A stretch of DNA of 64,000 bases, taken from NCBI RefSeq assembly GCF_035917455.1, contig NZ_CP109078.1, positions 8,168,001-8,232,000 of the forward strand, given 5' to 3'. Positions 1 through 64,000 of the stretch are shown piece by piece. Position numbers and translations under genes: made by a program. The DNA is from Micromonospora sp. NBC_01796. GTDB lineage: Bacteria; Actinomycetota; Actinomycetes; Mycobacteriales; Micromonosporaceae. The notes below the pieces were generated by a model. It did no database searches, had not been told where the DNA came from, and was given only the letters and a program-made list of their open reading frames with translations. The number at the start of each line of letters is the position of its first letter. Within the stretch, counting starts at the first letter, position 1.

Positions 1-712
1 TGGCGTCATCCGGATCTCGGAACCGCACGTCAACGAACTGTTGTCGGCGAACTTCTGGTGGTTGCGCGGCAACGATCGTGACATCGTGGTCGACGCCGGG
101 CTCGGCGTCGTCGCCTTGCGGGAAGCGATTCCGAGCATGTTCGAACGCGATCCGATGGTCCTGCTCACCCACGCGCACCTGGATCACGTCGGTGGGGCAC
201 CTGAGTTCGCCGACCGGGCCGCCCATTCCGCAGAGGCGGGGCTCCTGGCGGCGGGTGTACCCGCGAGCCTGTACGGCGCGGAACTTTACGACAAACTCGG
301 GATCGACGCAGCGGGAGAACCCGTCCCGGAACTCATGATCGATGTCCTGCCCCGTCCCGGCTACGACCCGGCCGCGTACCGCATCGAACCTATGACCCTG
401 AACCGCACGCTCGACGACGGCGACCGAATCGACCTGGGCGGGCGGGTGCTGACCGTGCTGCACCTTCCCGGCCACACACCGGGAAGCATGGCCCTGCTGG
501 AGGAGCGCACCGGGACCCTGTATTCCGGCGACATCATCTACGACGGTGCCCTGATCGACGACCTGCCGAACTCCGACGTGGCTGCCTACCGGCGAAGCAT
601 GGAGTTCCTCGCCGACCTCGACGTGTCCGTCGTCCATCCCGGCCACGGGCACAGCTTCGACAGGACACGCCTGCGCCAGTTGGCCGAGACCTACCTGCGC
701 AGGAAAGCGTAG
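1..712 (+). CDS. Metallo-beta-lactamase-fold hydrolase, 5' end outside the window
   Basis: The reading frame is open from the first bases and reads GVIRISEPHVNELLSANFWW before the first possible internal start (TTG at 41), so the gene begins upstream of the window. Visible metal ligands are THAHLDHVGG (HxHxDH), LPGHTPGS (His), YSGD (Asp) and HPGHGHSF (His), the complete two-zinc set of the glyoxalase II-like branch. About 236 residues are present and little of the fold seems missing. The family hydrolyses thioesters, lactones or similar esters in the cytoplasm; the substrate cannot be read from sequence. It converges on the amidohydrolase gene to the right. Family assignment is firm and specificity unknown. 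Confidence 0.88.
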   Translation, partial: GVIRISEPHVNELLSANFWWLRGNDRDIVVDAGLGVVALREAIPSMFERDPMVLLTHAHLDHVGGAPEFADRAAHSAEAGLLAAGVPASLYGAELYDKLGIDAAGEPVPELMIDVLPRPGYDPAAYRIEPMTLNRTLDDGDRIDLGGRVLTVLHLPGHTPGSMALLEERTGTLYSGDIIYDGALIDDLPNSDVAAYRRSMEFLADLDVSVVHPGHGHSFDRTRLRQLAETYLRRKA

Positions 713-815
713 GGCTGCTCCTCCGTCACAGCGTTCGCGATCGCCAGCGGAGTCGCGCTGCCGCTGCGTCCCGCCTCCTCGACACGAGCCGTGCTCGTCC
801 CTCGGGCAGAATCGG

Positions 816-2006
816 TCATCTGCTCACCTGGTCGCCGGCGCGGTACACGCCGGGCGGGCGACGCAGGAGCGTGATGTCGCTCGTCGGGTCGCCGTCCACG
901 ATCAGTAGGTCGGCGTCGAATCCGGGGCGGATCCGCCCCTTGCGCTGCCCCAGGCCACACACCTCAGCGCCGACCGAGGTGGCCGCGGCGAGGGCTGCGG
1001 TGGCTGGGATGTCGCAGGCGACGTACTCGACGAGCGTCTCCGGCAGGATCCCGTGCGGCTTCGCTGGGCCGAGGCCCGCGTCCGAGCCGGCCACCAGGCG
1101 GACCCCGGCCCGGTGCAGGGTCGCGGCGCCGTCGCGCAACGCGGCCTCGCTGAGCCCCGCCCGCGCCGCCATCGCCACCACCTCCGGCGGCGTGACCACG
1201 GCCGGGTCGGTGCCGAGCGTGGCACAGACCGCCACCCCGGACGCGGCCAGGCGGTCCGCGATCGCGTCGGGGACGTGGGCGCCGGTCGCGGTCACGCACG
1301 TGCAGTGCTCGATGCCGTCGACACCGACGCGCAGCGCCTGCTCGACCGCGCTGAGCGCGTGCGCGTGCGCGGTCACCGGTAGGCCCAGCTCGTGCGCCCG
1401 GGTCACCGCGGCGGTCAACTCCTGGTCGGTGAACTGCGGCCGGTTGACGTCGCTGCCGGGGGTGAACACCCCGCCGCTGGCCATGACCTTCACCAGGTCG
1501 GCGCCAGCCGCCGCGAGCAGCCGTACGGCCTCACGGATCCCGTCGACGCCGCTCGCCTCACCCCCCATGGACGAGCAGTGTCCGCCGACGCTGGTAACCG
1601 GCGCACCCGACCCCACCACCGTCGGCAGGTCGTCGCGTACCTCCCGGTCCCGCCACCGGAGCACGGCGCCGCGCCGGTCGCCCAGGTCCCGTACGGTGGT
1701 GACCCCGGCCGCCAGGTGCGCGCGCAGCGACGCCTCGACGACCGCGTCGAGGTCGGTCTCGGGACGCCCGGCGAGCCGGCCGAGCGCGTCGGGCCCGGCA
1801 TCGGCGCACAGGTGCACGTGCGCGTCGACCAGGCCGGGCAGCACGGTGCCGTCCGGCTCCTCGCGTACGGGCCAGCCCTCCGGCGCCTCGACCCAACCCC
1901 GGTGCACGTCGGCGATGCGCTTCCCGTCCAGCAGGATCAGCACCCCGCCGTCCACCAGCCGCTCGCCGTCGAACATCCGCGCCGCCCGGACAGCATGCTT
2001 CGCCAT
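816..2006 (-). CDS. Amidohydrolase family protein (imidazolonepropionase/prolidase-like)
   Basis: A 396-residue metal-dependent hydrolase. The first metal site is LVDAHVHLCADAG (HxH) near residue 60, a KVMASGG segment carries the likely metal-bridging Lys, two histidines lie in PVTAHAHA and GIEHC, and GSDAGLG carries the catalytic Asp. This matches the amidohydrolase branch containing imidazolonepropionase-like and Xaa-Pro dipeptidase-like enzymes. The start at 2006 (MAKHAVRAAR) is chosen because GGGGGAGGG lies just upstream; an in-frame start further out (2069) lacks a good ribosome site. Substrate unknown. The gene stands alone between a convergent MBL-fold gene and a divergent immunity gene. 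Confidence 0.85.
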   Translation of the reverse strand: MAKHAVRAARMFDGERLVDGGVLILLDGKRIADVHRGWVEAPEGWPVREEPDGTVLPGLVDAHVHLCADAGPDALGRLAGRPETDLDAVVEASLRAHLAAGVTTVRDLGDRRGAVLRWRDREVRDDLPTVVGSGAPVTSVGGHCSSMGGEASGVDGIREAVRLLAAAGADLVKVMASGGVFTPGSDVNRPQFTDQELTAAVTRAHELGLPVTAHAHALSAVEQALRVGVDGIEHCTCVTATGAHVPDAIADRLAASGVAVCATLGTDPAVVTPPEVVAMAARAGLSEAALRDGAATLHRAGVRLVAGSDAGLGPAKPHGILPETLVEYVACDIPATAALAAATSVGAEVCGLGQRKGRIRPGFDADLLIVDGDPTSDITLLRRPPGVYRAGDQVSR

Positions 2007-2140
2007 CGACCCTCCCCCGTTGCACACAACCGTTCCGGCCAGACTGTCAGCTGACGGCGCTCCGCGCACGGAACCCTGGTCGGCCCGGGCGGATTTCGTC
2101 GGTGCACGGTGGCGTGACCGCCTGGTCCTAAACTCCTGCC

Positions 2141-2536
2141 GTGTTCGAGTACCACGGGTGGATCACGCTTCGCTCGACGGCTGAAGCTGTCGACGACGAT
2201 CCGCCGCTCCGCTTCGAGGAGATTCAGGACCTGGTGAACGACCTCGCCGGCCATGGGTTGACGGACCTTCGGCCGATCAACGGCGAGTATTACGTCCACC
2301 TCGGCGGGTTCCCCAACCACCGCGGCACGCGAGGTTCTGAGGTGATCGATCTGTTCACGAAGGTCGGGCAGCTTGCCCCCGGGTCGTATGGGCTGCTGTA
2401 CATCCACGACGACGAAGATCCAGAGCACGAGCTGAACTTCCGCGTCTTCCGGCTGGTCCGAGGAACTGTCACGGAACATCCGGACCACCTCCTGTCGCCG
2501 GTCATCCCCACCTTGAAAGATGAGTACATCGGCTGA
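2141..2536 (+). CDS. Imm7 family immunity protein, orphan
   Basis: A 131-residue acidic soluble protein with a GTG start. It opens MFEYHGWITLRST and contains HLGGFPNHRG and PGSYGLLYIHDDEDPE, the hallmarks of the Imm7 family, which are immunity proteins of polymorphic toxin systems. Such proteins normally bind and neutralise a cognate secreted nuclease or deaminase toxin encoded just upstream. No toxin, RHS or WXG gene is visible anywhere in this window, so this copy looks orphan. The family call rests on pattern recognition; the orphan status is seen directly. Confidence 0.75.
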   Translation: MFEYHGWITLRSTAEAVDDDPPLRFEEIQDLVNDLAGHGLTDLRPINGEYYVHLGGFPNHRGTRGSEVIDLFTKVGQLAPGSYGLLYIHDDEDPEHELNFRVFRLVRGTVTEHPDHLLSPVIPTLKDEYIG

Positions 2537-2576
2537 CCGCCTCGCGCGGCCGGATGGGTAGACATGATCTTGGTTC

Positions 2577-3419
2577 ATGCGCATGGCTGTCGACCAGGCG
2601 CTCGCCGCGAACCGCGCCAACTGGGACGAGCGGGTCCCGTCGCACCTCGTCGCGTACGGGGTGGACGAGTTCGTGACGGATCCCCGGCGACTGACCCCGG
2701 TCATGCAGGAGGATCTAGCGCTCCTGGCACCGCACCTGCCCGGCAGCACACCAGCCGGCAGATCGGTCGTTCACCTGCAGTGCCACCTCGGACTGGACAC
2801 GCTGTCATGGGCGCGGTGCGGCGCGGCGGCAACCGGGATTGACTTCTCTCCGGCCGCCATCGAGGCAGCCCGAGGAATCGGTGATCGCGCCGGCGTACCG
2901 GCGCGGTTCATCGTGAGCGATGTCGACAACGCGGCACGGGTGTGCGGCGAGCGGTACGACATCGTGTACACCGGCGTCGGCGCGCTGTGCTGGCTACCCG
3001 ACCTGGATGCCTGGGCACATACCATCGCCGACCTGTTGCGGCCTGGCGGTGTGTTCTACGTGCGCGATGCGCATCCCATGCTCGCCACGGTGGACCAGGG
3101 ACGTTCGAGTCGCGAGCTGGTCGTTACGCAGCCGTACTTCGGCACCGGAACTCCGCTGCGCTACGAGGACGGCACCACCTATGCCGACGACCGGGTCCGG
3201 CTGAGCAACGCCGTCACCTTCGAATGGCCACACTCCATGTCCGAGATCATCCAGTCTCTGCTCGACGCGGGATTGACCCTGACCTCCCTGGCCGAACACC
3301 GGCACATGCCCTGGCAGGCACTGCCCGACATGGTGCGGACCGAACGCGGGTGGGCTCTGCCCGAGCACCGTGAGCGTCTGCCGCTCACCTTCTCGTTGGT
3401 CGCGACCAAACCCGCCTGA
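2577..3419 (+). CDS. Class I SAM-dependent methyltransferase
   Basis: A 280-residue protein. Motif I is VVHLQCHLGLDTLSWARCGA, a divergent form with Cys-His-Leu-Gly in place of GxGxG that is common in a Streptomyces/Micromonospora subfamily. It is followed by GIDFSPAAIEAAR (acidic ribose-binding loop) and LLRPGGVFYVRDAHPM (post-motif III). The C-terminal half holds aromatic residues likely to form the acceptor pocket. A second in-frame ATG lies two codons downstream and could be the true start. Acceptor unknown. It starts 40 bp after the Imm7 gene on the same strand, but nothing links their functions. Confidence 0.85.
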   Translation: MRMAVDQALAANRANWDERVPSHLVAYGVDEFVTDPRRLTPVMQEDLALLAPHLPGSTPAGRSVVHLQCHLGLDTLSWARCGAAATGIDFSPAAIEAARGIGDRAGVPARFIVSDVDNAARVCGERYDIVYTGVGALCWLPDLDAWAHTIADLLRPGGVFYVRDAHPMLATVDQGRSSRELVVTQPYFGTGTPLRYEDGTTYADDRVRLSNAVTFEWPHSMSEIIQSLLDAGLTLTSLAEHRHMPWQALPDMVRTERGWALPEHRERLPLTFSLVATKPA

Positions 3420-3447
3420 CCGGTACCGCAATGCACAACCGGATCCG

Positions 3448-3834
3448 CTATGACGTGACGACAACTCCGCCAATCCCGGTGCGCCCGGCCGGCGTGCCTA
3501 CGAGCTCGACCGTGACACCGGCGCGCACTCGTTCCCCGAAGATGTCGACGATGGCGTCCGTGACGCCGGAGACGAGGCGGGCAACGATCTCGTCGGCGTC
3601 GGGTCGACTGAACGCCGCCTCCTTGATGCCGAACATGACGCTGGGCGAGGGTGCCTCTGCCGGCACGCCGCCGATGCCCCATCGGTCGGGCGGCAGGCCG
3701 ATCAACTTCACCACCGCGATGCTTCGGGCCCACTCCCCGTAGACGGCGACGACCGCGTCGGTCAGTTTCTGAATCAGTGCGGTCTCACGGCCGGCCAGGT
3801 CGCTCTCCAGCACGTGGACGCTGAGGTGGGGCAT
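3448..3834 (-). CDS. Fused (double-domain) tautomerase family protein
   Basis: A 128-residue protein beginning Met-Pro-His, so Pro1, the catalytic base of the 4-oxalocrotonate tautomerase superfamily, is exposed after Met removal. The start at 3834 is set by GGAGG upstream; a start 10 codons further out would bury Pro1. The protein is an internal duplication: ALIQKLTDAVVAVYGEW...PPDRWGIGGV (about 17-55) repeats as EIVARLVSGVTDAIVDIFGE...PAGRTGIGGV (about 81-124). Classical family members are about 62 residues, so this is a fused 4-OT. It is divergent from a MarR gene across a 69-bp gap carrying two identical-type operators, which suggests that MarR protein controls it. Substrate unknown. Confidence 0.85.
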   Translation of the reverse strand: MPHLSVHVLESDLAGRETALIQKLTDAVVAVYGEWARSIAVVKLIGLPPDRWGIGGVPAEAPSPSVMFGIKEAAFSRPDADEIVARLVSGVTDAIVDIFGERVRAGVTVELVGTPAGRTGIGGVVVTS

Positions 3835-3853
3835 ACGATCCTCCGTGGACGGC

Positions 3854-3882
3854 TTTGACTGCAAATCATCTTTGAGAACAAA
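3854..3882. promoter_or_regulatory. Two tandem TTTG-N4-CAAA palindromes, likely MarR operators
   Basis: The tautomerase-MarR gap contains two inverted repeats of the same form, TTTG-ACTG-CAAA (3854-3865) and TTTG-AGAA-CAAA (3871-3882), spaced 17 bp apart; the second extends to CTTTG-N4-CAAAG. MarR dimers bind short palindromes in divergent promoters, so these are the expected sites for autoregulation and for control of the tautomerase gene. The palindromes are seen directly; binding is inferred. Confidence 0.65.
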
Positions 3883-3903
3883 GCTATTGGGGGAGGTGGT
3901 CGG

Positions 3904-4377
3904 ATGTCAACGCCCGACACCACGGACGACACGGTCAGGGAGTTGCTCCTGGTGATGCCGAGGCTGGTCGGCAGGGTCAAACGTCTGCCGTTGCCGGAAC
4001 AGCTACGGTCACTAGACCTCGCGCCGAGGCACTTGTCGATGCTGTCCCTGCTCCTGCTCGACGGCCCGCTGAGCGTCTCTCAGCTGGCCGGGATGCTGGG
4101 TGTGGCACCGACCACGGTCAGCTTGATCGTGAGCGATCTGAGCCGCAAAGGAGTCTTGGTACGGCGCGAGGCCGACGCCGACCGACGACGCCGCATCATC
4201 GACATCAGCCCGGACAGCCGTCCCGCCATCGCCCAATGGCTGTCCCCGGGCGCCCAGGCATGGCGACACGCGCTCGCGCCGCTGAGCCCAGCACAACAAC
4301 GGATATTCGTCGACACCCTGCTCCGGTACGAGGCTGCCGTGGCAACCCCCACGCAGGCGGCACCAGGGCGCGGTTAG
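3904..4377 (+). CDS. MarR family transcriptional regulator
   Basis: A 157-residue winged-helix protein. The helix-turn-helix (about residues 59-80) is LSVSQLAGMLGVAPTTVSLI, followed by the wing RREADADRRRR and a C-terminal dimerisation helix. The ATG at 3904 has GGGAGG 9 bp upstream. It is divergent from the fused tautomerase with twin palindromes between them, so it probably represses that gene and itself in response to a small aromatic or electrophilic ligand. The family is certain; target and ligand are inferred from position. Confidence 0.9.
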   Translation: MSTPDTTDDTVRELLLVMPRLVGRVKRLPLPEQLRSLDLAPRHLSMLSLLLLDGPLSVSQLAGMLGVAPTTVSLIVSDLSRKGVLVRREADADRRRRIIDISPDSRPAIAQWLSPGAQAWRHALAPLSPAQQRIFVDTLLRYEAAVATPTQAAPGRG

Positions 4378-4554
4378 AAGCGCATCGCGTACGGAAGACT
4401 CCGAGGTTTGCCCACGATGCGCGACAGATCCCGCTAGCCCCACTGTTTCAACGTGAAGATCACGGTCGTGGTGAGCGGCGATCACCGGGCTGGCGCAGCG
4501 CCAGTGGTCGTGTGTGGTGTGGGTGTGTCGGGTGGCCGGGATTACGGTGTCGGG

Positions 4555-4923
4555 GTGACTCAACGGACTGGTATCGGCGCGTCTGCGGACCTGAATCCTG
4601 TGGTGATCGAGCCTGCGGCTGAGGTTGACCTGCCCGGGATCGTGGAGGTCCTCAACTACGTGGCGGCGAACTCGCACGTGTCCTTCGATACCCAGGGCGT
4701 CGGTTCCTTGTTGTATCGCGCACTGTTCGAGTGTCTGGCAGACGAGCCGGTTCACGTCTTCCCGGCCGGTATAGCCATGCCCAACGACGCGTCGGTGGCG
4801 CTGCATCGAAAGTTCGGCTTCACGGAGGTCGGCACGTTCGGTGAGTACGCCGTCAAGAATGGTCAGTACATCAACTCGCTGTGGATGCAGCGTCTTTCAC
4901 CAACTGCTGATCAAGCTGGTTGA
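4555..4923 (+). pseudogene. GNAT acetyltransferase remnant with internal deletion
   Basis: The 122-residue frame (GTG start) looks like two ends of a phosphinothricin-type N-acetyltransferase joined together. The N-terminus (EPAAEVDLPGIVEVLNYVA...SFDT) matches the family start, and the C-terminus (QGVGSLLYRALFECL... AMPNDASVALHRKFGF) matches the acetyl-CoA loop and last strands. The roughly 60 residues normally between FDT and the Q-G-x-G loop, which form the central sheet, are absent. Intact homologues are usually 165-175 residues. The join is in frame. Loss of the central strands should destroy the fold, so this is called a pseudogene, though transcription is not excluded. Confidence 0.65.
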
Positions 4924-5293
4924 GCTGGTTGATGGTCCTTGTTCGCTGGGCGTGTGGGCGGGGTGGTGACCCAACAAGGTCGGTTGGGGCTCCTCCAGGT
5001 CCCGGTCGAGGCGGTCGGTAAGGCTGCGGGTCAAGTGACCGGTTGGGGTCGGACAAGGACGTGCGGGACTACATCGAACCGACCTGCGCCCCGCCGAGTT
5101 CAGACATTGATGTCCTTCTCGATGCCGAGACTGCAGGCGGCGTGATCGCGCCTACCTCTGAGTCCTTGAGAGCACAGCGGCGCACCCTAGCGGGTTGGCG
5201 GCTGACGCCACCAACCCGCAGCGCAGGGGCATGACCAGCGACTACGACCCGCGAGCCCTCAGCGGATCGTGAAGCGGATGTCCTGCTGGAATG
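4924..5293. other. 370-bp stretch with no recognisable gene
   Basis: Short open frames on both strands show no family signature, no ribosome site and no consistent third-position GC bias. It lies between the GNAT remnant and the end of the epoxide hydrolase gene and may be further decayed coding DNA. Confidence 0.5.
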
Positions 5294-6232
5294 CTAGGCG
5301 GCATCCCGCTGGTCCAGCCACTTCAGAATCGCCTCGGTCGTTTCCTGCGGCATCTCCTGCTGGATCCAATGACCGCAGTCCAGACTGACCACTTCCACAT
5401 TCGGCACGAATTCCGTCAGTCTTCCAGCCCTCGCGACCGTGTCACGGTCGCCGTAGATCATGAGGGTAGGCTGTCGGATGATCGGGTCCACGTCCGCCAG
5501 CAGGCGCCAGTTGCGGTCCAAATTTCGGTACCAGTTGATTCCGCCCGTGAACCCTGTTGATTCGAAGGCGGAGACGAAGACAGCCAGTTCGCTGTCACTC
5601 ATGACGGGGTCACCGAGGGGGGTTTCCGCTCTAGCGAGGTTAATCAACGCATTGCCCGGCTGAGGCGCTGCGAGGGGCACGTTCTTCCGGTACAGGTTCC
5701 GAAGGAACTGGAACGTGTTCTCCCCGAACACGGCGTCGGCGATCCCCGGCTGCCGGTTGAAGTGGACGAAGTAGAAGTCGGCGCCGAGCACGGCCTCCAT
5801 GACCTCGATCCAGGGCATCTGTCCGCGCTCCTGGTAGGGCACGCTCAGCGCGACCACGCCGTTGACCCGGTTCGGGTGCAGCAAGGTCAGGCCCCAGACG
5901 ACGAACGCGCCCCAGTCATGGCCGACGAAGGTGGCATCCTCGTAGCCGTAGTGATCGAGGAGGGCGACGAGGTCACCCGACAGGTGCTCGATGTCGTAGT
6001 CCGTCACTTCGGCGGGACGGAACGAGTTGCCGTAACCCCGCTGGTTCGGGACGATGACGTGGTAGCCCGCCGCGGCCAGGGCCGGCACTTGATAGCGCCA
6101 GGAAAAGGCGTGCTCCGGCCAGCCGTGACAGAGCACGATGGGCCTTCCGGCATTTTCTCGGCCCGCTTCGAAGACTTCGAGTTCCACACCGTTGACCGAA
6201 ATGAGGGTGGGCTCGGGAAAATCGATTGTCAT
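5294..6232 (-). CDS. Alpha/beta hydrolase, epoxide hydrolase-like
   Basis: A 312-residue protein of the alpha/beta-hydrolase fold. HGWPEHAFSW is the oxyanion HGxP motif, VGHDWGA carries an Asp nucleophile (the epoxide hydrolase/dehalogenase type rather than Ser), YGDRDTV carries the acid, and CGHWIQQEMP the catalytic His. A cap segment with INWYRNLDRNW supplies a Tyr in the position used to activate the epoxide oxygen. It probably opens epoxides to diols in the cytoplasm. The start MTIDFPEPT (6232) is chosen because homologues begin here; the upstream in-frame extension overlaps the divergent WYL regulator gene. A 21-bp perfect palindrome in the 64-bp gap points to local control. Confidence 0.88.
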   Translation of the reverse strand: MTIDFPEPTLISVNGVELEVFEAGRENAGRPIVLCHGWPEHAFSWRYQVPALAAAGYHVIVPNQRGYGNSFRPAEVTDYDIEHLSGDLVALLDHYGYEDATFVGHDWGAFVVWGLTLLHPNRVNGVVALSVPYQERGQMPWIEVMEAVLGADFYFVHFNRQPGIADAVFGENTFQFLRNLYRKNVPLAAPQPGNALINLARAETPLGDPVMSDSELAVFVSAFESTGFTGGINWYRNLDRNWRLLADVDPIIRQPTLMIYGDRDTVARAGRLTEFVPNVEVVSLDCGHWIQQEMPQETTEAILKWLDQRDAA

Positions 6233-6253
6233 GCCGGCATCATGCCGACCGAT

Positions 6254-6274
6254 ACCGGTCACCTCCTGACCGGT
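6254..6274. promoter_or_regulatory. Perfect inverted repeat between epoxide hydrolase and WYL regulator
   Basis: Arms ACCGGTCA (6254-6261) and TGACCGGT (6267-6274) flank a CCTCC spacer: a perfect 8-bp inverted repeat centred in the 64-bp divergent gap. The position is ideal for an operator of the WYL regulator acting on both promoters. A second perfect 10-bp palindrome, ATGCCGGCAT (6231-6240), overlaps the hydrolase start codon. Confidence 0.65.
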
Positions 6275-6296
6275 TTTGTGTGGGAGTGTTGCCGAC

Positions 6297-7277
6297 GTGC
6301 GAGCTGACCGGTTGATGGCCATCCTCCTCCTGCTGCAACACCGCGAACAGGTGACCGCAGCGGAGGTCGCCCGGGAGTTGGAAATCTCCGAGCGCACCGC
6401 CCGCCGCGACCTCGACGCCCTGGGCATGGCCGGCGTGCCCGTGTACTCCATGCAGGGCCGGGGCGGCGGTTGGCGCCTCGTGGGCGGCGCCCGCACCGAC
6501 CTGTCCGGGTTGACCGCGGGTGAGGCCCGCGCCCTGTTCCTGGTCGCCGGCCCTGCCTCGTCTGTCACGCCAGCCGTGAAAGCGGCGCTGCGCAAGCTCG
6601 TCCATGCCCTGCCGGAACCGTTCCGGGTGCAGGCCGAGGCGGCGGCGTCGTCGCTCGTCATGGACCCGCAGCGATGGGGGTCGAGCCGGGTCGAGCCTCG
6701 ACCGCCTCGCTTCCTCGACGAGCTCCAGGACGCGGTGATCCGCGGCGTCCAGGTCCGGCTCGGCTATGTCGACCGCGAAGGCACCGAAACCGAGCGAACC
6801 GTCCACCCGCTGGGCATCGTCGCCAAAGGCCCGTCGTGGTACCTCGTCTCCAGCACTGACGCCGGTCGGCGGACCTTCCGGATCGACCGCGTGTCGTCCG
6901 TCACCCCGACCGGCGAACCCGTGCAACGACCCGATGACTTCGACCTTGCCGAGAGCTGGCGCGCGATCGCGGACGAGGTCGAACGCAAGCGAACACCCTT
7001 CGAGGCCCGGGCGATGTGCGCGCCCCATGGGATAGGCGTGCTCCGGATGGGGTTCGGCGGTCGGCTCGAGGTGGGAGGTTCCACGACCGACGGCCGCATC
7101 GAGGTCGTGATCCGCGGCAACGATGAGTACATACTCGCCGGCGAGCTTGCCGGGCTGTTCGAATGGATCGAGGTGACCGGTCCTCCGGGTGTGCGGGACC
7201 ATCTGGCCTCGATCGGCAACGCGCTCGTCGAGCGATACGGCTCAGACCGGCACGGACGTCGCACGGCAGAACGATAA
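6297..7277 (+). CDS. WYL-domain HTH transcriptional regulator
   Basis: A 326-residue DeoR/YafY-type regulator. The N-terminal winged helix (about residues 5-60) includes VTAAEVARELEISERTARRD. The WYL domain is central, with HPLGIVAKGPSWYLVSSTDA and the RTFRIDRVSSV strand, and a WCX-like C-terminal domain follows. WYL proteins sense ligands, often single-stranded nucleic acid or nucleotides. GTG at 6297 (VRADRLMAILLLLQ) is preferred because the HTH begins immediately after it. Divergent from the epoxide hydrolase with a perfect operator-like palindrome between, so that gene is the likely target (inference). Confidence 0.9.
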   Translation: MRADRLMAILLLLQHREQVTAAEVARELEISERTARRDLDALGMAGVPVYSMQGRGGGWRLVGGARTDLSGLTAGEARALFLVAGPASSVTPAVKAALRKLVHALPEPFRVQAEAAASSLVMDPQRWGSSRVEPRPPRFLDELQDAVIRGVQVRLGYVDREGTETERTVHPLGIVAKGPSWYLVSSTDAGRRTFRIDRVSSVTPTGEPVQRPDDFDLAESWRAIADEVERKRTPFEARAMCAPHGIGVLRMGFGGRLEVGGSTTDGRIEVVIRGNDEYILAGELAGLFEWIEVTGPPGVRDHLASIGNALVERYGSDRHGRRTAER

Positions 7278-7332
7278 CCGAGGTCATCAGGTTCCACAGC
7301 ACCGATGAACTCCGACTGCCCGCACGACACTA

Positions 7333-7350
7333 AGTGAGTGTTTGCGAGTG
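7333..7350 (+). repeat. IS terminal inverted repeat, left
   Basis: Reads AGTGAGTGTTTGCGAGTG and matches the reverse complement of 8241-8258 at 17 of 18 positions. Confidence 0.88.
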
Positions 7351-7353
7351 GTG

Positions 7354-7860
7354 TCAGTCGGGCTGGTTGAAGGTGCGTCGTTGCTGTCGCCGGGCTGGGC
7401 CTCCTCGGGTGAGTCGGCGGATCATCTGGTTGATCGCGGCCCACCAGATCAGGGCTTCGGACACCGCCGGGTCACGTTCGTAGTCACGGGCCAGGCGCCG
7501 GTACGACGTGAGCCACGCCAGGGTCCGCTCGACCACCCACCGCCTCGGATGAACAACGAACCCTTCCTGGTCGACCGGCTTCCGCACGATCTCAAGATGA
7601 GTGCGGAGAACGTCGCGGCACCAGCCGACCAGGCGGCCGGCGAAGCCCTGGTCGGCGAACACGAACCGGATCGGCGTGCCAGCATAGGCCGCCAGCAGGG
7701 CACCCTTCGCCCCGTCGCGGTCCTGCCACGACGCGGCGAGGACCCACACGCAGACCAGCAGACCGAGGGTGTCGGTCACGACGAACCGCTTCCGGCCGTT
7801 GATTTTCTTCCCTTCGTCGTAGCCGCGAGTGTCCCAGCCAACGGTGTCGGCACCTTTCAC
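7354..7860 (-). CDS. IS5-family transposase, C-terminal part (orfB)
   Basis: 168 residues with the catalytic C-terminal half of an IS5 DDE transposase: KGADTVGWDTRGYDEGKKINGRKR, the second Asp in FADQGF and the Glu in VVERTLAWL followed by RRLARDYE. The GTG start overlaps the stop of orfA as GTGA. In related one-frame elements the sequence runs D-S-x-x-V-K-G-A-D without interruption, so the two frames represent one protein. It may be expressed by restart or -1 frameshifting, or the element may carry a 1-base lesion. No canonical slippery heptamer is seen at the junction. Confidence 0.85.
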   Translation of the reverse strand: MKGADTVGWDTRGYDEGKKINGRKRFVVTDTLGLLVCVWVLAASWQDRDGAKGALLAAYAGTPIRFVFADQGFAGRLVGWCRDVLRTHLEIVRKPVDQEGFVVHPRRWVVERTLAWLTSYRRLARDYERDPAVSEALIWWAAINQMIRRLTRGGPARRQQRRTFNQPD

Positions 7861-8189
7861 CGATGGGAGTCGACGATCCCCGCCGACGGATGCGGGTTCC
7901 GGCCCTCGACCAGGCGGACCTCCTCCCGTAACAGGTCAAGGACCCGCTCCGTGACGTGGCGTTTCTCCCACTGCTTGAACTGCCAGTACACCGTCTGCCA
8001 CGGCGGGAAGTCCACCGGCAACTGCCACCACGAACACCCGGACCGCACCATATACAAGATGGCATCGACCACGTCCCGACGCGGATGCTTCGGCACCCGA
8101 CCAGGCTCCTTGATCAACGGCAGCAACGGCTCGACCAGATCCCACTGGGCATCGGTCAGGTCAGAGTCATACGTCCGCGTCCGCTCCAC
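7857..8189 (-). CDS. IS5-family transposase, N-terminal part (orfA)
   Basis: 110 residues beginning MERTRTYDSDLTDAQWDLVEPLLP, the typical N-terminal DUF4096-like DNA-binding region of IS5 transposases, with DAILYMVRSGCSWWQLP and WQTVYWQFKQW. The frame ends just after the first catalytic Asp in GIVDSHR. It overlaps orfB by four bases. Confidence 0.88.
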   Translation of the reverse strand: MERTRTYDSDLTDAQWDLVEPLLPLIKEPGRVPKHPRRDVVDAILYMVRSGCSWWQLPVDFPPWQTVYWQFKQWEKRHVTERVLDLLREEVRLVEGRNPHPSAGIVDSHR

Positions 8190-8240
8190 ACAGGAACCTC
8201 CAACGAAAATCCACTAACCCGACGGACACGCCGTGCGACG

Positions 8241-8258
8241 CACTCTCAAACACTCACT
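8241..8258 (-). repeat. IS terminal inverted repeat, right
   Basis: The reverse complement is AGTGAGTGTTTGAGAGTG, one mismatch from the left end at 7333-7350. Confidence 0.88.
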
Positions 8259-8296
8259 CAGGGATCCGCGTTGCGGGTTAGTCGTAAGCTGCGGGC

Positions 8297-8891
8297 ATGA
8301 CGCCGGGGCGGGCCAGTGGAATGACTACGCCACAGGGCAATTTCCTCCATGCCGTACTGCTCGGCGATCGTGCGTTGGTACGTCGGCTGCAATCGCGGGC
8401 GAACCAGGACGCGAGGGCTTTGACCGCAGTGCCAGAGGGCGCGTTCGTCGTGGTGCTCGGCCGGCTGAGTCAGAATCGGTTCGGCCCTGTGGAGATTCGC
8501 CGGTTCTCCGAGCGGGTGACGGAGCGTGTCGAATACGACTACGGCGTCACTGCGGATGAGGTGTCGCGGATCATCCACGACGAGCTGGGAGGCGTGGCTA
8601 CCGGGGATGACGTCCTCCCGGCGCAATCGAATCGCGGTGCGGTCGGCGGTAATCGTTACAGCTGCAAACGAACTCGAGCTCACACCGCGCAAGATTGACG
8701 GCATGATCAGCAAGTCAGAGTCGCTCGCGAAGCAGTGGGGTTTCGAACTCACGCCCTTCCGGCCCAGCCTGGTTATGCGCTGGCGCTTCGAGCTTGCGGA
8801 GGCCCGATGGTACGGGTCCTCTGGCCGAGACCGATGGAGCGCCGAGCGGATGGGGAGCTTCGTTGCCTGGCTGGGTGGCACCCGAGCGTGA
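8297..8891 (+). pseudogene. Conserved hypothetical protein, probably frameshifted
   Basis: Two coding-like frames join end to end. The first (8297-8698; start may be ATG 8321) encodes GNFLHAVLLGDRALVRRL...VPEGAFVVVLGRLSQNRFG...GVTADEVSRIIHDELGG and then loses coding character. The second, one base out of phase (open to the stop at 8891), takes over at about 8640 with AVIVTAANELELTPRKIDGMISKSESLAKQWGFELTP. Together they read as one protein of about 195 residues, so a +1 or -2 indel near 8600-8650 is likely. The alternative is two small overlapping genes (second start GTG 8637 or ATG 8704). No functional family is recognised. Confidence 0.45.
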
Positions 8892-8960
8892 GCGCCGGCC
8901 GGGTTCGCCACCCGCCGGAGCGCGCGTACGACGAATCGCGCTTTACCGGCACGCACTCAA

Positions 8961-9059
8961 TTCGGCACGACCGGACGTTCTAGCACCTGAATGTACAACC
9001 GCTGACGGTTACCAAAGGGACGGCCGCCCTTGTGCCCACGTGCACGATCGGCGGCAGAT
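8961..9059 (+). repeat. Dispersed intergenic repeat, diverged copy
   Basis: Begins TTCGGCACGACCGGACGTTC and ends TCGGCGGCAGAT, the same head and tail as the copies near 11661, 14587 and 18588. Non-coding, between two hypothetical genes. Confidence 0.45.
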
Positions 9060-9101
9060 CCGGGTACCTGATCCGGTCGGGATGACGAGGAAGATGTTCG
9101 T

Positions 9102-9557
9102 ATGCCTGCTGAAGATCTCCGTCCGCTGTTCACGGCGCTTAGCGCAGCCAAGGTTCACGCCGGCCTGACAATGCATGTGGTCGATCAAGTTCCCCGCCTT
9201 GCCCTGGACGCGGACACGATCGGGCTGCTCCGTGATGGGCTGGGGTTCTTCGACATGGAGATCCGGTGGGTGGCCCAGCTCGATGACTCCGACGTGCTCC
9301 GGCTCTGGCGATCATGGACCGGCTACCAGGTCTATGAAGCTCAGGTCGAAGTCGACCGTTCACGGACTAGGGCGAGCTTCACCTACTTGAAAGTGGAGCA
9401 GCACGCGGATCGTTACAGCGGACGTCTGCCAGAGGAATCCAAACTGTTCGAGCGTGTGCTGATCTCGACGGTCAACCACCTCAGATACTTCCGGGCCGGC
9501 CACACGCCGTACGGACCATCACCAAACGCCGGACCCGCGCCAGTCCCGTGGCCATGA
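9102..9557 (+). CDS. Hypothetical protein
   Basis: 151 residues, soluble, with a GAGGAAG ribosome site before the ATG. Visible segments are FTALSAAKVHAGLTMHVVDQVPRL, LRDGLGFFDMEIRWVAQLDDSDVLRLWRSWTGYQVYE and a charged middle. The arrangement looks like a compact alpha/beta protein. No family recognised, no membrane segment and no signal peptide. It stands alone among other small orphan genes. Confidence 0.6.
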   Translation: MPAEDLRPLFTALSAAKVHAGLTMHVVDQVPRLALDADTIGLLRDGLGFFDMEIRWVAQLDDSDVLRLWRSWTGYQVYEAQVEVDRSRTRASFTYLKVEQHADRYSGRLPEESKLFERVLISTVNHLRYFRAGHTPYGPSPNAGPAPVPWP

Positions 9558-9639
9558 CAGCGGGGCCCGCGTAAGGTTCGTCAGCACCGAACTGGACAGC
9601 TCTAGCCGGGCGGTCACGAGCGGATCGCGGCAGAAGAGG

Positions 9640-9918
9640 ATGCTCGCCGAGTACAGTGCACCGGTGATCCCGAACTGCCCTGAATGCGGTGGAGCAGGTG
9701 TGCCCCTGCTGTTCGGTCTGCCTGTTCCGGCAGCGGTCGACGCCGCCATGAACGGGAGTCTGGCGCTCGGCGGTTGCCTTCGTCCCGATCCGACACCGCA
9801 CTGGCAGTGTCCTCAGCAGCATCGATGGAGCGACGCTGACGAGGCCGTCTGGGATGAACAGCTCTGGGCCGCGCTGTCAGCCCATGGATACCACGAGTCA
9901 GAGGAGCAGCTCAGCTGA
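9640..9918 (+). CDS. Small zinc-ribbon-like protein
   Basis: 92 residues with a CPECGG knuckle near the N-terminus, then GLPVPAAVDAAMNGSLALGGC and WQCPQQHRWSD. The spacing of Cys residues suggests a small zinc-binding fold. Similar short proteins occur across actinobacteria without assigned function. An alternative GTG start lies at 9664, closer to the zinc knuckle. Function unknown. Confidence 0.65.
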   Translation: MLAEYSAPVIPNCPECGGAGVPLLFGLPVPAAVDAAMNGSLALGGCLRPDPTPHWQCPQQHRWSDADEAVWDEQLWAALSAHGYHESEEQLS

Positions 9919-10064
9919 TCGGGCTGCCAGAGTGCGCGACATCTCGGCAAGGACCCAACAGTGGACATCGACCTGGTCGTCGAACTGACGCTACGTCACA
10001 ATCGGCGGCAGACCGGATGGATGCTTGAGGTTCAGGCACGGCGCTCAGTGGCTCCTGGAGTCGC

Positions 10065-10424
10065 TTATGGTTGTCGTACCTTGTCTGCGGTGCGAGGTCG
10101 CGGTACCCCATCGACGGCAGTACAGATCCCGTAGACGCGGGCGTAGCTCGTCCAGCCGTTGACGCGGCCCTGGTTGTTGCTGATCTGCACCCGGCCGGTA
10201 TCGGTATTGACGGAGGAAACCAGATGTAGGTAGGTCGTTCCCGCGACCCGTACCAGGACGATGTCTCCGACTTCGACCTTGGTCGGGTCGACCGGAGCAA
10301 CGGTTACCAGTTGACGGCTCCGGATCAGCGGGACCATGGAGGAACCGCTCGGGCGGAACTCGACCACGCGTCCATCAGCAACACGTGCGGCGTGCGCGTC
10401 CAGGGCTCCCATCGAGCAGAGCAT
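10065..10424 (-). CDS. S24/S26-like peptidase domain protein
   Basis: 119 residues. RPSGSSMVPLIRSRQLVTVAP is the Ser-Met motif of LexA/UmuD and type I signal peptidases, EVGDIVLVRV follows, and YLHLVSSV occupies the position where S24 peptidases have Lys and S26B enzymes have His. The tail ISNNQGRVNGW is typical of a stand-alone actinobacterial subgroup. No transmembrane anchor and no DNA-binding domain. It may be a Ser-His peptidase or a non-catalytic domain; the start may instead be Met5 at 10412. A perfect hairpin lies about 45 bp upstream of its start. Confidence 0.65.
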   Translation of the reverse strand: MLCSMGALDAHAARVADGRVVEFRPSGSSMVPLIRSRQLVTVAPVDPTKVEVGDIVLVRVAGTTYLHLVSSVNTDTGRVQISNNQGRVNGWTSYARVYGICTAVDGVPRPRTADKVRQP

Positions 10425-10466
10425 CGCGCAACGCCGGCCATGGCGCCACCGGATTGTTCCGCGCTG

Positions 10467-10489
10467 CCCGATCTGACAGGCAGATCGGG
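10467..10489. promoter_or_regulatory. Perfect 9-bp inverted repeat
   Basis: Arms CCCGATCTG and CAGATCGGG flank ACAGG in the gap between the leftward S24/S26-like gene and the rightward frameshifted gene. It could be an operator for the leftward gene or the hairpin of an old terminator. No T-run follows on either strand. Confidence 0.4.
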
Positions 10490-10703
10490 GCGCATCGCGC
10501 TCGGGTGGATATGGCTGGCCGCGCGCAGCGGCCCGACCACACGGAAGGCGACCTCCGCCGCAGGGGCAGGCACTTCCCTAGGCAGTTCAGGATGTCGACA
10601 CCACGGGACGCGCAACACCGGGCGTGACGGCTCGTCGTCCGCCTGAGCGCACGACCAGCGGGAAAAGAGTACGGGCGAGTGTCAGCCGCTGCATGATCGG
10701 CCG

Positions 10704-11143
10704 GTGGATATGGAAGCGCAGGTTGATCTGGCCAACCTCACGCCGGTCGAACGAGAACTGCTTCGCCTCGGCGTCAAGGAGTGGGAGCGTACGGGAGGCG
10801 ACAGGGACGTGGTGGTCCACCTCCTCGGCTACGGCGATCGCCGCGAACTGCACGGAGATGTGCCACGGCTCGCCGGTCTACTCGAACGTCGCGCCCTATG
10901 TCGCGTCGTGATTGCCGCCGTCTCCTGCTTGCCACCGAGCTGGCCTTCGCCAGCGAGACGTTGGGCTGGTCACGTGACTGGACGTCCGACACGGGATTCA
11001 CTGATCGTGACACCACTAGAGTGTTGCGTGGCATCCAGGAGAGGTTGGCCGGCATAGTCCACGGATCCGACGACCGACGACCGCGTGTCCGGGGCCGCAT
11101 CAGCTCAGCCTACGCGGGAGCCGATCCCCATGGAGACCGATGA
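10704..11143 (+). pseudogene. Conserved actinobacterial hypothetical, frameshifted
   Basis: The first frame encodes VDLANLTPVERELLRLGVKEWER...LAGLLERRAL and then becomes non-coding. A second frame continues from 10901 with SRRDCRRLLLATELAFASETLGW...RVLRGIQERLAG. Joining across the TG at 10899-10900 restores a smooth reading ERRAL-SRRD, so a 2-base insertion or 1-base deletion at that point is the likely lesion. Together about 145 residues. Function of the intact family unknown. The damaged end overlaps the start region of the next gene. Confidence 0.6.
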
Positions 11144-11603
11144 GGGGTACTGGACTTCCTTCGACCAGCGTTTCGGCTTCCGACCCGGCATGCGATCCTG
11201 GCCCGCGATCAGGGAGCCGCGACCTTCGGTCACCCTCGACCTCGGACCAATTTTCGCCGGCGACCATGTGCAGTTCGCTGCCGGTGCGGACGTGGTCAAC
11301 AGCCTTGCCTTGGTGGCCCTGGTTCGGGCGCTGGACCGCGAAACCGGCGTAGTGGTGCTGGACTGGCAGCATCAACCGTACAGGTTTTGGCCCCACTTGT
11401 TCGCCTGCCAACCAGATCAGCAATGGCTTACACCCGTGTTCCCGAACGGCGACTACTACATCTTCCTCGCCGAGGATATGAGCACTGGCACATTCGGCCA
11501 TCCATGGGAACAGACACTGTGCGTTTTCGGGGCACCATTGGTGTCCGCCCTCGTGCCGATGCTGGCGAGCTGGCTCCCGGTCAAGCGCAGCAACCGACAG
11601 TAG
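11130..11603 (+). CDS. DUF2716 domain protein
   Basis: 157 residues: METDEGYWTSFDQRFGFRP, EPRPSVTLDL, VVLDWQHQPYRFWPH, VFPNGDYYIFLAEDMSTGTFGHPWEQTLCVFG. These are signature blocks of DUF2716, a small actinobacterial family of unknown role. ATG 11130 is chosen for GGGAG upstream and because family members begin here; a GTG at 11085 would add 15 residues that look non-coding. Single gene. Confidence 0.8.
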   Translation: METDEGYWTSFDQRFGFRPGMRSWPAIREPRPSVTLDLGPIFAGDHVQFAAGADVVNSLALVALVRALDRETGVVVLDWQHQPYRFWPHLFACQPDQQWLTPVFPNGDYYIFLAEDMSTGTFGHPWEQTLCVFGAPLVSALVPMLASWLPVKRSNRQ

Positions 11604-11660
11604 TGTGTCGGCCTACCATTGCCCTGGAGCCAAGGAGCAGTAACGTCCGACGGCCCTCAC

Positions 11661-11761
11661 TTCGGCACGCCCGGACGTCCTTCCAAGTGGGCGTAGCAGC
11701 ATGGAGGGCTACCGAGGGTGATGGACGCTCTGGCGCGGGACGCGCCCGGTCGGCGGCAGAT
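11661..11761 (+). repeat. Dispersed intergenic repeat, diverged copy
   Basis: Starts TTCGGCACGCCCGGACGTCC, includes GGGCTACCGAGGGTGA and ends TCGGCGGCAGAT. Shares head and tail with the other copies in 8.9-18.7 kb. Confidence 0.5.
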
Positions 11762-11847
11762 CAGCGAACCTGGTAGCGTCCGCGATCCGGCGCCGAATGC
11801 TCAGGCGTCCTAGGGTAGGACGCCCCGTTCCTTTCAGGGAGACGACC

Positions 11848-12246
11848 ATGTCCGACTCCATCCGGCTCGCCTCGGTCACTCTGGACTGTCTCGACACGGA
11901 GCTGATGGCGACCTTCTATGCCGAGATCACCGGTGGCACGGTTACCAATCTGGATGAGCACTGGGCCACGGTCATCTGCCCGACCGGCCGCATGGACTTC
12001 CAGCGGGTGGTCGGATACACGCCCCCGATGTGGCCTGACCCCGCATCGTCCGCCCAGGTACACCTTGAGTTCTATGTCGAAGACCGGACTGCCGCGGAAT
12101 TGCGCGTGTTGAAGGCGGGAGCGACGAAGTACGAGTTCCAGCCCAACAGCGAGCAATGCTACGTGTACGCAGATCCGGCGGGTCACCCGTTTTGTCTCAC
12201 GACATGGGTTGACATGAGGCCCCAGACGAGCGGGTCAGGCGCATAA
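11848..12246 (+). CDS. VOC family protein (glyoxalase-like)
   Basis: 132 residues in two beta-alpha-beta-beta-beta modules: IRLASVTLDCLDTELMATFYAEITG opens the first and QVHLEFYVEDRTAAELRVLKAGATKYEFQ the second, ending YADPAGHPFCLTTW. This is the Glyoxalase_6-like branch of the vicinal oxygen chelate superfamily. ATG 11848 has AGGGAG upstream. Substrate unknown; such stand-alone copies are often detoxification or antibiotic-binding proteins. Confidence 0.85.
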   Translation: MSDSIRLASVTLDCLDTELMATFYAEITGGTVTNLDEHWATVICPTGRMDFQRVVGYTPPMWPDPASSAQVHLEFYVEDRTAAELRVLKAGATKYEFQPNSEQCYVYADPAGHPFCLTTWVDMRPQTSGSGA

Positions 12247-12255
12247 GCGGCGAGC

Positions 12256-12350
12256 TCTTCTCGACAGGTCCGGAAGCCGACCGACACCGGCGGACCTGCA
12301 CGGAATGTGACGGCTTTCGCCAAAGGGCGACGTGCCTGGTCGGCGGCATG
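12256..12350 (+). repeat. Dispersed intergenic repeat, weak copy
   Basis: Begins CTCGACAGGTCCGGAAGCC, comparable to the head at 18588, and ends GGTCGGCGGCATGAGCG. Assigned by head and tail only. Confidence 0.35.
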
Positions 12351-12423
12351 AGCGGATGCCCAGTACCTGGCGTCGGCGACCGCAGGCAACGCGGAACCGC
12401 GGGCGCATTCGGCGCCCGGGTTT

Positions 12424-13311
12424 CTACTCGCTGAACTCGGTCACGGAGAACCCCTTGTCCAGTCGGCCGGCGGCCAGGTCGTCGTGGCGGATCACCAAAC
12501 TCCCGGAATAGAACTCGTCGGCCACGGGAAAGCGGGCGAGCGACACCCACTCACCCGTCAGCCGGCGCTTTTCCTCCTCCACATGGGAATACCATTTCGC
12601 CACCGGAATGACGATCTCGCCGGCCTTCTCGCGCCCCGCGAGGGTCTGCTCCGCGATGCTCGTGATCACCTCGTCGTCGACATACCCGCCGATGTAGGCG
12701 CTGGCGAGCCCTTCGTCAGTCGGCCAGAGATCGTGGGCCAGAGCGCAGAGCTCGTCCAGGTGCGGCACGTCACGCTCCAGGTCACGGGCCGGTTGCTGCT
12801 GGAAGGGCGACAGGTCGTCCTCGTCCTCGTCCTCATCCTCGTCGTCGTTCGACGCGAACCAGTTGGGGAACTCCGCAAGGAGCGAGGCGCTCACGTCCCA
12901 CTGCTCCCCGACGATCTCGGGGTTGAGGGGTTCTGCGACTGCGGTGTCAGTGCCGGCCGGTACGTACACGACTCGCGCGTACTCATGATCCGCGGCGCCA
13001 CCGGCCAGGTAGTCGTTTTCGTGGTCCAGGAAGAACAACAGCGCGCCGTCCGCCGGCAGGCCAAAGCCGTCGACCCTCGGCAGCGCCGCACAGTCGACGG
13101 AAAAGATGAACGGCAACTGACCGACCCGACCGGACGGCCAGTCCTCATCCACCGGCAGCCGGGGCAACCCACCGAACTGTCCGACCAGAACTCCGCCGGA
13201 GCCCCCGCTCAACCGGATCGACAGCCGGAGGTACGTGATGAACCTGCTGATCTCGTCGTCCGGTACGCCCAACGCTAGCGCCGCACCACGAAACCGCCCC
13301 TGATGATCCAT
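12424..13311 (-). CDS. DUF1963 domain protein
   Basis: 295 residues. LVGQFGGLPRLPVDEDWP, LPFIFSVDCAALP, FGLPADGALLFFLDHEND and YVPAGTD are the block order of DUF1963 (YwqG-like) proteins, whose function is unknown. A low-complexity acidic stretch (NDDEDEDEDEDD) sits mid-protein. The start MDHQGRFRG at 13311 is taken because the frame upstream is not protein-like. Stands alone between two VOC genes. Confidence 0.8.
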   Translation of the reverse strand: MDHQGRFRGAALALGVPDDEISRFITYLRLSIRLSGGSGGVLVGQFGGLPRLPVDEDWPSGRVGQLPFIFSVDCAALPRVDGFGLPADGALLFFLDHENDYLAGGAADHEYARVVYVPAGTDTAVAEPLNPEIVGEQWDVSASLLAEFPNWFASNDDEDEDEDEDDLSPFQQQPARDLERDVPHLDELCALAHDLWPTDEGLASAYIGGYVDDEVITSIAEQTLAGREKAGEIVIPVAKWYSHVEEEKRRLTGEWVSLARFPVADEFYSGSLVIRHDDLAAGRLDKGFSVTEFSE

Positions 13312-13852
13312 GGTCCAGCATGGTGCCACGAAGCACCGACGATACGGCGAGCCCCGCGACGGGTGGCCCACGGCCAGCACACGCCGTTGTCGCCATCCCC
13401 GCCGTGATCGGGTACGCGAACATCGGCACACCGGGACGTCCTCCTGCCTGAACTCGACTGTTCACGGCTACCGACAGTGACAGCCTTCCCCTCGTGTTTG
13501 GCGCCCTACCGACATCACCTCGTTCCCTGCCCGAGCCTGACCGGCTACCTCGTCGCGACGAAGCAGGGACAACCGCATCGCCGAACGGCCCGTATATCCA
13601 GCGCTGCTCGGCACTCCGTCGGGATGAATCCCCTGCACCCGGGTCATCGGCATGTCCAGACGTCCTCCCACCCCGGCGTACCAGCATCAAGGGCTACCGA
13701 GGTGAGGTCCGCACCCTCGCAGTACCCGGATCACCGCCGATGGATCGGCTGGGCGGCGTTGCGTTCTGGGCCATCAGCCGATCGGATGACCGAAGGCGAT
13801 GATCGGCTATTTCCATGTGCGATGGACCCCCTGCGACGCCTAGGAAGGAGGC
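13312..13852. other. 540-bp non-coding stretch
   Basis: No convincing gene on either strand. It contains fragments related to the dispersed repeat heads (ATCGGCACACCGGGACGTCC at 13422-13441 and TCGGCATGTCCAGACGTCC near 13647, the latter followed by GGGCTACCGAGG), suggesting one or two eroded repeat copies. Confidence 0.5.
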
Positions 13853-14572
13853 ATGACCAACGAGCGGACCGTTCCCCTGCTGCCGTGCGCATCCATTGAC
13901 GACATCGAAACCTTCTACGGAGTTCTCGGCTTCCGCACCACCTACAAGCAGCGCAAGCCCAACGCGTGTGTGGGGGTGCAGCGGGAAGACCTGCATCTGC
14001 AGTTCTTCGAGATCGCCGGATTTGACCCGGAGCAGTCCTATGGCTCCTGTCTCGTACTCACCGCGGACATCGAGGGACTACACCGGGCATTCGCAGCCGG
14101 CATGCGCGTCGCGTACGGCAAGGTACTGGTGTCCGGAACCCCGCGGATGACCCGGCCCAGGGCGCGGAAGAACGTCGACGGGTTGGGCGGGTTCAGCGTC
14201 ATCGACCCGGGTGGCAACTGGATCCGCGTCTTTCGGGACGCCGCCACCGCGCCCATGCCGTCCGCCACGCCTGCCGGACGGCTGGCCAAGGCCCTAGCGA
14301 ATGCTGTCGTGCAGGCCGATTCCAGGGGAAGCGTCGGACAGGCCGTTCGGATCCTCGACAGCGCGTTGGCCCGCCCGCAAGCCGACGACGACCCGGTCGA
14401 GCAGGTAGAGGTCCTGGTCTACCGCGCCGAACTCGCGATGGTGCTGCACGATCCGAAGACTGCGGCCGAGATGCTGGCCCGCGTCCAGTCCGTCACGCTC
14501 ACGGGAGACGAATCCGAAAGGGCGGCACCCGCCTTCGACAACGCCGCGGATCTCGCAGCAGCACTGCGGTGA
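13853..14572 (+). CDS. VOC family protein with C-terminal helical extension
   Basis: 239 residues. The N-terminal half (about 1-130) is a bleomycin-resistance-type VOC domain: LLPCASIDDIETFYGVLGFRTTYKQ, DLHLQFFEIAGFD, GGFSVIDPGGNWIRVFRD. The C-terminal 110 residues (LAKALANAVVQADSRGSVGQAVRILDSAL...AELAMVLHDPKTAAEMLARVQ) are helical and TPR-like. A strong AGGAAGGAGG ribosome site precedes the ATG. Probable ligand-binding or detoxification protein. The extension is unusual next to the roughly 130-residue norm. Confidence 0.85.
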   Translation: MTNERTVPLLPCASIDDIETFYGVLGFRTTYKQRKPNACVGVQREDLHLQFFEIAGFDPEQSYGSCLVLTADIEGLHRAFAAGMRVAYGKVLVSGTPRMTRPRARKNVDGLGGFSVIDPGGNWIRVFRDAATAPMPSATPAGRLAKALANAVVQADSRGSVGQAVRILDSALARPQADDDPVEQVEVLVYRAELAMVLHDPKTAAEMLARVQSVTLTGDESERAAPAFDNAADLAAALR

Positions 14573-14586
14573 CTCACCATACAGAT

Positions 14587-14672
14587 CTCGACGGTTCCGG
14601 ACATCCACCGGCCGGCAAGCGTAGTCACCAAGCGTGACTGCTTCTGCTGTGGGCGGCGCGCAGGTCGGCGGC
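14587..14672 (+). repeat. Dispersed intergenic repeat, copy 1
   Basis: Positions 14587-14653 match 18588-18654 at 62 of 67 bases without gaps. It includes a stem AGTCAC-CAAGC-GTGACT and ends in GGTCGGCGG. It begins 15 bp after the stop of the VOC gene. Confidence 0.85.
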
Positions 14673-14706
14673 GATGCGGACGTCGTACGCAGCCGTCAAC
14701 GCCATA

Positions 14707-15249
14707 ATGGTCAGCGTGCCTGAGCAGCAACCAGATCTTCGTCCTGTGGCAATACCGCGGGTCGCGGTCCGTCATGTCGTTGAGGCCGACCGACCGCGTT
14801 TCGTAAAGCTCTTCTGCGACCAGGGCTTCATGGCCTTCTCGGACGGTGTCCTGTCACTCAACGAGGCCGAGGAGCGGTTCGACCGGATGATCGCGCGATG
14901 TGCGGAGGTCTCGTTCGCCAAGCAGGCGATCGTTGAACTGTCGTCCGGCATTGTCGTCGGCTACACCGGAGTCGATTGGATCGATCTGGATGGTCACCGA
15001 TGGCTGGAGTGGGGCTACAGACTCGTTCCAGCGGCTCGCGGCAAGGGTTACGCGACCGAGGCGACCAAGGCGCTCCTGACCAGAGCTGCCGTCGAGTACA
15101 GCGGCGACCTACTCGCGATCATCCACCCGGATAACCAGCCATCGCAGAACGTCTGCCAAAAGCTGGGCTTCCGGTACTGGAAGACGGCCAGAGTGAACGG
15201 GGAGCTGCGCAACATCTACAGGATGCGACTGCATGCGGCAGGGAGCTAG
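14707..15249 (+). CDS. GNAT N-acetyltransferase (RimJ/RimL-like)
   Basis: About 180 residues. VRHVVEADRPRFVKLF opens the fold, VVGYTGVDWIDLDGHRWLEWGYRLVPAARGKGYATEA holds the acetyl-CoA loop (R-G-K-G-Y-A), and HPDNQPSQNVCQKLGFRYW is the terminal beta-bulge motif. The GNAT fold is complete, unlike the remnant at 4.6 kb. Start ambiguous between ATG 14707 and GTG 14716. Probably acetylates an amine on a small molecule or protein N-terminus. Confidence 0.87.
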   Translation: MVSVPEQQPDLRPVAIPRVAVRHVVEADRPRFVKLFCDQGFMAFSDGVLSLNEAEERFDRMIARCAEVSFAKQAIVELSSGIVVGYTGVDWIDLDGHRWLEWGYRLVPAARGKGYATEATKALLTRAAVEYSGDLLAIIHPDNQPSQNVCQKLGFRYWKTARVNGELRNIYRMRLHAAGS

Positions 15250-15521
15250 GCGCTCAACAACCAGCGGGATGCCCGACCGGGGCCCCGCGCCCTCAGGAGG
15301 GTAGGTGGCCGCATGCTCTGGCTCGTAGCCGAGACCAAGCGCCTGCTGCTCGCTTCGCGAGCGGAGGCGATGAGGCCGTGGGTGACTGGGTCGGCGCGTG
15401 CTCGTCAAGGCCGTCGTGCAGACGCCTGACGACGGTGGCCGAGAGGACGAGGCTCGGGGCCGGGTTCGAGCCGGGACGAGAGATGCATAAAGCCTTCATA
15501 TAAAAGTGCTATGCTTCGACC

Positions 15522-15980
15522 ATGAGCCGACAAGACGCCGCTCGTGGCACTACCACTGAGATCGGGTCAGCCCTCTACGGGTTGGCCACCAGAACCGTGA
15601 GACGTCTTCCACGTGACATGAGCATCACCTCCGCGGCCACCCTGGCCACCCTGGATCGGACCGGTCCGCGACGGATCACCGACCTCGCCGTGATCGAAGG
15701 CGTCACCCAGCCCGCGATGACTGTCCTGGTTCGGGTGATGGAGGAATCTGGGCTGGTCGAGCGGAGGGGCGACCCGTCCGACAAGCGGGTCACGCTGGTG
15801 TGTCTGACCGGGGCGGGCGCGTCCTATGTTCGGGCGCGCCGCCGGGCGGGCGTCGAGGCGTTTGCGCGATTGATCGACGAACTCACAAGGGAAGAAGTCA
15901 ACGCCTTGAAGGCGGCCCTCCCAGCGCTGCTGCATCTGGCCGAGCTCGAAGACCAGGATCGCGAAGGGGCGAAGCAGTGA
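15522..15980 (+). CDS. MarR family transcriptional regulator
   Basis: 152 residues. MSITSAATLATLDRTGPRRITDLAVIEGVTQPAMTVLVRVMEESGLVERRGDPSDKR is a full MarR winged helix with the usual D-P-x-D-K-R wing. The stop overlaps the start of the MFS exporter as GTGA, so the two are translationally coupled: a classic regulator-exporter pair. An AT-rich leader with CATA-N9-TATG lies just upstream of the ATG and could be the operator. Ligand unknown. Confidence 0.9.
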   Translation: MSRQDAARGTTTEIGSALYGLATRTVRRLPRDMSITSAATLATLDRTGPRRITDLAVIEGVTQPAMTVLVRVMEESGLVERRGDPSDKRVTLVCLTGAGASYVRARRRAGVEAFARLIDELTREEVNALKAALPALLHLAELEDQDREGAKQ

Positions 15981-17476
15981 CCCTCGCAGAGCATTCCAAG
16001 GCGCGCCTACTGGTCCCCGCCCTGATGTTCATAGCACTGGTCGTCGCGGCGGTCGGCAGTCTGGGGACGCCGCTCATCACCAGCGTGGCCACCACCTTGC
16101 ACGTCTCGCTCGACAGTGCGCAGTGGACCTTGACTATCGCGCTGCTGAGCGGCGCCGTCGCTACGCCCGTCCTCGGCCGGCTCGGCGCCGGACCACACCG
16201 GCGGACCACGATTCTCGCCACGCTGGCGGTCGTTGTCGCTGGCAGCACGCTCACCGTGCTGCCGCTGCCCTTCGCCTGGCTGCTTGCCGGCAGGGCGGCT
16301 CAGGGCGTCGGGCTCGGATTGACGGCGCTGATGATGGGCGTAGCCCGTGACCATCTTCCCGAGGGGCGCAGCGCGGCTGCGATCGCCCTGATCTCGGTGG
16401 TCTCGATCATCGGGGCTGGCGTAGGTTACCCGCTCGCCGGTCTGCTCGCCGAACTCGGCGGTGTGCGAGCGGCCTACAGCCTCGGCCTGTTCGTCACCGC
16501 TGCCGCATTCCTGGCCGCGTGGCGCTCTATCCCCAAAGCTCCCGAAGGCCGCTCCGCTCGCGTGGACGTCTCGACCGCGCTCGTCCTGGCGGGGGGACTG
16601 TTCCTCGTCCTGTTCCTGGCAAGCCAGAGGAGCCTGTGGAGCCATCACCTCCGTGTGACGGTGGTCCTCGCCATCGGCGCTGTGCTCCTGCTCTGCATCT
16701 GGGTCGCCTCCGAATTGCGCAGCAAGACACCGCTGGTCGATCTCCGGGCCGTACGGCACCCAGCAGTCGCCGGGGCGAATGTCGCCATGTTCGTCGGCGG
16801 GAGCGGCATGTATCTGCTGCTCACCCTCATTACCCGGTACGCGCAGACACCGAACAGCGTCGGCTACGGATTCGGGCTGACCACCTTTGCCGCCGGGCTG
16901 GTCCTCGTCCCGTTCTCCGTGCTGGGCTTCATCGCCGGCAAGCTCACGCCCCGAGTCCGCGAACGGATCGACGCCCCCCTGCTCTTGGCCGGCAGCGCTG
17001 TCGTCGTCGGCGGTGGGTTCGTCCTGTTCGCGGCCGAACGGTCGAACCTAGCCGAACTGCTCACGGCCATGGGCGTGCTCGGCTTCGGCGTCGGCAGCTT
17101 CTCGGCTGCCATGCCCGGCGTCATCCTGGCCGTCACCCCCAAGAGCGAAACATCAAGCGCCATGAGCTTCAACTACGTCGTCCGCAGCGTCGGGTACTCC
17201 CTAGGCAGCGCTCTAGGCGGCCTGACCCTGGCCGCCGGCACCGAGAGCGGCCATCTCTTCCCAAACGACGGCGCCTACACCACGGCAGCGCTGATCGGCA
17301 TCGCCGCGATGGCAGTCACGGCACTGACCAGCCTGACGCTCGCCCGCCAGCGCCAGCCCGAAATCAACCAGGGCACCGAACCAGCGTCAGTCAAGTCGAT
17401 CCGATTACCGGAAGAGAGGCAAGCCGAACAAGAACTCCACACCCAGGTACGCCGAGGCGGCAACCCCATCGCCTGA
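15977..17476 (+). CDS. MFS transporter, DHA2 (14-TM) drug exporter
   Basis: 499 residues with about 14 hydrophobic segments. RLGAGPHRRTTILATL occupies the loop 2-3 motif position, LLAGRAAQGVGLGLTALMMGVARD is motif B, and VSIIGAGVGYPLAGLLAE is motif C, typical of drug/H+ antiporters. The tail is cytoplasmic and charged. The start (GTG 15977) is fixed by the 4-base overlap with the MarR stop. Proton-driven export of a drug or metabolite across the cytoplasmic membrane, probably induced when the MarR partner binds the same compound. Confidence 0.92.
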   Translation: MTLAEHSKARLLVPALMFIALVVAAVGSLGTPLITSVATTLHVSLDSAQWTLTIALLSGAVATPVLGRLGAGPHRRTTILATLAVVVAGSTLTVLPLPFAWLLAGRAAQGVGLGLTALMMGVARDHLPEGRSAAAIALISVVSIIGAGVGYPLAGLLAELGGVRAAYSLGLFVTAAAFLAAWRSIPKAPEGRSARVDVSTALVLAGGLFLVLFLASQRSLWSHHLRVTVVLAIGAVLLLCIWVASELRSKTPLVDLRAVRHPAVAGANVAMFVGGSGMYLLLTLITRYAQTPNSVGYGFGLTTFAAGLVLVPFSVLGFIAGKLTPRVRERIDAPLLLAGSAVVVGGGFVLFAAERSNLAELLTAMGVLGFGVGSFSAAMPGVILAVTPKSETSSAMSFNYVVRSVGYSLGSALGGLTLAAGTESGHLFPNDGAYTTAALIGIAAMAVTALTSLTLARQRQPEINQGTEPASVKSIRLPEERQAEQELHTQVRRGGNPIA

Positions 17477-17586
17477 GGCGGTTGCGCACTCCCACGTATG
17501 CGCCGCCGAGTCTCCGCTCGACACGGCAATGACCATACGCAAATTTCCGGCTGGATAGCACGCACCCGTAAGCAAAGGAACCGAAC

Positions 17587-17898
17587 ATGCACAAGTTGGT
17601 GGTCCTGTATCCCGAGCCCGCCGATCCCGACCACTTCCGCGACTACTACGTGACCCACCACCTCCCGCTGGTCACACTCATGCCCGGCCTGCTCGCCTGG
17701 CGCTACAGCTTCGACGTGGCAGCGACGCAGGGACAGGCGCCGTACTTCGCGGTCTTCGAAGCCGAGTTCGCTGACACTGCGGCAATGACCGCGTCGAGGT
17801 CGTCTCCGGAAGGCCGGCAGGTGGCCGCCGATGTCGCCAACTACGCCACCGGCGGTGCGGTCGTCATCCACTATCCCGTGCAGGACGGCACCGGCTGA
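17587..17898 (+). CDS. EthD domain protein
   Basis: 103 residues: MHKLVVLYPEPADPDHFRDYYVTHHLPLVTLMPGLLAWRYSF is the EthD ferredoxin-like fold start, with the conserved F-x-x-Y-x-x-x-H-L-P-L pattern. AAGGA ribosome site 7 bp upstream of the ATG. EthD proteins support ether degradation or act as small dimeric cyclases/decarboxylases in polyketide pathways. It lies 110 bp after the exporter on the same strand and may be co-transcribed. Confidence 0.85.
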   Translation: MHKLVVLYPEPADPDHFRDYYVTHHLPLVTLMPGLLAWRYSFDVAATQGQAPYFAVFEAEFADTAAMTASRSSPEGRQVAADVANYATGGAVVIHYPVQDGTG

Positions 17899-18108
17899 GC
17901 CATATCTTCACCGACTCGAACGCATAGTTGAATACGACGCGAATTTACGTGATCCCGGACTCTTCGTGACACGATCGAATGCACTAGCACGCACACACAT
18001 CGACAGTTCCGTGTGCCGCATAGTGCCGGAACGTACCGCCGTACGTGACGACACATCGCCTGGCGTCGCGCACGGTCGGCAGACCCGAGGACGTCATGCA
18101 GGATTTGG

Positions 18109-18561
18109 ATGAGGGTCGGACCGCCGAGCCGTCTCGCTATCGATCACGACGACTATCACGCCGAGCATGTGGGGCGCACCGCTGATGGAAGACAGTTTTT
18201 CCTCACCACCCCCTTCGAGCCCGCCATCCGTGGGGAAATAGATGGTCAGGAGTTTGTCGCCTTGTACCTCTTCGACGCCGGTGGCCGGTTTCTGGAGGCC
18301 CGGATTGATGCCTTCGGTCCCAGAGCCCGGATGGACCGCGCGGCGCGCCGGGCGGCATACGACGCCCGGCTGAAGGGACTTGGGGAGGTCACGTTCACCC
18401 GCATCGAAGTCGAGCCGTTCGCAATCAATCGGTTCGGTACGACCTTCGGCCTCATCCCAAGAGAGCCGGAGGAGGACGACGACGCATGGTGGGTCACCCT
18501 GGAGCCCGGCGACTACATGGCCTTCACCGACCCATGGGACAGCGGTGAGTACGACACCTGA
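18109..18561 (+). CDS. Conserved actinobacterial hypothetical protein
   Basis: 150 residues, soluble. YHAEHVGRTADGRQFFLTTPFEPA, FVALYLFDAGGRFLEARIDAFGPR, IEVEPFAINRFGTTFGLI and WWVTLEPGDYMAFTDPWDSGEYDT form a pattern I recognise from uncharacterised actinobacterial proteins. No catalytic motif, signal or membrane segment. The ATG at 18109 starts a few codons before the conserved part. Confidence 0.7.
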   Translation: MRVGPPSRLAIDHDDYHAEHVGRTADGRQFFLTTPFEPAIRGEIDGQEFVALYLFDAGGRFLEARIDAFGPRARMDRAARRAAYDARLKGLGEVTFTRIEVEPFAINRFGTTFGLIPREPEEDDDAWWVTLEPGDYMAFTDPWDSGEYDT

Positions 18562-18587
18562 TGCCCAGTCAGGCAGACGCACTCAAC

Positions 18588-18670
18588 TCGACAGTTCCGG
18601 ACATCCACCGGCCGGGAAGCGTAGTCACCAAGCATGACTGCTCCGGCTGTGGGCACGGTCGGCGGCAGAT
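18588..18670 (+). repeat. Dispersed intergenic repeat, copy 2
   Basis: 62 of 67 bases identical to 14587-14653, ending GGTCGGCGGCAGAT. It also begins shortly (26 bp) after a stop codon. The hairpin arms AGTCA/TGACT are kept. Confidence 0.85.
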
Positions 18671-18696
18671 GAGCGTGCAGGGAGTCCGGGCGTGAA

Positions 18697-19164
18697 TCAG
18701 GGTCGGGCCGTGCTCTCAATGGTGGCGCTTTGTTGCGGACGGAGTGCGGTCAAGAGGCTGTCGAGTTGACCCCAGGCCCGCGCGCTGGCAACGTGGTCAA
18801 TGTAGTCGCGGGACTCAATGATGAGCCCATTGCGGATACGCATTACGAAGACGCATGGCACCGTGAATGCCTCACCTGTCTCGGCGACCCGCCCCTGATA
18901 GGCAAACTCGGCAACAATCACCTCCGGGTCCGCGGTCTCATGAATCGTCACGTCGACCGGCTGACGGTTCAGCGTCCGGGCGACCGGAGGCGGCGCGGTG
19001 AAGTGCTCGTGCAGTTCGCTTCGGCTACGCAGCGGCGGCGGGTTGAGCGGGTGGAACGGATGCGTGACATGGGTTTGTTCGGCGTACAGGTCGGCCAAGT
19101 CTTCATACGGACCATCGCAGACGCCGTTCACCAGTCGGAGGAAAGTTTCACGTGGACTGCTCAT
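18697..19164 (-). CDS. SnoaL/NTF2-like domain protein
   Basis: 155 residues: FLRLVNGVCDGPYEDLADLYAEQTHVTHPFHPL, LRSRSELHEHFT, VIVAEFAYQGRVAETGEAFTVPCVFVMRIRNGLIIESRDYIDHV. The cone-shaped NTF2 fold and the terminal G-x-I-x-x-x-R-x-Y-x-D motif are typical of SnoaL-like cyclases and ketosteroid-isomerase relatives. Specific reaction unknown. Its start faces the 19323 gene, with 158 bp between. Confidence 0.82.
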   Translation of the reverse strand: MSSPRETFLRLVNGVCDGPYEDLADLYAEQTHVTHPFHPLNPPPLRSRSELHEHFTAPPPVARTLNRQPVDVTIHETADPEVIVAEFAYQGRVAETGEAFTVPCVFVMRIRNGLIIESRDYIDHVASARAWGQLDSLLTALRPQQSATIESTARP

Positions 19165-19322
19165 GCCGGGCTTCCTTCGGATCGGTAGATGTCACTTGGG
19201 GCACGCCGAGGACTACCTCGGGAGATGGCCGGTACCCTACCGACTCAGCCCCGATTTGACTGCCCCGGAGCGAATTCGACGACCGTATCGAGTGCATTGT
19301 CATCGGCAGTAGCGGATGACGA

Positions 19323-19664
19323 GTGAAGCGTCTTTCAGGATTCCGAGCCAGCGGAGCGGAGTACCGGAGCGAACGGGCCCGCGCCGTGGATGACGACGAC
19401 GAAGACCTGATGGTCCAGCATCGGCACCGCCCGGACTGGCGCTGTCGTGACTGTCTCGACCCGTGGCCGTGCCGGTTCTTCCGGCGGCGGCTGCTGGCGG
19501 TGACGGACGCTAAGCCGCAGAACCTCCGGCCCTACATGGAGCAGTACCGGAGGCTTGAGGGGGCGGAGCTGGTGGACGCGACCCCCGAAGAGTTGGACGA
19601 GCGTTTCCTCGGGTGGCTGACGCGCCCACCGGCACGCCGCCTCAGATTGCGATCGATCGGATGA
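19323..19664 (+). CDS. Conserved actinobacterial Cys-rich small protein
   Basis: Up to 113 residues. The core HRPDWRCRDCLDPWPCRFFRRRLL resembles a widespread actinobacterial protein with an RPxWxCRxCxxPWPC block and a C-terminal LDERFLGWL. The three cysteines could bind a metal. The N-terminus is uncertain: GTG 19323, GTG 19386 or ATG 19410 (MVQHRHRP) are possible, and the last best fits the family length. Function unknown. Confidence 0.6.
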   Translation: MKRLSGFRASGAEYRSERARAVDDDDEDLMVQHRHRPDWRCRDCLDPWPCRFFRRRLLAVTDAKPQNLRPYMEQYRRLEGAELVDATPEELDERFLGWLTRPPARRLRLRSIG

Positions 19665-19685
19665 AGAGCACCCCTGGAAGGTCGA

Positions 19686-21389
19686 TCAGCTTTCCTCGGT
19701 GGCGTCGTAGTCGGCGGGCACCTTGTACGGCGCGGCGACCCGCGCCCCGGCACCGACCGGTCCGGACGGATCCGGTGGCCGTCGCAGGTGGTGGTCCGTG
19801 ACCGCCTGGTACGCCGCCACGACGGCGAGCAGCCGCTCCTCCCCGAACGGCGGCGCCGCGATGGTCGTGCCCCTCGGCACGGTCAGCCCGGTCGTCTGGT
19901 CGACACCCAGGCCGTAGGGGAACGCCATCATCGGCAGTCCGATCCGGTCCACCGCCGTCCCGATCAGCAGTACGTCGCACTGGCCGAAGAACTGGTCGAG
20001 GGTGCGCTTGAGCAGGAGGTAACGCGCCTCCATCGCCTTGAGGTAGCTGTCCGCACTGCGGAACTGGCCGTTGAGGAAACCGGTGAGACGATCGGCGAAC
20101 AGCCGCACGTCTTGTTGCAGGACCGGCAGGAAGAGGTTGGTGCCCTCGCCGGAGGTGCTGGTCACCGTCCCGGTCAGTTCGCTCCAGCCCTCCGGGTACG
20201 GCACCTCCCGTACGATCACGCCGACCGTCTGCATTGCGGCCAGCATGGCCTCGCGCAGCGGCCTGGTCTCCTCGTTGGCGCCGGTGAGGTAGTCCGGCGG
20301 GTAGCCGAGGGTGGTCTCCCACCGGACCCGGATCCGCTTCTTCCAGTAGTAGACCTCGGCCGACCTGATGTAGTTCGGCACCTCAGGCAGGCCGAGCGTA
20401 CGGGGGTCGTTGGGGTCCGGACCCGCCACCGACTGGAGCATGATCGCGGCGTCCATGGCGTCTCGGGCCAGCGGCCCCGGGTGGTCGTGGGTGATGGTCA
20501 GCGGCACGATGCCGTACAGGGAGGTCCGACCGAAGGTCGGCTTGAGACCGGTCAGGTTCTGCGCGTTCGAGGGCGAGGTGATCGAACCGCCGGTCTGGGT
20601 CCCGGTGCCGGAGGTGGCGAGCCGGGCCGCGACCGCGGTTGCCGTGCCGCCCGACGACCCGCTCGGGCTGTACCGGATGTCGTCGGGTGTCCAGGCGTTG
20701 TACGTGGTGGCGGTGCCGTCGGGCAGCCGGGCTCGGCCGGAGGCGAGCGGACCCATGGCCGCCTTGCCGATCATGATCGCGCCGTCGGTCCTGAGCCGGG
20801 CGTGCACCGTCGAGTCGTACGCCGGGACGAATCCCTGGTAGACCGGGGACATGGCGGTGGTGGGGATGCCCGCGGTGTAGTAGTTGTCCTTCTCCGCGGT
20901 GGTGATCCCGGCGAGCGCCGTCGATCCACTGTGGATCTTCGTACGGCGGGCCAGGTCGAGCAGTTCGGCGTCCGGGCGGCGCCAAAGGAACGCCTGGTAC
21001 CTGGCCTCGTACCGGTTGATCCGATCGAGGTAGGCGTCCATCAGGTCCACCGGCTTGAGCAGCCTGCGCCGGAAAGCGGCAGCCGCCTCGCTGATGGTCA
21101 GCTCGGTCGGGTCGGCCAGCGCCTCGGGACGGATCGTCCGGGCGAACGCGCCGTCCCACCAGTCCTTCGGCGTACCCGGTCCGGAGCGACCGGCGGCGGT
21201 CGGGGCCGGGGCCGCGCTGCCCGGGGTGGCCGCGAAGAGCGTCCCGCCGGCCGCTCCGGCGGACGCCGCGGCGGCCCAGAGCCCGGCCATCCGGGACATG
21301 AACCAGCGCCGGTCGACGGTGAGGTCCTGCGGTTGCCCGGTGCCGTCCGTGATCCGGTCGGCCCGGTGGGGCACCAGCGGCTCAGTCAT
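19686..21389 (-). CDS. Tat-exported amidase (amidase signature family)
   Basis: 567 residues. A twin-arginine signal (DRRWFMSRMAGLWAAAASAGAAGG, about residues 26-50) is followed by an Ala-rich cleavage region, so the enzyme is exported folded. The amidase signature triad is present: Lys in TTAEKDNYYTAG, the cis-Ser in SGSSGGTATAVA and the nucleophile Ser in GTQTGGSITSPSN. The start MTEPLVPHRA (21389) has GGGAG upstream. It overlaps by 8 bp a small upstream gene, so the two are translationally coupled. Hydrolyses a linear amide outside the membrane; substrate unknown. Confidence 0.9.
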   Translation of the reverse strand: MTEPLVPHRADRITDGTGQPQDLTVDRRWFMSRMAGLWAAAASAGAAGGTLFAATPGSAAPAPTAAGRSGPGTPKDWWDGAFARTIRPEALADPTELTISEAAAAFRRRLLKPVDLMDAYLDRINRYEARYQAFLWRRPDAELLDLARRTKIHSGSTALAGITTAEKDNYYTAGIPTTAMSPVYQGFVPAYDSTVHARLRTDGAIMIGKAAMGPLASGRARLPDGTATTYNAWTPDDIRYSPSGSSGGTATAVAARLATSGTGTQTGGSITSPSNAQNLTGLKPTFGRTSLYGIVPLTITHDHPGPLARDAMDAAIMLQSVAGPDPNDPRTLGLPEVPNYIRSAEVYYWKKRIRVRWETTLGYPPDYLTGANEETRPLREAMLAAMQTVGVIVREVPYPEGWSELTGTVTSTSGEGTNLFLPVLQQDVRLFADRLTGFLNGQFRSADSYLKAMEARYLLLKRTLDQFFGQCDVLLIGTAVDRIGLPMMAFPYGLGVDQTTGLTVPRGTTIAAPPFGEERLLAVVAAYQAVTDHHLRRPPDPSGPVGAGARVAAPYKVPADYDATEES

Positions 21390-21642
21390 CGAGCGCTCCC
21401 GTCCACTGGGCGAGTTGGACGGGGTAGAGGGCCGGCACGTCGGCCTGCTGATCGGTCGGGTAGGCATTGATCACGGCATCCTGGCGGATGACGCTGCGGG
21501 CAGAGGAGAAGACCCTCGCCTGGTCCATCGGTGCGGCCGGGTCGTCTTCCGGCAGTACCGAGATGTCGATGCCCAGCAGGGCGTAGCGGGTTCTGATGTA
21601 GACGTCGAGTTCCTGATCCGTGGGCGCTGGAGGTACGGCCAT
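21382..21642 (-). CDS. Small protein translationally coupled to the amidase
   Basis: 86 residues, soluble and acidic: PPAPTDQELDVYIRTRYALLGIDISVLPEDDPAAPMDQARVFSSARSVIRQD. The start at 21642 has AAGGGG upstream and its stop lies inside the amidase start region. It has no signal peptide. By position it could be a GatC/AtzG-like helper of the amidase, but I see no diagnostic motif, and a cytosolic partner for an exported enzyme would be odd unless it acts before export. Confidence 0.65.
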   Translation of the reverse strand: MAVPPAPTDQELDVYIRTRYALLGIDISVLPEDDPAAPMDQARVFSSARSVIRQDAVINAYPTDQQADVPALYPVQLAQWTGALDD

Positions 21643-21758
21643 AACCACCCCTTCGCTCCTTACCGGCGAATACTGGGCGTCAGCCAACCAGCAGATCATT
21701 TCTGCCGGAGATCAGATCAGATTCACAAATGTTTCTGCATCAATTCGACCCCTCGGGA

Positions 21759-22088
21759 TCAGCGCTCCGGTACGGCGAGTTCCCCCAGCAGCGACCAGTC
21801 GTCCTGCGGGACGGTGGCGTTGACGATCCGGGGCGTCTCGGCCAGATACTGCGGCAGCGTCCGCTGCGCCTGACGGAAGTGCTCGGACTGTACGTGCGCC
21901 CCACCGGCGTCGCCGTCACGGAATGCCTCGACCAGGACGTACTCGGTCGGGTCGTCGAGGCTGCGGGACCAGTCGAACCAGAGGCAGCCCGCCTCGCCAC
22001 GGGTCGCCGAGGTGAAGTCGGCGGCGATCTCGGGCCACCGGTCGGCGTGCTCCGGCAGCACCCGGAACTTCGCGGTAATGAAGATCAT
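21759..22088 (-). CDS. Putative quinol monooxygenase (ABM domain)
   Basis: 109 residues: MIFITAKFRVLPEHADRWPEIAADFTSATRGEAGCLWFDWSRSLDDPTEYVLVEAFRDGDAGGAHVQSEHFRQA is a complete antibiotic biosynthesis monooxygenase (YgiN-like) fold. GGGGAGAG ribosome site. Small cofactor-free dimers of this type oxidise quinols or polyketide anthrones. Lone gene. Confidence 0.87.
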   Translation of the reverse strand: MIFITAKFRVLPEHADRWPEIAADFTSATRGEAGCLWFDWSRSLDDPTEYVLVEAFRDGDAGGAHVQSEHFRQAQRTLPQYLAETPRIVNATVPQDDWSLLGELAVPER

Positions 22089-22180
22089 CCTGATCTCTCC
22101 CCTGGTCACGACGGGCGGGCGGAATCGCCCGGCACCGGGAGATTCTAGTACGCCGTCCCGAGGGAGGTGATCTTCATGGA

Positions 22181-22519
22181 TCAGCGCATCCGGCGTTCGG
22201 GGTGCTGGCGGTTCCAGGCCCGCATCCGTTCCGGATAGCCGACCCGGGCCGCCTCGTAGATCGGCACCGAGTGCCGGTGCGCCAGCCGCTGCGCGACCCG
22301 GGGCGAACCCGTCCGGCGGCGGATCCACTCGCCGTCGTCGGCGATGGCGACAACGGTCGTGTCGGTCGCCGTCGTCTCCGGTTCGAGGTACAACTCGACG
22401 CCGCGCCGGTCGTCGATGAACGCGGACAGCGCCGCGAGGTCGGCGGAGGTTCCCTCCCGGTCGAGCTTGGTGGGCGTGTGATCATCGGCGGGCGACCGCC
22501 GCCGGGACAGCCAGCGCAT
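22181..22519 (-). CDS. Conserved actinobacterial hypothetical protein
   Basis: 112 residues. Recognisable blocks are DLAALSAFIDDRRGVELYLEPETTATDTTVVAIADDGEWIRRR and AQRLAHRHSVPIYEAARVGYPERMRAW. The N-terminus is basic (MRWLSRRR). The start at 22519 has GGAGC at good spacing. The family is common in Streptomyces and Micromonospora genomes but uncharacterised. Confidence 0.75.
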   Translation of the reverse strand: MRWLSRRRSPADDHTPTKLDREGTSADLAALSAFIDDRRGVELYLEPETTATDTTVVAIADDGEWIRRRTGSPRVAQRLAHRHSVPIYEAARVGYPERMRAWNRQHPERRMR

Positions 22520-22734
22520 CAGGTGCTCCTTCGGTCCGAGTCCGAACAACCGCCGGCGGCCTACTTCCGGCAGCCCAACCATTGCAGCACCCCTGACCGG
22601 GAGAAACCTTCAAGCAACCTGTACGCGAGATGAAAGCCACCCGCCCCGGACATCGATTACGTGAATACGACTCGGAATTGCCCGCCCGTCGGGTGAATTG
22701 CCGGCGGTGAATCGGATCGATAGAGTTTTCGCCC

Positions 22735-23178
22735 ATGGGTGACCGGTTCGATGACGACCTGGTGGTGCACGAGACGATGGAGATCGCCGCCCCCGCACCC
22801 GAGGTCTGGGCGGCGCTGGTCGTCGCCGAGCGGCGTACCGGCTAGTGGGATTATCTCGAGCTGGAACCGGTGGTCGGCGGCCCGGTGACGGAAACCTGGG
22901 CCGGGCCGGACGGGAATCCGGTTCACACCCGGGGTGCGGTGACCGCGTTGGTCGCCAACGAACTGCTGCGCCTGCGCTGGGCCGACGAGGGGTGGGACGA
23001 CTCCACCGAGGTTGAGTTCCGCCTCCTCGCCGGCGATCACGGCACGGTGGTCCACGTACGGGAGCACGGGCTCGACCGGCATCCGGACGGCGCCCGACTC
23101 ACCGACGAACACCGGGCCGGCTGGCGCACGCACCTGAGCAACCTCCGCCGCTGCGTGGAGGCACGCTCCGGTCGATAG
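22735..23178 (+). pseudogene. SRPBCC (AHSA1-like) protein interrupted by an in-frame amber codon
   Basis: From ATG 22735 the frame reads HETMEIAAPAPEVWAALV and then V-A-E-R-R-T-G-stop-W-D-Y-L-E-L-E-P-V-V-G-G: a TAG at 22843-22845, followed in the same frame by the rest of a SRPBCC lipid/ligand-binding domain (ELLRLRWADEGWDDSTEVEFRLLA... GWRTHLSNLRRCVEA) to the stop at 23178. Homologues commonly have Trp at this position, so a TGG to TAG change is the simplest explanation. A restart at GTG 22870 would lack the first strand and helices of the fold. Confidence 0.75.
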
Positions 23179-23182
23179 GAGT

Positions 23183-24898
23183 TCAGTGGGACTCGCGGGC
23201 TACCTCGTCGCCGCTGGACCCGATCAGGAAGTCGAGGTCGGCACCGGTGTTGGCCTGCTGGACGGTGTTGACGTAGAGCCGTTCCCAGCCGCGCTTCGGG
23301 TTCGCGTACGCCCGTACCGTTGCCGCGTCCGGCGGGCGCGACTCCCACTCCCCCTCGGGCAGGTCGACGTCCAGGCGGCGGGCTTCGACGTCGAGCACGA
23401 CAACATCACCGGTACGCAACCGCGCCAGCGGACCACCGACCGCCGCCTCCGGCGCGACGTGCAGCACCACCGTGCCGTACGCGGTGCCGCTCATCCGGCC
23501 GTCGCAGATCCGTACCATGTCGCGGACGCCGGCCCGCAGCAGTTTGGTCGGCAGGGGCAGGTTCGCCACCTCGGGCATGCCCGGATAACCGCGCGGTCCA
23601 CACCCGCGCAGGACCAGCACGGAGTCCGCGTCGACGTCGAGATCCGGATCGTCGATCCGGGCGTGCAGGTCCTCGATGGAGTCGAAGACCACCGCCCGGC
23701 CACGGTGGCGCAGCAGGTGCGGTGATGCCGCCGCGGGTTTGATGATCGCGCCGGACGGGGCCAGGTTGCCGTAGAGCACCGCGATCCCGGCGCGCGGGAG
23801 CAGCGGCTGGTCGCGTACCCGAATGACCTCGTGGTCCCAGATCTGGGCCTCGTCGAGGTAGTCGACCAGCGGGCGACCGGTCACCGTGAGCGCGTCCGGG
23901 TCGAGCAGGTCGCGGACCTCGCGCAGCACGGCGAGCAGCCCACCCGCGCGGTACAGGTCGTCCATCAGGAACCGGCCCGCCGGCTGGAGGTCGACCAGCA
24001 ACGGCACACCCCCACCGGTACGGTCGAAGTCGTCCTGGGTCAGCTCGATCCCGAGCCGGCCGGCGATGGCGAGCAGGTGCACGACCGCGTTGGTCGATCC
24101 ACCGATGGCGGCGAGTGCGACGATCGCGTTCAGGAACGAGCCACGGGTGAGCAGGTCGCTCGGGCGGCGTTGCTCGGCGACCAGCTCGACGGCGAGCCGG
24201 CCGGTGTCGTGCGCCCGTTCGAGCAGGCGGCTGTCCGGGGCCGGGGTGCCGGCGAATCCGGGAATGGTGGTGCCGAGGGCCTCGGCGACCAGCGCCATGG
24301 TGGACGCGGTGCCCATCGTGTTGCAGTGCCCGCGACTGCGGATCATGGACGACTCGGACCTGAGGAACTGTTCCTCGGACAGGGTGCCCGCGCGGACCTC
24401 CTCGGAGAGCTTCCACACGTCGGTGCCGCAGCCCAGCGGCACACCCCGGAAGGTCCCGGTCAGCATCGGGCCACCGGGGACCACCACGGCGGGCAGGTCG
24501 ACCGAGGCGGCGGCCATCAGCAGGGACGGGATCGTCTTGTCACAGCCGCCGAGCAGCACGACGCCGTCGATCGGGTTGGCCCGCAGCATCTCCTCGGTCG
24601 CCATCGCGGCCATGTTGCGCCAGAGCATCGCGGTCGGGCGTACCTGTGTCTCGCCGAGCGACACGACGGGGAGGTTCAGCGGGATGCCGCCGGCTTCGTA
24701 CACGCCCTGTTTGACGCTCTCGGCCACCTCGTCGAGGTGACTGTTGCACGGGGTGAGGTCCGAGGCGGTATTCGCGATCGCGATGTGCGGACGGCCGTCG
24801 AAGGCGTGCGCGGGCAGGCCACGGCGCATCCAGGCGCGGTGGATGTAGGCGTTGCGGTCGGTTCCGCCGTACCACTGCGCGCTGCGCTGCCCCGACAT
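23183..24898 (-). CDS. IlvD/Edd family sugar-acid dehydratase (arabonate/xylonate type)
   Basis: 571 residues. The iron-sulfur cysteines are in LTPCNSHL, LGGCDKT and RGHCNTMG, with GGSTNAVVHLLAIA and CDGRMSGTAYGTVVLHV forming the substrate and Mg sites. The protein is closer to pentonate/hexonate dehydratases than to the valine-pathway enzyme, since it has the short IlvD core and sits beside sugar genes. GGAAGG precedes ATG 24898. Divergent from an IclR gene with a perfect palindrome between; with the dehydrogenase gene beyond, a sugar-acid oxidation route is likely. Exact substrate unknown. Confidence 0.87.
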   Translation of the reverse strand: MSGQRSAQWYGGTDRNAYIHRAWMRRGLPAHAFDGRPHIAIANTASDLTPCNSHLDEVAESVKQGVYEAGGIPLNLPVVSLGETQVRPTAMLWRNMAAMATEEMLRANPIDGVVLLGGCDKTIPSLLMAAASVDLPAVVVPGGPMLTGTFRGVPLGCGTDVWKLSEEVRAGTLSEEQFLRSESSMIRSRGHCNTMGTASTMALVAEALGTTIPGFAGTPAPDSRLLERAHDTGRLAVELVAEQRRPSDLLTRGSFLNAIVALAAIGGSTNAVVHLLAIAGRLGIELTQDDFDRTGGGVPLLVDLQPAGRFLMDDLYRAGGLLAVLREVRDLLDPDALTVTGRPLVDYLDEAQIWDHEVIRVRDQPLLPRAGIAVLYGNLAPSGAIIKPAAASPHLLRHRGRAVVFDSIEDLHARIDDPDLDVDADSVLVLRGCGPRGYPGMPEVANLPLPTKLLRAGVRDMVRICDGRMSGTAYGTVVLHVAPEAAVGGPLARLRTGDVVVLDVEARRLDVDLPEGEWESRPPDAATVRAYANPKRGWERLYVNTVQQANTGADLDFLIGSSGDEVARESH

Positions 24899-24907
24899 GT
24901 GACCGCC

Positions 24908-24922
24908 TTCCAATTATTGGAA
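24908..24922. promoter_or_regulatory. Perfect 15-bp palindrome, likely IclR operator
   Basis: TTCCAAT-T-ATTGGAA, two perfect 7-bp arms around one base, lies in the 45-bp gap between the dehydratase and the IclR gene, 10 bp upstream of the dehydratase start codon. IclR-family proteins bind AT-centred palindromes of this size in divergent promoters. Binding is inferred. Confidence 0.7.
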
Positions 24923-24943
24923 CCTCAGTCTACGATTCGGAAC

Positions 24944-25744
24944 GTGGCCGAGGCTACCGCAAGATCCGGTACGGCGGAACGGCCCGCCGAGGGTCCGCTC
25001 GTCGGCTCCGACCGGGTCCTCGCCGTCCTCGCCGAACTGGCCCGGCACCCCGACGGCATCGCACTGGACGACCTCGCGCGTACCGTGGCCAGCCCCAAAC
25101 CCACCGTGCACCGGGCACTGGCCGCGCTGCGCCGAGCCGGTTTCGCCACCCAGGACGACCGCCGGCAGTACGTGCTGGGCGACGAATTCATCCGCCTCGC
25201 CTTCGCCAACCATGAGGCCCGGCTGGACCACCTCCGGGTCGTCCCCATTCTGCGCGAGCTGTCCGCCCGGCACGGCGAGACCGCGCACTACGCCGTACTC
25301 GACGGGCGGTCGGTGGTGTACCGGTCGAAGATCGATCCGCCGAGCGGTGCCGTCCGGCTCACCTCCACCGTCGGCGGGCGCAATCCCGCCCACAGCACCG
25401 CACTGGGCAAGCTGCTCCTGGCCCACCACCTCCCCGACGACAACGCCGTACGCGCCTGGGCCGGCTCGACGCACCTCGAACCCCGCACCGAGCGGACCCG
25501 GACGGCGGTGGCCGACCTCTGCGCCGAACTGGCCCTGACCAGACAACGCGGGTACGGCGTCGAGGACCAGGAGAACGAGCCCGGCGTGAGCTGCCTGGCA
25601 CTCCCCCTGTTCCTCTCCTCGCCGACCGAACCCAGCGGTGCGGTCAGCATCAGCGCGCTGACGTACCGGACCCCGTTGCGGGACCTGGTCGAGGATCTGC
25701 CGGCGATCCGGGCCATCGTCGAACGGGGAGGGCGGACGGGGTGA
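24944..25744 (+). CDS. IclR family transcriptional regulator
   Basis: 266 residues: N-terminal winged helix SDRVLAVLAELARHPDGIALDDLARTVASPKPTVHRALAALRRAGF, then the GAF-like effector domain with HYAVLDGRSVVYRSKID, NPAHSTALGKLLLAH and RQRGYGVEDQENEPGVSCLALPLF. GTG 24944 is the start that leaves room for the operator; its stop overlaps the next gene as GTGA. Probably controls the dehydratase and the coupled dehydrogenase in response to a sugar-acid intermediate. Confidence 0.92.
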   Translation: MAEATARSGTAERPAEGPLVGSDRVLAVLAELARHPDGIALDDLARTVASPKPTVHRALAALRRAGFATQDDRRQYVLGDEFIRLAFANHEARLDHLRVVPILRELSARHGETAHYAVLDGRSVVYRSKIDPPSGAVRLTSTVGGRNPAHSTALGKLLLAHHLPDDNAVRAWAGSTHLEPRTERTRTAVADLCAELALTRQRGYGVEDQENEPGVSCLALPLFLSSPTEPSGAVSISALTYRTPLRDLVEDLPAIRAIVERGGRTG

Positions 25745-26754
25745 GGGCCTTCGTGGTCACCGGCCCGCACCGGTCCGGCGTGCAGGAGGTCGAGCCACCC
25801 AAGGCGGGACCGGACCAGGTCGTGGTCGACGTGTCCCGGGTCGGGGTCTGCGGCACCGACGTCGAGTTCTTCACCGGCGAGATGGCGTACCTGCACCAGG
25901 GCCACGCCCGGTACCCGATGCGCCTGGGCCACGAGTGGTGCGGCACGGTGGCGGCGGTGGGGCGCGGGGTCGATCCACGGTGGCTCGGCCGGCGGGTCAC
26001 CGGCGACACGATGCTCGGCTGTGGCCACTGCCGGCGGTGCCTGGGCGGCCTGGGTCATGTCTGCACGGACCGCAGCGAGATCGGCATCCGGGGCGGATTT
26101 GCCGGTGCACTGGCCGAGCAGTTGGCCGTACCGGTGAGCGCCCTGCACGCCCTGCCGGACTCGGTGGACGACAGCGCCGGTGCCCTGGTGGAGCCGGGCG
26201 GGAACGCGCTGCGGTCCGTACGGGCCGCGGCACCCGCTCCGGGTGACCGGGTGCTCGTCCTGGGCCCCGGGACCATCGGGCTGCTGGTGGCCGAGTTCGC
26301 CCGCGCCGAAGGTGCCGAGGTCCACGTGGTGGGGAAGTCGCCCCGGTCGCTGGAGTTCGCCCGCACCCTGGGTTTTGCCGGCGTGTGGGGCGATGACCGC
26401 ATCCCGGCACTGCCCTGGGACGCGGTTGTCGACGCCTCCAACGACCCGGCCGTACCGGCGCTCGCGCTCGACCTGGTGGAACCCGGCGGCCGGGTGGTCT
26501 ACATCGGCCTGGCCGGCACCCCGAGCCGGCTCGACACCCGGACCCTGGTACTCAAGGACGTGACGGCGGTCGGGATCCTCGGCGCCTCGGCCGGGCTCGC
26601 CGGCACCATCGAGCGGTACGCCGCCGCCACCGTCGACCCCCGGCCGCTGGTCGCCGCCACCGTCGGCCTGGAGCAGGTCGGCGAGGTGCTGGCCGGTGGT
26701 CTGCCCGAAAACGCCGGACCGGGTCCGAAGGTGCACGTCGACCCCCGCCGTTGA
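25741..26754 (+). CDS. Zinc-dependent alcohol/polyol dehydrogenase (MDR family)
   Basis: 337 residues. The catalytic zinc site is GVCGTD (Cys), GHEWCG (His-Glu) and VEPGGNA (Glu). Four structural-zinc cysteines are in GCGHCRRCLGGLGHVC, and the Rossmann motif is LGPGTIGLLVAEFA. It is of the threonine/sorbitol dehydrogenase class. The 4-base GTGA overlap with iclR makes them one operon. It likely oxidises a sugar, polyol or sugar acid that feeds the dehydratase across the divergent promoter (inference). Confidence 0.9.
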   Translation: MRAFVVTGPHRSGVQEVEPPKAGPDQVVVDVSRVGVCGTDVEFFTGEMAYLHQGHARYPMRLGHEWCGTVAAVGRGVDPRWLGRRVTGDTMLGCGHCRRCLGGLGHVCTDRSEIGIRGGFAGALAEQLAVPVSALHALPDSVDDSAGALVEPGGNALRSVRAAAPAPGDRVLVLGPGTIGLLVAEFARAEGAEVHVVGKSPRSLEFARTLGFAGVWGDDRIPALPWDAVVDASNDPAVPALALDLVEPGGRVVYIGLAGTPSRLDTRTLVLKDVTAVGILGASAGLAGTIERYAAATVDPRPLVAATVGLEQVGEVLAGGLPENAGPGPKVHVDPRR

Positions 26755-26883
26755 TCGCCGTGGGACGGGTCGCGGTCCACCCGCTGCCGCTCGCCTTCGA
26801 GCAGCAGCGACGTTCACGCCCCGGCTGGATTACCCCGGCAGCCGACGGGTAAGCGGCGGTCCTCACCAGGTGGGAGGGATCAG

Positions 26884-27642
26884 ATGTCCGAACGACACAC
26901 GGTGTTGCGCTCGATGCACGATCTGGGATTGGCGGCCTGGTTCGGCGGCTCGCTGATGGGGGCGGTCGGCGTCAACAGCGCGGCGACCCGGGTCGACAAC
27001 TCCAAGGAACGGCTCGGCGTGGCCTCGGCCGGCTGGGCCCGGTGGACACCGGTCAACGCCGCCGCGATCGGTGCCCACATGGCCGGCGCCGCGGGCGAGT
27101 TGGTGACCGAGAGTCCACGGGTGATCGCCCAGGCCGGGGTGGCCAGGATGAGCCTGGTCAAGACCGGGCTCACCGTGGCGGCGCTGGCGGTGACCGGTTA
27201 CAGCCGGATGCTCGGGATGAGGCTGCAGAAGGCCGGTGGTCCACCGGTCGACGGGACCACCGAGCCGAACCACGCCACCCCGAAGGACATCGCGGCGAGC
27301 CAGCGCCAGCTCCGGGTGCTCCAGTGGGCGATTCCCGCCCTCACCGGCGCGCTGATTGTGATCACCGCGCTCGCCGGGGAGCAGCAGAAGCCCGGCCAGG
27401 TGGCCAAGGGGATGCTGCGACGGGCCAGGAGCATGCGGCACCGCCGGTCGCACGTGTCGCGGTACGCCCAGGGGGCGATGCGGCATGTGCCGGGGGCCCT
27501 GAACCAGGCGTCGGGTGCGATGCGGCACGTACCGGGCGCAATGCGGCAGGCGTCCGGCGGGTTGCGGTACGCCTCGAAGGGCATGGGTCGGGTGATGGCC
27601 GCACGGTCGGCCATGCACGCGCTGTCGATGCTGCGACGCTGA
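26884..27642 (+). CDS. Membrane protein with cationic C-terminal 14-residue repeats
   Basis: 252 residues. The N-terminal part (about 8-130) has short hydrophobic stretches (LGLAAWFGGSLMGAVGVNS, AAIGAHMAGAAGELV), and a clear TM segment follows (LQWAIPALTGALIVITALAG, about 143-162). The C-terminal tail has three tandem 14-residue units, GAMRHVPGALNQAS, GAMRHVPGAMRQAS and GGLRYASKGMGRVM, giving a strongly basic amphipathic region. Ribosome site GGGAGG. It converges on the sugar transporter genes at a strong hairpin. Function unknown; the tail could bind membrane, DNA or cell wall. Confidence 0.75.
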   Translation: MSERHTVLRSMHDLGLAAWFGGSLMGAVGVNSAATRVDNSKERLGVASAGWARWTPVNAAAIGAHMAGAAGELVTESPRVIAQAGVARMSLVKTGLTVAALAVTGYSRMLGMRLQKAGGPPVDGTTEPNHATPKDIAASQRQLRVLQWAIPALTGALIVITALAGEQQKPGQVAKGMLRRARSMRHRRSHVSRYAQGAMRHVPGALNQASGAMRHVPGAMRQASGGLRYASKGMGRVMAARSAMHALSMLRR

Positions 27643-27703
27643 GCGTACGGACGAGTCGCCCCGGCCATGGGCCGGGGCGGGGCCGGTCCCGTGATGAACG
27701 CCG

Positions 27704-27738
27704 ACGGCGGTCGGTGCCGGTTCGGCACCGACCGCCGT
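27704..27738. terminator. Bidirectional hairpin terminator
   Basis: A perfect 15-bp stem, arms ACGGCGGTCGGTGCC and GGCACCGACCGCCGT with loop GGTTC, lies between the convergent membrane-protein gene and gguB. No T-run follows, as is usual for high-GC actinobacterial terminators. Confidence 0.8.
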
Positions 27739-27756
27739 TACGGGCGGAACCTGCGG

Positions 27757-29019
27757 TCAGCGGCTGGCGAGGCCGGCGCGCCGCTTGGTCCAGACGTCGA
27801 ACGCCACCGCCGCGAGCAGGACGATGCCCTTGACCAGCATCACCCGCTCGCTCGGGGCACCGATCAGGGACATGCCGTTGTTGATCACACCCATGATCAG
27901 ACCACCGGTGATGGCACCGACCACCTTGCCGACGCCGCCCTGAACCGCGGCGCCGCCGATGAACGCGGCCGCGATCGCGTCGAGTTCGAACGAGTTACCC
28001 GCGGTCGGGCCGGCCTGGTTGAGCCGGCCGGCGAAGATGACCCCGGCGAGGGCGGCGAGCACACCCATGTTGACGAAGATCCAGAAGATCACCGACTTGA
28101 CCTTGACGCCGGAGAGCGTCGCGGCCTGGACGTTGCCACCGACGGCGTAGATCTGGCGACCGAACACCGCCCGGTTGGTCAGCAGCGAGTAGCCGAGGAC
28201 CAGCACCGCCAGCAGCACCAGCACCCAGGGCAGGTTCTTGAACCGGGCGAGCTGCACCACCACCGCCAGGACCACCACGGCAGCGGCGACGATCTTCAGG
28301 AGGAACAGCGGCAGCGGGTCCACGACCTGCTGGTAGCCGAGCCGGGCCTTGCGGGTACGCCACTGCGTACCGGCGATCCCGACCACCGCGACCACCCCCA
28401 CCAGGAGGCTGAACAGGTCCGCACCACCCAGCGGCCCGAGGCCGATGTTGCCGAAGTAACCGCTGGTGAACCCGTTGGAGAGGGTACGGATCTGCTCCGG
28501 GAACGGCCCGATGCCCTGGTTACCCAGGACGGTGAGGGTCAGCGCGCGGAAGAGCAGCATGCCGGCCAGCGTGACGATGAACGCCGGGATACCGAAGTAC
28601 GCGATCCAGTAGCCCTGCCAGGCGCCGATCAGGCCACCGATCACCAGGGTGATGAGCAGTGCGAGGGGCCAGGGGACATCATGGTTGACCATCAGCACCG
28701 CGGAGATGGCACCGCTGACCGCCACCACCGACCCGACCGACAGGTCGATGTGCCCGGCGATGATGATCAGGATCATCCCGATCGCGAGGATCAGGATGTA
28801 CGAGTTCTGCACGATGATGTTTGAGATGTTCTGCGGCTGTAGCAGGTCACCGCCGGTCAGCACCGAGAACAACACGATGATCAGGGCGAACGCGACGTAG
28901 ATGCCGCTCTGCCGAAGGTTCAGCGAGAGTCGTCGCTGCGGCTTGCCGTCCGGTTGCCGCGAGTCGCCGACGCCGACCACGGCACCGGCATCGGCGCTCG
29001 CGGGTGCGATGCTGCTCAT
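27757..29019 (-). CDS. gguB: Multiple-sugar ABC transporter permease (MmsB/GguB-like)
   Basis: 420 residues with about ten or more hydrophobic segments. NISNIIVQNSYILILAIGMILIIIAGHIDLSVGSVVA is the diagnostic ribose/xylose-type permease signature, and AAAFIGGAAVQGGVGKVVGAITG the second. A central loop (about 200-250) is longer than in RbsC and fits the MmsB/XylH branch. It starts 5 bp after the ATPase gene. Homodimeric membrane channel of a pentose/hexose importer; last gene of the ara transcription unit. Confidence 0.9.
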   Translation of the reverse strand: MSSIAPASADAGAVVGVGDSRQPDGKPQRRLSLNLRQSGIYVAFALIIVLFSVLTGGDLLQPQNISNIIVQNSYILILAIGMILIIIAGHIDLSVGSVVAVSGAISAVLMVNHDVPWPLALLITLVIGGLIGAWQGYWIAYFGIPAFIVTLAGMLLFRALTLTVLGNQGIGPFPEQIRTLSNGFTSGYFGNIGLGPLGGADLFSLLVGVVAVVGIAGTQWRTRKARLGYQQVVDPLPLFLLKIVAAAVVVLAVVVQLARFKNLPWVLVLLAVLVLGYSLLTNRAVFGRQIYAVGGNVQAATLSGVKVKSVIFWIFVNMGVLAALAGVIFAGRLNQAGPTAGNSFELDAIAAAFIGGAAVQGGVGKVVGAITGGLIMGVINNGMSLIGAPSERVMLVKGIVLLAAVAFDVWTKRRAGLASR

Positions 29020-29024
29020 CGGGT

Positions 29025-30557
29025 CTACTCCTGTTCCTTGGTCATGTACTGCATGAGTCGTTCCTGGGTGGCGTCCTTGCGATCGACCTCGCCGGTCACC
29101 CGTCCCGCCGACAGGGCGTAGACACGGTCACAGAGGCCCAGCAGTTCGGGCAGTTCCGACGAGATGACCAGCACGGCCTTGCCCTCGTCGGCGAGCCGGT
29201 TGATGATCGAGTAGATCTCGTACTTCGCACCCACGTCGATGCCACGGGTCGGCTCGTCGAGGATCAGTACGTCCGGATCAGTGAAGATCCACTTCGACAG
29301 CACGACCTTCTGCTGGTTACCACCGCTGAGCTTGCCGGTGATGCTCGCGACGGTCGGCGCCTTGATGTTCATGCTGGTCCGGAAGTCGTTCGCGACCCGG
29401 TACTCCTCGTTCTCGTTCACCCACCCCCGGCGGGCGAGCTTGCGCAGCCCGGCAGCGGAGACGTTGCGCTTGATGTCGTCGATGAGGTTGAGCCCGTACC
29501 GCTTGCGGTCCTCGGTCACGTACGCGATGCCGTGCCGGATGGCCTCCCGGACCGACTTCAGCTCGATCTCCCGGCCGTCCTTGAAGATCCGGCCGGAGAT
29601 GTTCGTGCCGTACGAGCGGCCGAAGACGCTCATCGCCAGCTCGGTACGACCGGCGCCCATCAGACCGGCCAGCCCGACGATCTCGCCCCGACGCAGGGTC
29701 AGGTTGGCCTTCGAGACCACCACCCGACCGCGCTGGGTCGGGCTGTGTACGGTCCAGTCCTCGATCCGCAGGACCTCCTCGCCGACCCGCGACTCGTGCG
29801 GCGGGAACCGGTTCTCCAGTGCCCGGCCGACCATGCCGGAGATGATCCGGTCCTCGGTGACCTCCTCGACGGCCGGATCGAGGGTCTCGATCGAGCGCCC
29901 GTCGCGCAGGATGGTGATCCGGTCCGCGATCTCCCGGACCTCGTTCAGCTTGTGCGAGATGATCACCGAGGTGATCCCCTGGCTGCGCAGGCCACGCAGG
30001 AGGTCGAGCAGGTGGGCGGAGTCGTCGTCGTTGAGCGCCGCGGTCGGCTCGTCGAGGATCAGCAGTCGCACCCGCTTGGAGAGCGCCTTGGCGATCTCGA
30101 CCAGTTGCTGCTTGCCCACACCCAGGTCGAGCACCGGCGTCACCGGGTTCTCGGTCAGCCCCACCCGACGCAGCAACTCGGCCGCCTCGTGGTTGGTCCG
30201 GTTCCAGTCGATCAGCCCACGGGTCGCCAACTCGTTGCCGAGGAAGATGTTCTCGGCGATCGAGAGCTGCTGGGCGAGCGCCAGTTCCTGGTGGATGATC
30301 GCGATGCCGCGCTGCTCGCTGGCCCGGATGTCGCCGAACTTGGACAGCTCGCCGTCGACGTAGATCTCGCCCTCGTACGACCCGTACGGGTAGACGCCCG
30401 AGAGCACCTTCATCAAAGTCGACTTGCCCGCGCCGTTCTCACCGCAGATCGCATGGATCTCGCCCCGGCGTACGGACAGGTTGACGTCCTGGAGCGCTTT
30501 CACCCCGGGGAACGTCTTGGTGATCCCGCGCATCTGCAGGATGTTGTCGTCGGTCAT
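29025..30557 (-). CDS. gguA: Multiple-sugar ABC transporter ATP-binding protein (MmsA/GguA-like)
   Basis: 510 residues with two fused ABC domains. The first has Walker [13 protein letters not shown] and Walker [12 protein letters not shown]. The second has a degenerate Walker A region ([16 protein letters not shown]), signature [14 protein letters not shown] and Walker [15 protein letters not shown], the usual asymmetry of the RbsA/AraG/GguA family. It energises uptake with the GguB permease and the ChvE-like binding protein; its start is about 108 bp downstream of the binding-protein stop. Confidence 0.92.
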
Positions 30558-30665
30558 GCCTGGTGTCCCTCCGGGCTGTGCTGATCGCCGTTGAGCCGCG
30601 TCACCCCGCCGGTCCCGCCGCCGGCCCGGTGTTCCCGGATCCGGCGGCAGGACCGCGCGATCGAA

Positions 30666-31793
30666 TTACTTCAGCTGGTCGGCGGTGTAGAAACCGGAGT
30701 CGACCACGGCCTTCTGGTAGTTGGACTTGTCCACCACGACCGGCTCGAGCAGGAACGACGGCACGACCTTGTTGCCGTTGTCGTAGTCGGTCGTGTTGTT
30801 CACCTCGGGCTTGTCGCCCTTGAGCACGGCGTCGGCCATCTTGACGGTCACGTCGGCGAGCTGCCGGGTGTCCTTGTAGATGGTCGAGTACTGCTCACCC
30901 GCGATGATCGACTTCACCGACGCCAGCTCGGCGTCCTGACCGGTGACCGGCGGGTACGGCTGGCCGGCGGTGCCGTAACCGTTGCTCTTGAGCGCGGACA
31001 GGATGCCGATCGACAGCCCGTCGTACGGGGACAGCACGCCGTTGACCTTGGTGCCGCCGCTGTAGGTCTTGGACAGCAGGTCCTCCATCCGCTTCTGCGC
31101 GGTGGCCGGGTCCCAACGCAGGATCGCGACGGTCTTGAAGTCCTTCTGACCGCTCTTCACCACCAGCGTGCCCTTGTCCAGGTACGGCTGCAGGACCGAC
31201 ATCGCCCCGTTGAAGAAGAAGGTGGCGTTGTTGTCGTCCGGCGAGCCCGCGAACAGCTCGATGTTGAACGGGCCCTTGGCCTCGCCGTCGGTGCCGTCGG
31301 CCTTCTTCAGACCCAGGCCGACCAGCAGCGAGGTGGCCTGCTCGACGCCGACCTTGAAGTTGTCGAAAGTGGCGTAGTAGTCCACGTTCGGGCTGTTGCG
31401 GATCAGGCGGTCATAGGAGATGACCGGGATCTTCTTGTCCCCCGCCTCCTGCAACTGCGTCGTCAGCGCGGTGCCGTCGATCGAGGCCACGATGAGCAGC
31501 TTGGCGCCCTTCGTGATCTGGTTCTCGATCTGGTTGACCTGCGTCGGGATGTCGTTCTCGGCGTACTGCAGGTCGACCTTGTAGCCCAGCTTCTCCAGCG
31601 CGCTCTTGACGTTGTCACCGTCGTGGATCCAACGCTCGGAGGACCTGGTCGGCATGGTGACGCCGATCAGGGCGCCGGCGTTGTTCCCGCCCTCCGCACC
31701 CTGGTCGACGGTCTTGGTGCTCGAGCCGCAGGCCGTCAGGGCGGCGGCGAGCGTGATGGCTCCTGCCACCGACGCGAGCCGTACGAACCTCAT
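30666..31793 (-). CDS. chvE: ChvE-like sugar-binding lipoprotein
   Basis: 375 residues. Lipoprotein signal [22 protein letters not shown] with lipobox ALTAC, so it is tethered to the outer face of the membrane. Periplasmic-binding type 1 fold: [68 protein letters not shown]. This is the ChvE/MmsE type that binds several aldoses. First gene of the transporter set, 142 bp after araA on the same strand. Confidence 0.92.
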
Positions 31794-31935
31794 GTTCTCT
31801 CCTTTGAGTACAGAGCGCGGGGGCCGACCGTGATCAGTTGATCCGGCTGCGAAGGTCGCCGCGTTTCATTCCTTGGGGTGTCGACCGGCCTCGGGCCCGT
31901 CGACGTGATCGTGCGGATGAGGGACGGGATCTCCC

Positions 31936-33477
31936 TCACCCCCTGCCCGGCAGCCCTTGGGCCAACCGGTAGTAGGCCTGGTTCCAGCGCAGCCGGTCGG
32001 TGAAGCCGGTGGCGGTGGTGTGCTGGTCGATCACCAGCAGCTCGGTGCGGAGCATGTTCGCGAAGTCCTGCAGGGTTTCCACCCCGACCGCCTGGGTCAG
32101 CACGGTGTGGTGCGGTCCTCCGGCGGTCAGCCACGACTCGGCCGAGGTGGACAGCGTCGGGGCGGGCTTCCACACCGCCCGCGCCACCGGCAGGTTCGGC
32201 AGCGGCTCGTCCGGCGGGACGACCTCGATCTCGTTGGCCACGAACCGGAACCGGTCACCGAGGTCGGCCAGGCCGATCACCACGCCCGGTCCGGAGACCG
32301 CGTCGAAGACGAGCCGGACCGGGTCCTCCCGGCCGCCGATGCCGAGCGGGTGGATCTCGCACGACGGCTGCCCACCGGCGATGGTCGGGCAGACCTCCAG
32401 CATGTGCGCGCCGAGGATCTTCGGCTCGCCGGGCCCGAAGTGGTAGGTGTAGTCCTCCATGAAGGAGGTGCCGCGCCCGGTGCCGACCCCCATCGCCTTC
32501 ACCGCGGCGAGCAGCGCGGAGGTCTTCCAGTCGCCCTCCCCGCCGAAGCCGTAGCCGTCGGCCATCAGCCGCTGGACCGCGATGCCGGGGAGCTGGCGCA
32601 GCCCGCCGAGGTCCTGGAAGTTGGTGGTGAACGCACCGAAGCCGCCGGTGGTGAGGAACTGACGCAGCCCGAGTTCGATCCGGGCGGCGTACCGCAGTTC
32701 CGGGTGGCGCTGGCCGCCCGAGGCGAGTTCCGGGGCGAGCCGGTACTGGTCGGCGTACTCCACGACCAGCTTGTCAATCGCGTCGTCGGCCACCTGGTCG
32801 ACCAGCTCGACCAGGTCGTTGACGCCGTACGTGTTCACCGAGACGCCGAAACGCAGCTCGGCCTCGACCTTGTCGCCCTCGGTGACCGCGACGTCGCGCA
32901 TGTTGTCGCCGAAGCGGGCCAGGCGCAGCGTACGGAGGTGGCTGTAGCCGGCGGCGGCACGGGCCCAGCCGTCGATCCGGGCCACCAGGGCCGGGTCGGA
33001 GGCGTGCCCGGCGACGGTCTTGCGGGCCACCCCGAGGCGGGTCTGGATGAACCCGAACTCGCGGTCACCGTGCGCGGCCTGGTTGAGGTTCATGAAGTCC
33101 ATGTCGATGGACGCCCAGGGCAGCGCGACGTTGAGCTGGGTGTGCAGGTGCAGCAGCGGCTTGCGCAGGACGTCGAGCCCGCTGATCCACATCTTCGCCG
33201 GGGAGAAGGTGTGCATCCAGGCGATGACCCCGATGCAGTCCGGGTCGGCGTTCGCCGCGAGCATCACCTGCCGGATCGCGCCCGCGTCGGTGAGGACCGG
33301 TTGCCACACCAGTTCCGCGGCGATCCGGCCGTCGGCGGTCAGGGTCCGCTGGATCTCCTGCGACTGCTCGGCGACCTGCTGGAGCGTCTCCGGGCCGTAG
33401 AGGTGCTGGCTGCCGGTGAGGAACCAGATCTGGGGTTTGGTGTCCGGTGTGATGGCGGATCCTCCTGTTCCGGGCAT
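31936..33477 (-). CDS. araA: L-arabinose isomerase
   Basis: 513 residues, standard length. Starts near [12 protein letters not shown], a universal AraA motif. Metal ligands are visible as GEGDWK (Glu), [10 protein letters not shown] (Glu, His) and GGPHHTV (His). Converts L-arabinose to L-ribulose in the cytoplasm. Three bases separate it from the araD stop. A 6-bp hairpin (GAGGGA/TCCCTC, 31919-31937) overlaps its stop and may attenuate read-through into chvE. Confidence 0.97.
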
Positions 33478-33480
33478 GAC

Positions 33481-34158
33481 TCAGGCCTGCCCGTACACGT
33501 TCTGGTAGCGGGCGTAGAGCGAGTCGATGTCATCGGCCGCCAGCGGCAGCGGGGTGCCGAGCTGGCGGGAGATGTGTACGGTCCGCGCCACGTCCTCGCA
33601 CATCACCGCCGCCTTGACCGCGGCTCGGGCGCTGGCCCCGATCGTGAACACCCCGTGGTTGCGCATCAGCACCGCCGGCGACCGGTGCCCGGTGAGGGTG
33701 GCGACGATGCCCTGGCCGATCGAGTCGTCCCCGATCAGTGCGAACGGGCCGACCGGGATCTCGCCACCGAACTCGTCGGCGATCATCGTGAGCACGCACG
33801 GAATCGGCTCGGCCCGCGCCGACCAGGCGGTCGCGTACGTCGAGTGGGTGTGCACCACGCCCCCGACGTGCGGCATGTGCTTGTAGACGTAGGCGTGGGC
33901 AGCGGTGTCGGAGGACGGGGCCAGCTCGCCGTCGACGAGGTTGGCGTCGAGGTCGGTCACCACCATGTTGTCGGCGGTGATCTCGTCGTAGCTGATCCCG
34001 GACGGCTTGATGACCAGCAGGTCCGCGCCGGGGACGCGGGCGGAGACGTTGCCGGCGGTCCAGACCACCAGTTCGTTGCGGGGCAGTTCGGCGTGCAGCG
34101 CGGCGACCTGGGCGCGCAACGCGCGGATGGTCCCGGCGACGGATTCGGTGACGGTCAC
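33481..34158 (-). CDS. araD: L-ribulose-5-phosphate 4-epimerase
   Basis: 225 residues, class II aldolase fold. ELVVWTAGNVSARVPG, LVIKPSGISYDE, VHTHSTYATAW (two zinc His) and LMRNHGVFTIG (third His) are the AraD blocks. The GTG start overlaps the araB stop as GTGA. Produces D-xylulose 5-phosphate for the pentose phosphate pathway. Confidence 0.95.
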   Translation of the reverse strand: MTVTESVAGTIRALRAQVAALHAELPRNELVVWTAGNVSARVPGADLLVIKPSGISYDEITADNMVVTDLDANLVDGELAPSSDTAAHAYVYKHMPHVGGVVHTHSTYATAWSARAEPIPCVLTMIADEFGGEIPVGPFALIGDDSIGQGIVATLTGHRSPAVLMRNHGVFTIGASARAAVKAAVMCEDVARTVHISRQLGTPLPLAADDIDSLYARYQNVYGQA

Positions 34159-35873
34159 CCGTTCACCGCCCGGGTCGTCGCGGCCTCGGTCGGGGCACCG
34201 GCCGCGCTCGCCAATGCCTGTCGCCGGATCGCCCGGAGTCTGCGCATGACGCCGTTGCCTCCCCTGCCGAAGTGGTCGTGGAGCTGCCGGTACTCGTCGA
34301 ACAGCTCGTCGTAGCGGTCCGCCGCAGCCTCGTCGGGTACGTAGACGGCGCGCTCGACCCGACCCATCCGGGCCGCCGCGGCGCGTACGTCGGGGTAGAC
34401 CCCGGCCGCGACGGCGGCGTGGATGGCCGAGCCGAGGGCCGGTCCCTGGGTGGAGGTGATCAGCGACAGCGGCAGCCGGGTGACGTCGCTGTAGATCTGC
34501 ATCAGCAGCTTGTTCTTGGTCAGACCGCCGACCACGACCAGTTCGGAGACGGGTACGCCGGCTCCGGCGAAGGTCTCGATGATGGTCCGGGTGCCGAAGG
34601 CGGTCGCTTCGAGCAGCGCGCGGTAGATGTCCTCCGGGCGGGTGGCCAGGGTCTCCCCCACCAGCAGCCCGGACAGTTCGTGGTCGACCAGGACCGAGCG
34701 GTTCCCGCTGTGCCAGTCCAGGGCGACCAGTCCGTGCTGACCGACCTGCTGCTCGGCGGCGAGCCGGGTGAGGTACTCGTGCGTGGTCAGCCCCTCGGCC
34801 TGCGCCCGTTCGGTGTAACCGGCCGGCACCTGGGTCGAGACGAAGTGGCCGAAGATGTCGCCGACGCCGCTCTGCCCGGCCTCGTAGCCCCAGCTACCGG
34901 CGACGATCCCGCCGTCGACCACCCCGCACATGCCCGGTACGTCCCGCAGTTCGCGTCCGTTCATCACGTGGCAGGTGGAGGTGCCCATGATGGCGACCAT
35001 CTGGCCGGGTTCCAGGGCGTTGCCGGCCGCGGCCGTCACGTGCGCGTCGACGTTGCCGACCGCCACCGGGATGCCGACGGGCAGCCCGGTCCAGGCGGCC
35101 GCCTCGGCGCTGAGTGTGCCGGCGGCGGCACCGAGGGCGCCGATCGGCTGGTCGAGCTTGGTGGCGACGAAGTCCGCGAAGGCGGGGTTGAGCGCGGCCA
35201 GGAAGTCCGGGCTCGGATAGTGGCCGTCCTGGAGGATGCCCTTGTACCCGGCGCTGCAGGCGTTGCGGACGTAGTTCCCGGTGAGTTGCCAGACGATCCA
35301 GTCGGCCGCCTCGACCCAGCGTTCCATGGCGGCGTAGACCTCGGGGTCCTCCTCCAGGAGCTGGAGTGCCTTGGCGAACTCCCACTCGGACGAGATCAGC
35401 CCACCGTAACGAGGTAGCCACGCTTCGTTGCGAGCTGCGGCCAGTTCGTTGATCCGGTCGGCCTGCGGCTGGGCGGCGTGGTGGCGCCAGAGCTTCACGT
35501 AGGCATGCGGACGGTCGGCGAACCGGGGCAGTTCGCTGAGCGGGGTGCCGTCGTTCAGCGTCGGAACCATGGTGCAGGCGGTGAAGTCGGTTCCGATTCC
35601 GACCACCGCCGCCGGGTCCGCCCCGGCGTCGGCCAGTGCGGCCGGTACGGCGTACCGCAGGACGTCGACGTAGTCGCCGGGCACCTGGAGGGCCCAGTCG
35701 GCACCGAGCGGGGCCCCGCCGTCCGGCAGCGCGTCGGTGAGCACGGCGTGCGGGTACTCGAAGACCGCGGACCCGAGCTCGGTCCCGTCCACCGCCCGGA
35801 CCACGACGGCACGGCCGGACAGCGTCCCGTAGTCAACTCCGACTACGAGCGCTTCTGACGGATCGATCGGCAT
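34155..35873 (-). CDS. araB: L-ribulokinase
   Basis: 572 residues, FGGY kinase. It begins VVGVDYGTLSGRAVVVRAVDG, the AraB phosphate-binding loop. Other blocks: GIGTDFTACTMVPTLNDGTPL, VDAHVTAAAGNALEPGQMVAIMGTSTCHVMN, VVGGLTKNKLLMQIYSDV and QGPALGSAIHAAVAAG. The start at 35873 (MPIDPSEAL) has GAAGGTG upstream and lies downstream of the predicted promoter; an in-frame ATG at 36011 would lie upstream of it. First gene of araB-araD-araA. Confidence 0.96.
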   Translation of the reverse strand: MPIDPSEALVVGVDYGTLSGRAVVVRAVDGTELGSAVFEYPHAVLTDALPDGGAPLGADWALQVPGDYVDVLRYAVPAALADAGADPAAVVGIGTDFTACTMVPTLNDGTPLSELPRFADRPHAYVKLWRHHAAQPQADRINELAAARNEAWLPRYGGLISSEWEFAKALQLLEEDPEVYAAMERWVEAADWIVWQLTGNYVRNACSAGYKGILQDGHYPSPDFLAALNPAFADFVATKLDQPIGALGAAAGTLSAEAAAWTGLPVGIPVAVGNVDAHVTAAAGNALEPGQMVAIMGTSTCHVMNGRELRDVPGMCGVVDGGIVAGSWGYEAGQSGVGDIFGHFVSTQVPAGYTERAQAEGLTTHEYLTRLAAEQQVGQHGLVALDWHSGNRSVLVDHELSGLLVGETLATRPEDIYRALLEATAFGTRTIIETFAGAGVPVSELVVVGGLTKNKLLMQIYSDVTRLPLSLITSTQGPALGSAIHAAVAAGVYPDVRAAAARMGRVERAVYVPDEAAADRYDELFDEYRQLHDHFGRGGNGVMRRLRAIRRQALASAAGAPTEAATTRAVNG

Positions 35874-35938
35874 GTCTGGCACCTTCGGGGGTGGACGGAC
35901 GAGGTCGGGAGCCTGTAGGCGCGGGCTCCGGACCACGA

Positions 35939-35966
35939 GTGTTATCGCTAACATTCGTGGGGTCAA
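35939..35966 (-). promoter_or_regulatory. araB promoter with LacI-type operator
   Basis: On the minus strand TTGACC (35966-35961) is followed after 16 bp by TAACAC (35944-35939). The palindromic core TGTTAGCGATAACA (35953-35940) covers the -10 and spacer. An identical 14-bp core sits at 37486-37499 upstream of the LacI-family gene. This is the expected layout for repression by that regulator. Confidence 0.75.
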
Positions 35967-36198
35967 CCGGAGGTCGTAACATTTCAGTAACGAGCGGAGG
36001 TGTTTTGGCACACAACCGGCTACATTCCGTTACCCGCTCGCCGCCTGGTAGGCATTCGAGTTGCCCGCCGGAGCAGACGCCGTCCGGGCACATGTCGGGT
36101 CGAGCCGGATCGCGGAGGGACATCGGGTCGGGGCATCACGGCGAGACGTCGGGTCGAGCCGAGTCGCGTACGGACGTGGGCTCGGGGTGGTTCGCGGG

Positions 36199-37221
36199 TC
36201 AGCGCGGCGGGGGTGCGACGCTCGCCCGGGACACCAGGGTCGGCGCGACGGTCTGACGGCTGGTCGTCGGCAGCCCGGACTCGATCTGCTCGAGCAACAG
36301 GGCGAGACTCGCCCGCGCCACGGCACCGAAATCCGGCCGGATCGTCGTCAGTGGAGGGATGAAGTACGCCGCCTCCGGCACGTCGTCGAAGCCGACGACA
36401 CTGACCTCCTCCGGCACCCGGCGACCCCGTTCGCTCATCGCCCGCAGGATGCCGAGCGCCAGGTGGTCGTTGGCGGCGAAGATCGCGGTGACCTCCGGCA
36501 TCCGGGCCAGCATCTGGCCGGCCCGGTAACCCGAGGCGGCGGTCCAGTCGGCGGGCATCAACGGCGGCAGTTCGGCACCGGCGGCACGCAGCGCCTCCCG
36601 CCACCCCTCGATCCGGCCGGCGCTGTCGAACCACTCGGCCGGGCCGGAAACGTGCCATACGGTCTGGTGACCGGCGTCGAGCAGGTGGCGGGTGGCGTCC
36701 CGGGCGCCGGTCACCTGGTCGACCGTGACCAGCGCGGCCGAGCGCTGCGGATCCCCGTCGATCGCCACCAGCGGAACGTCGGCGGGCAGATCGTCGAGGG
36801 CCTCGTTCGCCGAGGTCACCGGCGCGATGACCATGATCCCGGCAACCCGGTGGTCGAGGTGCCGGGCCACCGCCTCGGCGATGGATCGACGGTCGAGCAC
36901 GCTGACGCTGCCCACACTGACGGCAAAACCGGCCTCCGCCGCGGCCTGCTCGAAGGCGGCGAGCAACGACGCCGGTCCGTAGAGGGTGGAGTTCTGGGTC
37001 ACGACACCGATCGACTGCGATCGACCGGTGACCAGTGTCCGGGCCGCCCGGTTCGGTCGGTAACCCAGTTCGGCGATGGCGGCACGGACCCGACTGCGGG
37101 TCTGCTCGCGGACGTTCGGATGATCGTTGAGCACCCGGGACACCGTCTGATGGGACACCCCGGCAAGACGCGCGACATCGGTCATCGCGGGATTACGCAT
37201 CATCCTGTTATCCACTTTCAC
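36199..37221 (-). CDS. LacI family regulator, probable arabinose repressor
   Basis: 340 residues. N-terminal [40 protein letters not shown] and hinge [17 protein letters not shown]. The sugar-binding core has [19 protein letters not shown] and [29 protein letters not shown] 37221 and ATG 37203 are both possible starts. Same strand as araBDA and upstream of it, with shared palindromes at both loci, so it most likely represses the ara genes and itself and releases on L-arabinose. Effector not provable from sequence. Confidence 0.92.
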
Positions 37222-37485
37222 TACCTCACTCGGGGAAAGCTCACATATCGCCGCGTCTGCGCCGAGCGCCCGCCCGGGTGTGCCTGATTATCGTCGGCCA
37301 TGCCCGACCGATTCACCCACCCACGCGTGGCCATCCCGGGCGGACCGATCGGTCAGCTACCGATCCGGCCGATCGCGGGGATCCCTCGGCGGTGCCGGTC
37401 GACACGGTGCGTCATGCCGTAACACGGCGGGCGCGTCGGGTCCGCTCTCCTTCCACCACGGCCGATACGATGGCGACAGCGATCA

Positions 37486-37499
37486 TGTTAGCGATAACA
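37486..37499. promoter_or_regulatory. LacI-type operator, second copy
   Basis: TGTTAGCGATAACA, flanked by A and T to give a 16-bp palindromic block with one central mismatch pair. Exact reverse complement of 35940-35953 in front of araB. Confidence 0.75.
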
Positions 37500-37790
37500 T
37501 CGCTCCCGTCAAGGGCTCGGCGACGGCCGTACCGCCTCCCGTGGACCCGGTACGGCCGAGCGGGGCGGTTGCCGGAACGCCGCTCCCGGACCGCCCACAC
37601 TCGCCCCCCACCGGTCGGTGGACACCGTCACCATCGGACCTGCCGCCCGACCGCCGGCACCATCGGGAACTCCGACCGGGCCGGCACCGAGCGCCGCACG
37701 AGCAGTCGCGACAACCGCCCCCGGGCACCGAGGTCCCCGGGGCCGGTCCGCCCGTGGATACCGCCCGCCGGCCGGAGCGGCAACTCCGGC

Positions 37791-37856
37791 GCCGGGCCCG
37801 ACCCGAGGGCGAGCAGGAACCGAACCGGGCCCGATCCGAGGGCGAGCAGGGATCGG
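37791..37856 (+). repeat. 33-bp tandem direct repeat, two copies
   Basis: Two adjacent 33-bp units share CCGGGCCCGA-C/T-CCGAGGGCGAGCAGG. Non-coding, inside the gap upstream of the LacI gene. Confidence 0.6.
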
Positions 37857-38278
37857 ACCGAGAACCGACGCCGGGCGGACGCGTGGTCGTGACGGCGATC
37901 CGCCGGCGGCCAGTCCGGCCCACCGGAGGTCGGGGTGCCCAGCCACGAGAACATCGCGGTCCCCTCCACCCGTTCGTGCCCTCCGAACTCCGGCTGTCCG
38001 GCCGCCGCCGGGGCCGAGCCCGACCGGACGGCTCCGGTCGGGGCGTGCGGGTGCGGTACCACCACCATGCTCACCCCCCTCCGACCTCCGGTGCGGCGGA
38101 TGTACCGCCTGCGATCAGGATCGGTCGAGCCGGGTCACAACGGACAGGACCGGTGCCGGGTCCAGTTCCGTACGGCACTGGACCTGTACACCGAAGCCAT
38201 CGATGTGCGTCACAACCGCGCCACAACCGCGCCAGGGCTTAATGGGAGCTGACACCGGCGACCGAAGGAGAGGATCCG

Positions 38279-38779
38279 ATGACACGTCTGCGCTGGCGAG
38301 TCGGCAGTCTTGCCGCCACCGTCGTAGTTCCCACGGCGCTGCTGGGCTTGACCCCGGCGGCCAGCCACGCCTGCTGCGAACCCGAGGACGACCGGGTGGT
38401 GGTCTCGATCAACGGGACGATCTGCTGGGAGCAGCCCCCAATCGACGGTCCCCCGGTGACGTACGCGCAGGGCGGTCGGGCCATCGTCACGGTGACCCTG
38501 TCGGAACCGGTCAAGACGCCGTTGACGGTGGTGTTCCGTACCGCCGACGGCACCGCCGTCGCACCGGAGGACTACACCGCGGTCCCGCAGCGCCGGGTGA
38601 CGATCCCGGCCGGCGCCCGTGGTGTCGAGGTGCCGGTCGAGATCCGGGCCGACAGCGTGCGGGAACCGGACGAGTGGTTCACGGTGAACATCTCCGATCC
38701 GTCGGTCGGCGTGATCGGGCAGGGACGGGCGACGGTGGTCGTCAAGGACGGGGCACCCCCCAAGGGCGGCGGTCAGTAG
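38279..38779 (+). CDS. Secreted Calx-beta domain protein
   Basis: 166 residues with a signal peptide (RWRVGSLAATVVVPTALLG...PAASHA) and, in the mature part, one Calx-beta fold: GGRAIVTVTLSEPVKTPLTVVFRTADGTAVAPEDYTAVPQRRVTIPAG...DEWFTVNISDPSVGVIGQGRATVVVKD. The D-G-T-A...D-Y motif is the Ca-binding/structural hallmark. Strong ribosome site GAAGGAGAGG. Extracellular; could be an adhesion or scaffold protein. Its end overlaps by 7 bp the end of the convergent SARP gene. Confidence 0.87.
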   Translation: MTRLRWRVGSLAATVVVPTALLGLTPAASHACCEPEDDRVVVSINGTICWEQPPIDGPPVTYAQGGRAIVTVTLSEPVKTPLTVVFRTADGTAVAPEDYTAVPQRRVTIPAGARGVEVPVEIRADSVREPDEWFTVNISDPSVGVIGQGRATVVVKDGAPPKGGGQ

Positions 38780-41700
38780 GAACGGGGAGCGGCTACCGGT
38801 CGTGCGTCCCGATCGAGACGCACGACCAGTTCCTCGGCCTCGGCGGTGGCGTTGGCCCGCCGGTACAACGCCACCGCCAGCCGCCACTGCTGCTCGGTCC
38901 CGGCCCGGTCACCGAGTCGCCGGTCCAGGTCGCCGAGATGTCGTCGGACCCGCGCCTCCTCGTACGGATCGGGTATCCGGGTACGCAGGGCGAGCGCGTG
39001 CCGGAGCTGGTCGCCGGCTTCGGCGAGGTCCCCCGCGCTCAGGTGCACCTGCCCGATGTTGTGCCGGGTGATCGCCTCGAGGTGCTGGTCGGCGAGGTCA
39101 CGGGTGAGCAGCAACGCCCGGCGCAACGGGCTGATCGCGGCGTCCGGGTCCCCCCGGCGCAGCAGCGCCAGCCCGAGCCCGTTCATCGTCTCCGCCTCGT
39201 AGCGACGGTCACCGATCGCCTGGTAGACCAGCAACGCCTGGCCGAGATGGTCGAGCGCGTCGTCGAGAGCGCCCCGGCCGAGGTCGGCCTCGCCGAGGCT
39301 GTGCAGCACCGCGGCCTCCAGCCTCGGGTTGCCGACCTCCCGGCTGATGGTGAGCGCCTCCGCCAGGTCCGGTGAGCTCAGGTCCGGCCGACCCATCCGT
39401 ACGTAGGTGTGGCCGGTGTTGTTGAGTGCCAGGGCGATCCCCAGGCGGTAACCGCTGGCGGTGTGGATCGCCAACGCGTGCCGGAACGCGGTCACCGCCT
39501 CGTCGAACCGGCGCAGCCCGCTGTACGCCGCCGCGATGTTGTTGTACACGTGCCCCGCACCTCGCTGGTCACCGCTGGCGAGCATCAGCGGCAGAGCCTC
39601 GTGCAGGCTGGCCAGCGCCGCGTCGAAACGCCGGGCCATGATGTGCGCGACCCCGAGTCCGCTGAGCATCAGGCCCTCGGTGGCCGGGTCGCCGACCTGC
39701 CGGGCCGCCGCCACCGCCCACCGGCACATCTCCACCCGCTCGGGCCAGTGCCCCCGGGAGTCGTAGAAGCCGATCAGCAGGTACGTGAGCTGCCAGGCGG
39801 TCGTCGGCAGCCCGTGCTCGGCCGCGTACCGGGTGATCGGGAGCAGGTTGCCCCGTTCGGCGTCGAGGAAGGCGAGCGCCGCGTGGTGTTCGGCCGGGAA
39901 CGGCGGCTCGGCCGGCGGATACCGCAGTACGGGGGTGACCCGGTCCCGCCCCGGATCGAGGACCCGGTTCGCGGCGTAGGCGACGGCGACGTACCAGTCG
40001 GCGATCCGTACGGTGGCCTCGTCCCGGTCCGCCGGGTTCTCGTCCACGGTCGCGCACTGCTGGGCGAAGAGGGCGATGAGGTCGTGGAACCGGTAGTGGT
40101 CCACGCCGGTCTCGATCGCGAGGTGGGCGACGACCAGCTCGTCGACGATCCGGCGTGCCTCGGCCGGGTCCAGGTCGGCCACGGCGGCGGCGAGCAGGGT
40201 GTGGAAGGTCGGGCCGGGATGGAGCCCGAGCAGGCGGAACAGCCGTGCGGCCGGAGCACTCAGCGCCCGGTACGCACTGGCGAAGACCGTTCGTACGCTG
40301 CGCGAGTCCCCGTCCACGCTGAGCGCGTCGAGCCGGTTCGCCCCGGCCAGCTCGGTGACCAGCGTGCCGATCGTACGGTTGGGCCGGCTCGCCAGTTTCG
40401 CCGCCGCGATCCGCAGTGCCAGCGGCATCCGGTCACAGAGCCGGACCAGTTCGGCCGCCGCCTCCGGTTCGGATTCCACCGCCCCGGCGCCGAGCAGCCG
40501 CCGCAGCACCGCCAGGGCTTCGGCGTCCGGCAGCACGTCGAGGTTGACCGGGCAGACCGCGTGATGGGTGTTCAGGGCGGCCATGGTGCTGCGGCTGGTC
40601 ACCGCGAGCATGGTGCCGGCGCTGCCCGGAACCAGCGGCAGTACGTCGTCGGCGGTGCCGGCGTTGTCCAGCACGATCAGGATCCGACGGCCGTGCAGCA
40701 GGGATCGGTAGAGGCTCGCCTGCTCGGTCAGGTCGGCCGGGATCCGGTCCGCCGGTACGCCGAGGCTGCGCAGCATGTGCGACAGCGCCTGCTCCGGTGA
40801 GAGGGTCGACTCCCGTTCGTGCCCGCGCAGGTCGACGAAGAGCTGCCCGTCCGGGAACCGGTTCGCGACCCGCCGACCCCACTGCACCACCAGGGCGGTC
40901 TTGCCGATGCCGGCGGGTCCCGAGATGAGCGCCAGCGGGAGGTCACCGTCGAGGTCGTCGAGCAGTTTGTCCAGCACGGACAGTTCCGCGCCCCGCCCGG
41001 TGAAGAAGCCGACCGGCGCCGGTAGCTGCATCGGTGTCGGCATCAGCGGGGCCGCCCCGGCGTCGATCCGCACCGGCCCGGATCCCGCCGGGGAAACGGC
41101 CGGTTCGGCGGGGCTGTCCGGCTCGGGGTCGAGACTCGGGTCGCGGCGCAGGATCCGGGTGTGCAGCCGGGCCAGGTCCGGACCCGGATCGACCCCGAAC
41201 TCGTCCGCCAGACCGGCCCGGAGTCGCTGGTACGCGTCGAGCGCGTCGGTCTGCCGGCCGGCGCGGTACAGCGCGAGCATGAACAGGCCGACCAGGCGTT
41301 CCCGGGCCGGGTACTCGACCAGCAGCCGTTCCAGTTCGCCGACCGCGCTCACGTGCCGCCCCAGCCGGAGTTCGGCGTCCCACCGGTCCTCGATCGCGGC
41401 GAGCCGTACCTCGGAGAGACGGTCCACCTCCGCCGCGCCCCAACCGGTCGGGTCGGCGTCGGCGAGGGCGACGTCGTGCCGCCACAGGTCCAGTCCCTCG
41501 CGCAGGTGGGCGGCGGCGCGGGCGGGTGCACCGGCGGCGAGTTCCTCCCGACCCCGGCGGGCGTGCTCCTCGAACCGGACCGCGTCGACCGCATCGGGAT
41601 CCAGCCGCAGGATGTAGCCGGACTCCCTGGTGACCAGCACGTCCGGCAGGCCGCAGAGGGTCAGCGCCTGGCGTACGCGGGCGACGTGGCTGTGCAGCGA

Positions 41701-41952
41701 CTTGATCGCCGTACGGGGTGGGCGCTGTCCCCAGAGCGCGTCGACCAGCCGCCACTGCGGTACCACCGTGTCGGCCTTGAGCGCGAGCAGTCCGACCACG
41801 GCACGCTGGCGGGCGCCGACGAGGAGCGCGGGTCCGGCCGGGCCGAGCACCTCCACCGGCCCGAGCAGGCGGATCTGCCGTCGCGCCGGGACTGCCCGGT
41901 GCAACCGGGCCTGTGCCGGAGCCGGGACGTTGGGGTCAGGGACCGCCGACAT
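38773..41952 (-). CDS. AfsR-like SARP regulator (SARP-BTAD-NB-ARC-TPR)
   Basis: 1059 residues. Residues about 25-115 are an OmpR-type winged helix (QIRLLGPVEVLGPAGPALLVGARQRAVVGLLALKADTVV...SLHSHVARVRQAL), and 115-260 a BTAD domain (VRFEEHARRGREELAAG... DALDAYQRLRAGLADEFGVDPGPDLARLH). An NB-ARC ATPase follows with Walker A ISGPAGIGKTALVVQW and ILIVLDNAG. The C-terminal third is a series of TPRs (GRRFDEAVTAFRHALAIH and similar). This is the AfsR architecture: a nucleotide-gated activator of secondary metabolism. Start MSAVPDPNVP (41952); the upstream in-frame extension is not protein-like. Target genes not identified, though AfsR-type proteins also bind 11-bp direct repeats. Confidence 0.9.
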   Translation of the reverse strand: MSAVPDPNVPAPAQARLHRAVPARRQIRLLGPVEVLGPAGPALLVGARQRAVVGLLALKADTVVPQWRLVDALWGQRPPRTAIKSLHSHVARVRQALTLCGLPDVLVTRESGYILRLDPDAVDAVRFEEHARRGREELAAGAPARAAAHLREGLDLWRHDVALADADPTGWGAAEVDRLSEVRLAAIEDRWDAELRLGRHVSAVGELERLLVEYPARERLVGLFMLALYRAGRQTDALDAYQRLRAGLADEFGVDPGPDLARLHTRILRRDPSLDPEPDSPAEPAVSPAGSGPVRIDAGAAPLMPTPMQLPAPVGFFTGRGAELSVLDKLLDDLDGDLPLALISGPAGIGKTALVVQWGRRVANRFPDGQLFVDLRGHERESTLSPEQALSHMLRSLGVPADRIPADLTEQASLYRSLLHGRRILIVLDNAGTADDVLPLVPGSAGTMLAVTSRSTMAALNTHHAVCPVNLDVLPDAEALAVLRRLLGAGAVESEPEAAAELVRLCDRMPLALRIAAAKLASRPNRTIGTLVTELAGANRLDALSVDGDSRSVRTVFASAYRALSAPAARLFRLLGLHPGPTFHTLLAAAVADLDPAEARRIVDELVVAHLAIETGVDHYRFHDLIALFAQQCATVDENPADRDEATVRIADWYVAVAYAANRVLDPGRDRVTPVLRYPPAEPPFPAEHHAALAFLDAERGNLLPITRYAAEHGLPTTAWQLTYLLIGFYDSRGHWPERVEMCRWAVAAARQVGDPATEGLMLSGLGVAHIMARRFDAALASLHEALPLMLASGDQRGAGHVYNNIAAAYSGLRRFDEAVTAFRHALAIHTASGYRLGIALALNNTGHTYVRMGRPDLSSPDLAEALTISREVGNPRLEAAVLHSLGEADLGRGALDDALDHLGQALLVYQAIGDRRYEAETMNGLGLALLRRGDPDAAISPLRRALLLTRDLADQHLEAITRHNIGQVHLSAGDLAEAGDQLRHALALRTRIPDPYEEARVRRHLGDLDRRLGDRAGTEQQWRLAVALYRRANATAEAEELVVRLDRDARPVAAPRSY

Positions 41953-42130
41953 ACGCCCCACGGCCCCCCTTCCGCGTGCCGGACACGCGTCACGAAGTCG
42001 TCTGTCCAGGCAGCATAGTGGTCGGGGAGGATCGATGGATAGCAATCGTCGGAGATCCGGCCCAGGGCGCGTGACAGGTCCACAACCCACACACAACCGC
42101 CCCGCAGCCCGGGTTCCGTAGACAGAGGTC

Positions 42131-43588
42131 ATGCGTCACCAGGCGATCCTCACCATCCCGCTCACCGTGACCCGGCAGGCCCGGCAGCCACTGCACGAAC
42201 AGATCGCCAGCCAGGTCGGCACGGCCGTGGAGCACGGGCTGCTGGCACACCGTACGCAGTTGCCGTCGACCCGTACCCTCGCCGCACTGCTCGGCGTCTC
42301 GCGGGGGGTGGCGACCGCGGCGTACGAGCTGCTGTTCACCCGTGGCTACCTGGAGAGCCAGCCGGGGTCGGGGACGTACGTCGCCGGGCGGGTGACGGCC
42401 CGGCAGGAGCCCGGCGGTCCGGGACGAACCGGGACGGGTGCCACCGGACGGCGTCCGCGCGGCCTGCCCGACCGGGCCGCCGCGACCCGTCCCCCGGCTC
42501 CGGCCGACCGGCCCGCGGTCATCGACCTGCGGCCGGGGCAGGTCGACATCGAGGCCTGCCCACTCCCCGCCTGGCGGGCGGCCTGGCGGCGGGCGAGCTT
42601 CAACCGGCCGCCGGCACAGTCCCTCCCCCCGCTCGGCCTGCCCGAGCTGCGCCGGGCCGTCGCCGAACACCTGGCGGCCAGTCGTGGGGTCCCGCTGGCC
42701 GGCCGGGACGTCGTGATCACCGGCGGTACCGCGCACGGGCTCCGGTTGGTGTTGGACGCGCTGGGCCTGCACGGACGCCAGGTGGCGATCGAGGAGCCGG
42801 TGCCGCCGGCCCTGCACCGGGCCGCCGCCGGGGATTCGGAGCGGCCGGCCGCGCTGCCGGTCGATGCCGAGGGCGCCCGGTTGGACGCGGTCGGGCCGAA
42901 CTGCCGCGCCGTCGTGGTCACCCCCGATGCCCAGGTGCCACTCGGTCACGTGCTCTCCGCCGAGCGGCGCCGGGCCGCGGTGGCGTGGGCGGCGAGCTCC
43001 GGCGGCCACGTCGTCGAGATCGCCTGCGACCCGGTGTTCCGGCCCGGGGTGAGCCAGCTACCCCGGCTGTACGGCACCGCCGGCGCCCGGTCGATCCTGG
43101 TCGGAGGCTTCTGCGAGCTGCTCACCCCGGCCCTGAACCTCGGGTACGCGCTCGTCCCGCGCGAACTCACCGCCACCGTCGGCCGGCAGCTCGGCGAGTA
43201 CGCGGCGGTGCCGCCGTACCTGACCCAGCTCGCGCTGGCGTCACTGCTGCGCGACGGGGTGATCGTCCGGCTGATGCACCGGCTCGGCCGCCGGTACGCC
43301 GCCCGACGCCGGATCGTCGAGTCCGCGCTCGCCCCGCTGCGCCGGATCCGGCTCGGCGCCCCGCACGCGGTCAACACCGAGGTGCTGTACCTACCGGAGC
43401 GGTCCGACGCCCAGCAGGTCGCCGACCGGGTACGCCAGCACGGCGTACGGGTGTCGACGCTTTCGCCGTACCACTTCTCCGGCCGGGTGACGCCGCCCGC
43501 GCTGGTGCTCGGCTTCGGCCACCTGCCCGACCCGGACCTGCACCGGAGCATGTCCCGACTGGTCGGCGCCCTGTCCGACCTGAGGTAG
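42131..43588 (+). CDS. MocR-type GntR/aminotransferase-like regulator lacking the PLP lysine
   Basis: 485 residues. N-terminal GntR winged helix: QPLHEQIASQVGTAVEHGLLAHRTQLPSTRTLAALLGVSRGVATAAYELLFTRGYLESQPGSGTYVA. Residues about 135-485 have the fold-type I aminotransferase layout of MocR proteins. The PLP site is degenerate: the usual GTFSKxLxPxLRLG reads GGFCELLTPALNLG, so the Schiff-base Lys is Glu and the phosphate Arg is Asn. The DDYD block reads EIACDPVF and the TPxHQxPtG block reads TPDAQVPLG. It should still bind DNA but probably not PLP. Divergent from the AfsR-like gene (178-bp gap). Confidence 0.85.
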   Translation: MRHQAILTIPLTVTRQARQPLHEQIASQVGTAVEHGLLAHRTQLPSTRTLAALLGVSRGVATAAYELLFTRGYLESQPGSGTYVAGRVTARQEPGGPGRTGTGATGRRPRGLPDRAAATRPPAPADRPAVIDLRPGQVDIEACPLPAWRAAWRRASFNRPPAQSLPPLGLPELRRAVAEHLAASRGVPLAGRDVVITGGTAHGLRLVLDALGLHGRQVAIEEPVPPALHRAAAGDSERPAALPVDAEGARLDAVGPNCRAVVVTPDAQVPLGHVLSAERRRAAVAWAASSGGHVVEIACDPVFRPGVSQLPRLYGTAGARSILVGGFCELLTPALNLGYALVPRELTATVGRQLGEYAAVPPYLTQLALASLLRDGVIVRLMHRLGRRYAARRRIVESALAPLRRIRLGAPHAVNTEVLYLPERSDAQQVADRVRQHGVRVSTLSPYHFSGRVTPPALVLGFGHLPDPDLHRSMSRLVGALSDLR

Positions 43589-43600
43589 CCGGCGCCGACC

Positions 43601-44113
43601 TCAGGCCACCGGTGGTTCGAGGTCGAAGAGCAGGCAGGTGGAGGTGGCGTGGGCGATCAGCCGGCCGGCGCCGTCCAGCACCTTCGCCTCGGCCAGTGCC
43701 GTACGCCGACCGCGCTGCAACACGCTGCCCTCGCACCGCAATACGCCGGAGTCGATGGTGGCCGGGCGGAGGAACTTCACGTTCAGGTCGAGCGAGGTGT
43801 AGCCGACGCCGGCCGGCAGGGTGCTGTGCACCGAGCAGCCGGCGGCGGTGTCGAGCAGGGTGGAGAGCACGCCGCCGTGGACGCTGCCGAGCGGGTTGTA
43901 GTGGAACTCCTGGACCTCCATCTCGACCACCACCCGGCCCTGTTCGGCGGTCATCCGGGACATGTCGATCAGGTGCATCACCGGGGGCGGAGGCAGCTCA
44001 CCGGCGATCATGGCGGTCAGCAGCTCCAGGCCGCTGCGCCGGCCCAGGCTCGCCGCGTTGATCGTGGGGTCGGACCAGGTGAAGGTACGGCTACGAGGCT
44101 GGGTCTGAGTCAC
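43601..44113 (-). CDS. Hotdog-fold thioesterase (PaaI/YbgC-like)
   Basis: 170 residues. FHYNPLGSVHGGVLSTLLDTAAGCSVHSTLPAGVGYTSLDLNVKFLRPA is the PaaI-type hotdog core with the H-G-G-x-x-x-x-x-x-D catalytic pattern. C-terminal strands RGRRTALAEAKVLDGAGRLIAHATSTCLLF. GTG start at 44113, with no ribosome site. Hydrolyses a small acyl- or aroyl-CoA in the cytoplasm. Divergent from an HxlR gene across 54 bp with a shared operator, so it is probably switched by that protein. Confidence 0.88.
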   Translation of the reverse strand: MTQTQPRSRTFTWSDPTINAASLGRRSGLELLTAMIAGELPPPPVMHLIDMSRMTAEQGRVVVEMEVQEFHYNPLGSVHGGVLSTLLDTAAGCSVHSTLPAGVGYTSLDLNVKFLRPATIDSGVLRCEGSVLQRGRRTALAEAKVLDGAGRLIAHATSTCLLFDLEPPVA

Positions 44114-44145
44114 AGACGCAGCGTCGCAGGCATTGCTGCGTCTGT
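44112..44145. promoter_or_regulatory. 11-bp inverted repeat, likely HxlR operator over divergent promoters
   Basis: Arms ACAGACGCAGC (44112-44122) and GCTGCGTCTGT (44135-44145) match perfectly around a 12-bp spacer. The right arm overlaps the -35 boxes of both genes: TTGACA for the thioesterase (minus, 44148-44143) and TTGCTG for hxlR (44133-44138). Confidence 0.75.
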
Positions 44146-44161
44146 CAACGAGACTTAGCCT
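44133..44161 (+). promoter_or_regulatory. Predicted leaderless promoter of the HxlR gene
   Basis: TTGCTG (44133-44138), 17-bp spacer, TAGCCT (44156-44161); the GTG start follows 7 bp after the -10 box, consistent with a leaderless mRNA. Confidence 0.55.
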
Positions 44162-44167
44162 GGCGGG

Positions 44168-44668
44168 GTGACGCCGACCGCACTGGACTGGGAACTCGAC
44201 AACTGCACCATCGCGCGGGCGATGGCGATCCTCGGCGAACGCTGGACCGTGGTGGTGCTCCGCGAGGTCTTCACCGGCGTACGGCGCTTCGACGACATGC
44301 GCGAGCGGACCGGGATACCCCGGCAGGTGTTGACCAACCGGCTGGCCAGACTCGTCGAGGAGGGGCTGCTGCGTCGCGAGCCCTACCGGGAGCCGGGCGC
44401 CCGGCAGCGACACGAGTACCGGCTCACCGACAAGGGCTTGGACCTCTGGCCGATGCTGGTGGCACTGCTGGCCTGGGGCGACCGGTACCTCGCCGACCCC
44501 GAGGGCTCTCCCCTGCTCGCCGTGCACCGCGACTGCGAAGCCCCGGTCCGCGTCGAACTGCGCTGCGCCGACGGCCACGAGGTGACCGCGCCCCGGGACG
44601 TGGTACCCCGCCCCGGTCCGGGCCTGCACCGGCATCCCGGACCGGTTACCGCCGACGCCGGCCGGTGA
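44168..44668 (+). CDS. HxlR family transcriptional regulator
   Basis: 166 residues. DNCTIARAMAILGERWTVVVLREVFTGVRRFDDMRERTGIPRQVLTNRLARLVEEGLLRR is the HxlR winged helix with the hallmark early Cys and G-x-R-W motif. The C-terminal extension (CEAPVRVELRCADGHEV) has two further Cys. Thiol-based sensing is possible because family members react through the N-terminal Cys. Likely controls the divergent thioesterase and itself. Confidence 0.9.
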   Translation: MTPTALDWELDNCTIARAMAILGERWTVVVLREVFTGVRRFDDMRERTGIPRQVLTNRLARLVEEGLLRREPYREPGARQRHEYRLTDKGLDLWPMLVALLAWGDRYLADPEGSPLLAVHRDCEAPVRVELRCADGHEVTAPRDVVPRPGPGLHRHPGPVTADAGR

Positions 44669-44680
44669 GCTGATCCCCGG

Positions 44681-46237
44681 TCAGGTCCTCGACGCCGTCG
44701 TGCCGGGGCCCGGATGCAGCGGCGGGCCGGCGATGGCGCAGTGGACGCGTACCGGGCTGGTCGGGATCTCCTCGGGCTCGGCGGGTCCGGCGCCGGTCGT
44801 CGGGGAGTCTCCCCGGGAGGCCAGCCGGGACGGGATGCCGACCAGGCTGATCGCCGCCCCGAGCAGCAGCAGGCCCGAACAGATCAGCATCGAGACCCGG
44901 TAGACCGGCCGGAGGTCGGCCGCGTTCGTCAGGCTCCCGGCGCCGATGCCGGCGGCCAGCGGCAGCACCGCGACGGCGAGCAGACCGGCCGCACGGGCGA
45001 CCGCGTTGTTCACCCCGCTGGCGATGCCGGCGTGCCGTTCGTCGACCGAACCGAGGGCGGTGGCGGTCAGCGGCGCGACGGTCAGCGACAGCCCCAGCCC
45101 GAGCAGTAGCACAGCCGGCAACACACCCGTGAGGTAGGCCGTGCCCGGCCCGACACCGGCGAGCAGGACCAGCGCCACCGCACAGACGATCGGGCCGACC
45201 GTCATCGGGATCCGTGGACCGATGCGTTGCCCCAGCGCTCCGGCCCGCGCCGAGAGCAGCAGCATCAGCACCGTCACCGGGAGCATCGCGGTTCCGGCCG
45301 CCAGCGGACTGAAGCCCACGACAACCTGGAGGTTGAGCACGACCAGGAAGAACACCCCGCCGAGCGCGGCGTAGACGGCGAACGTCACCAGGTTCACCGC
45401 GCTGAACGCCCGGACCGAGAACACCTCCAGCGGCAGCATCGGATGTGACGAACGCCGTTCGTTGAGGACAAAACCGACCAGACCGGCGACACCGAGGACC
45501 AGCGCGCCGAGCACGGTCGGCGAGGTCGGCCCGGCCGTAGGCCAGGCGGTGAAGCCGTACGTCAGACCGGCAAGACCGGCCGCGCCGGTGAGCACCCCGA
45601 CAACGTCGAGGTGGTCCGGCGCGTCCGGGTCACGCGACTCCGGTACGTGCCGGAGCGCGACCAGCGCCACGATCGCGGCCAGCGGCACGTTGATCAGGAA
45701 GACCAGTCGCCAGCTCGCGGACTCGACCAGCCACCCGCCGAGGAACGGACCGAGGGCTCCCGCGATGCCGCCGAGCCCCGACCAGGCGCCGATCGCCCTG
45801 GCCCGGTCGTCGGGATGGAACGACGCCCCGAGGATGGCCAGCGCCCCCGGCGTGAGCAGGGCGCCCCCGATGCCCTGGAGCACCCGGGCCGCGACCAGGA
45901 TCTCGACGTTCGGCGCCACCCCGCAGAGCAGGGAGGCCGCCGCGAACCAGACGATGCCGAGTACGAAGACCCGGCGCCGGCCGAACCGGTCCCCGAGCGA
46001 ACCGCCGAGCAGGATCAGCGCGGCGAGGCTCAGGGTGTAGCCGTTGACGGTCCACTGCAACGCCGCCGCACCGGCGTCGAACTCGTCGCCGATCCGGGGC
46101 AGGGCGATGTTGACCACGGTCGCGTCGATGAAGGCCAGGCCGGAGCCGAGCACGGTGGCGAAGAGCACCCAGCGGCCGGCCGGCTGCCCGTACCGGACCA
46201 GGTCGCTGGCGGGGCGGTCGGATGTGGCGGCGGTCAT
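44681..46237 (-). CDS. MFS transporter, EmrB/QacA (14-TM) family
   Basis: 518 residues with about 14 TM segments. LAFIDATVVNIALPRIGDEFDAGAAALQWTVNGYTLSLAALILLGGSLGDRFGRRRVF contains motif D1 and motif A, and VLQGIGGALLTPGALAILGASF motif B. MTAATSDRPA at 46237 is the start, with GGAG at good spacing. The C-terminal tail ends in a Cys-His stretch (VRVHCAIAGPPLHPG). Proton-driven exporter; convergent with hxlR (12-bp gap), no obvious partner enzyme. Confidence 0.92.
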   Translation of the reverse strand: MTAATSDRPASDLVRYGQPAGRWVLFATVLGSGLAFIDATVVNIALPRIGDEFDAGAAALQWTVNGYTLSLAALILLGGSLGDRFGRRRVFVLGIVWFAAASLLCGVAPNVEILVAARVLQGIGGALLTPGALAILGASFHPDDRARAIGAWSGLGGIAGALGPFLGGWLVESASWRLVFLINVPLAAIVALVALRHVPESRDPDAPDHLDVVGVLTGAAGLAGLTYGFTAWPTAGPTSPTVLGALVLGVAGLVGFVLNERRSSHPMLPLEVFSVRAFSAVNLVTFAVYAALGGVFFLVVLNLQVVVGFSPLAAGTAMLPVTVLMLLLSARAGALGQRIGPRIPMTVGPIVCAVALVLLAGVGPGTAYLTGVLPAVLLLGLGLSLTVAPLTATALGSVDERHAGIASGVNNAVARAAGLLAVAVLPLAAGIGAGSLTNAADLRPVYRVSMLICSGLLLLGAAISLVGIPSRLASRGDSPTTGAGPAEPEEIPTSPVRVHCAIAGPPLHPGPGTTASRT

Positions 46238-46386
46238 CGGTGCTCCTCGGGCGGGGTCTACCAGGCTAGTCCTGCCGATCTTGGCTCGGCCGGCGGGCCG
46301 GCTACCCATTGCACTCGGGGGGTCACCGCCGCAGAATGTGGTGACGGTGTCCACCATCCGAAGTGGACAGACGCTGGGGAGGAAAC

Positions 46387-46662
46387 ATGTCCCGTCGCAA
46401 CGTCACCATCCGCCGATCGCTCGCCATGCTGGCGGCCACCGCCGGCGCCGCCACGGCCATCATCGTCGGTCCGGCCACGCCCGCGCAGGCCATCCCGCAC
46501 TGCCGCGCGGGATACCAGTGCAGCTACGTCTACTACAGCGCCGCCGACCACGAGACCGTCGTCGGAGGGCGGACCATCTTCTGCGACGGCAGCAGCGACT
46601 CGTTCGGCGTCACCAGCCGCTACCTGGAATTCGGCACGGCGCAGTGCCCCGACCCGCTCTGA
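46387..46662 (+). CDS. Secreted small protein, DUF6289-like
   Basis: 91 residues. Signal peptide RRSLAMLAATAGAATAIIVGPATPAQA, then IPHCRAGYQCSYVYYSAADHETVVGGRTIFCDGSSDSFGVTSRYLEFGTAQC with four Cys that can form two disulfides. This matches small exported actinobacterial proteins of the DUF6289 type, function unknown. ATG 46387 with GGGGAGGAAAC. Confidence 0.8.
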   Translation: MSRRNVTIRRSLAMLAATAGAATAIIVGPATPAQAIPHCRAGYQCSYVYYSAADHETVVGGRTIFCDGSSDSFGVTSRYLEFGTAQCPDPL

Positions 46663-46700
46663 CCCACCCACCCGCCGCGGCGGGTGTCGACGCTGGGTAA

Positions 46701-46743
46701 TCCAGGTCGGTTCCAGGAAGGGTAGAGCGCCGCTCGATACCGT
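46701..46743 (+). promoter_or_regulatory. SARP-type promoter A (GT87 gene)
   Basis: TCCAGG at 46701 and 46712, exactly 11 bp apart; TACCGT at 46738-46743, 26 bp from the start of the last repeat. Same geometry as promoters B and C but with two clear repeats instead of three. Gene start 30 bp downstream with a normal ribosome site. Confidence 0.65.
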
Positions 46744-46772
46744 TTCCTCGCCCGGCGACGGAGGGAGACACG

Positions 46773-47990
46773 GTGCTGATGCCTTCTCTGACCACGCAGG
46801 CGCCGAGCCGCCCGCGGACCCGTCCGAGGCTCGTCGCGTTCGCACCGGCGGCGCTCGCGGTGCTGATCGCCGCCGCCGCGGTCGCCGTACACCGGGGCAC
46901 CGGGCAGTTCTGGTGGGACCTCGCCGCATACCGTACGGGCGCGTCGGCCGCCGCGGGCGGGGACGGCAACCTGTACGACGTGGCCGTCCGGGGCACCGAC
47001 GGCATCGAACTCGGCTTCACGTACCCGCCGTTCGCGGCACTGCTGTTCCAGCCCCTCGCGTACGTCGGACCGGACCTCGCCATCGCGTTCTGGACGTTCG
47101 CCTCGGTCCTTGCGCTGGTCGCCGTTGTCCAGGTGACCCTTCGGTCGGCCGCCCCCACGGCCGACCGCCGCATGGTGCCGGCCCTGGTCGCCACGGTGGT
47201 CGCACTGCCGATCTTCGCGGTGTCGGGTCACCTCCAGGCCGGTCAGGTCGGCCTCTTCCTCGTGCTGGTCGTGCTCGTCGACCTGACCGGTGATCCCCGA
47301 CGCTGGTGGTACGGGCTCGGCGTCGGGCTCGCCGCCGGTTTCAAGCTGACCCCGCTGATCTTCGTTGTCTTCCTGCTCGCCACCGGGCGGATCCGGGCTG
47401 CCGGGACGGCGGTCGCCGGATTCCTCGCCACCATCGCCGTCGGCTTCGCCTGGCGTCCGGCCGACTCGGCGCAGTTCTGGGGCGGCATGCTGCTCGACTC
47501 GTCCCGGGTGACGGGCGACCCCCGTACGATTCTGAACCAGTCGCTGCACGGCGCGCTGGCCCGGCTGGCCGACTCGGCCGACGTGTCAACGGTCTGGCTG
47601 CCGGTGGCCGCCCTGGTCGCGGTGGCGGGCATCGTCCTCGCCGCGTGGTGCGTACGCCGGGGTGAGCACCTGCTCGGCGTGCTGGCCTGCGCGGCGACCG
47701 GGCTGCTGGTCTCCCCGGTCTCCTGGCACCACCACTGGGTCTGGGTGGTGCCGGCGCTGGTACTGCTGGTCGACCGGGCCCGGAGCACCGGCAACCGGGC
47801 CGGGCTCGCGGTCGCGGGGGCGGCCTGGCTCGTCCTGGTGTTGACCACCGCCTGGGTCCTCGTCGGGATCCAGGGTCGGGACCTGCACTTCCGGGGGTTG
47901 GGTCTGATCTACAGCAACCTGTACGTGCTGATCGGGCTCGCCGCACTCGGCTACCTGCCGTTTTATCTGCGTCGCGGTCGCCGACCGTAG
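46773..47990 (+). CDS. GT87-family membrane glycosyltransferase (mannosyltransferase-like)
   Basis: 405 residues with about 10 TM helices. FWWDLAAYRTGASAAAGGDGNLYD, FTYPPFAALLFQPLAY, AAGFKLTPLIFVVFLLATGR and GLLVSPVSWHHHWVWVVPAL are the blocks of GT87 (DUF2029/PimE-like) enzymes, which transfer mannose from polyprenyl-phosphate mannose on the outer face of the membrane. GTG 46773 has GGAGGG upstream; ATG 46779 is an alternative. First gene of the putative surface glycan cluster. Confidence 0.87.
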   Translation: MLMPSLTTQAPSRPRTRPRLVAFAPAALAVLIAAAAVAVHRGTGQFWWDLAAYRTGASAAAGGDGNLYDVAVRGTDGIELGFTYPPFAALLFQPLAYVGPDLAIAFWTFASVLALVAVVQVTLRSAAPTADRRMVPALVATVVALPIFAVSGHLQAGQVGLFLVLVVLVDLTGDPRRWWYGLGVGLAAGFKLTPLIFVVFLLATGRIRAAGTAVAGFLATIAVGFAWRPADSAQFWGGMLLDSSRVTGDPRTILNQSLHGALARLADSADVSTVWLPVAALVAVAGIVLAAWCVRRGEHLLGVLACAATGLLVSPVSWHHHWVWVVPALVLLVDRARSTGNRAGLAVAGAAWLVLVLTTAWVLVGIQGRDLHFRGLGLIYSNLYVLIGLAALGYLPFYLRRGRRP

Positions 47991-48044
47991 TCAAGGTTGC
48001 ATCCAGGGCCGGTTCAGAAGGGGTTCCATGCGGATCGGTACGGT
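47991..48044 (+). promoter_or_regulatory. SARP-type promoter B (EEP gene)
   Basis: TCAAGG (47991), TCCAGG (48002) and TTCAGA (48013) at exact 11-bp steps; TACGGT at 48039-48044, 26 bp from the start of the third repeat and 7 bp from ATG 48052. Begins immediately after the GT87 stop codon. Confidence 0.75.
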
Positions 48045-48051
48045 CGATGTC

Positions 48052-49161
48052 ATGACGGTCACTGCGCCGGAGGCGCCGGTCCGGGAGCTGGTCCGTCCCG
48101 CCCCCCGGCGAGGCTGGCGCTGGTGGCTCTACTCGGCGCTGGTCGCCGCCGGGGCGGCCTGGTTGGCCTTTGTCGTGGCGCACCTCGTGCTCAGCGGGCA
48201 GTGGTGGCTCTGGCTCGCGGTGGACGCCATCCCCCCGGTGTTCTTCCTCGCCATCCCGGTGGTCCTGGCGGTCGGGGCCTTCCCCTGCCGGCGGTCACGG
48301 GGGCCGGTGGCGCTGCTCGCCGCCACCGCGCTGCTGCTCGGCGCGCCCCTGTCGGGGATCAACGTGCACCGGTTCGGCGGCGGGGACGGCCCCGCCCCGG
48401 CCGATGCCATCCGGGTCTTCACCTGGAACACCGGGTACTGGGACGAGGACGAGGAGACCGAGGCGTTCTACCGCACGCTGCGGGAGGCGGACGCCGACGT
48501 CTACCTGTTGCAGGAGTACTGGTACGCGAAGACACCCGAACCGCTCGACCCGGCGGCGACCCGCCTGCGGGCCGAGTTCCCCGGTTTCCACATCGCGATC
48601 GTCGGGGAGCTGATCACCGTCTCCCGGTTCCCGATCCTGCGGCAGTTCCCGCTGGACGCACCGGACCTGCCACCCCCCACGGGAGGCAGCACCGACCACT
48701 GGCTCTACAAGACGCTGCGTACGGACCTGGATCTCGGGCGGGGACGGGTGCTGTCGACGTACAACGTGCACCTGCCGGTGCAGTTGTCACCGGACGACGG
48801 TCCCCTGGACGGAGACTTCTACCGGGTCGTCAAGGACCAGCACGGCCAGCGCGAACCGCAGTTCCGGGCGCTGGCCCGCGACGTAGCGGCGAACGACAAC
48901 CCGATCCTGCTGGCCGGCGACCTCAACACCAGCCCCGCGATGGGCGACGTACGCAAGCTGCCCGACGGCCTGCGCGACGCCGCGTACGCGATGCCCTCGA
49001 TCTACCCGCGTAGCTGGGCCGAGTCGTCCAACTGGCCCCGCTGGTGGCGACTCGACTGGGCGTTCGTCTCCCCCGACGTACGGGTCCACTCGTACGGGTT
49101 CGGCAGCGCCCACGGCCTGTCCGACCACCGCTCACAGCAATTGGTGATCTCGACCGGATAG
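48052..49161 (+). CDS. Membrane-anchored endonuclease/exonuclease/phosphatase (EEP) family protein
   Basis: 369 residues. Three N-terminal TM helices (about 23-105), then an EEP domain outside the membrane: VFTWNTGYWDED, LLQEYW (metal Glu), LSTYNVHLPVQ, ILLAGDLNTSP (Asp-Asn), RLDWAFVSPDVRV and LSDHRSQQLV (Asp-His). All catalytic motifs are intact. The family cleaves phosphodiesters or phosphomonoesters; with a polyprenyl pathway nearby, a lipid-linked phosphate substrate is plausible (inference). ATG 48052 is preferred because it lies one step after the SARP -10 box; ATG 48028 has a GGGG-containing upstream sequence that is itself part of the third repeat. Confidence 0.85.
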   Translation: MTVTAPEAPVRELVRPAPRRGWRWWLYSALVAAGAAWLAFVVAHLVLSGQWWLWLAVDAIPPVFFLAIPVVLAVGAFPCRRSRGPVALLAATALLLGAPLSGINVHRFGGGDGPAPADAIRVFTWNTGYWDEDEETEAFYRTLREADADVYLLQEYWYAKTPEPLDPAATRLRAEFPGFHIAIVGELITVSRFPILRQFPLDAPDLPPPTGGSTDHWLYKTLRTDLDLGRGRVLSTYNVHLPVQLSPDDGPLDGDFYRVVKDQHGQREPQFRALARDVAANDNPILLAGDLNTSPAMGDVRKLPDGLRDAAYAMPSIYPRSWAESSNWPRWWRLDWAFVSPDVRVHSYGFGSAHGLSDHRSQQLVISTG

Positions 49162-49227
49162 CCGGAACGGAACACCGGAAAGCAATGGTCGGGACAATTC
49201 CGCACCGGTTCGGGCGGGGAATTCGAC

Positions 49228-49252
49228 GCGCCCTGTCACCGATACAGGGCGC
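49228..49252 (+). terminator. Hairpin after the EEP gene
   Basis: Perfect 9-bp stem GCGCCCTGT/ACAGGGCGC with loop CACCGAT, 67 bp after the stop. No T-run directly follows, though a T8 tract lies 36 bp further on. Separates the EEP gene from the GT2 operon. Confidence 0.6.
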
Positions 49253-49320
49253 CATACGATCGGCCGACAAAGATATTCGTGGCCATTGTTTTTTTGTCGA
49301 CCCGCCGCTAGCCTCGAATT

Positions 49321-50361
49321 GTGCGAGTGTCGGTGGTCATTCCGAATCACAACAAGGAAAAGACGATACGGGCCTGCCTCACAGCGGTTTATGCGCAGAC
49401 CCACACCCCGGCCGAGGTGGTCGTGGTGGACGACGCCAGTACCGACCGGTCCCGGCAGATCGTCGCCGATTTCGACTGCACCCTGGTGGCGTTCCCGGTC
49501 AACCGGGGCGTCTCCGCGGCCCGCAACGCCGGGGCGGCACGGGCCGGCGGCGACGTGCTCCTCTTCGTCGACTCCGACATCGCGCTGGCGCCGGACGCGC
49601 TGGCCGTCGCGCTACGGACGCTGCGCGAGCATCCGGCCTGCGGGGTGGTCCAGGGGATCTACGACCTGCACCCGCTCTACGCCGACGGGCCGGTCGAGTC
49701 CTACAAGACGCTGTTCGAGCACTTCTGGCGACGGCGTGACGCCGGGCTGGCCACGTCCACCATGTTCGCCCTGACCGCCGTGCCACGTGACGTGTTCGAG
49801 CTGGTCGGCGGCTTCGACGAGCGGCTGCGCGACGCCGAGGACATCGAGTTCGGCACCCGCCTGCCGGCGTCGTACGAGATCCGGACGAGCGCGCAGATGG
49901 TGGGGCGGCACGACGACGTGGACCGGCTGTGGCCGTACGTGTCCGAGCTGTTCCGCCGCGCGCTGACGTACGCCGACGCGGTGGTGCTGGCCCGGTGGGC
50001 GCCCCGGCCGGTCCCCGAACCACCGCCGGACGGGCGGGCACCGCACCGGGTCGACCGCGCCTCGGTCGCGGGTCTGCTCGGCAGCGCGCTCGCGGTCGCC
50101 ACCGTGCCCCTGTTCGCCGTCTCCCCCTGGCTGGTGGCGGTGCCTCTGGGCCTGCTGACGGTGTTCCTCGTCGCCGACCGGGAGCTGCTGACCTTCGCGC
50201 TGCGCCAGCGGGGACCGGCCTTCCTGCTCTACGCGACGGCGATGCGTTTCCTCACCCACCTGACCGAGTTCGCCGGGCTGTCCATCGGGGTGGGCCGGGC
50301 GTTCGTCCGGCGGCTGCGGCCCGGCGCGGCCCGTCCGGCGGCGCTGGGAGCGCGGCGATGA
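49321..50361 (+). CDS. GT2 family glycosyltransferase with C-terminal membrane domain (paralogue 1)
   Basis: 346 residues. GT-A core: VSVVIPNHNKEKTIRACLTAVYAQ, VVVVDDASTDRSRQIV, LFVDSDIAL (D-x-D) and LRDAEDIEFG (catalytic E-D). The last 100 residues contain two or three TM helices (VAGLLGSALAVATVPLFAVSPWLVAVPLGLLTVFLVA). GTG start 7 bp after a TAGCCT -10-like box (49309-49314), again leaderless-looking. Stop overlaps the next gene as ATGA. Adds a sugar to a lipid or glycan acceptor at the inner face. Confidence 0.87.
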   Translation: MRVSVVIPNHNKEKTIRACLTAVYAQTHTPAEVVVVDDASTDRSRQIVADFDCTLVAFPVNRGVSAARNAGAARAGGDVLLFVDSDIALAPDALAVALRTLREHPACGVVQGIYDLHPLYADGPVESYKTLFEHFWRRRDAGLATSTMFALTAVPRDVFELVGGFDERLRDAEDIEFGTRLPASYEIRTSAQMVGRHDDVDRLWPYVSELFRRALTYADAVVLARWAPRPVPEPPPDGRAPHRVDRASVAGLLGSALAVATVPLFAVSPWLVAVPLGLLTVFLVADRELLTFALRQRGPAFLLYATAMRFLTHLTEFAGLSIGVGRAFVRRLRPGAARPAALGARR

Positions 50362-51374
50362 CGCCTGGGGCCCACGACACGACGCCGCCACCTGCGGCCC
50401 GGGCCGGGGTCAACTGGTGGCGCCTGGTCAACCAGGCCTTGGTCGTGGTGTTCGTGGTGGGGCTGACCATCGGCCTGGTCCTGTTCGTACGCGACCAGGA
50501 CTGGGCGCCGGTCCGGTCCCTGGCAGCCCAACTCGACCCGGTACGGCTCGGCGCCGCACTGGTCGCCGCACTGCTGATCAACGCCTCCGGGCTGCTGCTC
50601 GGGATGCTCTCCTGGCGGGCCCTCTTCGTCGACCTGGGTGCGCCGGTGAACCGGTGGACGGCGTACCGCTTGTTCTTCGTCGGGTTCCTGGCCAAGTTCG
50701 TGCCCGGCCGGTTCGTCGCCCTGCCGGTGCTGCTCCGGATGGGCAAGGAGATCAACGTCGGGCCGGTCCGGCTGGCCGGCGTTTTCATGCTGAGCTGGGC
50801 GGTGGTGGCGCTGACCGGGGCGACCGTCGCACTCGCCGCCGGCCCGGCCGTGCTCGGCGGCACCACCGGCTGGCTGGTGCTGGCCACCGTGCCGCTGGTG
50901 GTCCTGTTCGCCCGCCCGGACCTGCTCAACCGGGGGCTGGCAACGGCGGCCCGGCTGCTGCGGCGCCCACCGCCGGAGGTCAGCGCGTCACCGGCCGGTC
51001 TGCGCCGGGCGATCACCTCGCAGTCGCTGTCCTGGGTGATCTCCGGACACCACCTCTGGCTGCTCGCGGTCACCGCCGGCGCCCCGCCCGCGAGGTCGTA
51101 CCTCATCTGCGTCGCCGGGTTCGCCGCCGCCACGGTGGCGGGACTCGTCGTCATGATCGCGCCGGACGGCCTCGGCGTACGGGAGGCGGTGCTCATGGTC
51201 GGCCTGGCCACCGTCATGCCGCTGTCGGTCGCCACCCCTGTGGTGCTGGCCAGCCGGCTCGTCTGCGCGCTCAGTGAGGTCGCGATCGGCGCGGGCGGGC
51301 TCATGATCGCGCAGTACATGCACCGGCGCCGGACCGTTGTCGACCGCACCGCCGACCCGGCCCTGGCGAGCTGA
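50358..51374 (+). CDS. Flippase-like UPF0104/LPG-synthase TM-domain protein
   Basis: 338 residues with about 8 TM segments. ALLINASGLLLGMLSWRALFVDLGAPVNRWTAYRLFFVGFLAKFVPGRFVALPVLLRMGKE is the AglD/MprF N-terminal-type signature (FxxKFxPG). Later, APDGLGVREAVLMVGL matches the conserved P-x-G-x-G-x-R-E motif. Proteins of this family flip lipids or lipid-linked sugars. ATG overlaps the GT2 stop, so these two are one operon and the acceptor of the GT may be its cargo. Confidence 0.85.
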   Translation: MTPGAHDTTPPPAARAGVNWWRLVNQALVVVFVVGLTIGLVLFVRDQDWAPVRSLAAQLDPVRLGAALVAALLINASGLLLGMLSWRALFVDLGAPVNRWTAYRLFFVGFLAKFVPGRFVALPVLLRMGKEINVGPVRLAGVFMLSWAVVALTGATVALAAGPAVLGGTTGWLVLATVPLVVLFARPDLLNRGLATAARLLRRPPPEVSASPAGLRRAITSQSLSWVISGHHLWLLAVTAGAPPARSYLICVAGFAAATVAGLVVMIAPDGLGVREAVLMVGLATVMPLSVATPVVLASRLVCALSEVAIGAGGLMIAQYMHRRRTVVDRTADPALAS

Positions 51375-51436
51375 ACTCACCGAAGAACAACGCATTCTCC
51401 CTCGACCCGTACGCGACCAGGAATGTCGGTGATCTC

Positions 51437-52105
51437 ATGTCCAACGGACTCCTCCGGGCACTGTCGCGATTGACCAGAATCCCGGTACGCCTTTTCGTCC
51501 GCCCCAATCGCAGAATCAACGCGGCGATGTGGGACACCCAGTACGCCCTCGGTCTGTGGAGCTATCTCGACGGCATGTCCGACGGAACCGTACCGCTGTC
51601 ACTGATCGAAACCTGGGCACCGCAACCGACCATTCTCGACCTCGGCTGCGGCACCAGCGCCAATCTGCCACTGGCGCCCGGGTCGTACCGGCACTACCAC
51701 GGGGTGGACATCAGTCGTAAGGCCATCGCGCAGGCTCGGGCGCTGGGTCGACCGAACACCTCGTTCGACGTCGGCGACATCCGTACCTTCGACTCGTCGG
51801 AGCGGTACGACGCGATCCTGCTGCGCGAGGTGATCTACTACCTGTCCGGTGCCGAGTCCGCGGCTCTGCTGCGCCGGCTGCCCGCGCTGCTCACCCCGCG
51901 CGGAAGGATCGTGGTGCAGGTCTACGACGTGTCCCAGACCGGGGAGTTCGTGGAGGTCATCCGGACCTGCGGCGTACCGGTGGTGGCGGAGGTGCCGACA
52001 TGGCTCGGCGATGGGCCGGCGGGCGCGTTCTTCGTGCTCGCCGCCTCGGCGGAGCACCCGTCCGCGCAGTCGGGTGGGGTGGACGGCAGGGCCGTCGCGC
52101 CCTGA
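51437..52105 (+). CDS. Class I SAM-dependent methyltransferase
   Basis: 222 residues. ILDLGCGTSANLPLAPGSYRHYHGVDISRKAIAQARAL (motif I with acidic loop), FDVGDIRTFDSSERYDAILLREVIYYL (motif II) and LLTPRGRIVVQVYD (motif III). An N-terminal basic segment (LTRIPVRLFVRPNRR) may help membrane association. 62 bp after the flippase gene; may methylate a sugar or lipid made by the cluster. Confidence 0.85.
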   Translation: MSNGLLRALSRLTRIPVRLFVRPNRRINAAMWDTQYALGLWSYLDGMSDGTVPLSLIETWAPQPTILDLGCGTSANLPLAPGSYRHYHGVDISRKAIAQARALGRPNTSFDVGDIRTFDSSERYDAILLREVIYYLSGAESAALLRRLPALLTPRGRIVVQVYDVSQTGEFVEVIRTCGVPVVAEVPTWLGDGPAGAFFVLAASAEHPSAQSGGVDGRAVAP

Positions 52106-52158
52106 ACCGGCGCGGTCGCGGGACGGGCCGCCCCCGTACGGCCCGGCGTCGAGGTGGT

Positions 52159-52965
52159 TCAGACCGAGACGCGGCGGTCCCACCAGGGGCGTACCGCGAC
52201 CGGTTCGCTGCGCAGGAGCCTGCGGTGCAGGTCCTGGAGCTGGTGTCCCGGCTCCACTCCGAGCCGGTCGGCCAGGGTGATCCGGGCGTCCTCGAAGGCG
52301 GTGAGCGCCTCCGCCCGTCGCGAGGTCTGGCCGAGGGCGACCAGCAGCAGTTCCCAGAGCCGCTCCCGCATCGGCTGCTCGGCGAGCATCCACCGCAGCT
52401 CGGAGATCAGGTTCTCGTCGTCACCGAGCAGCAGTCGTACGCCGGTGGTTTCCTCCACCACGTCCTGGCGCAGCTCGGTGAGCCGGATCCGCTCGGCCTC
52501 GGCGAGCGGGCCGGTCGCCTCCTGGAGCGCCGGGCCGGACCACCGACCCAACGCCTGCTGGAACATCCGCAGTGCCTGCGGCAGGTCGGACTGGGCCCGG
52601 GCCGCACGGGCCAGCTTGATGTCCCACTCGAACCGGGTGATGTCGACCGCCCCGTCCGGGATGTCGAGCGTGTATCCGGGGCGGGTGGAGCGCAGCACCT
52701 GAGCCAGGGCGGGTCGCCGCCCCGGCGGCTCCAGCACCCGCCGCAGCCGCCCGATGTAGGTGTGCACCATGTTCTCCACCGAGTTCGGCCGCCGCCCGAC
52801 CCAGATCGCGTCGACGATCTGCGCCACCGACATCACCATCCCGCTGCGCAGCGCGAGCACCGCCAACACCTCACGCTGCCGTGGCGTACCCAGGTAGAGC
52901 GCGTACCCGCAGCGTTCGGTCCGGATCGGTCCGAGCAGCGAGATAGAAAGGTCATCGTCCGGCAT
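52159..52965 (-). CDS. SARP family pathway-specific activator
   Basis: 268 residues, the small DnrI/ActII-ORF4 type. Winged helix about 1-95 (LSISLLGPIRTERCGYALYLGTPRQREVLAVLALRSGMVMSVAQIVDAIW...VENMVHTYIGRLRRVLE) and BTAD about 105-250 (FEWDIKLARAARAQSDLPQALRMFQQALGRW... GVEPGHQLQDLHRRLL). No ATPase or TPR part. Family members bind direct repeats at 11-bp spacing upstream of -10 boxes; three such sites occur in this cluster, so it is the prime candidate activator. Confidence 0.92.
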   Translation of the reverse strand: MPDDDLSISLLGPIRTERCGYALYLGTPRQREVLAVLALRSGMVMSVAQIVDAIWVGRRPNSVENMVHTYIGRLRRVLEPPGRRPALAQVLRSTRPGYTLDIPDGAVDITRFEWDIKLARAARAQSDLPQALRMFQQALGRWSGPALQEATGPLAEAERIRLTELRQDVVEETTGVRLLLGDDENLISELRWMLAEQPMRERLWELLLVALGQTSRRAEALTAFEDARITLADRLGVEPGHQLQDLHRRLLRSEPVAVRPWWDRRVSV

Positions 52966-53061
52966 AGGTCTCTCCCACCCAAGCTGTCGACAGGCGTGGC
53001 ACCCGGCTTCCCATCGGTGCTGGCCGTGGCTCCGGTGGCGACCGACCCGACACGCTCACGA

Positions 53062-53775
53062 TCACCGGCCGCCCTCGGGGGTGACGAACCGCAGACCCCG
53101 GTCCAACAGTCGGGGCAGCACGGTCTCCAGGGCTTCCACGGTCTGCGAGCGGTCGCCGCCGCCGTCGTGGCAGAGCAACACCTGCCCGGCACGACCGCGC
53201 GACAGCTTCCGCGTTATCCGGCGTACGCCCGGACTGCGCCAGTCGCTCGGGTTGACCGTCCAGTCGACCGCGCTCAAGCCAAGATCCGCCGAGGTGCGCA
53301 GGACGTCCCGGGACCAGTTGCCACCGGGGGCGCGGAACAGCCGGGGGCGCAGACCGGTCGCGTCCACGATCTCGTCCTGGGTACGGGAGATCTCGGCCCG
53401 CATCCGCTGCGGGGAGAGCGCGGCGAAGGGCTGCGGGTGCGACATCGAGTGGTTGCCGATGGTGTGCCCGGCTGCCAGCACCCGGCGGGCCAGCTCCGGC
53501 TGTTCGCGTACCCGGTCGCCGATCAGGAAGAACGTGGCCCGGACCTGGTGACGGGCCAGCAGGTCGAGCATGCGGGGCGTCCACTCGGGGTGCGGGCCGT
53601 CGTCGATGGTCAACGCGATGCCGGGACCCGGCACACCGAACGCCGGCAGGTGGCCGCCGCCGAGGCTCGCGCGCCGGCGCAGGAACTGCTGACCCCTGAT
53701 CGCGAAGAAGAGATAGTGCAACGCCTGCGCGGACAGGTACGACAGGCCGCGCGTCCCGTCCGCCGTGCCGCTCAT
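53062..53775 (-). CDS. Polysaccharide deacetylase (NodB domain)
   Basis: 237 residues. A short hydrophobic N-terminal stretch (LSAQALHYLFFAI) precedes the NodB domain: ALTIDDGPHPEWT (Asp-Asp motif 1), HTIGNHSMSHPQPF (H-x-x-x-H zinc motif), RLFRAPGGNWSRD (motif 3), VDWTVNPSDW (motif 4) and VLLCHDGGGDR (motif 5). All catalytic residues present. Deacetylates an N-acetylated sugar of a glycan or glycolipid. The start overlaps the GT2 stop as ATGA. Confidence 0.9.
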   Translation of the reverse strand: MSGTADGTRGLSYLSAQALHYLFFAIRGQQFLRRRASLGGGHLPAFGVPGPGIALTIDDGPHPEWTPRMLDLLARHQVRATFFLIGDRVREQPELARRVLAAGHTIGNHSMSHPQPFAALSPQRMRAEISRTQDEIVDATGLRPRLFRAPGGNWSRDVLRTSADLGLSAVDWTVNPSDWRSPGVRRITRKLSRGRAGQVLLCHDGGGDRSQTVEALETVLPRLLDRGLRFVTPEGGR

Positions 53776-54773
53776 CGCCGGGACTCCACGGGTGCCGTCC
53801 GGGTCGGCCCGAAGTCCCGGTCGGCCAGGTGCCGGATCCCGCCGACGGCCGCACCGGCGGCGATGGTGAGCTGGACCAGCAGGTGCACGCCGTAGAAGAA
53901 GACCGCGAACGCGGGGCCGCGCTGGCGCAGCACGAAACGCAGCAGCCCCGGGTCGGCGGCGGCGAACAGCCCGAAGAGGACCAACGGCAGCACCAGGAAC
54001 ACCGGGCCGAGCAGGACCAGCGGTACGGACAGCGGCACCAGCACCGCGGTGAGCAGGCCGGCCGGCCCGTTGGCGCGGATACCGGCCGGTCCCCGTTCGG
54101 CCAGGGCGACCGGGACCAGCATCTGCGAGCGGCCGAACTGCTTGCGCAGCAGCTTGCCGAGGTGGCTGTCGTCGTCGTGCCGGCAGACCACCGTGTCGGT
54201 GAGTACGGTCCCGTACCGGTCGGCCAGCCGGTCGCCCCACTCGACGTCCTCGGAGGCACGCAGCTTCTCGTCGAAGAGGCCGACCTCGGTGAAGGCCACC
54301 CGGCGGGTCACGCAGACCGCGAACAGGGTGGTACGGACCCGCCCTACGTTGCGTAACCGCCAGTAGTGGCCGTGCAGCAGGCGGTACGCCTCGACCGGTC
54401 CGTCGTCGAACATCGGCCGGAGCGCGTAGATGCCGTGTACGCAGGCCACGTCGGGCTGGTCGCGCAGAATCGCCAGGGCGTTGTCCAGCGCCTCGGGTTC
54501 GGGCGCACAGTCGGAGTCGAGGAAGAACAGCATCTCACCGGTACTGGCCCGAATTCCCCGGTTGCGAGCGGCCGCCGGTCCCATATTGTGGTCGGCGACG
54601 AGCAGTCGGCAAGGGAACTCGCGGGCGATGTCCCGGGTCTCGTCGGTGCTCGCGTCGTCGACCACGATAACCTCGGTGATCGGATGGCGCTGCGCGTAGA
54701 CGGCTTCCAGGCAGGCCCGCAGGGTTTTCGAGCTGTTGTACACGGGGATGATGACCGACACCGTCGGGCGCAT
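53772..54773 (-). CDS. GT2 family glycosyltransferase with C-terminal membrane domain (paralogue 2)
   Basis: 333 residues. VSVIIPVYNSSKTLRACLEAVYAQRHPITEVIVVDDASTDETRDIA, LFFLDSDCAP (D-x-D) and LRASEDVEWG (E-D). Several TM helices after residue 215. Closely parallels paralogue 1, including GIYALRPMFDDGPVEAYRLLHGHYW versus GIYDLHPLYADGPVESYKTLFEHFW. Start at 54773 with GAGGTG; the in-frame upstream extension crosses promoter C and is rejected. Forms an operon with the deacetylase. Confidence 0.88.
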   Translation of the reverse strand: MRPTVSVIIPVYNSSKTLRACLEAVYAQRHPITEVIVVDDASTDETRDIAREFPCRLLVADHNMGPAAARNRGIRASTGEMLFFLDSDCAPEPEALDNALAILRDQPDVACVHGIYALRPMFDDGPVEAYRLLHGHYWRLRNVGRVRTTLFAVCVTRRVAFTEVGLFDEKLRASEDVEWGDRLADRYGTVLTDTVVCRHDDDSHLGKLLRKQFGRSQMLVPVALAERGPAGIRANGPAGLLTAVLVPLSVPLVLLGPVFLVLPLVLFGLFAAADPGLLRFVLRQRGPAFAVFFYGVHLLVQLTIAAGAAVGGIRHLADRDFGPTRTAPVESRR

Positions 54774-54891
54774 GATCAACACCTCACCGGAGCGCAGGGG
54801 CGAATGGTCGGGACATTGACACATCGAAAACGATCGTGCCGCGACTACGCTATCCACCCGCATTGGGACTGGCAAGCGTTGCCTTGAGTAG

Positions 54892-54945
54892 TCAAGGTTC
54901 CGTCCAGGGCCGGTCCAGAAAAGATTCCGGACCGAACTATAGCGT
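54892..54945 (+). promoter_or_regulatory. SARP-type promoter C (aminotransferase operon)
   Basis: TCAAGG (54892), TCCAGG (54903) and TCCAGA (54914) at exact 11-bp steps, a weaker TTCCGG at the next step (54925), and TAGCGT at 54940-54945, 26 bp from the start of the third repeat and 7 bp from ATG 54952. Positions 54890-54913 are nearly identical to promoter B. Confidence 0.8.
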
Positions 54946-54951
54946 CGCAGT

Positions 54952-56364
54952 ATGTCCAATTTGGTCAGCCTCGACGATTGCGACCGGCTCACTGTTCGTG
55001 AGGTTCATGACCTCTATCGCCGATACGTCAACGCCAGCCAGGTCAGCCTCATGACCTCGTTCGGGTTCGGCCGCGAATTGGTCGACCACGCCGAGGGTGC
55101 GTACCTGGTGCTGCGCGACGGGCGGCGCATCCTCGACCTCACCGGCGGCGTGGGCGTACTCAACCACGGGCACAACCATCCCCGCATCGTGGCGGCCCGA
55201 CAGCGGTTCGCCGACCAGCGGCGGATGGAGGTGCACAAGACGTACTTCTCGCCCTACCTGGCCGCACTCGGCCACAACCTGGCCCAGCTCCTCCCCGGCG
55301 ACCTCTCGATGTCCTTCCTGCCGAACTCGGGCGCGGAGGCGGTCGAGGGCGCGGTGAAGCTGGCCTACAAGTACCACCGGGGGCGACGCGGGACGGTCCT
55401 GCGGGCCGACTGCGGATTCCACGGGAAGCTGCTCGGATCCGGCGGGCTCACCGGCCAACCGTCGTTCGCCTTCCCCACGATTCCTGGCATTGTTCCTTTT
55501 ACCTACGGCGACCTGGAGTCGGTCCGCGCCGCGCTGGCCGCACATCCGGATGACGTATACGCGGTGATCGTCGAGCCGTTCAGCGCGTCCACCATACAGT
55601 GGTGCGACGAAGATTTCCTTCGTGGACTCCGCGAGCTCTGCACTCAGCACGACATAGTGCTCATCTTCGATGAGATTTACACCGGGTGGGGCAAGACCGG
55701 CAGCTTGTTCTATTTTATGCGCTATCCCGGCCTGGTCCCGGATGTCCTCACCACGAGCAAGTCCTTTGGCGGCGGGAAGTCCTCCATTTCGGCCTTTGTC
55801 GCTCGCGAGCCGATTTTCCGCAAGGCGTACGACAACCTGACGGACGCGCTGTTGCAGAGCACCAGTACCACCTACTACGGCATGGGCGAGGAGTGCGTCA
55901 CCGCGCTCGAGGCCATCAACATCGTGGTGGAGGACGACTATCCGGGCCGGGCCCGGGAGTTGGAACGTGTGCTGGAGCCCGCCCTGCACCGGCTGGCCAA
56001 GGAGTTCCCGGACGCCGTCGGTCGGGTGGCCGGCGCCGGCGCGCTGTGGGGTGTGCACATCGACGGCGGGCCGAAGATCCTCGACCTGGTCTCCAAGGTC
56101 GCCCCGGCCGGCATGGCCCGCGACCCGAGGTTCAAGGCGAAACTCGTCACCTGCGCGGTGATCAACGCCCTCTACCAGGACCACCAGATCTTCACCTACT
56201 ACACCCTCAACGGGCTCAACCCGCTGATCCTCGGTCCCTCCCTGGTCACCGAGCCGGCCGACGTGCAGCGCGCCACCGACGCACTCGGCGAGGTGCTGAG
56301 CCAGGGGCTGACCCGGCTGGTCACCCGGTTCGTGGCGCAGAAGGTGGGGTCGTCGCTGTGGTGA
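54952..56364 (+). CDS. Class III PLP-dependent aminotransferase
   Basis: 470 residues. LDLTGGVGVLNHGHNHPRIVAA, LPNSGAEAVEGAVKLAYKYH, LIFDEIYTGWGKTG (Asp for PLP N1) and TTSKSFGGGKSSISAFVA (the Schiff-base Lys in TSKSFGGG). Of the ornithine/acetylornithine class, but longer, with an extra C-terminal helical part. Transfers an amino group to a keto substrate, possibly a sugar or polyol carried on lipid. No ribosome site; the transcript is predicted leaderless. First gene of a five-gene operon. Confidence 0.9.
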   Translation: MSNLVSLDDCDRLTVREVHDLYRRYVNASQVSLMTSFGFGRELVDHAEGAYLVLRDGRRILDLTGGVGVLNHGHNHPRIVAARQRFADQRRMEVHKTYFSPYLAALGHNLAQLLPGDLSMSFLPNSGAEAVEGAVKLAYKYHRGRRGTVLRADCGFHGKLLGSGGLTGQPSFAFPTIPGIVPFTYGDLESVRAALAAHPDDVYAVIVEPFSASTIQWCDEDFLRGLRELCTQHDIVLIFDEIYTGWGKTGSLFYFMRYPGLVPDVLTTSKSFGGGKSSISAFVAREPIFRKAYDNLTDALLQSTSTTYYGMGEECVTALEAINIVVEDDYPGRARELERVLEPALHRLAKEFPDAVGRVAGAGALWGVHIDGGPKILDLVSKVAPAGMARDPRFKAKLVTCAVINALYQDHQIFTYYTLNGLNPLILGPSLVTEPADVQRATDALGEVLSQGLTRLVTRFVAQKVGSSLW

Positions 56365-57377
56365 TCACCATTACCGGGGCCGCCGGCATGCTCGGCTCCC
56401 GGCTGGCCGAACGGCTCGCCGCGGACGGGCACGACGTCCAGGGGGTCGACCTGCGCTCCGCTCCCGGCGTCACCGTGGTCGGGGACATCCGGGACCCGAG
56501 GGTGATGGACCGAGCCACCGCCGGTGCCGCCACCCTGATCCACTGCGCGGCGGCACTGCCCAGCTACCCGGCGAACGAGATCCGCTCGATCATCGTCGAC
56601 GGCACCGAGAGCGTGCTCGCCGCCGCGCACCGGGCACGGGTGGGGCACGTCGTGCACGTCTCGTCCACCGCCGTCTACGGGCTGCCGAAGCTCGTACCCA
56701 CGCCGGAGGAGCACCCCCGTACGCCGGTCGACACCTACAGCGCGGCGAAGGCCGCCGCCGAGGAGGTCGCCGAACGTTACCGGGCCGGCGGCACCAAGCT
56801 GTCGATCCTGCGGCCGAAGACCTTCCTCGGTCCCGGTCGGATGGGACTGTTCGCCATGCTCTTCGAGTGGGCCGAGGAGGGGCGCAACTTCCCCGTACTC
56901 GGCCGGGGTGACGTACGGATCCAGATGTTCGCCGTCGACGACCTGGTGGACGCGGTCGTCACCGTGCTGAACGCGCCGGACGACGCGGCCAACGACACGT
57001 ACAACCTCGGTGCGGAACGGTTCGACACCCTGCGCGCGGACTTCCAGGCCGTACTGGACGCGGCCGGGCACGGCAAACGGGTCGTCTCCCTGCCGGCCCG
57101 GCCCGCGCTCGCCGCGCTCGACCTGCTGGAGCGCACCAAACTCTCCCCGGTCTACGGACGGTTGCTGCACAAGCTGATGGGCGACTCGTACGTCAGCATC
57201 GACAAGGCCCAGCAGCGGCTCGGATTCGCCCCGAAGCTGTCCAACCAGGACGCGATCCTGCGCACCTACGAGTGGTGGCGCGAACAGCGTCACCGGACCG
57301 AGCCCGCGCAGCGCGGACGGACCAGCCGCGATCCCTGGCGGCAGGGCGCCCTGGCCTTCGCGAAGATCTTCTTCTGA
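56361..57377 (+). CDS. NAD-dependent epimerase/dehydratase (extended SDR)
   Basis: 338 residues. ITGAAGMLGSRLAERLAADGHDVQGVDLRS (GxxGxxG and Asp for NAD), VVGDIRDP, LIHCAAALP, VHVSSTAVYG, TYSAAKAAAEEVA (Y-x-x-x-K) and LRPKTFLGPGRMGLFAMLF. A complete active site. It could epimerise or oxidise a nucleotide- or lipid-linked sugar. GTG overlaps the aminotransferase stop (GTGA); GTG 56358 is an equally possible start. Confidence 0.9.
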   Translation: MITITGAAGMLGSRLAERLAADGHDVQGVDLRSAPGVTVVGDIRDPRVMDRATAGAATLIHCAAALPSYPANEIRSIIVDGTESVLAAAHRARVGHVVHVSSTAVYGLPKLVPTPEEHPRTPVDTYSAAKAAAEEVAERYRAGGTKLSILRPKTFLGPGRMGLFAMLFEWAEEGRNFPVLGRGDVRIQMFAVDDLVDAVVTVLNAPDDAANDTYNLGAERFDTLRADFQAVLDAAGHGKRVVSLPARPALAALDLLERTKLSPVYGRLLHKLMGDSYVSIDKAQQRLGFAPKLSNQDAILRTYEWWREQRHRTEPAQRGRTSRDPWRQGALAFAKIFF

Positions 57378-57392
57378 CCGGAGGGCCCCATC

Positions 57393-58364
57393 GTGACCGC
57401 CGTCGAGACCACGGTCGAGCGGACCGTCCCCGCCGCCGCACCCCGCGCCACCACCAACGTGCTCGCACTGGCCCGGCACCTCATCACGCTGACCCGTCCC
57501 GGCCACTGGATCAAGAACATCCTGGCCGTACCGCTGGCGCTGGTCGACGCGCCGGCCTGGAACGGGCCGACGCTGCTGCGTACCGGCTGGGCGGTGGTGG
57601 CGTTCACCCTCGCCTCGTCACTGATCTACGTCGTCAACGACATCGCCGACCGTCGGCTGGACCGGGCGCATCCGGTCAAGAAACACCGGCCGATCGCCGC
57701 CGGCCTGGTGCCGGTGCCGCTCGCCTGGTTGCTCGCCGCCGGGCTGGCCGGACTGCTGGTGGCCACGGTGCTCGCCGGGCCGAACATGTCCTGGTGGCCG
57801 CTGGTGGTCTACCTCGCGCTCAGCGCAGCGTACAGCCGGCGGCTCAAGCACCTGCCGTTGCTCGACATCTGCGTGATCGCCGCCGGGTTCGTCCTGCGGG
57901 TGCTCCAGGGGTACGCGGCCACCGGCGGGGAGGCGTCCGGCCTGCTGCTGACCGCCGTCTTCACCGGCTGCCTGGTGCTGATCCTGGGCAAACGCCGGGC
58001 CGAGATCGCGGTCGCCGGGGTGTCCCACCGACCCGCCCTGGCCGGCTACAACGTCCTGCTCGCCGACCACCTGCTCGGGCTCAACGCCTCGCTGGCCGCC
58101 GCCACCTTCCTGCTCTACCTCCACACGGAGGCGCCGATCGACCCGCTCCGCCCGGCCGTGCTGATGGTCGTGGTGCCACTGGGGCTGCTCGCCGCCTTCC
58201 GCTACCTTCAATCGGTCCTGGTGCTCAGGCTCGGCGGCGATCCCATCCGGGCCCTGTTACGGGATCCCATGATCGTGACCAGCGCCGTCCTGATCGGCAC
58301 CGCGCTGGCCGTGGCGGAGGTCGCTGCCCGCTATCCGGAACTGCTGACATGGATGGACAGATGA
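57393..58364 (+). CDS. UbiA-family prenyltransferase, decaprenyl-phosphate phosphoribosyltransferase-like
   Basis: 323 residues with 8-9 TM helices. TRPGHWIKNILAVPLALVDAP and YVVNDIADRRLDRAHPVKKHRPIAAG (first Asp-rich motif with the H-P-x-K-x-x-R-P-I-A-x-G tail typical of DPPR synthase), then SRRLKHLPLLDICVIAAGFVLRV (second motif). Such enzymes join 5-phosphoribosyl diphosphate to decaprenyl phosphate, the entry to lipid-linked pentose donors. Ribosome site GGAGGG. Suggests the cluster makes a polyprenyl-phosphate-linked pentose or derivative. Confidence 0.87.
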   Translation: MTAVETTVERTVPAAAPRATTNVLALARHLITLTRPGHWIKNILAVPLALVDAPAWNGPTLLRTGWAVVAFTLASSLIYVVNDIADRRLDRAHPVKKHRPIAAGLVPVPLAWLLAAGLAGLLVATVLAGPNMSWWPLVVYLALSAAYSRRLKHLPLLDICVIAAGFVLRVLQGYAATGGEASGLLLTAVFTGCLVLILGKRRAEIAVAGVSHRPALAGYNVLLADHLLGLNASLAAATFLLYLHTEAPIDPLRPAVLMVVVPLGLLAAFRYLQSVLVLRLGGDPIRALLRDPMIVTSAVLIGTALAVAEVAARYPELLTWMDR

Positions 58365-59374
58365 ACAAGCCGCTCGTCTCGGTCATCGTGCCGAACTACA
58401 ACTACGCCCGCGCGCTCGGTATGTGCCTCACCTCGCTCAAGGCGCAGACCTACCCGAACCTCGAGATCATCGTGGTGGACGACTGCAGCACCGACGACTC
58501 GGCGACGGTCGCGCGGTCGTACGGCGCCCGTGTGCTCCGTACGCCGGAGAACTCGGGACCGGCGGCGGCCCGCAACCTGGGCGCGGCGAACGCTTCCGGC
58601 GAAATCCTGTTCTTCATCGACTCCGATGTGGCGGCCAAGCCGGACGCGGTCGCCAACGCGGTCGAGGTCCTCGCCTCCGACCCCGAGATCGGGGCCGTCT
58701 GCGGCAACTACGATCCGGTGCCGCTGATCCGGGACAGCCTGGTCGAGGAGTACCGCTGCCTGCAGCAGTCCTACTGGCTGATCGCCGACGAGGGCCGGAT
58801 CATGACGCTCTACACCGCCCTGCTCGCCATCCCGGCGGCGGTGTTCGCCGAGATCGGGCCGTTCAACCCCCGGCTGCGCGAGACCGAGAACGCCGACTAC
58901 GGACTGCGGCTGGCCCAGCGCTACCAGATCTGGCTGACCCCACGGGTACGCGGCGTGCACGACCACGACCACGAGCTGCGGGTGCTGGTCCGCAAGGTGT
59001 TCACCCGGACCGCCCTGCACATCCCCATGTACGCCCACAAACCCGAGTTCCCCGGCGGGCTGAGCAGCGGGCCGCGCGCCTGGGTGAGCATCGCCGCGCT
59101 GTTCACCGTACTGACGGTGGTGTTGCCGGTGCTGCTCGGACCGGCGTTCCTGCTGGTACCGCTGGTCACCTTCGCCGCCTTCGTCGCCGGGGACCTGCCG
59201 ATGTACCGGTTCGTCCTCCGGGAACGCCATCCGGTGTTCCTGATCTACTTCGTCGCGATGCACTTCTTCCTCAACGTGGTCATCGCGGCTGCCGCACTGT
59301 CCGGAGTGATCGCGTGGCTCTCCTCGGCCCGGTTCCGCCGGCTCTACAACCGACCGGAGGCGGCGACCCGATGA
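58361..59374 (+). CDS. GT2 family glycosyltransferase with C-terminal membrane domain (paralogue 3)
   Basis: 337 residues. VSVIVPNYNYARALGMCLTSLKAQTYPNLEIIVVDDCSTDDSATVA and LFFIDSDVAAKPDAVANAVEVLASDPEIGAVCG. The catalytic-base region reads LRETENADYGLRL, so the usual E-D is E-N. TM helices after residue 230. ATGA overlap with the prenyltransferase stop. Very similar to paralogue 4, from which it probably arose by duplication. Confidence 0.88.
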   Translation: MNKPLVSVIVPNYNYARALGMCLTSLKAQTYPNLEIIVVDDCSTDDSATVARSYGARVLRTPENSGPAAARNLGAANASGEILFFIDSDVAAKPDAVANAVEVLASDPEIGAVCGNYDPVPLIRDSLVEEYRCLQQSYWLIADEGRIMTLYTALLAIPAAVFAEIGPFNPRLRETENADYGLRLAQRYQIWLTPRVRGVHDHDHELRVLVRKVFTRTALHIPMYAHKPEFPGGLSSGPRAWVSIAALFTVLTVVLPVLLGPAFLLVPLVTFAAFVAGDLPMYRFVLRERHPVFLIYFVAMHFFLNVVIAAAALSGVIAWLSSARFRRLYNRPEAATR

Positions 59375-60408
59375 ACCCGCAACCCCTCGTCTCGGTGATC
59401 GTGCCGAACTACAACTACGCCGAGTCGCTGGACCTGTGTCTGCGGTCCATCCTCGACCAGACGTACCCGAACGTCGAGATCCTGGTCGTCGACGACTGCA
59501 GTACGGACCAGTCGATCGCGGTCGCCGAGACGCTCGGCGTACGGGTGATCAGCACCGGGGTGAACGGCGGCTGCGGGCAGGCCCGCAACATCGGCGCCGC
59601 GAACACCAGCGGCGAGCTGCTCTGTTACGTCGACTCCGACCTGGTGATGGCGCCCGACGCGGTGGCAAACGCGGTACGCCTGCTCGCCCGCGACTCGACC
59701 ATCGGGGCGGTGTGCGGGATCGAGGACCCCGAGCCGTTGCTGCACGACACCGCGGTGGCCCGTTACCGGGGTCTGCAGTACCACTACTGGTCGATCAGCT
59801 CCGAGGGCGACATCTCGTTCCTCTTTCCCGCGGTCTGCGTGATCCGGCGGGACGTCTTCGACGAGATCGGCCCGTTCAACCCGGCGCTGCGGCAGACCGA
59901 GGAGGTCGACTACGGCTACCGGCTGACCCGGCGCTACCGGATGGTGCTCACCTCCGACGTGCACGGCCGACACGACCACGACCACGAACTGCGCGGGCTG
60001 CTGCGCAAGCTGTTCCACCGTGGACGCCTGCGGATCCCGCTGTACGCCCGCGCCCGCCGGTTCAGCAAGGGCTTCGAGACCGCGTCCCGGGCCGGTGGCA
60101 GCCTGGCCGCGTTCGCGGTGCTCCCGGCGCTGGTGGCGCCGTTGCTGTTCGGCCCGTGGGCGGCGGTGCTCCCGGCCGGTCTGCTGGTCACCTCGCTGGC
60201 CCTCGACGCCGGCATGTACGGCTTCGTCCGCCGCCGGCACGGCGTCGCATTCCTGGTCTTCTTCGCCGGGCTGCACTTCGTCGTCAACGTGACCATCACG
60301 CTCGGGGTGGCCACCGGCGCACTCCAGTGGCTCGGGTCCCGGACCTTCCGGGGCCTCTACGACGCGTCGTTCCCGGTCGACGGAAGGCAGGTACGGGGAG
60401 CGATGTGA
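59371..60408 (+). CDS. GT2 family glycosyltransferase with C-terminal membrane domain (paralogue 4)
   Basis: 345 residues. VSVIVPNYNYAESLDLCLRSILDQTYPNVEILVVDDCSTDQSIAVAETLG, LLCYVDSDLVMAPDAVANAVRLLARDSTIGAVCG and LRQTEEVDYGYRLTRRY (E-E where E-D is usual). HGRHDHDHELRGLLRKLFHRGRLRIPLY parallels HDHDHELRVLVRKVFTRTALHIPMY of paralogue 3. ATGA overlap; last gene of the SARP-C operon. Confidence 0.88.
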   Translation: MNPQPLVSVIVPNYNYAESLDLCLRSILDQTYPNVEILVVDDCSTDQSIAVAETLGVRVISTGVNGGCGQARNIGAANTSGELLCYVDSDLVMAPDAVANAVRLLARDSTIGAVCGIEDPEPLLHDTAVARYRGLQYHYWSISSEGDISFLFPAVCVIRRDVFDEIGPFNPALRQTEEVDYGYRLTRRYRMVLTSDVHGRHDHDHELRGLLRKLFHRGRLRIPLYARARRFSKGFETASRAGGSLAAFAVLPALVAPLLFGPWAAVLPAGLLVTSLALDAGMYGFVRRRHGVAFLVFFAGLHFVVNVTITLGVATGALQWLGSRTFRGLYDASFPVDGRQVRGAM

Positions 60409-60691
60409 CAGTCCCGCCCGCACGGGTAGCGCGAACGGCGTGATCGTGCTTACATTATTGGCAGAACGGCCGGTCATCTCCCCCCGTGGATGCCCGGCCT
60501 TTCTCCTGTCCGGGGTTCGTCAACCCCGCCCGGTCGGCGTGGTGCGTGTCGCCCCCGCACCAAGATCCGAAGAGACCGTCGGCTTGTCCGGGGCCGCTAC
60601 CGTTCAGACATGGTCGGCGGCTCGGACGATCGTCAACGCGATCACGACGCCGGGTAGGTAGGCAAGCGACCACGATCAGTACAGTAGGGGC

Positions 60692-61048
60692 GTGTCTCTA
60701 TGGATCGCCGCAACTTGGGGACTTGTCGGCAGCGCCGTCTCCGAAGCGCTGAACCTCTACGCCATGATGCGCCCGACCACCGAATCGAAGGGGCGCTGGC
60801 AGTGGCCGTGGCGGGACAAACGGGACCGTCCGATCGTGATGTTCGCGGTTGCGCTGCGAGCAGTCGCCGGCACCGGGCTGGCGGCAGCCGCCTCCGCCGG
60901 TGGACTGGCCACGACGGCCTTCGCGACGTTCACCTTCGGCGTGGCCGCACCCCTGGTCATCGCCAAGATGTTCGACCAGATCCGGGTGCTCGACCGACCG
61001 ACGACAAGGGACAGTCAACCGGGAGGAAGCGACGATGACGCCGCCTGA
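60692..61048 (+). CDS. Small membrane protein
   Basis: 118 residues, GTG start. A hydrophobic N-terminal segment (WIAATWGLVGSAVSEALNLYAMM), a basic loop (GRWQWPWRDKRDRP), two TM helices (IVMFAVALRAVAGTGLAAAASAGGLATTAFATFTFGVAAPLVIA) and a charged cytoplasmic tail. The end overlaps the next gene by 14 bp. No family recognised; the coupling suggests a membrane anchor for the YbjN/TPR-like protein. Confidence 0.65.
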   Translation: MSLWIAATWGLVGSAVSEALNLYAMMRPTTESKGRWQWPWRDKRDRPIVMFAVALRAVAGTGLAAAASAGGLATTAFATFTFGVAAPLVIAKMFDQIRVLDRPTTRDSQPGGSDDDAA

Positions 61049-62051
61049 CGGTTTCTTCCGCCGGCTGGCCTGGGCGCTGGCGGCCCAGCCGTCCACCACC
61101 ACCGCCTCCGTGCCGCTACCGACCCGGACCAGACTGGCCGCGGCGCTCGCGGCCAGACCCATCACCCAGGCACGCGGGCTGGTCGACCTGTCCGCCTGGC
61201 CCGGGGACAAGATCACCGACCAGGTCAGATGGGTGGTGGCGCAACTGCTCGGCACCACCGCCGACCAGTTGCGCGTCGACTCCGACGGAGACATCGGCAT
61301 CCGCGCCGGGTCAGCGATCATTTTCGTACGGGCACAGGAGGATCCACCACTGGTGGACGTCTTCTCGCCACTGCTCACCGGGGTCCAGCCGACGGAGTCC
61401 CTCTACCGTCGACTCTCCGACCTGACCAACGGCATGGTGATCGGCCGGATCTACTGCACCGGGGACACGATCTGGGCCTCGGTCCCGGTCTTCGGGGAGG
61501 ACTTCCAACCCACCCACCTGCTGCTGGCGATCCAGGCGATGATCAGGTTGGCGGACGATCTCGACGATCACCTGCACCAGGAGTTCGGCGGCAGTCGGTT
61601 CTTCGGGGCGGAGGCGTCCGGTCTGACACCCGTACCGGATCCGACCGGGTACCTGCGCGACCTGGCCGACTCCGGTGAGTCCCGCGCGGGCAGGGTGCTG
61701 GCGGACCTGCTGGCCGATCGGGGACGCGTCGAGGAGTTGCGGATCCGAGCGGAGAGCGGCAACGGGCACGCCGCGACCCGGCTCGCGGCTCTCCTCCTCG
61801 ACCAGGGCCACACCGACGAGGCCGAGCACTTCTGGCGACTCGCGGTCGGGCAGGGCGAGCCGAACGCCCGCCCCGAACTGGCCGATCTCCTGGTCGCGGA
61901 CGGACGCGTCGAGGAGGCGATCAACCTGTTGCGCGGCGGGCCGGAGGACGACTGGCGCTCGGTCGGTCTGCTGCTCGCCCTGCTCGCCAAGCAGGGCCGC
62001 ACCGACGAGGCCCTCGACCTGCTCCGGTCCCACACCCCCGAGTCGCCCTGA
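61035..62051 (+). CDS. YbjN/TY-Chap-like and TPR-repeat protein
   Basis: 338 residues. Residues about 55-200 (VRWVVAQLLGTTADQLRVDSDGDIGIRAGSAIIFVRAQED...YRRLSDLTNGMVIGRIYCTGDTIWASVPVFGEDFQPTHLLLAIQAMIRLADDLDDHLHQEFGG) resemble a YbjN/type III chaperone-like fold. The remainder is a series of short helical repeats (AATRLAALLLDQGHTDEAEHFWRLAV, RPELADLLVADGRVEEAINLL). Soluble. GGGAGGAAG ribosome site. Likely a protein-binding adaptor at the membrane with its upstream partner. Confidence 0.7.
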   Translation: MTPPDGFFRRLAWALAAQPSTTTASVPLPTRTRLAAALAARPITQARGLVDLSAWPGDKITDQVRWVVAQLLGTTADQLRVDSDGDIGIRAGSAIIFVRAQEDPPLVDVFSPLLTGVQPTESLYRRLSDLTNGMVIGRIYCTGDTIWASVPVFGEDFQPTHLLLAIQAMIRLADDLDDHLHQEFGGSRFFGAEASGLTPVPDPTGYLRDLADSGESRAGRVLADLLADRGRVEELRIRAESGNGHAATRLAALLLDQGHTDEAEHFWRLAVGQGEPNARPELADLLVADGRVEEAINLLRGGPEDDWRSVGLLLALLAKQGRTDEALDLLRSHTPESP

Positions 62052-62063
62052 CCGTCCGCCCGG

Positions 62064-62576
62064 CTACTCCGCCGGGTTCCGGGCGGCGCGTACGGCGTCG
62101 CGGTGGTCGCGCATCGAGTCCACCATCATCCGCATGAACCGGTGCACGACCTCAAGCTCGTCGTCGGTGAACCGCTCCATCACCACGTCCGTACGCGCAC
62201 CGAGCGGACGGAAGAACTCCACCGCGACCCGGGCGCCCTCGTCGGCGTACCGGAGGAAGACCTTGCGCCGGTCGGCGGTGTCCCGGTCCCGGCGGATGTG
62301 GCCGGTCCGCTCCAACCGGTCCACAAGTGCGGTGACCGAGCCGGAGGAGAGATTGAGCTGCTCCCCCAGCCGGCCCGGCGTGATCGGCTCACCCCGGCGC
62401 TCGGCGTGCATCACCGCGATCAGTGCCTGCAGGTCGGTCACGCCCAGGCCGTGCAGCGCGGCGAACGCGTGGCCGATGTGCTGGGCGTCGACCGTGTAGT
62501 TGCGCAGGTCGGAGACGATCTCGCCGGAGAGGACCGCCCGTCGGGTCTCCCTCGGTCGATACATGCCGTCCACCAC
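62064..62576 (-). CDS. MarR family transcriptional regulator
   Basis: 170 residues. LGVTDLQALIAVMHAERRGEPITPGRLGEQLNLSSGSVTALVDRLERTGHIRRDRDTADRRKVFLRYADEG is a complete MarR HTH and wing. GTG or later starts possible at the N-terminus (MVDGMYRPRE). Divergent from an MMPL transporter; an extended palindrome over the transporter promoter is its probable operator. Confidence 0.9.
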   Translation of the reverse strand: MVDGMYRPRETRRAVLSGEIVSDLRNYTVDAQHIGHAFAALHGLGVTDLQALIAVMHAERRGEPITPGRLGEQLNLSSGSVTALVDRLERTGHIRRDRDTADRRKVFLRYADEGARVAVEFFRPLGARTDVVMERFTDDELEVVHRFMRMMVDSMRDHRDAVRAARNPAE

Positions 62577-62599
62577 TGTGCCGATTCCCTCCGCCCAGC

Positions 62600-62650
62600 T
62601 TGCACCTTATCTCACCCGTCGATAATCTCGGCCATCGAGATACTCGACGG
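62600..62650 (+). promoter_or_regulatory. MMPL promoter with 35-bp imperfect palindrome (MarR operator)
   Basis: -35 TTGCAC (62600-62605), 17-bp spacer, -10 TAATCT (62623-62628). The palindrome runs 62616-62650: outer arms CCGTCGA/TCGACGG and inner arms ATCTCG/CGAGAT around GCCAT, with only two unmatched pairs between arms. It covers the -10 and start region, fitting repression by the adjacent MarR. Confidence 0.75.
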
Positions 62651-62663
62651 TCGGGAGTTACGC

Positions 62664-64000
62664 ATGGGTTCGTTCGGGTCCAGGATCGCGCACGTCGTCA
62701 GCGGACGGTGGAGCGCCTGGCTGGTGCTGCTGATCGCGGCGGTGCTTTCCGCCGGTGTCATCGCCCTCGGCGGCGAACCCCACACCGACAACAACCCCAC
62801 CTCGGCCCTGCCCGACTCCGCCGAGTCGGTACGGGTCGCCACCCTCCAGCGCCAACTGCCGAGCGGACAACTCAACCCGGCCCTGGTCGTCTACTCCCGC
62901 GACGGTCAGCCCCTGCGCCCCGAGGACGAACGCGCCATCGCCGACGACGCCCGCGCGTACGCCACCGAGGCGGTAGGTGGGCAGGTCTCCCCGCCGGTCC
63001 TCTCCCCCGACCGGCAGGCCGCCCTACTGGCCGTACCGCTCCCGGCCGACCTGCCCAACGACGAACTCGCCGGCATCGTCGACCGGCTGCGCGCGACCGC
63101 CCGCGACGGCCTGCCCGACGGGACGATCGCCCAGGTCACCGGAGGCGCCGGATTCACCACCGACGTCTCCTCCGCCTTCGACGGCGCGAACGTCACCCTG
63201 CTGCTGGTCACCGTCGCGGTGGTCGCGGCCCTGCTGATCGTCACCTACCGCAGCCCCTGGCTCTGGCTCGTGCCACTGGCCGTGGTCGGTGCCGCCGACG
63301 TGGTCGCCAACGCGGTCATCGCGATGGTCAGCCGGGCCGCCGCGCTGGACATCGACGGCTCCACCACCGGCATCGTCGACGTGCTCGTCTTCGGCGCCGG
63401 CACCAACTACGCACTCCTGCTGATCGCCCGCTACCGCGAGGAACTGCGCGGCAGCGCCGACCGGCACCTGGCCATGCGCCGCGCGCTCTCCTCGGCCGGA
63501 CCGGCTATCGCGGCCAGCGCCACCACGGTCTGCCTGAGCCTGCTCACCTTGCTCACCGCGATCCTCGGCAACGACCGGACCATCGGTGTCACCGGCGCGC
63601 TGGGCATCGCGGTCGCCGCGCTGTTCGGGCTGATCGTGCTCCCCGCCGCGCTGTCGGTCTGCGGGCGTGGCCTGTTCTGGCCGTTCGTTCCCCGCGAAGG
63701 CCAGGCCGACCCGACCCGTACCGGCGTCTGGGCCCGGATTGGCGGCCTGGTCGCCCGACGCCCACGGACGGTGCTCGCCGGGACCCTGGTGGTACTCGCG
63801 GTGCTGGCCGCCGGGCTCGCGGACGCCCGGCTCGGGCTGAGCAAGACCGAGCAGTTCCGGGTACAGGCCGAGTCGATCGACGGCCTGGCGACGCTGAGCC
63901 GTCACTTCCCGGCCGGTTCCGCCGACCCGACCGTGATCGTCACCCGGTCGGCCGGCGAACGGGCGGTGCTGGAGACCACCGAGGCGACACCGGGGGTCTC
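62664..64000 (+). CDS. MMPL family membrane transporter, 3' end outside the window
   Basis: At least 445 residues, open to the window end. An N-terminal TM helix (WLVLLIAAVLSAGVIALGG) is followed by an external porter domain (residues about 35-170) and a TM cluster from about 173 on: VTLLLVTVAVVAALLIVTYRSPWLWLVPLAVVG, DVLVFGAGTNYALLLIARYREELR (the G-A-G-T-x-Y proton-relay motif; here Asn replaces the usual Asp) and LCL...LTLLTAILG. RND-type export of lipids or drugs. ATG 62664 with GGGAG. Regulated by the divergent MarR. Confidence 0.88.
   Translation, partial: MGSFGSRIAHVVSGRWSAWLVLLIAAVLSAGVIALGGEPHTDNNPTSALPDSAESVRVATLQRQLPSGQLNPALVVYSRDGQPLRPEDERAIADDARAYATEAVGGQVSPPVLSPDRQAALLAVPLPADLPNDELAGIVDRLRATARDGLPDGTIAQVTGGAGFTTDVSSAFDGANVTLLLVTVAVVAALLIVTYRSPWLWLVPLAVVGAADVVANAVIAMVSRAAALDIDGSTTGIVDVLVFGAGTNYALLLIARYREELRGSADRHLAMRRALSSAGPAIAASATTVCLSLLTLLTAILGNDRTIGVTGALGIAVAALFGLIVLPAALSVCGRGLFWPFVPREGQADPTRTGVWARIGGLVARRPRTVLAGTLVVLAVLAAGLADARLGLSKTEQFRVQAESIDGLATLSRHFPAGSADPTVIVTRSAGERAVLETTEATPGV

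Follow-up and report, generated by a model that had tools for sequence, protein, structure and literature searches.

Phased repeat arrays at three promoters of a glycosyltransferase-rich Micromonospora cluster as predicted operators of its own small SARP

Three promoters in one gene cluster of Micromonospora sp. NBC_01796 carry arrays of hexamers repeated at 11-bp steps, and these arrays are very probably the operators of a small SARP encoded inside the same cluster (52159–52965, reverse strand); that this protein binds and activates the three promoters, P1 to P3, we infer from sequence comparison. Positions are those of the window, the 64,000-nucleotide stretch analysed (NZ_CP109078.1, 8,168,001 to 8,232,000). 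What emerges is a well-bounded predicted regulon, with one regulator, two shared promoters and one genus-specific promoter in 15 genomes, for which candidate operators are located to the base and transcription starts are predicted. The kind of switch is well known but its setting is less usual, being a glycosyltransferase-rich cluster and not a typical antibiotic cluster.

Promoter P1 (46697–46743, forward strand) consists of GTAA, TCCAGG at 46701, TCCAGG at 46712, a degenerate unit TAGAGC at 46723 and the −10 hexamer TACCGT at 46738–46743. P2 (47987–48044, forward) has GTAG, TCAAGG at 47991, TCCAGG at 48002, TTCAGA at 48013, degenerate TTCCAT at 48024 and the −10 TACGGT at 48039–48044, and P3 (54888–54945, forward) has GTAG, TCAAGG at 54892, TCCAGG at 54903, TCCAGA at 54914, degenerate TTCCGG at 54925 and the −10 TAGCGT at 54940–54945. 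Direct reading of the strong units gives a direct-repeat period of 11 bp, one of the two periods (11 and 22 bp) known for SARP sites. The positions and 11-bp steps in a preliminary description of this DNA were right at all three promoters when the sequence was re-read, and so was the 26-bp distance from the start of the last strong unit to a TA(C/G)(C/G)GT hexamer; across relatives this distance is 26 or 27 bp, a small correction to the fixed value. The same description gave a place next to the −10 as usual for SARP repeats. In the window 20 bp separate the last strong unit from the −10 (21 bp in some relatives), and only the degenerate in-phase unit, ending 9 bp before the −10 in the window, lies in the canonical place. 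In relatives the core of the degenerate unit is much less conserved than the strong units, at 0.69 bits for P1 and 1.14 bits for P3.

The ATG at 48052 comes 7 nt after the −10 of P2 and the ATG at 54952 comes 6 nt after that of P3. The gap is 6 or 7 nt in 16/16 P3 and 3/3 P2 promoters, which supports the −10 assignment, and from this spacing leaderless transcripts are predicted for P2 and P3. With the P3 ATG, the predicted leaderless start, as +1, the first bases of the strong units fall at −60, −49 and −38 and that of the degenerate unit at −27; one unit would then cover −38 to −33, where it may stand in for the −35 element. The P1 leader contains GGAGGGAG ahead of the GTG at 46773.

The first gene of the P1 operon encodes a GT87 glycosyltransferase (46773–47990, forward; Pfam PF09594, E 7.4e-46). 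P2 precedes the gene of an endonuclease/exonuclease/phosphatase-family (EEP) protein (48052–49161, forward; PF03372, E 3.1e-15), whose start, inferred from the promoter, was shifted from 48028 to 48052 because 48028 is upstream of the −10. Also on the forward strand are the GT2 glycosyltransferase GT2a (49321–50361, start as in the list of open reading frames; PF00535), an LPG_synthase_TM-family membrane protein (50358–51374; PF03706 in the containing ORF) and a SAM-dependent methyltransferase (51437–52105; PF13847, E 1.3e-13). The P3 operon comprises a class-III aminotransferase (54952–56364, forward; PF00202, E 8.1e-60), an NAD-dependent epimerase/dehydratase (56361–57377, forward; PF01370 in the containing ORF), a UbiA-family protein like decaprenyl-phosphate phosphoribosyltransferase (57393–58364, forward; PF01040, and NCBIfam PRK12324.1-4 at E 1.4e-45, under its cut-off) and the GT2 glycosyltransferases GT2c (58361–59374, forward) and GT2d (59371–60408, forward; its last gene in the window), both with PF00535 in the containing ORF. 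From these protein domains, the sole basis of our description of the pathway, the SARP product would turn on a polyprenol-linked sugar pathway; titles and opening lines of abstracts returned by a literature search for the cluster product revealed no paper on such a cluster.

On the reverse strand, GT2b (53772–54773; GT2 family, PF00535) heads a divergent row that continues with a polysaccharide deacetylase (53062–53760, start approximate; PF01522, E 3.2e-37) and ends in the SARP gene. The row would be transcribed from a predicted ordinary promoter (54847–54875, reverse), with −35 TTGCCA at 54870–54875, a 17-bp spacer, −10 TAGCGT at 54847–54852 and no SARP array. Autoregulation of the SARP through such arrays was rejected on account of this TTGCCA-N17-TAGCGT promoter in the window, and at the score used no array was found on the GT2b–SARP side in 16 clusters. 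A separate promoter directly before the SARP gene was rejected as well, the 96 bp between the deacetylase and SARP genes showing by eye only the SD-like GGTGGGAG.

Tests against shuffled sequence, which are after the fact as both patterns were derived from P1–P3 themselves, gave five matches in the window for a three-unit pattern that tolerated at most 3 mismatches, all within the P1–P3 arrays (mean 0.45 in 100 shuffles of the window, none of which got to five), and three matches for two units plus the −10 at a fixed offset, and none in any of 300 dinucleotide shuffles. Because of this origin of the patterns, the presence of arrays in other genomes is the stronger test. A genome-wide motif search, the check proposed at the outset, favoured the motif once the −10 was included: units plus −10 occur four times in the 8.56-Mb genome versus 0 in the control, namely at P1, P2, P3 and a fourth site adjoining a different, large SARP gene. 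Alone, the pair TYMAGG-N5-TYCAGR scores close to background, with 12 matches versus 6 for the reversed control. Five of the 12 fall in this cluster; each of the other seven is inside a stop-free frame (177 to 1005 codons long) and lacks a −10-like hexamer at offsets 37 and 38; one carries such a hexamer at 24. A broad genome regulon was rejected, since outside the cluster the bare pair stays near background.

The rarity of the full pattern also bears on the idea that the arrays are bound by a global OmpR/PhoB-type response regulator (PhoP-like), a reader of 11-bp direct repeats. Such regulators share their type of DNA-binding domain with SARPs, and according to a review (PMC10972967) the region bound by PhoP at afsS overlaps the AfsR site. 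A global regulator should, however, have sites genome-wide and not four, and across 300 family genomes the array pattern matches only in this cluster, with the small SARP adjoining, making such a binder very improbable.

The family search used a related pattern, written after the cluster comparison had been seen, and gave 32 matches, every one within this cluster, in 15 of the 300 genomes; the control gave none. The 15 coincide exactly with the genomes whose aminotransferase reaches 87% identity or more. In 15/15 a SARP ortholog 80–100% identical lies beside the cluster, about 2 kb from the aminotransferase, and the regulator gene is thereby co-inherited with its candidate sites, although descent confounds this co-occurrence because the 15 genomes represent three genera to which the whole cluster is common. 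None of the other 47 aminotransferase-bearing genomes has the array, and in the 25 of these searched for the SARP ortholog the best match was 46%. Among 80 named loci, six of which have less than 3 kb upstream and with L088 reading N there, arrays were present in 8/8 with the SARP ortholog and in 0/72 without it. The regulon of a cluster-situated SARP put forward in the preliminary description thus gained array/ortholog co-occurrence in every case tested, and was amended in that P1 heads an operon and not the GT87 gene alone.

A cluster comparison that located sites by unit score, without GTAR or −10, found P1-type and P3-type arrays each in 16/16 distinct SARP-bearing clusters, and the P2 array in 3/3 genomes of the window’s genus and 0/13 other clusters. 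In clusters where GT87 was not found, the P1-type array precedes GT2a. The EEP gene stands at a different place in the window’s genus, the only one with P2, and this suggests that it moved out of its operon and came to stand downstream of a separate copy of the operator.

Possible copying of this kind is one reason to consider that the arrays are core-promoter DNA kept by shared ancestry and not operators. In the window P2 and P3 are alike at 44/59 positions, which would fit copying, the array-bearing genomes are all related, and conservation extends into the upstream flank of P3 (1.07 bits, with 1.77 immediately ahead of GTAR, versus 1.86–1.89 in the unit cores), which leaves the footprint contrast at P3 weak. 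P1 behaves differently: its upstream flank holds 0.35 bits versus 2.0 and 1.81 in the two unit cores, a contrast inflated because the regex used to pick the rows already specifies most of these core bases, yet the P1 sites were also found by unit score alone, and P1 and P3, aligned on the −10 with the units included, are identical at only 28/48 positions. We regard ancestry without operator function as highly unlikely.

The small SARP (268 aa) has the two domains expected of the class: an N-terminal OmpR-type DNA-binding domain (Trans_reg_C, PF00486, E 4.4e-11; 43.1 bits versus a cut-off of 26.2) and BTAD (PF03704, E 6.9e-34), and it matches AfsR and EmbR. Its alignment with AfsR 8hvr (E 5.1e-41) spans residues 6–256. 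The base-contacting T88 and R92 of AfsR are kept as T69 and R73; among the contact residues checked, 5/12 on the DNA side and 11/20 on the RNA polymerase side are identical. Mutation of each of R59, D71, E76 and R173 lowered activation by AfsR (PMC10936776), and three of these four are identical here, with glycine for E76. At the AfsR positions E76, E77 and E246, which point towards RNA polymerase, this protein has G, R and R.

The genome holds 34 BTAD matches, and another SARP could bind the arrays. One such protein is the large AfsR-like SARP at 38773–42132 (Trans_reg_C, BTAD, NB-ARC, TPR), which ends about 4.6 kb from P1; moreover, the fourth genomic site of the P1–P3 geometry adjoins a different large SARP, so that units of this kind are also associated with a SARP other than the small one. 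However, a search with the DNA-binding and BTAD region of the SARP at 38773–42132 found it at E 1e-60 or better in only 3/15 array-bearing genomes, all of the window’s genus. We therefore consider such a protein an unlikely real or additional binder and retain the small SARP as the very probable one.

Published SARP sites leave 8 bp between the 3′ repeat and the −10, and the geometry in the window, read against the predicted −10, is one helical turn beyond this unless the degenerate unit is counted. The arrangement at the afs box of afsS in Streptomyces coelicolor (PMC10936776) has in common with the one here a two-domain SARP part, 11-bp direct repeats, the T88/R92 base-contact residues and a −35 that is weak or missing; TTCAGC there and TTCAGA/TCCAGA here both occupy −38 to −33, given the predicted start. 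In contrast, AfsR is a large protein with added NOD and TPR domains whose second half-site lies downstream (−29 to −19), whereas here further strong units lie upstream (−49 and −60) with a degenerate one at −27. OtcR of the oxytetracycline cluster (PMC4393881) is likewise a cluster-situated SARP with two or three repeats at 11-bp steps ahead of several operons of its own cluster; the rule cited there is 8 bp, compared with 20 bp (21 in some relatives) from the last strong hexamer here, and the target differs, this one being rich in glycosyltransferases. The PimR operator of pimM (PMC5930380) also has three units of 11-bp period outside the standard place over the −35, but PimR is a SARP-LAL hybrid with the unit CGGCAAG and a single target gene.

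The probable mechanism is that SARP protomers sit side by side on a single DNA face, one per 11-bp unit, and hold RNA polymerase with the principal sigma factor at a TANCGT-like −10 without a usable −35. The −38 unit would be in register with the upstream half-site of AfsR, and the array would retain this contact and extend it upstream; the position of the second AfsR half-site (−27) is poorly matched and, if used, may be filled via cooperativity. Tentatively, and with somewhat less than even confidence in the whole, we can picture a SARP lineage of shifted architecture: a strong contact pair at −49/−38, one helical turn upstream of that of AfsR and optionally reaching −60, a −27 protomer recruited by cooperativity only or never, matching changes in residues facing RNA polymerase, a largely leaderless mRNA output, and a regulon that outlived relocation of EEP through a P3-type array copied before the moved gene. 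Because the AfsR structure explains the −38/−27 arrangement only, the arrays form a natural experiment on the number of SARP protomers required and on the distance from the −10 at which they must sit.

Arrays of this type were also looked for in more distant clusters, and 72 of the 80 named loci have none. Two Salinispora loci (L064 and L069) carry a different 11-bp series, TCCAGT/TCCAGT/TTCAGT, ahead of the aminotransferase.

Direct reading of the window confirmed the three arrays of strong TCAAGG/TCCAGG-type units at 11-bp steps (46701/46712, 47991/48002/48013 and 54892/54903/54914) and the -10-like TA(C/G)(C/G)GT hexamers behind them (46738, 48039 and 54940) that the preliminary description had listed; as an observation its finding is correct. 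With the codon-position G+C profile used to check the reading frames, the cluster runs on the plus strand as promoter P1, GT87, promoter P2, an endonuclease/exonuclease/phosphatase-family (EEP) gene, the GT2 glycosyltransferase gene GT2a, an LPG_synthase_TM protein and a methyltransferase; a minus-strand row follows with the small SARP (52159-52965, 268 aa), a polysaccharide deacetylase and GT2b, and the last row, on the plus strand, holds promoter P3, a class-III aminotransferase, an epimerase, UbiA (decaprenyl-phosphate phosphoribosyltransferase-like), GT2c and GT2d. The three-unit pattern with at most three mismatches gave five matches in the window, all from the P1-P3 arrays, and none of 100 shuffles reached five. 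Two units plus the hexamer at the fixed offset occurred three times, against none in 300 dinucleotide shuffles.

The window spans bases 8168001-8232000 of a host genome that forms a single contig of 8.56 Mb. The repeat pair without the -10 had 12 matches in it, against six for a reversed control, and five of the 12 lay within the cluster; the remaining seven all fell within frames free of stops for 177-1005 codons, and at offset 37 or 38 all of them lacked a -10-like hexamer. A genome-wide search for pair and -10 together gave four matches against none for the control. Besides P1, P2 and P3 there is a fourth site (566192-566234 minus of G000:C1, or 6193-6235 of locus record L133; TCAAGG, TTCAGC, TACCGT), which has the same geometry and lies a short way downstream of a large, AfsR-like SARP gene (1170 aa) and upstream of an ORF of ~200 aa (ATG at L133 6134), for which no Pfam match was found in the slightly longer frame tested. 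The arrangement looks like an afsR-afsS type pair. The site is present with unchanged spacing in genome G001; G002 gave no good match.

The same cluster was found in Plantactinospora and Micromonospora, and a footprinting set of 16 distinct records was assembled (the window, L043-L048, L058, L119, L123-L126 and L128-L130), leaving out L127, L131 and L132 as duplicates. Using a unit score that ignores the -10 and the GTAR prefix and takes its weights from the window's own units, we detected P1-type and P3-type arrays in 16/16 clusters; scattered weaker pairs also appeared elsewhere in the clusters, all of them lacking a -10-like hexamer within range. In L043, L044, L125 and L128, whose examined stretches yielded no GT87, the P1 array precedes GT2a. 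Measured start to start, the -10 lies 26 bp beyond the last strong unit in nine of 16 P1, 15 of 16 P3 and all three P2 arrays, and 27 bp beyond it in the remaining seven P1 arrays (all Micromonospora) and one P3 (L119). The flank upstream of P1 has diverged (0.35 bits). That of P3 is conserved too (1.07 bits, and 1.77 just before GTAR), as expected from its overlap with the divergent promoter, so that P3 alone is weaker evidence. A GTAA or GTAG lies directly 5' of the first unit of every array in the window (46697-46700, 47987-47990, 54888-54891) and before every real array of the compared clusters.

Of 300 genomes of the Micromonosporaceae, an even sample of a larger group, 62 contained the aminotransferase with an E of 1e-60 or lower; identity was at least 87% in 15 of these, and the next-best genome had 79%. 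The array plus -10 pattern, written after the arrays of the compared clusters had been seen, had 32 matches, all within the cluster: every one of these 15 genomes had two or three, no other genome had any, and neither did the control; the window's own P2 is absent from the 32 because TACGGT does not fit the pattern, and divergent arrays that miss it may likewise go uncounted. A SARP search of 40 of the 62 genomes (E 1e-40, with up to 64 candidates scored in each) found an ortholog of 80-100% identity in 15/15 array-bearing genomes, and no close one in the other 25, where the best match among the candidates scored was 46%. Likewise, arrays were present in 8/8 named loci with the SARP ortholog and 0/72 without it; in six of these 80 loci the upstream sequence is shorter than 3 kb, and in L088 it reads N. 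Shared descent is a confounder of this co-occurrence, as three genera and one cluster type are involved. The interpretation of P1-P3 as a regulon of the cluster's SARP is very probably correct.

The regulon is new and its type of regulator well known; more interesting are a possibly shifted operator geometry and a genus-specific third promoter. At P3 (16/16) and P2 (3/3) the -10 is followed by ATG after 6 or 7 nt, and their mRNAs are therefore predicted to be probably leaderless, as 22.2% of those in S. avermitilis were reported to be (PMC8780764). If +1 is set at the P3 ATG, the units would begin at -60, -49 and -38 and the degenerate unit, a poorer in-phase repeat, at -27. Two AfsR protomers occupy direct repeats at -40 to -30 and -29 to -19, with a -35-like TTCAGC at -38 to -33 (PMC10936776). 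The -38 unit would thus coincide with AfsR's upstream half-site, and the strong array of P3 extends from it in the opposite direction. The published distance from the 3' repeat to the -10 is 8 bp (PMC4393881, PMC10936776), and P1-P3 come within 1 bp of it only when the degenerate unit is counted. SARP sites of three units are already known (PMC10972967, PMC5930380).

The small SARP is identical to AfsR at 5/12 DNA-side and 11/20 RNAP-side contact residues checked. T88 and R92, which touch bases in AfsR (PMC10936776), are kept as T69 and R73. Of four residues whose mutation lowered AfsR activity (R59, D71, R173 and E76; PMC10936776), the first three are kept and E76 is replaced by glycine. AfsR E77 and E246 are arginines in the small SARP; in the activation assay of PMC10936776, neither E77A nor E246A made an obvious difference. 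These changes would fit a shifted geometry but may be ordinary variation.

All 13 clusters compared from outside the window's genus have EEP behind GT2d as the final gene of the P3 operon, where the score used showed no separate array for it; EEP has that place also in the more distant L057, L061, L064 and L069. In the window's genus (3/3 genomes examined) it stands between GT87 and GT2a, behind P2, and P2 and P3 of the window agree at 44/59 positions. By parsimony, we infer that EEP was relocated and that P2 arose by copying of P3.

Regulation by SARPs, through other operators, may recur in more distant aminotransferase clusters. Another SARP, 38-49% identical, lies within ~2-3 kb in L134-L139 (L134-L137 had been chosen because a SARP is nearby), and in L073, L075, L077, L083, L089, L093 and L117 the match to a SARP of 33-37% identity ends or starts within ~0.5 kb of the aminotransferase. 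The Salinispora clusters L064 and L069 carry a different 11-bp series (TCCAGT, TCCAGT, TTCAGT) ~105-120 bp upstream of the aminotransferase, and no close ortholog of the small SARP within the stretch examined.

The domains of the cluster proteins suggest a pathway in which a polyprenol-phosphate-linked sugar would undergo amination, deacetylation, methylation and transfer. Of the 15 genomes, only those of the window's genus have a match at E 1e-60 or better to a second SARP gene near the cluster, which is large and AfsR-like (38773-42132, minus). Between the divergent promoters lies the palindrome CAAGCGTTGCCTTG (54873-54886), which shares bases with the -35 of the SARP operon, is recognisable with base changes across all 16 clusters compared and is possibly an operator for a second regulator.
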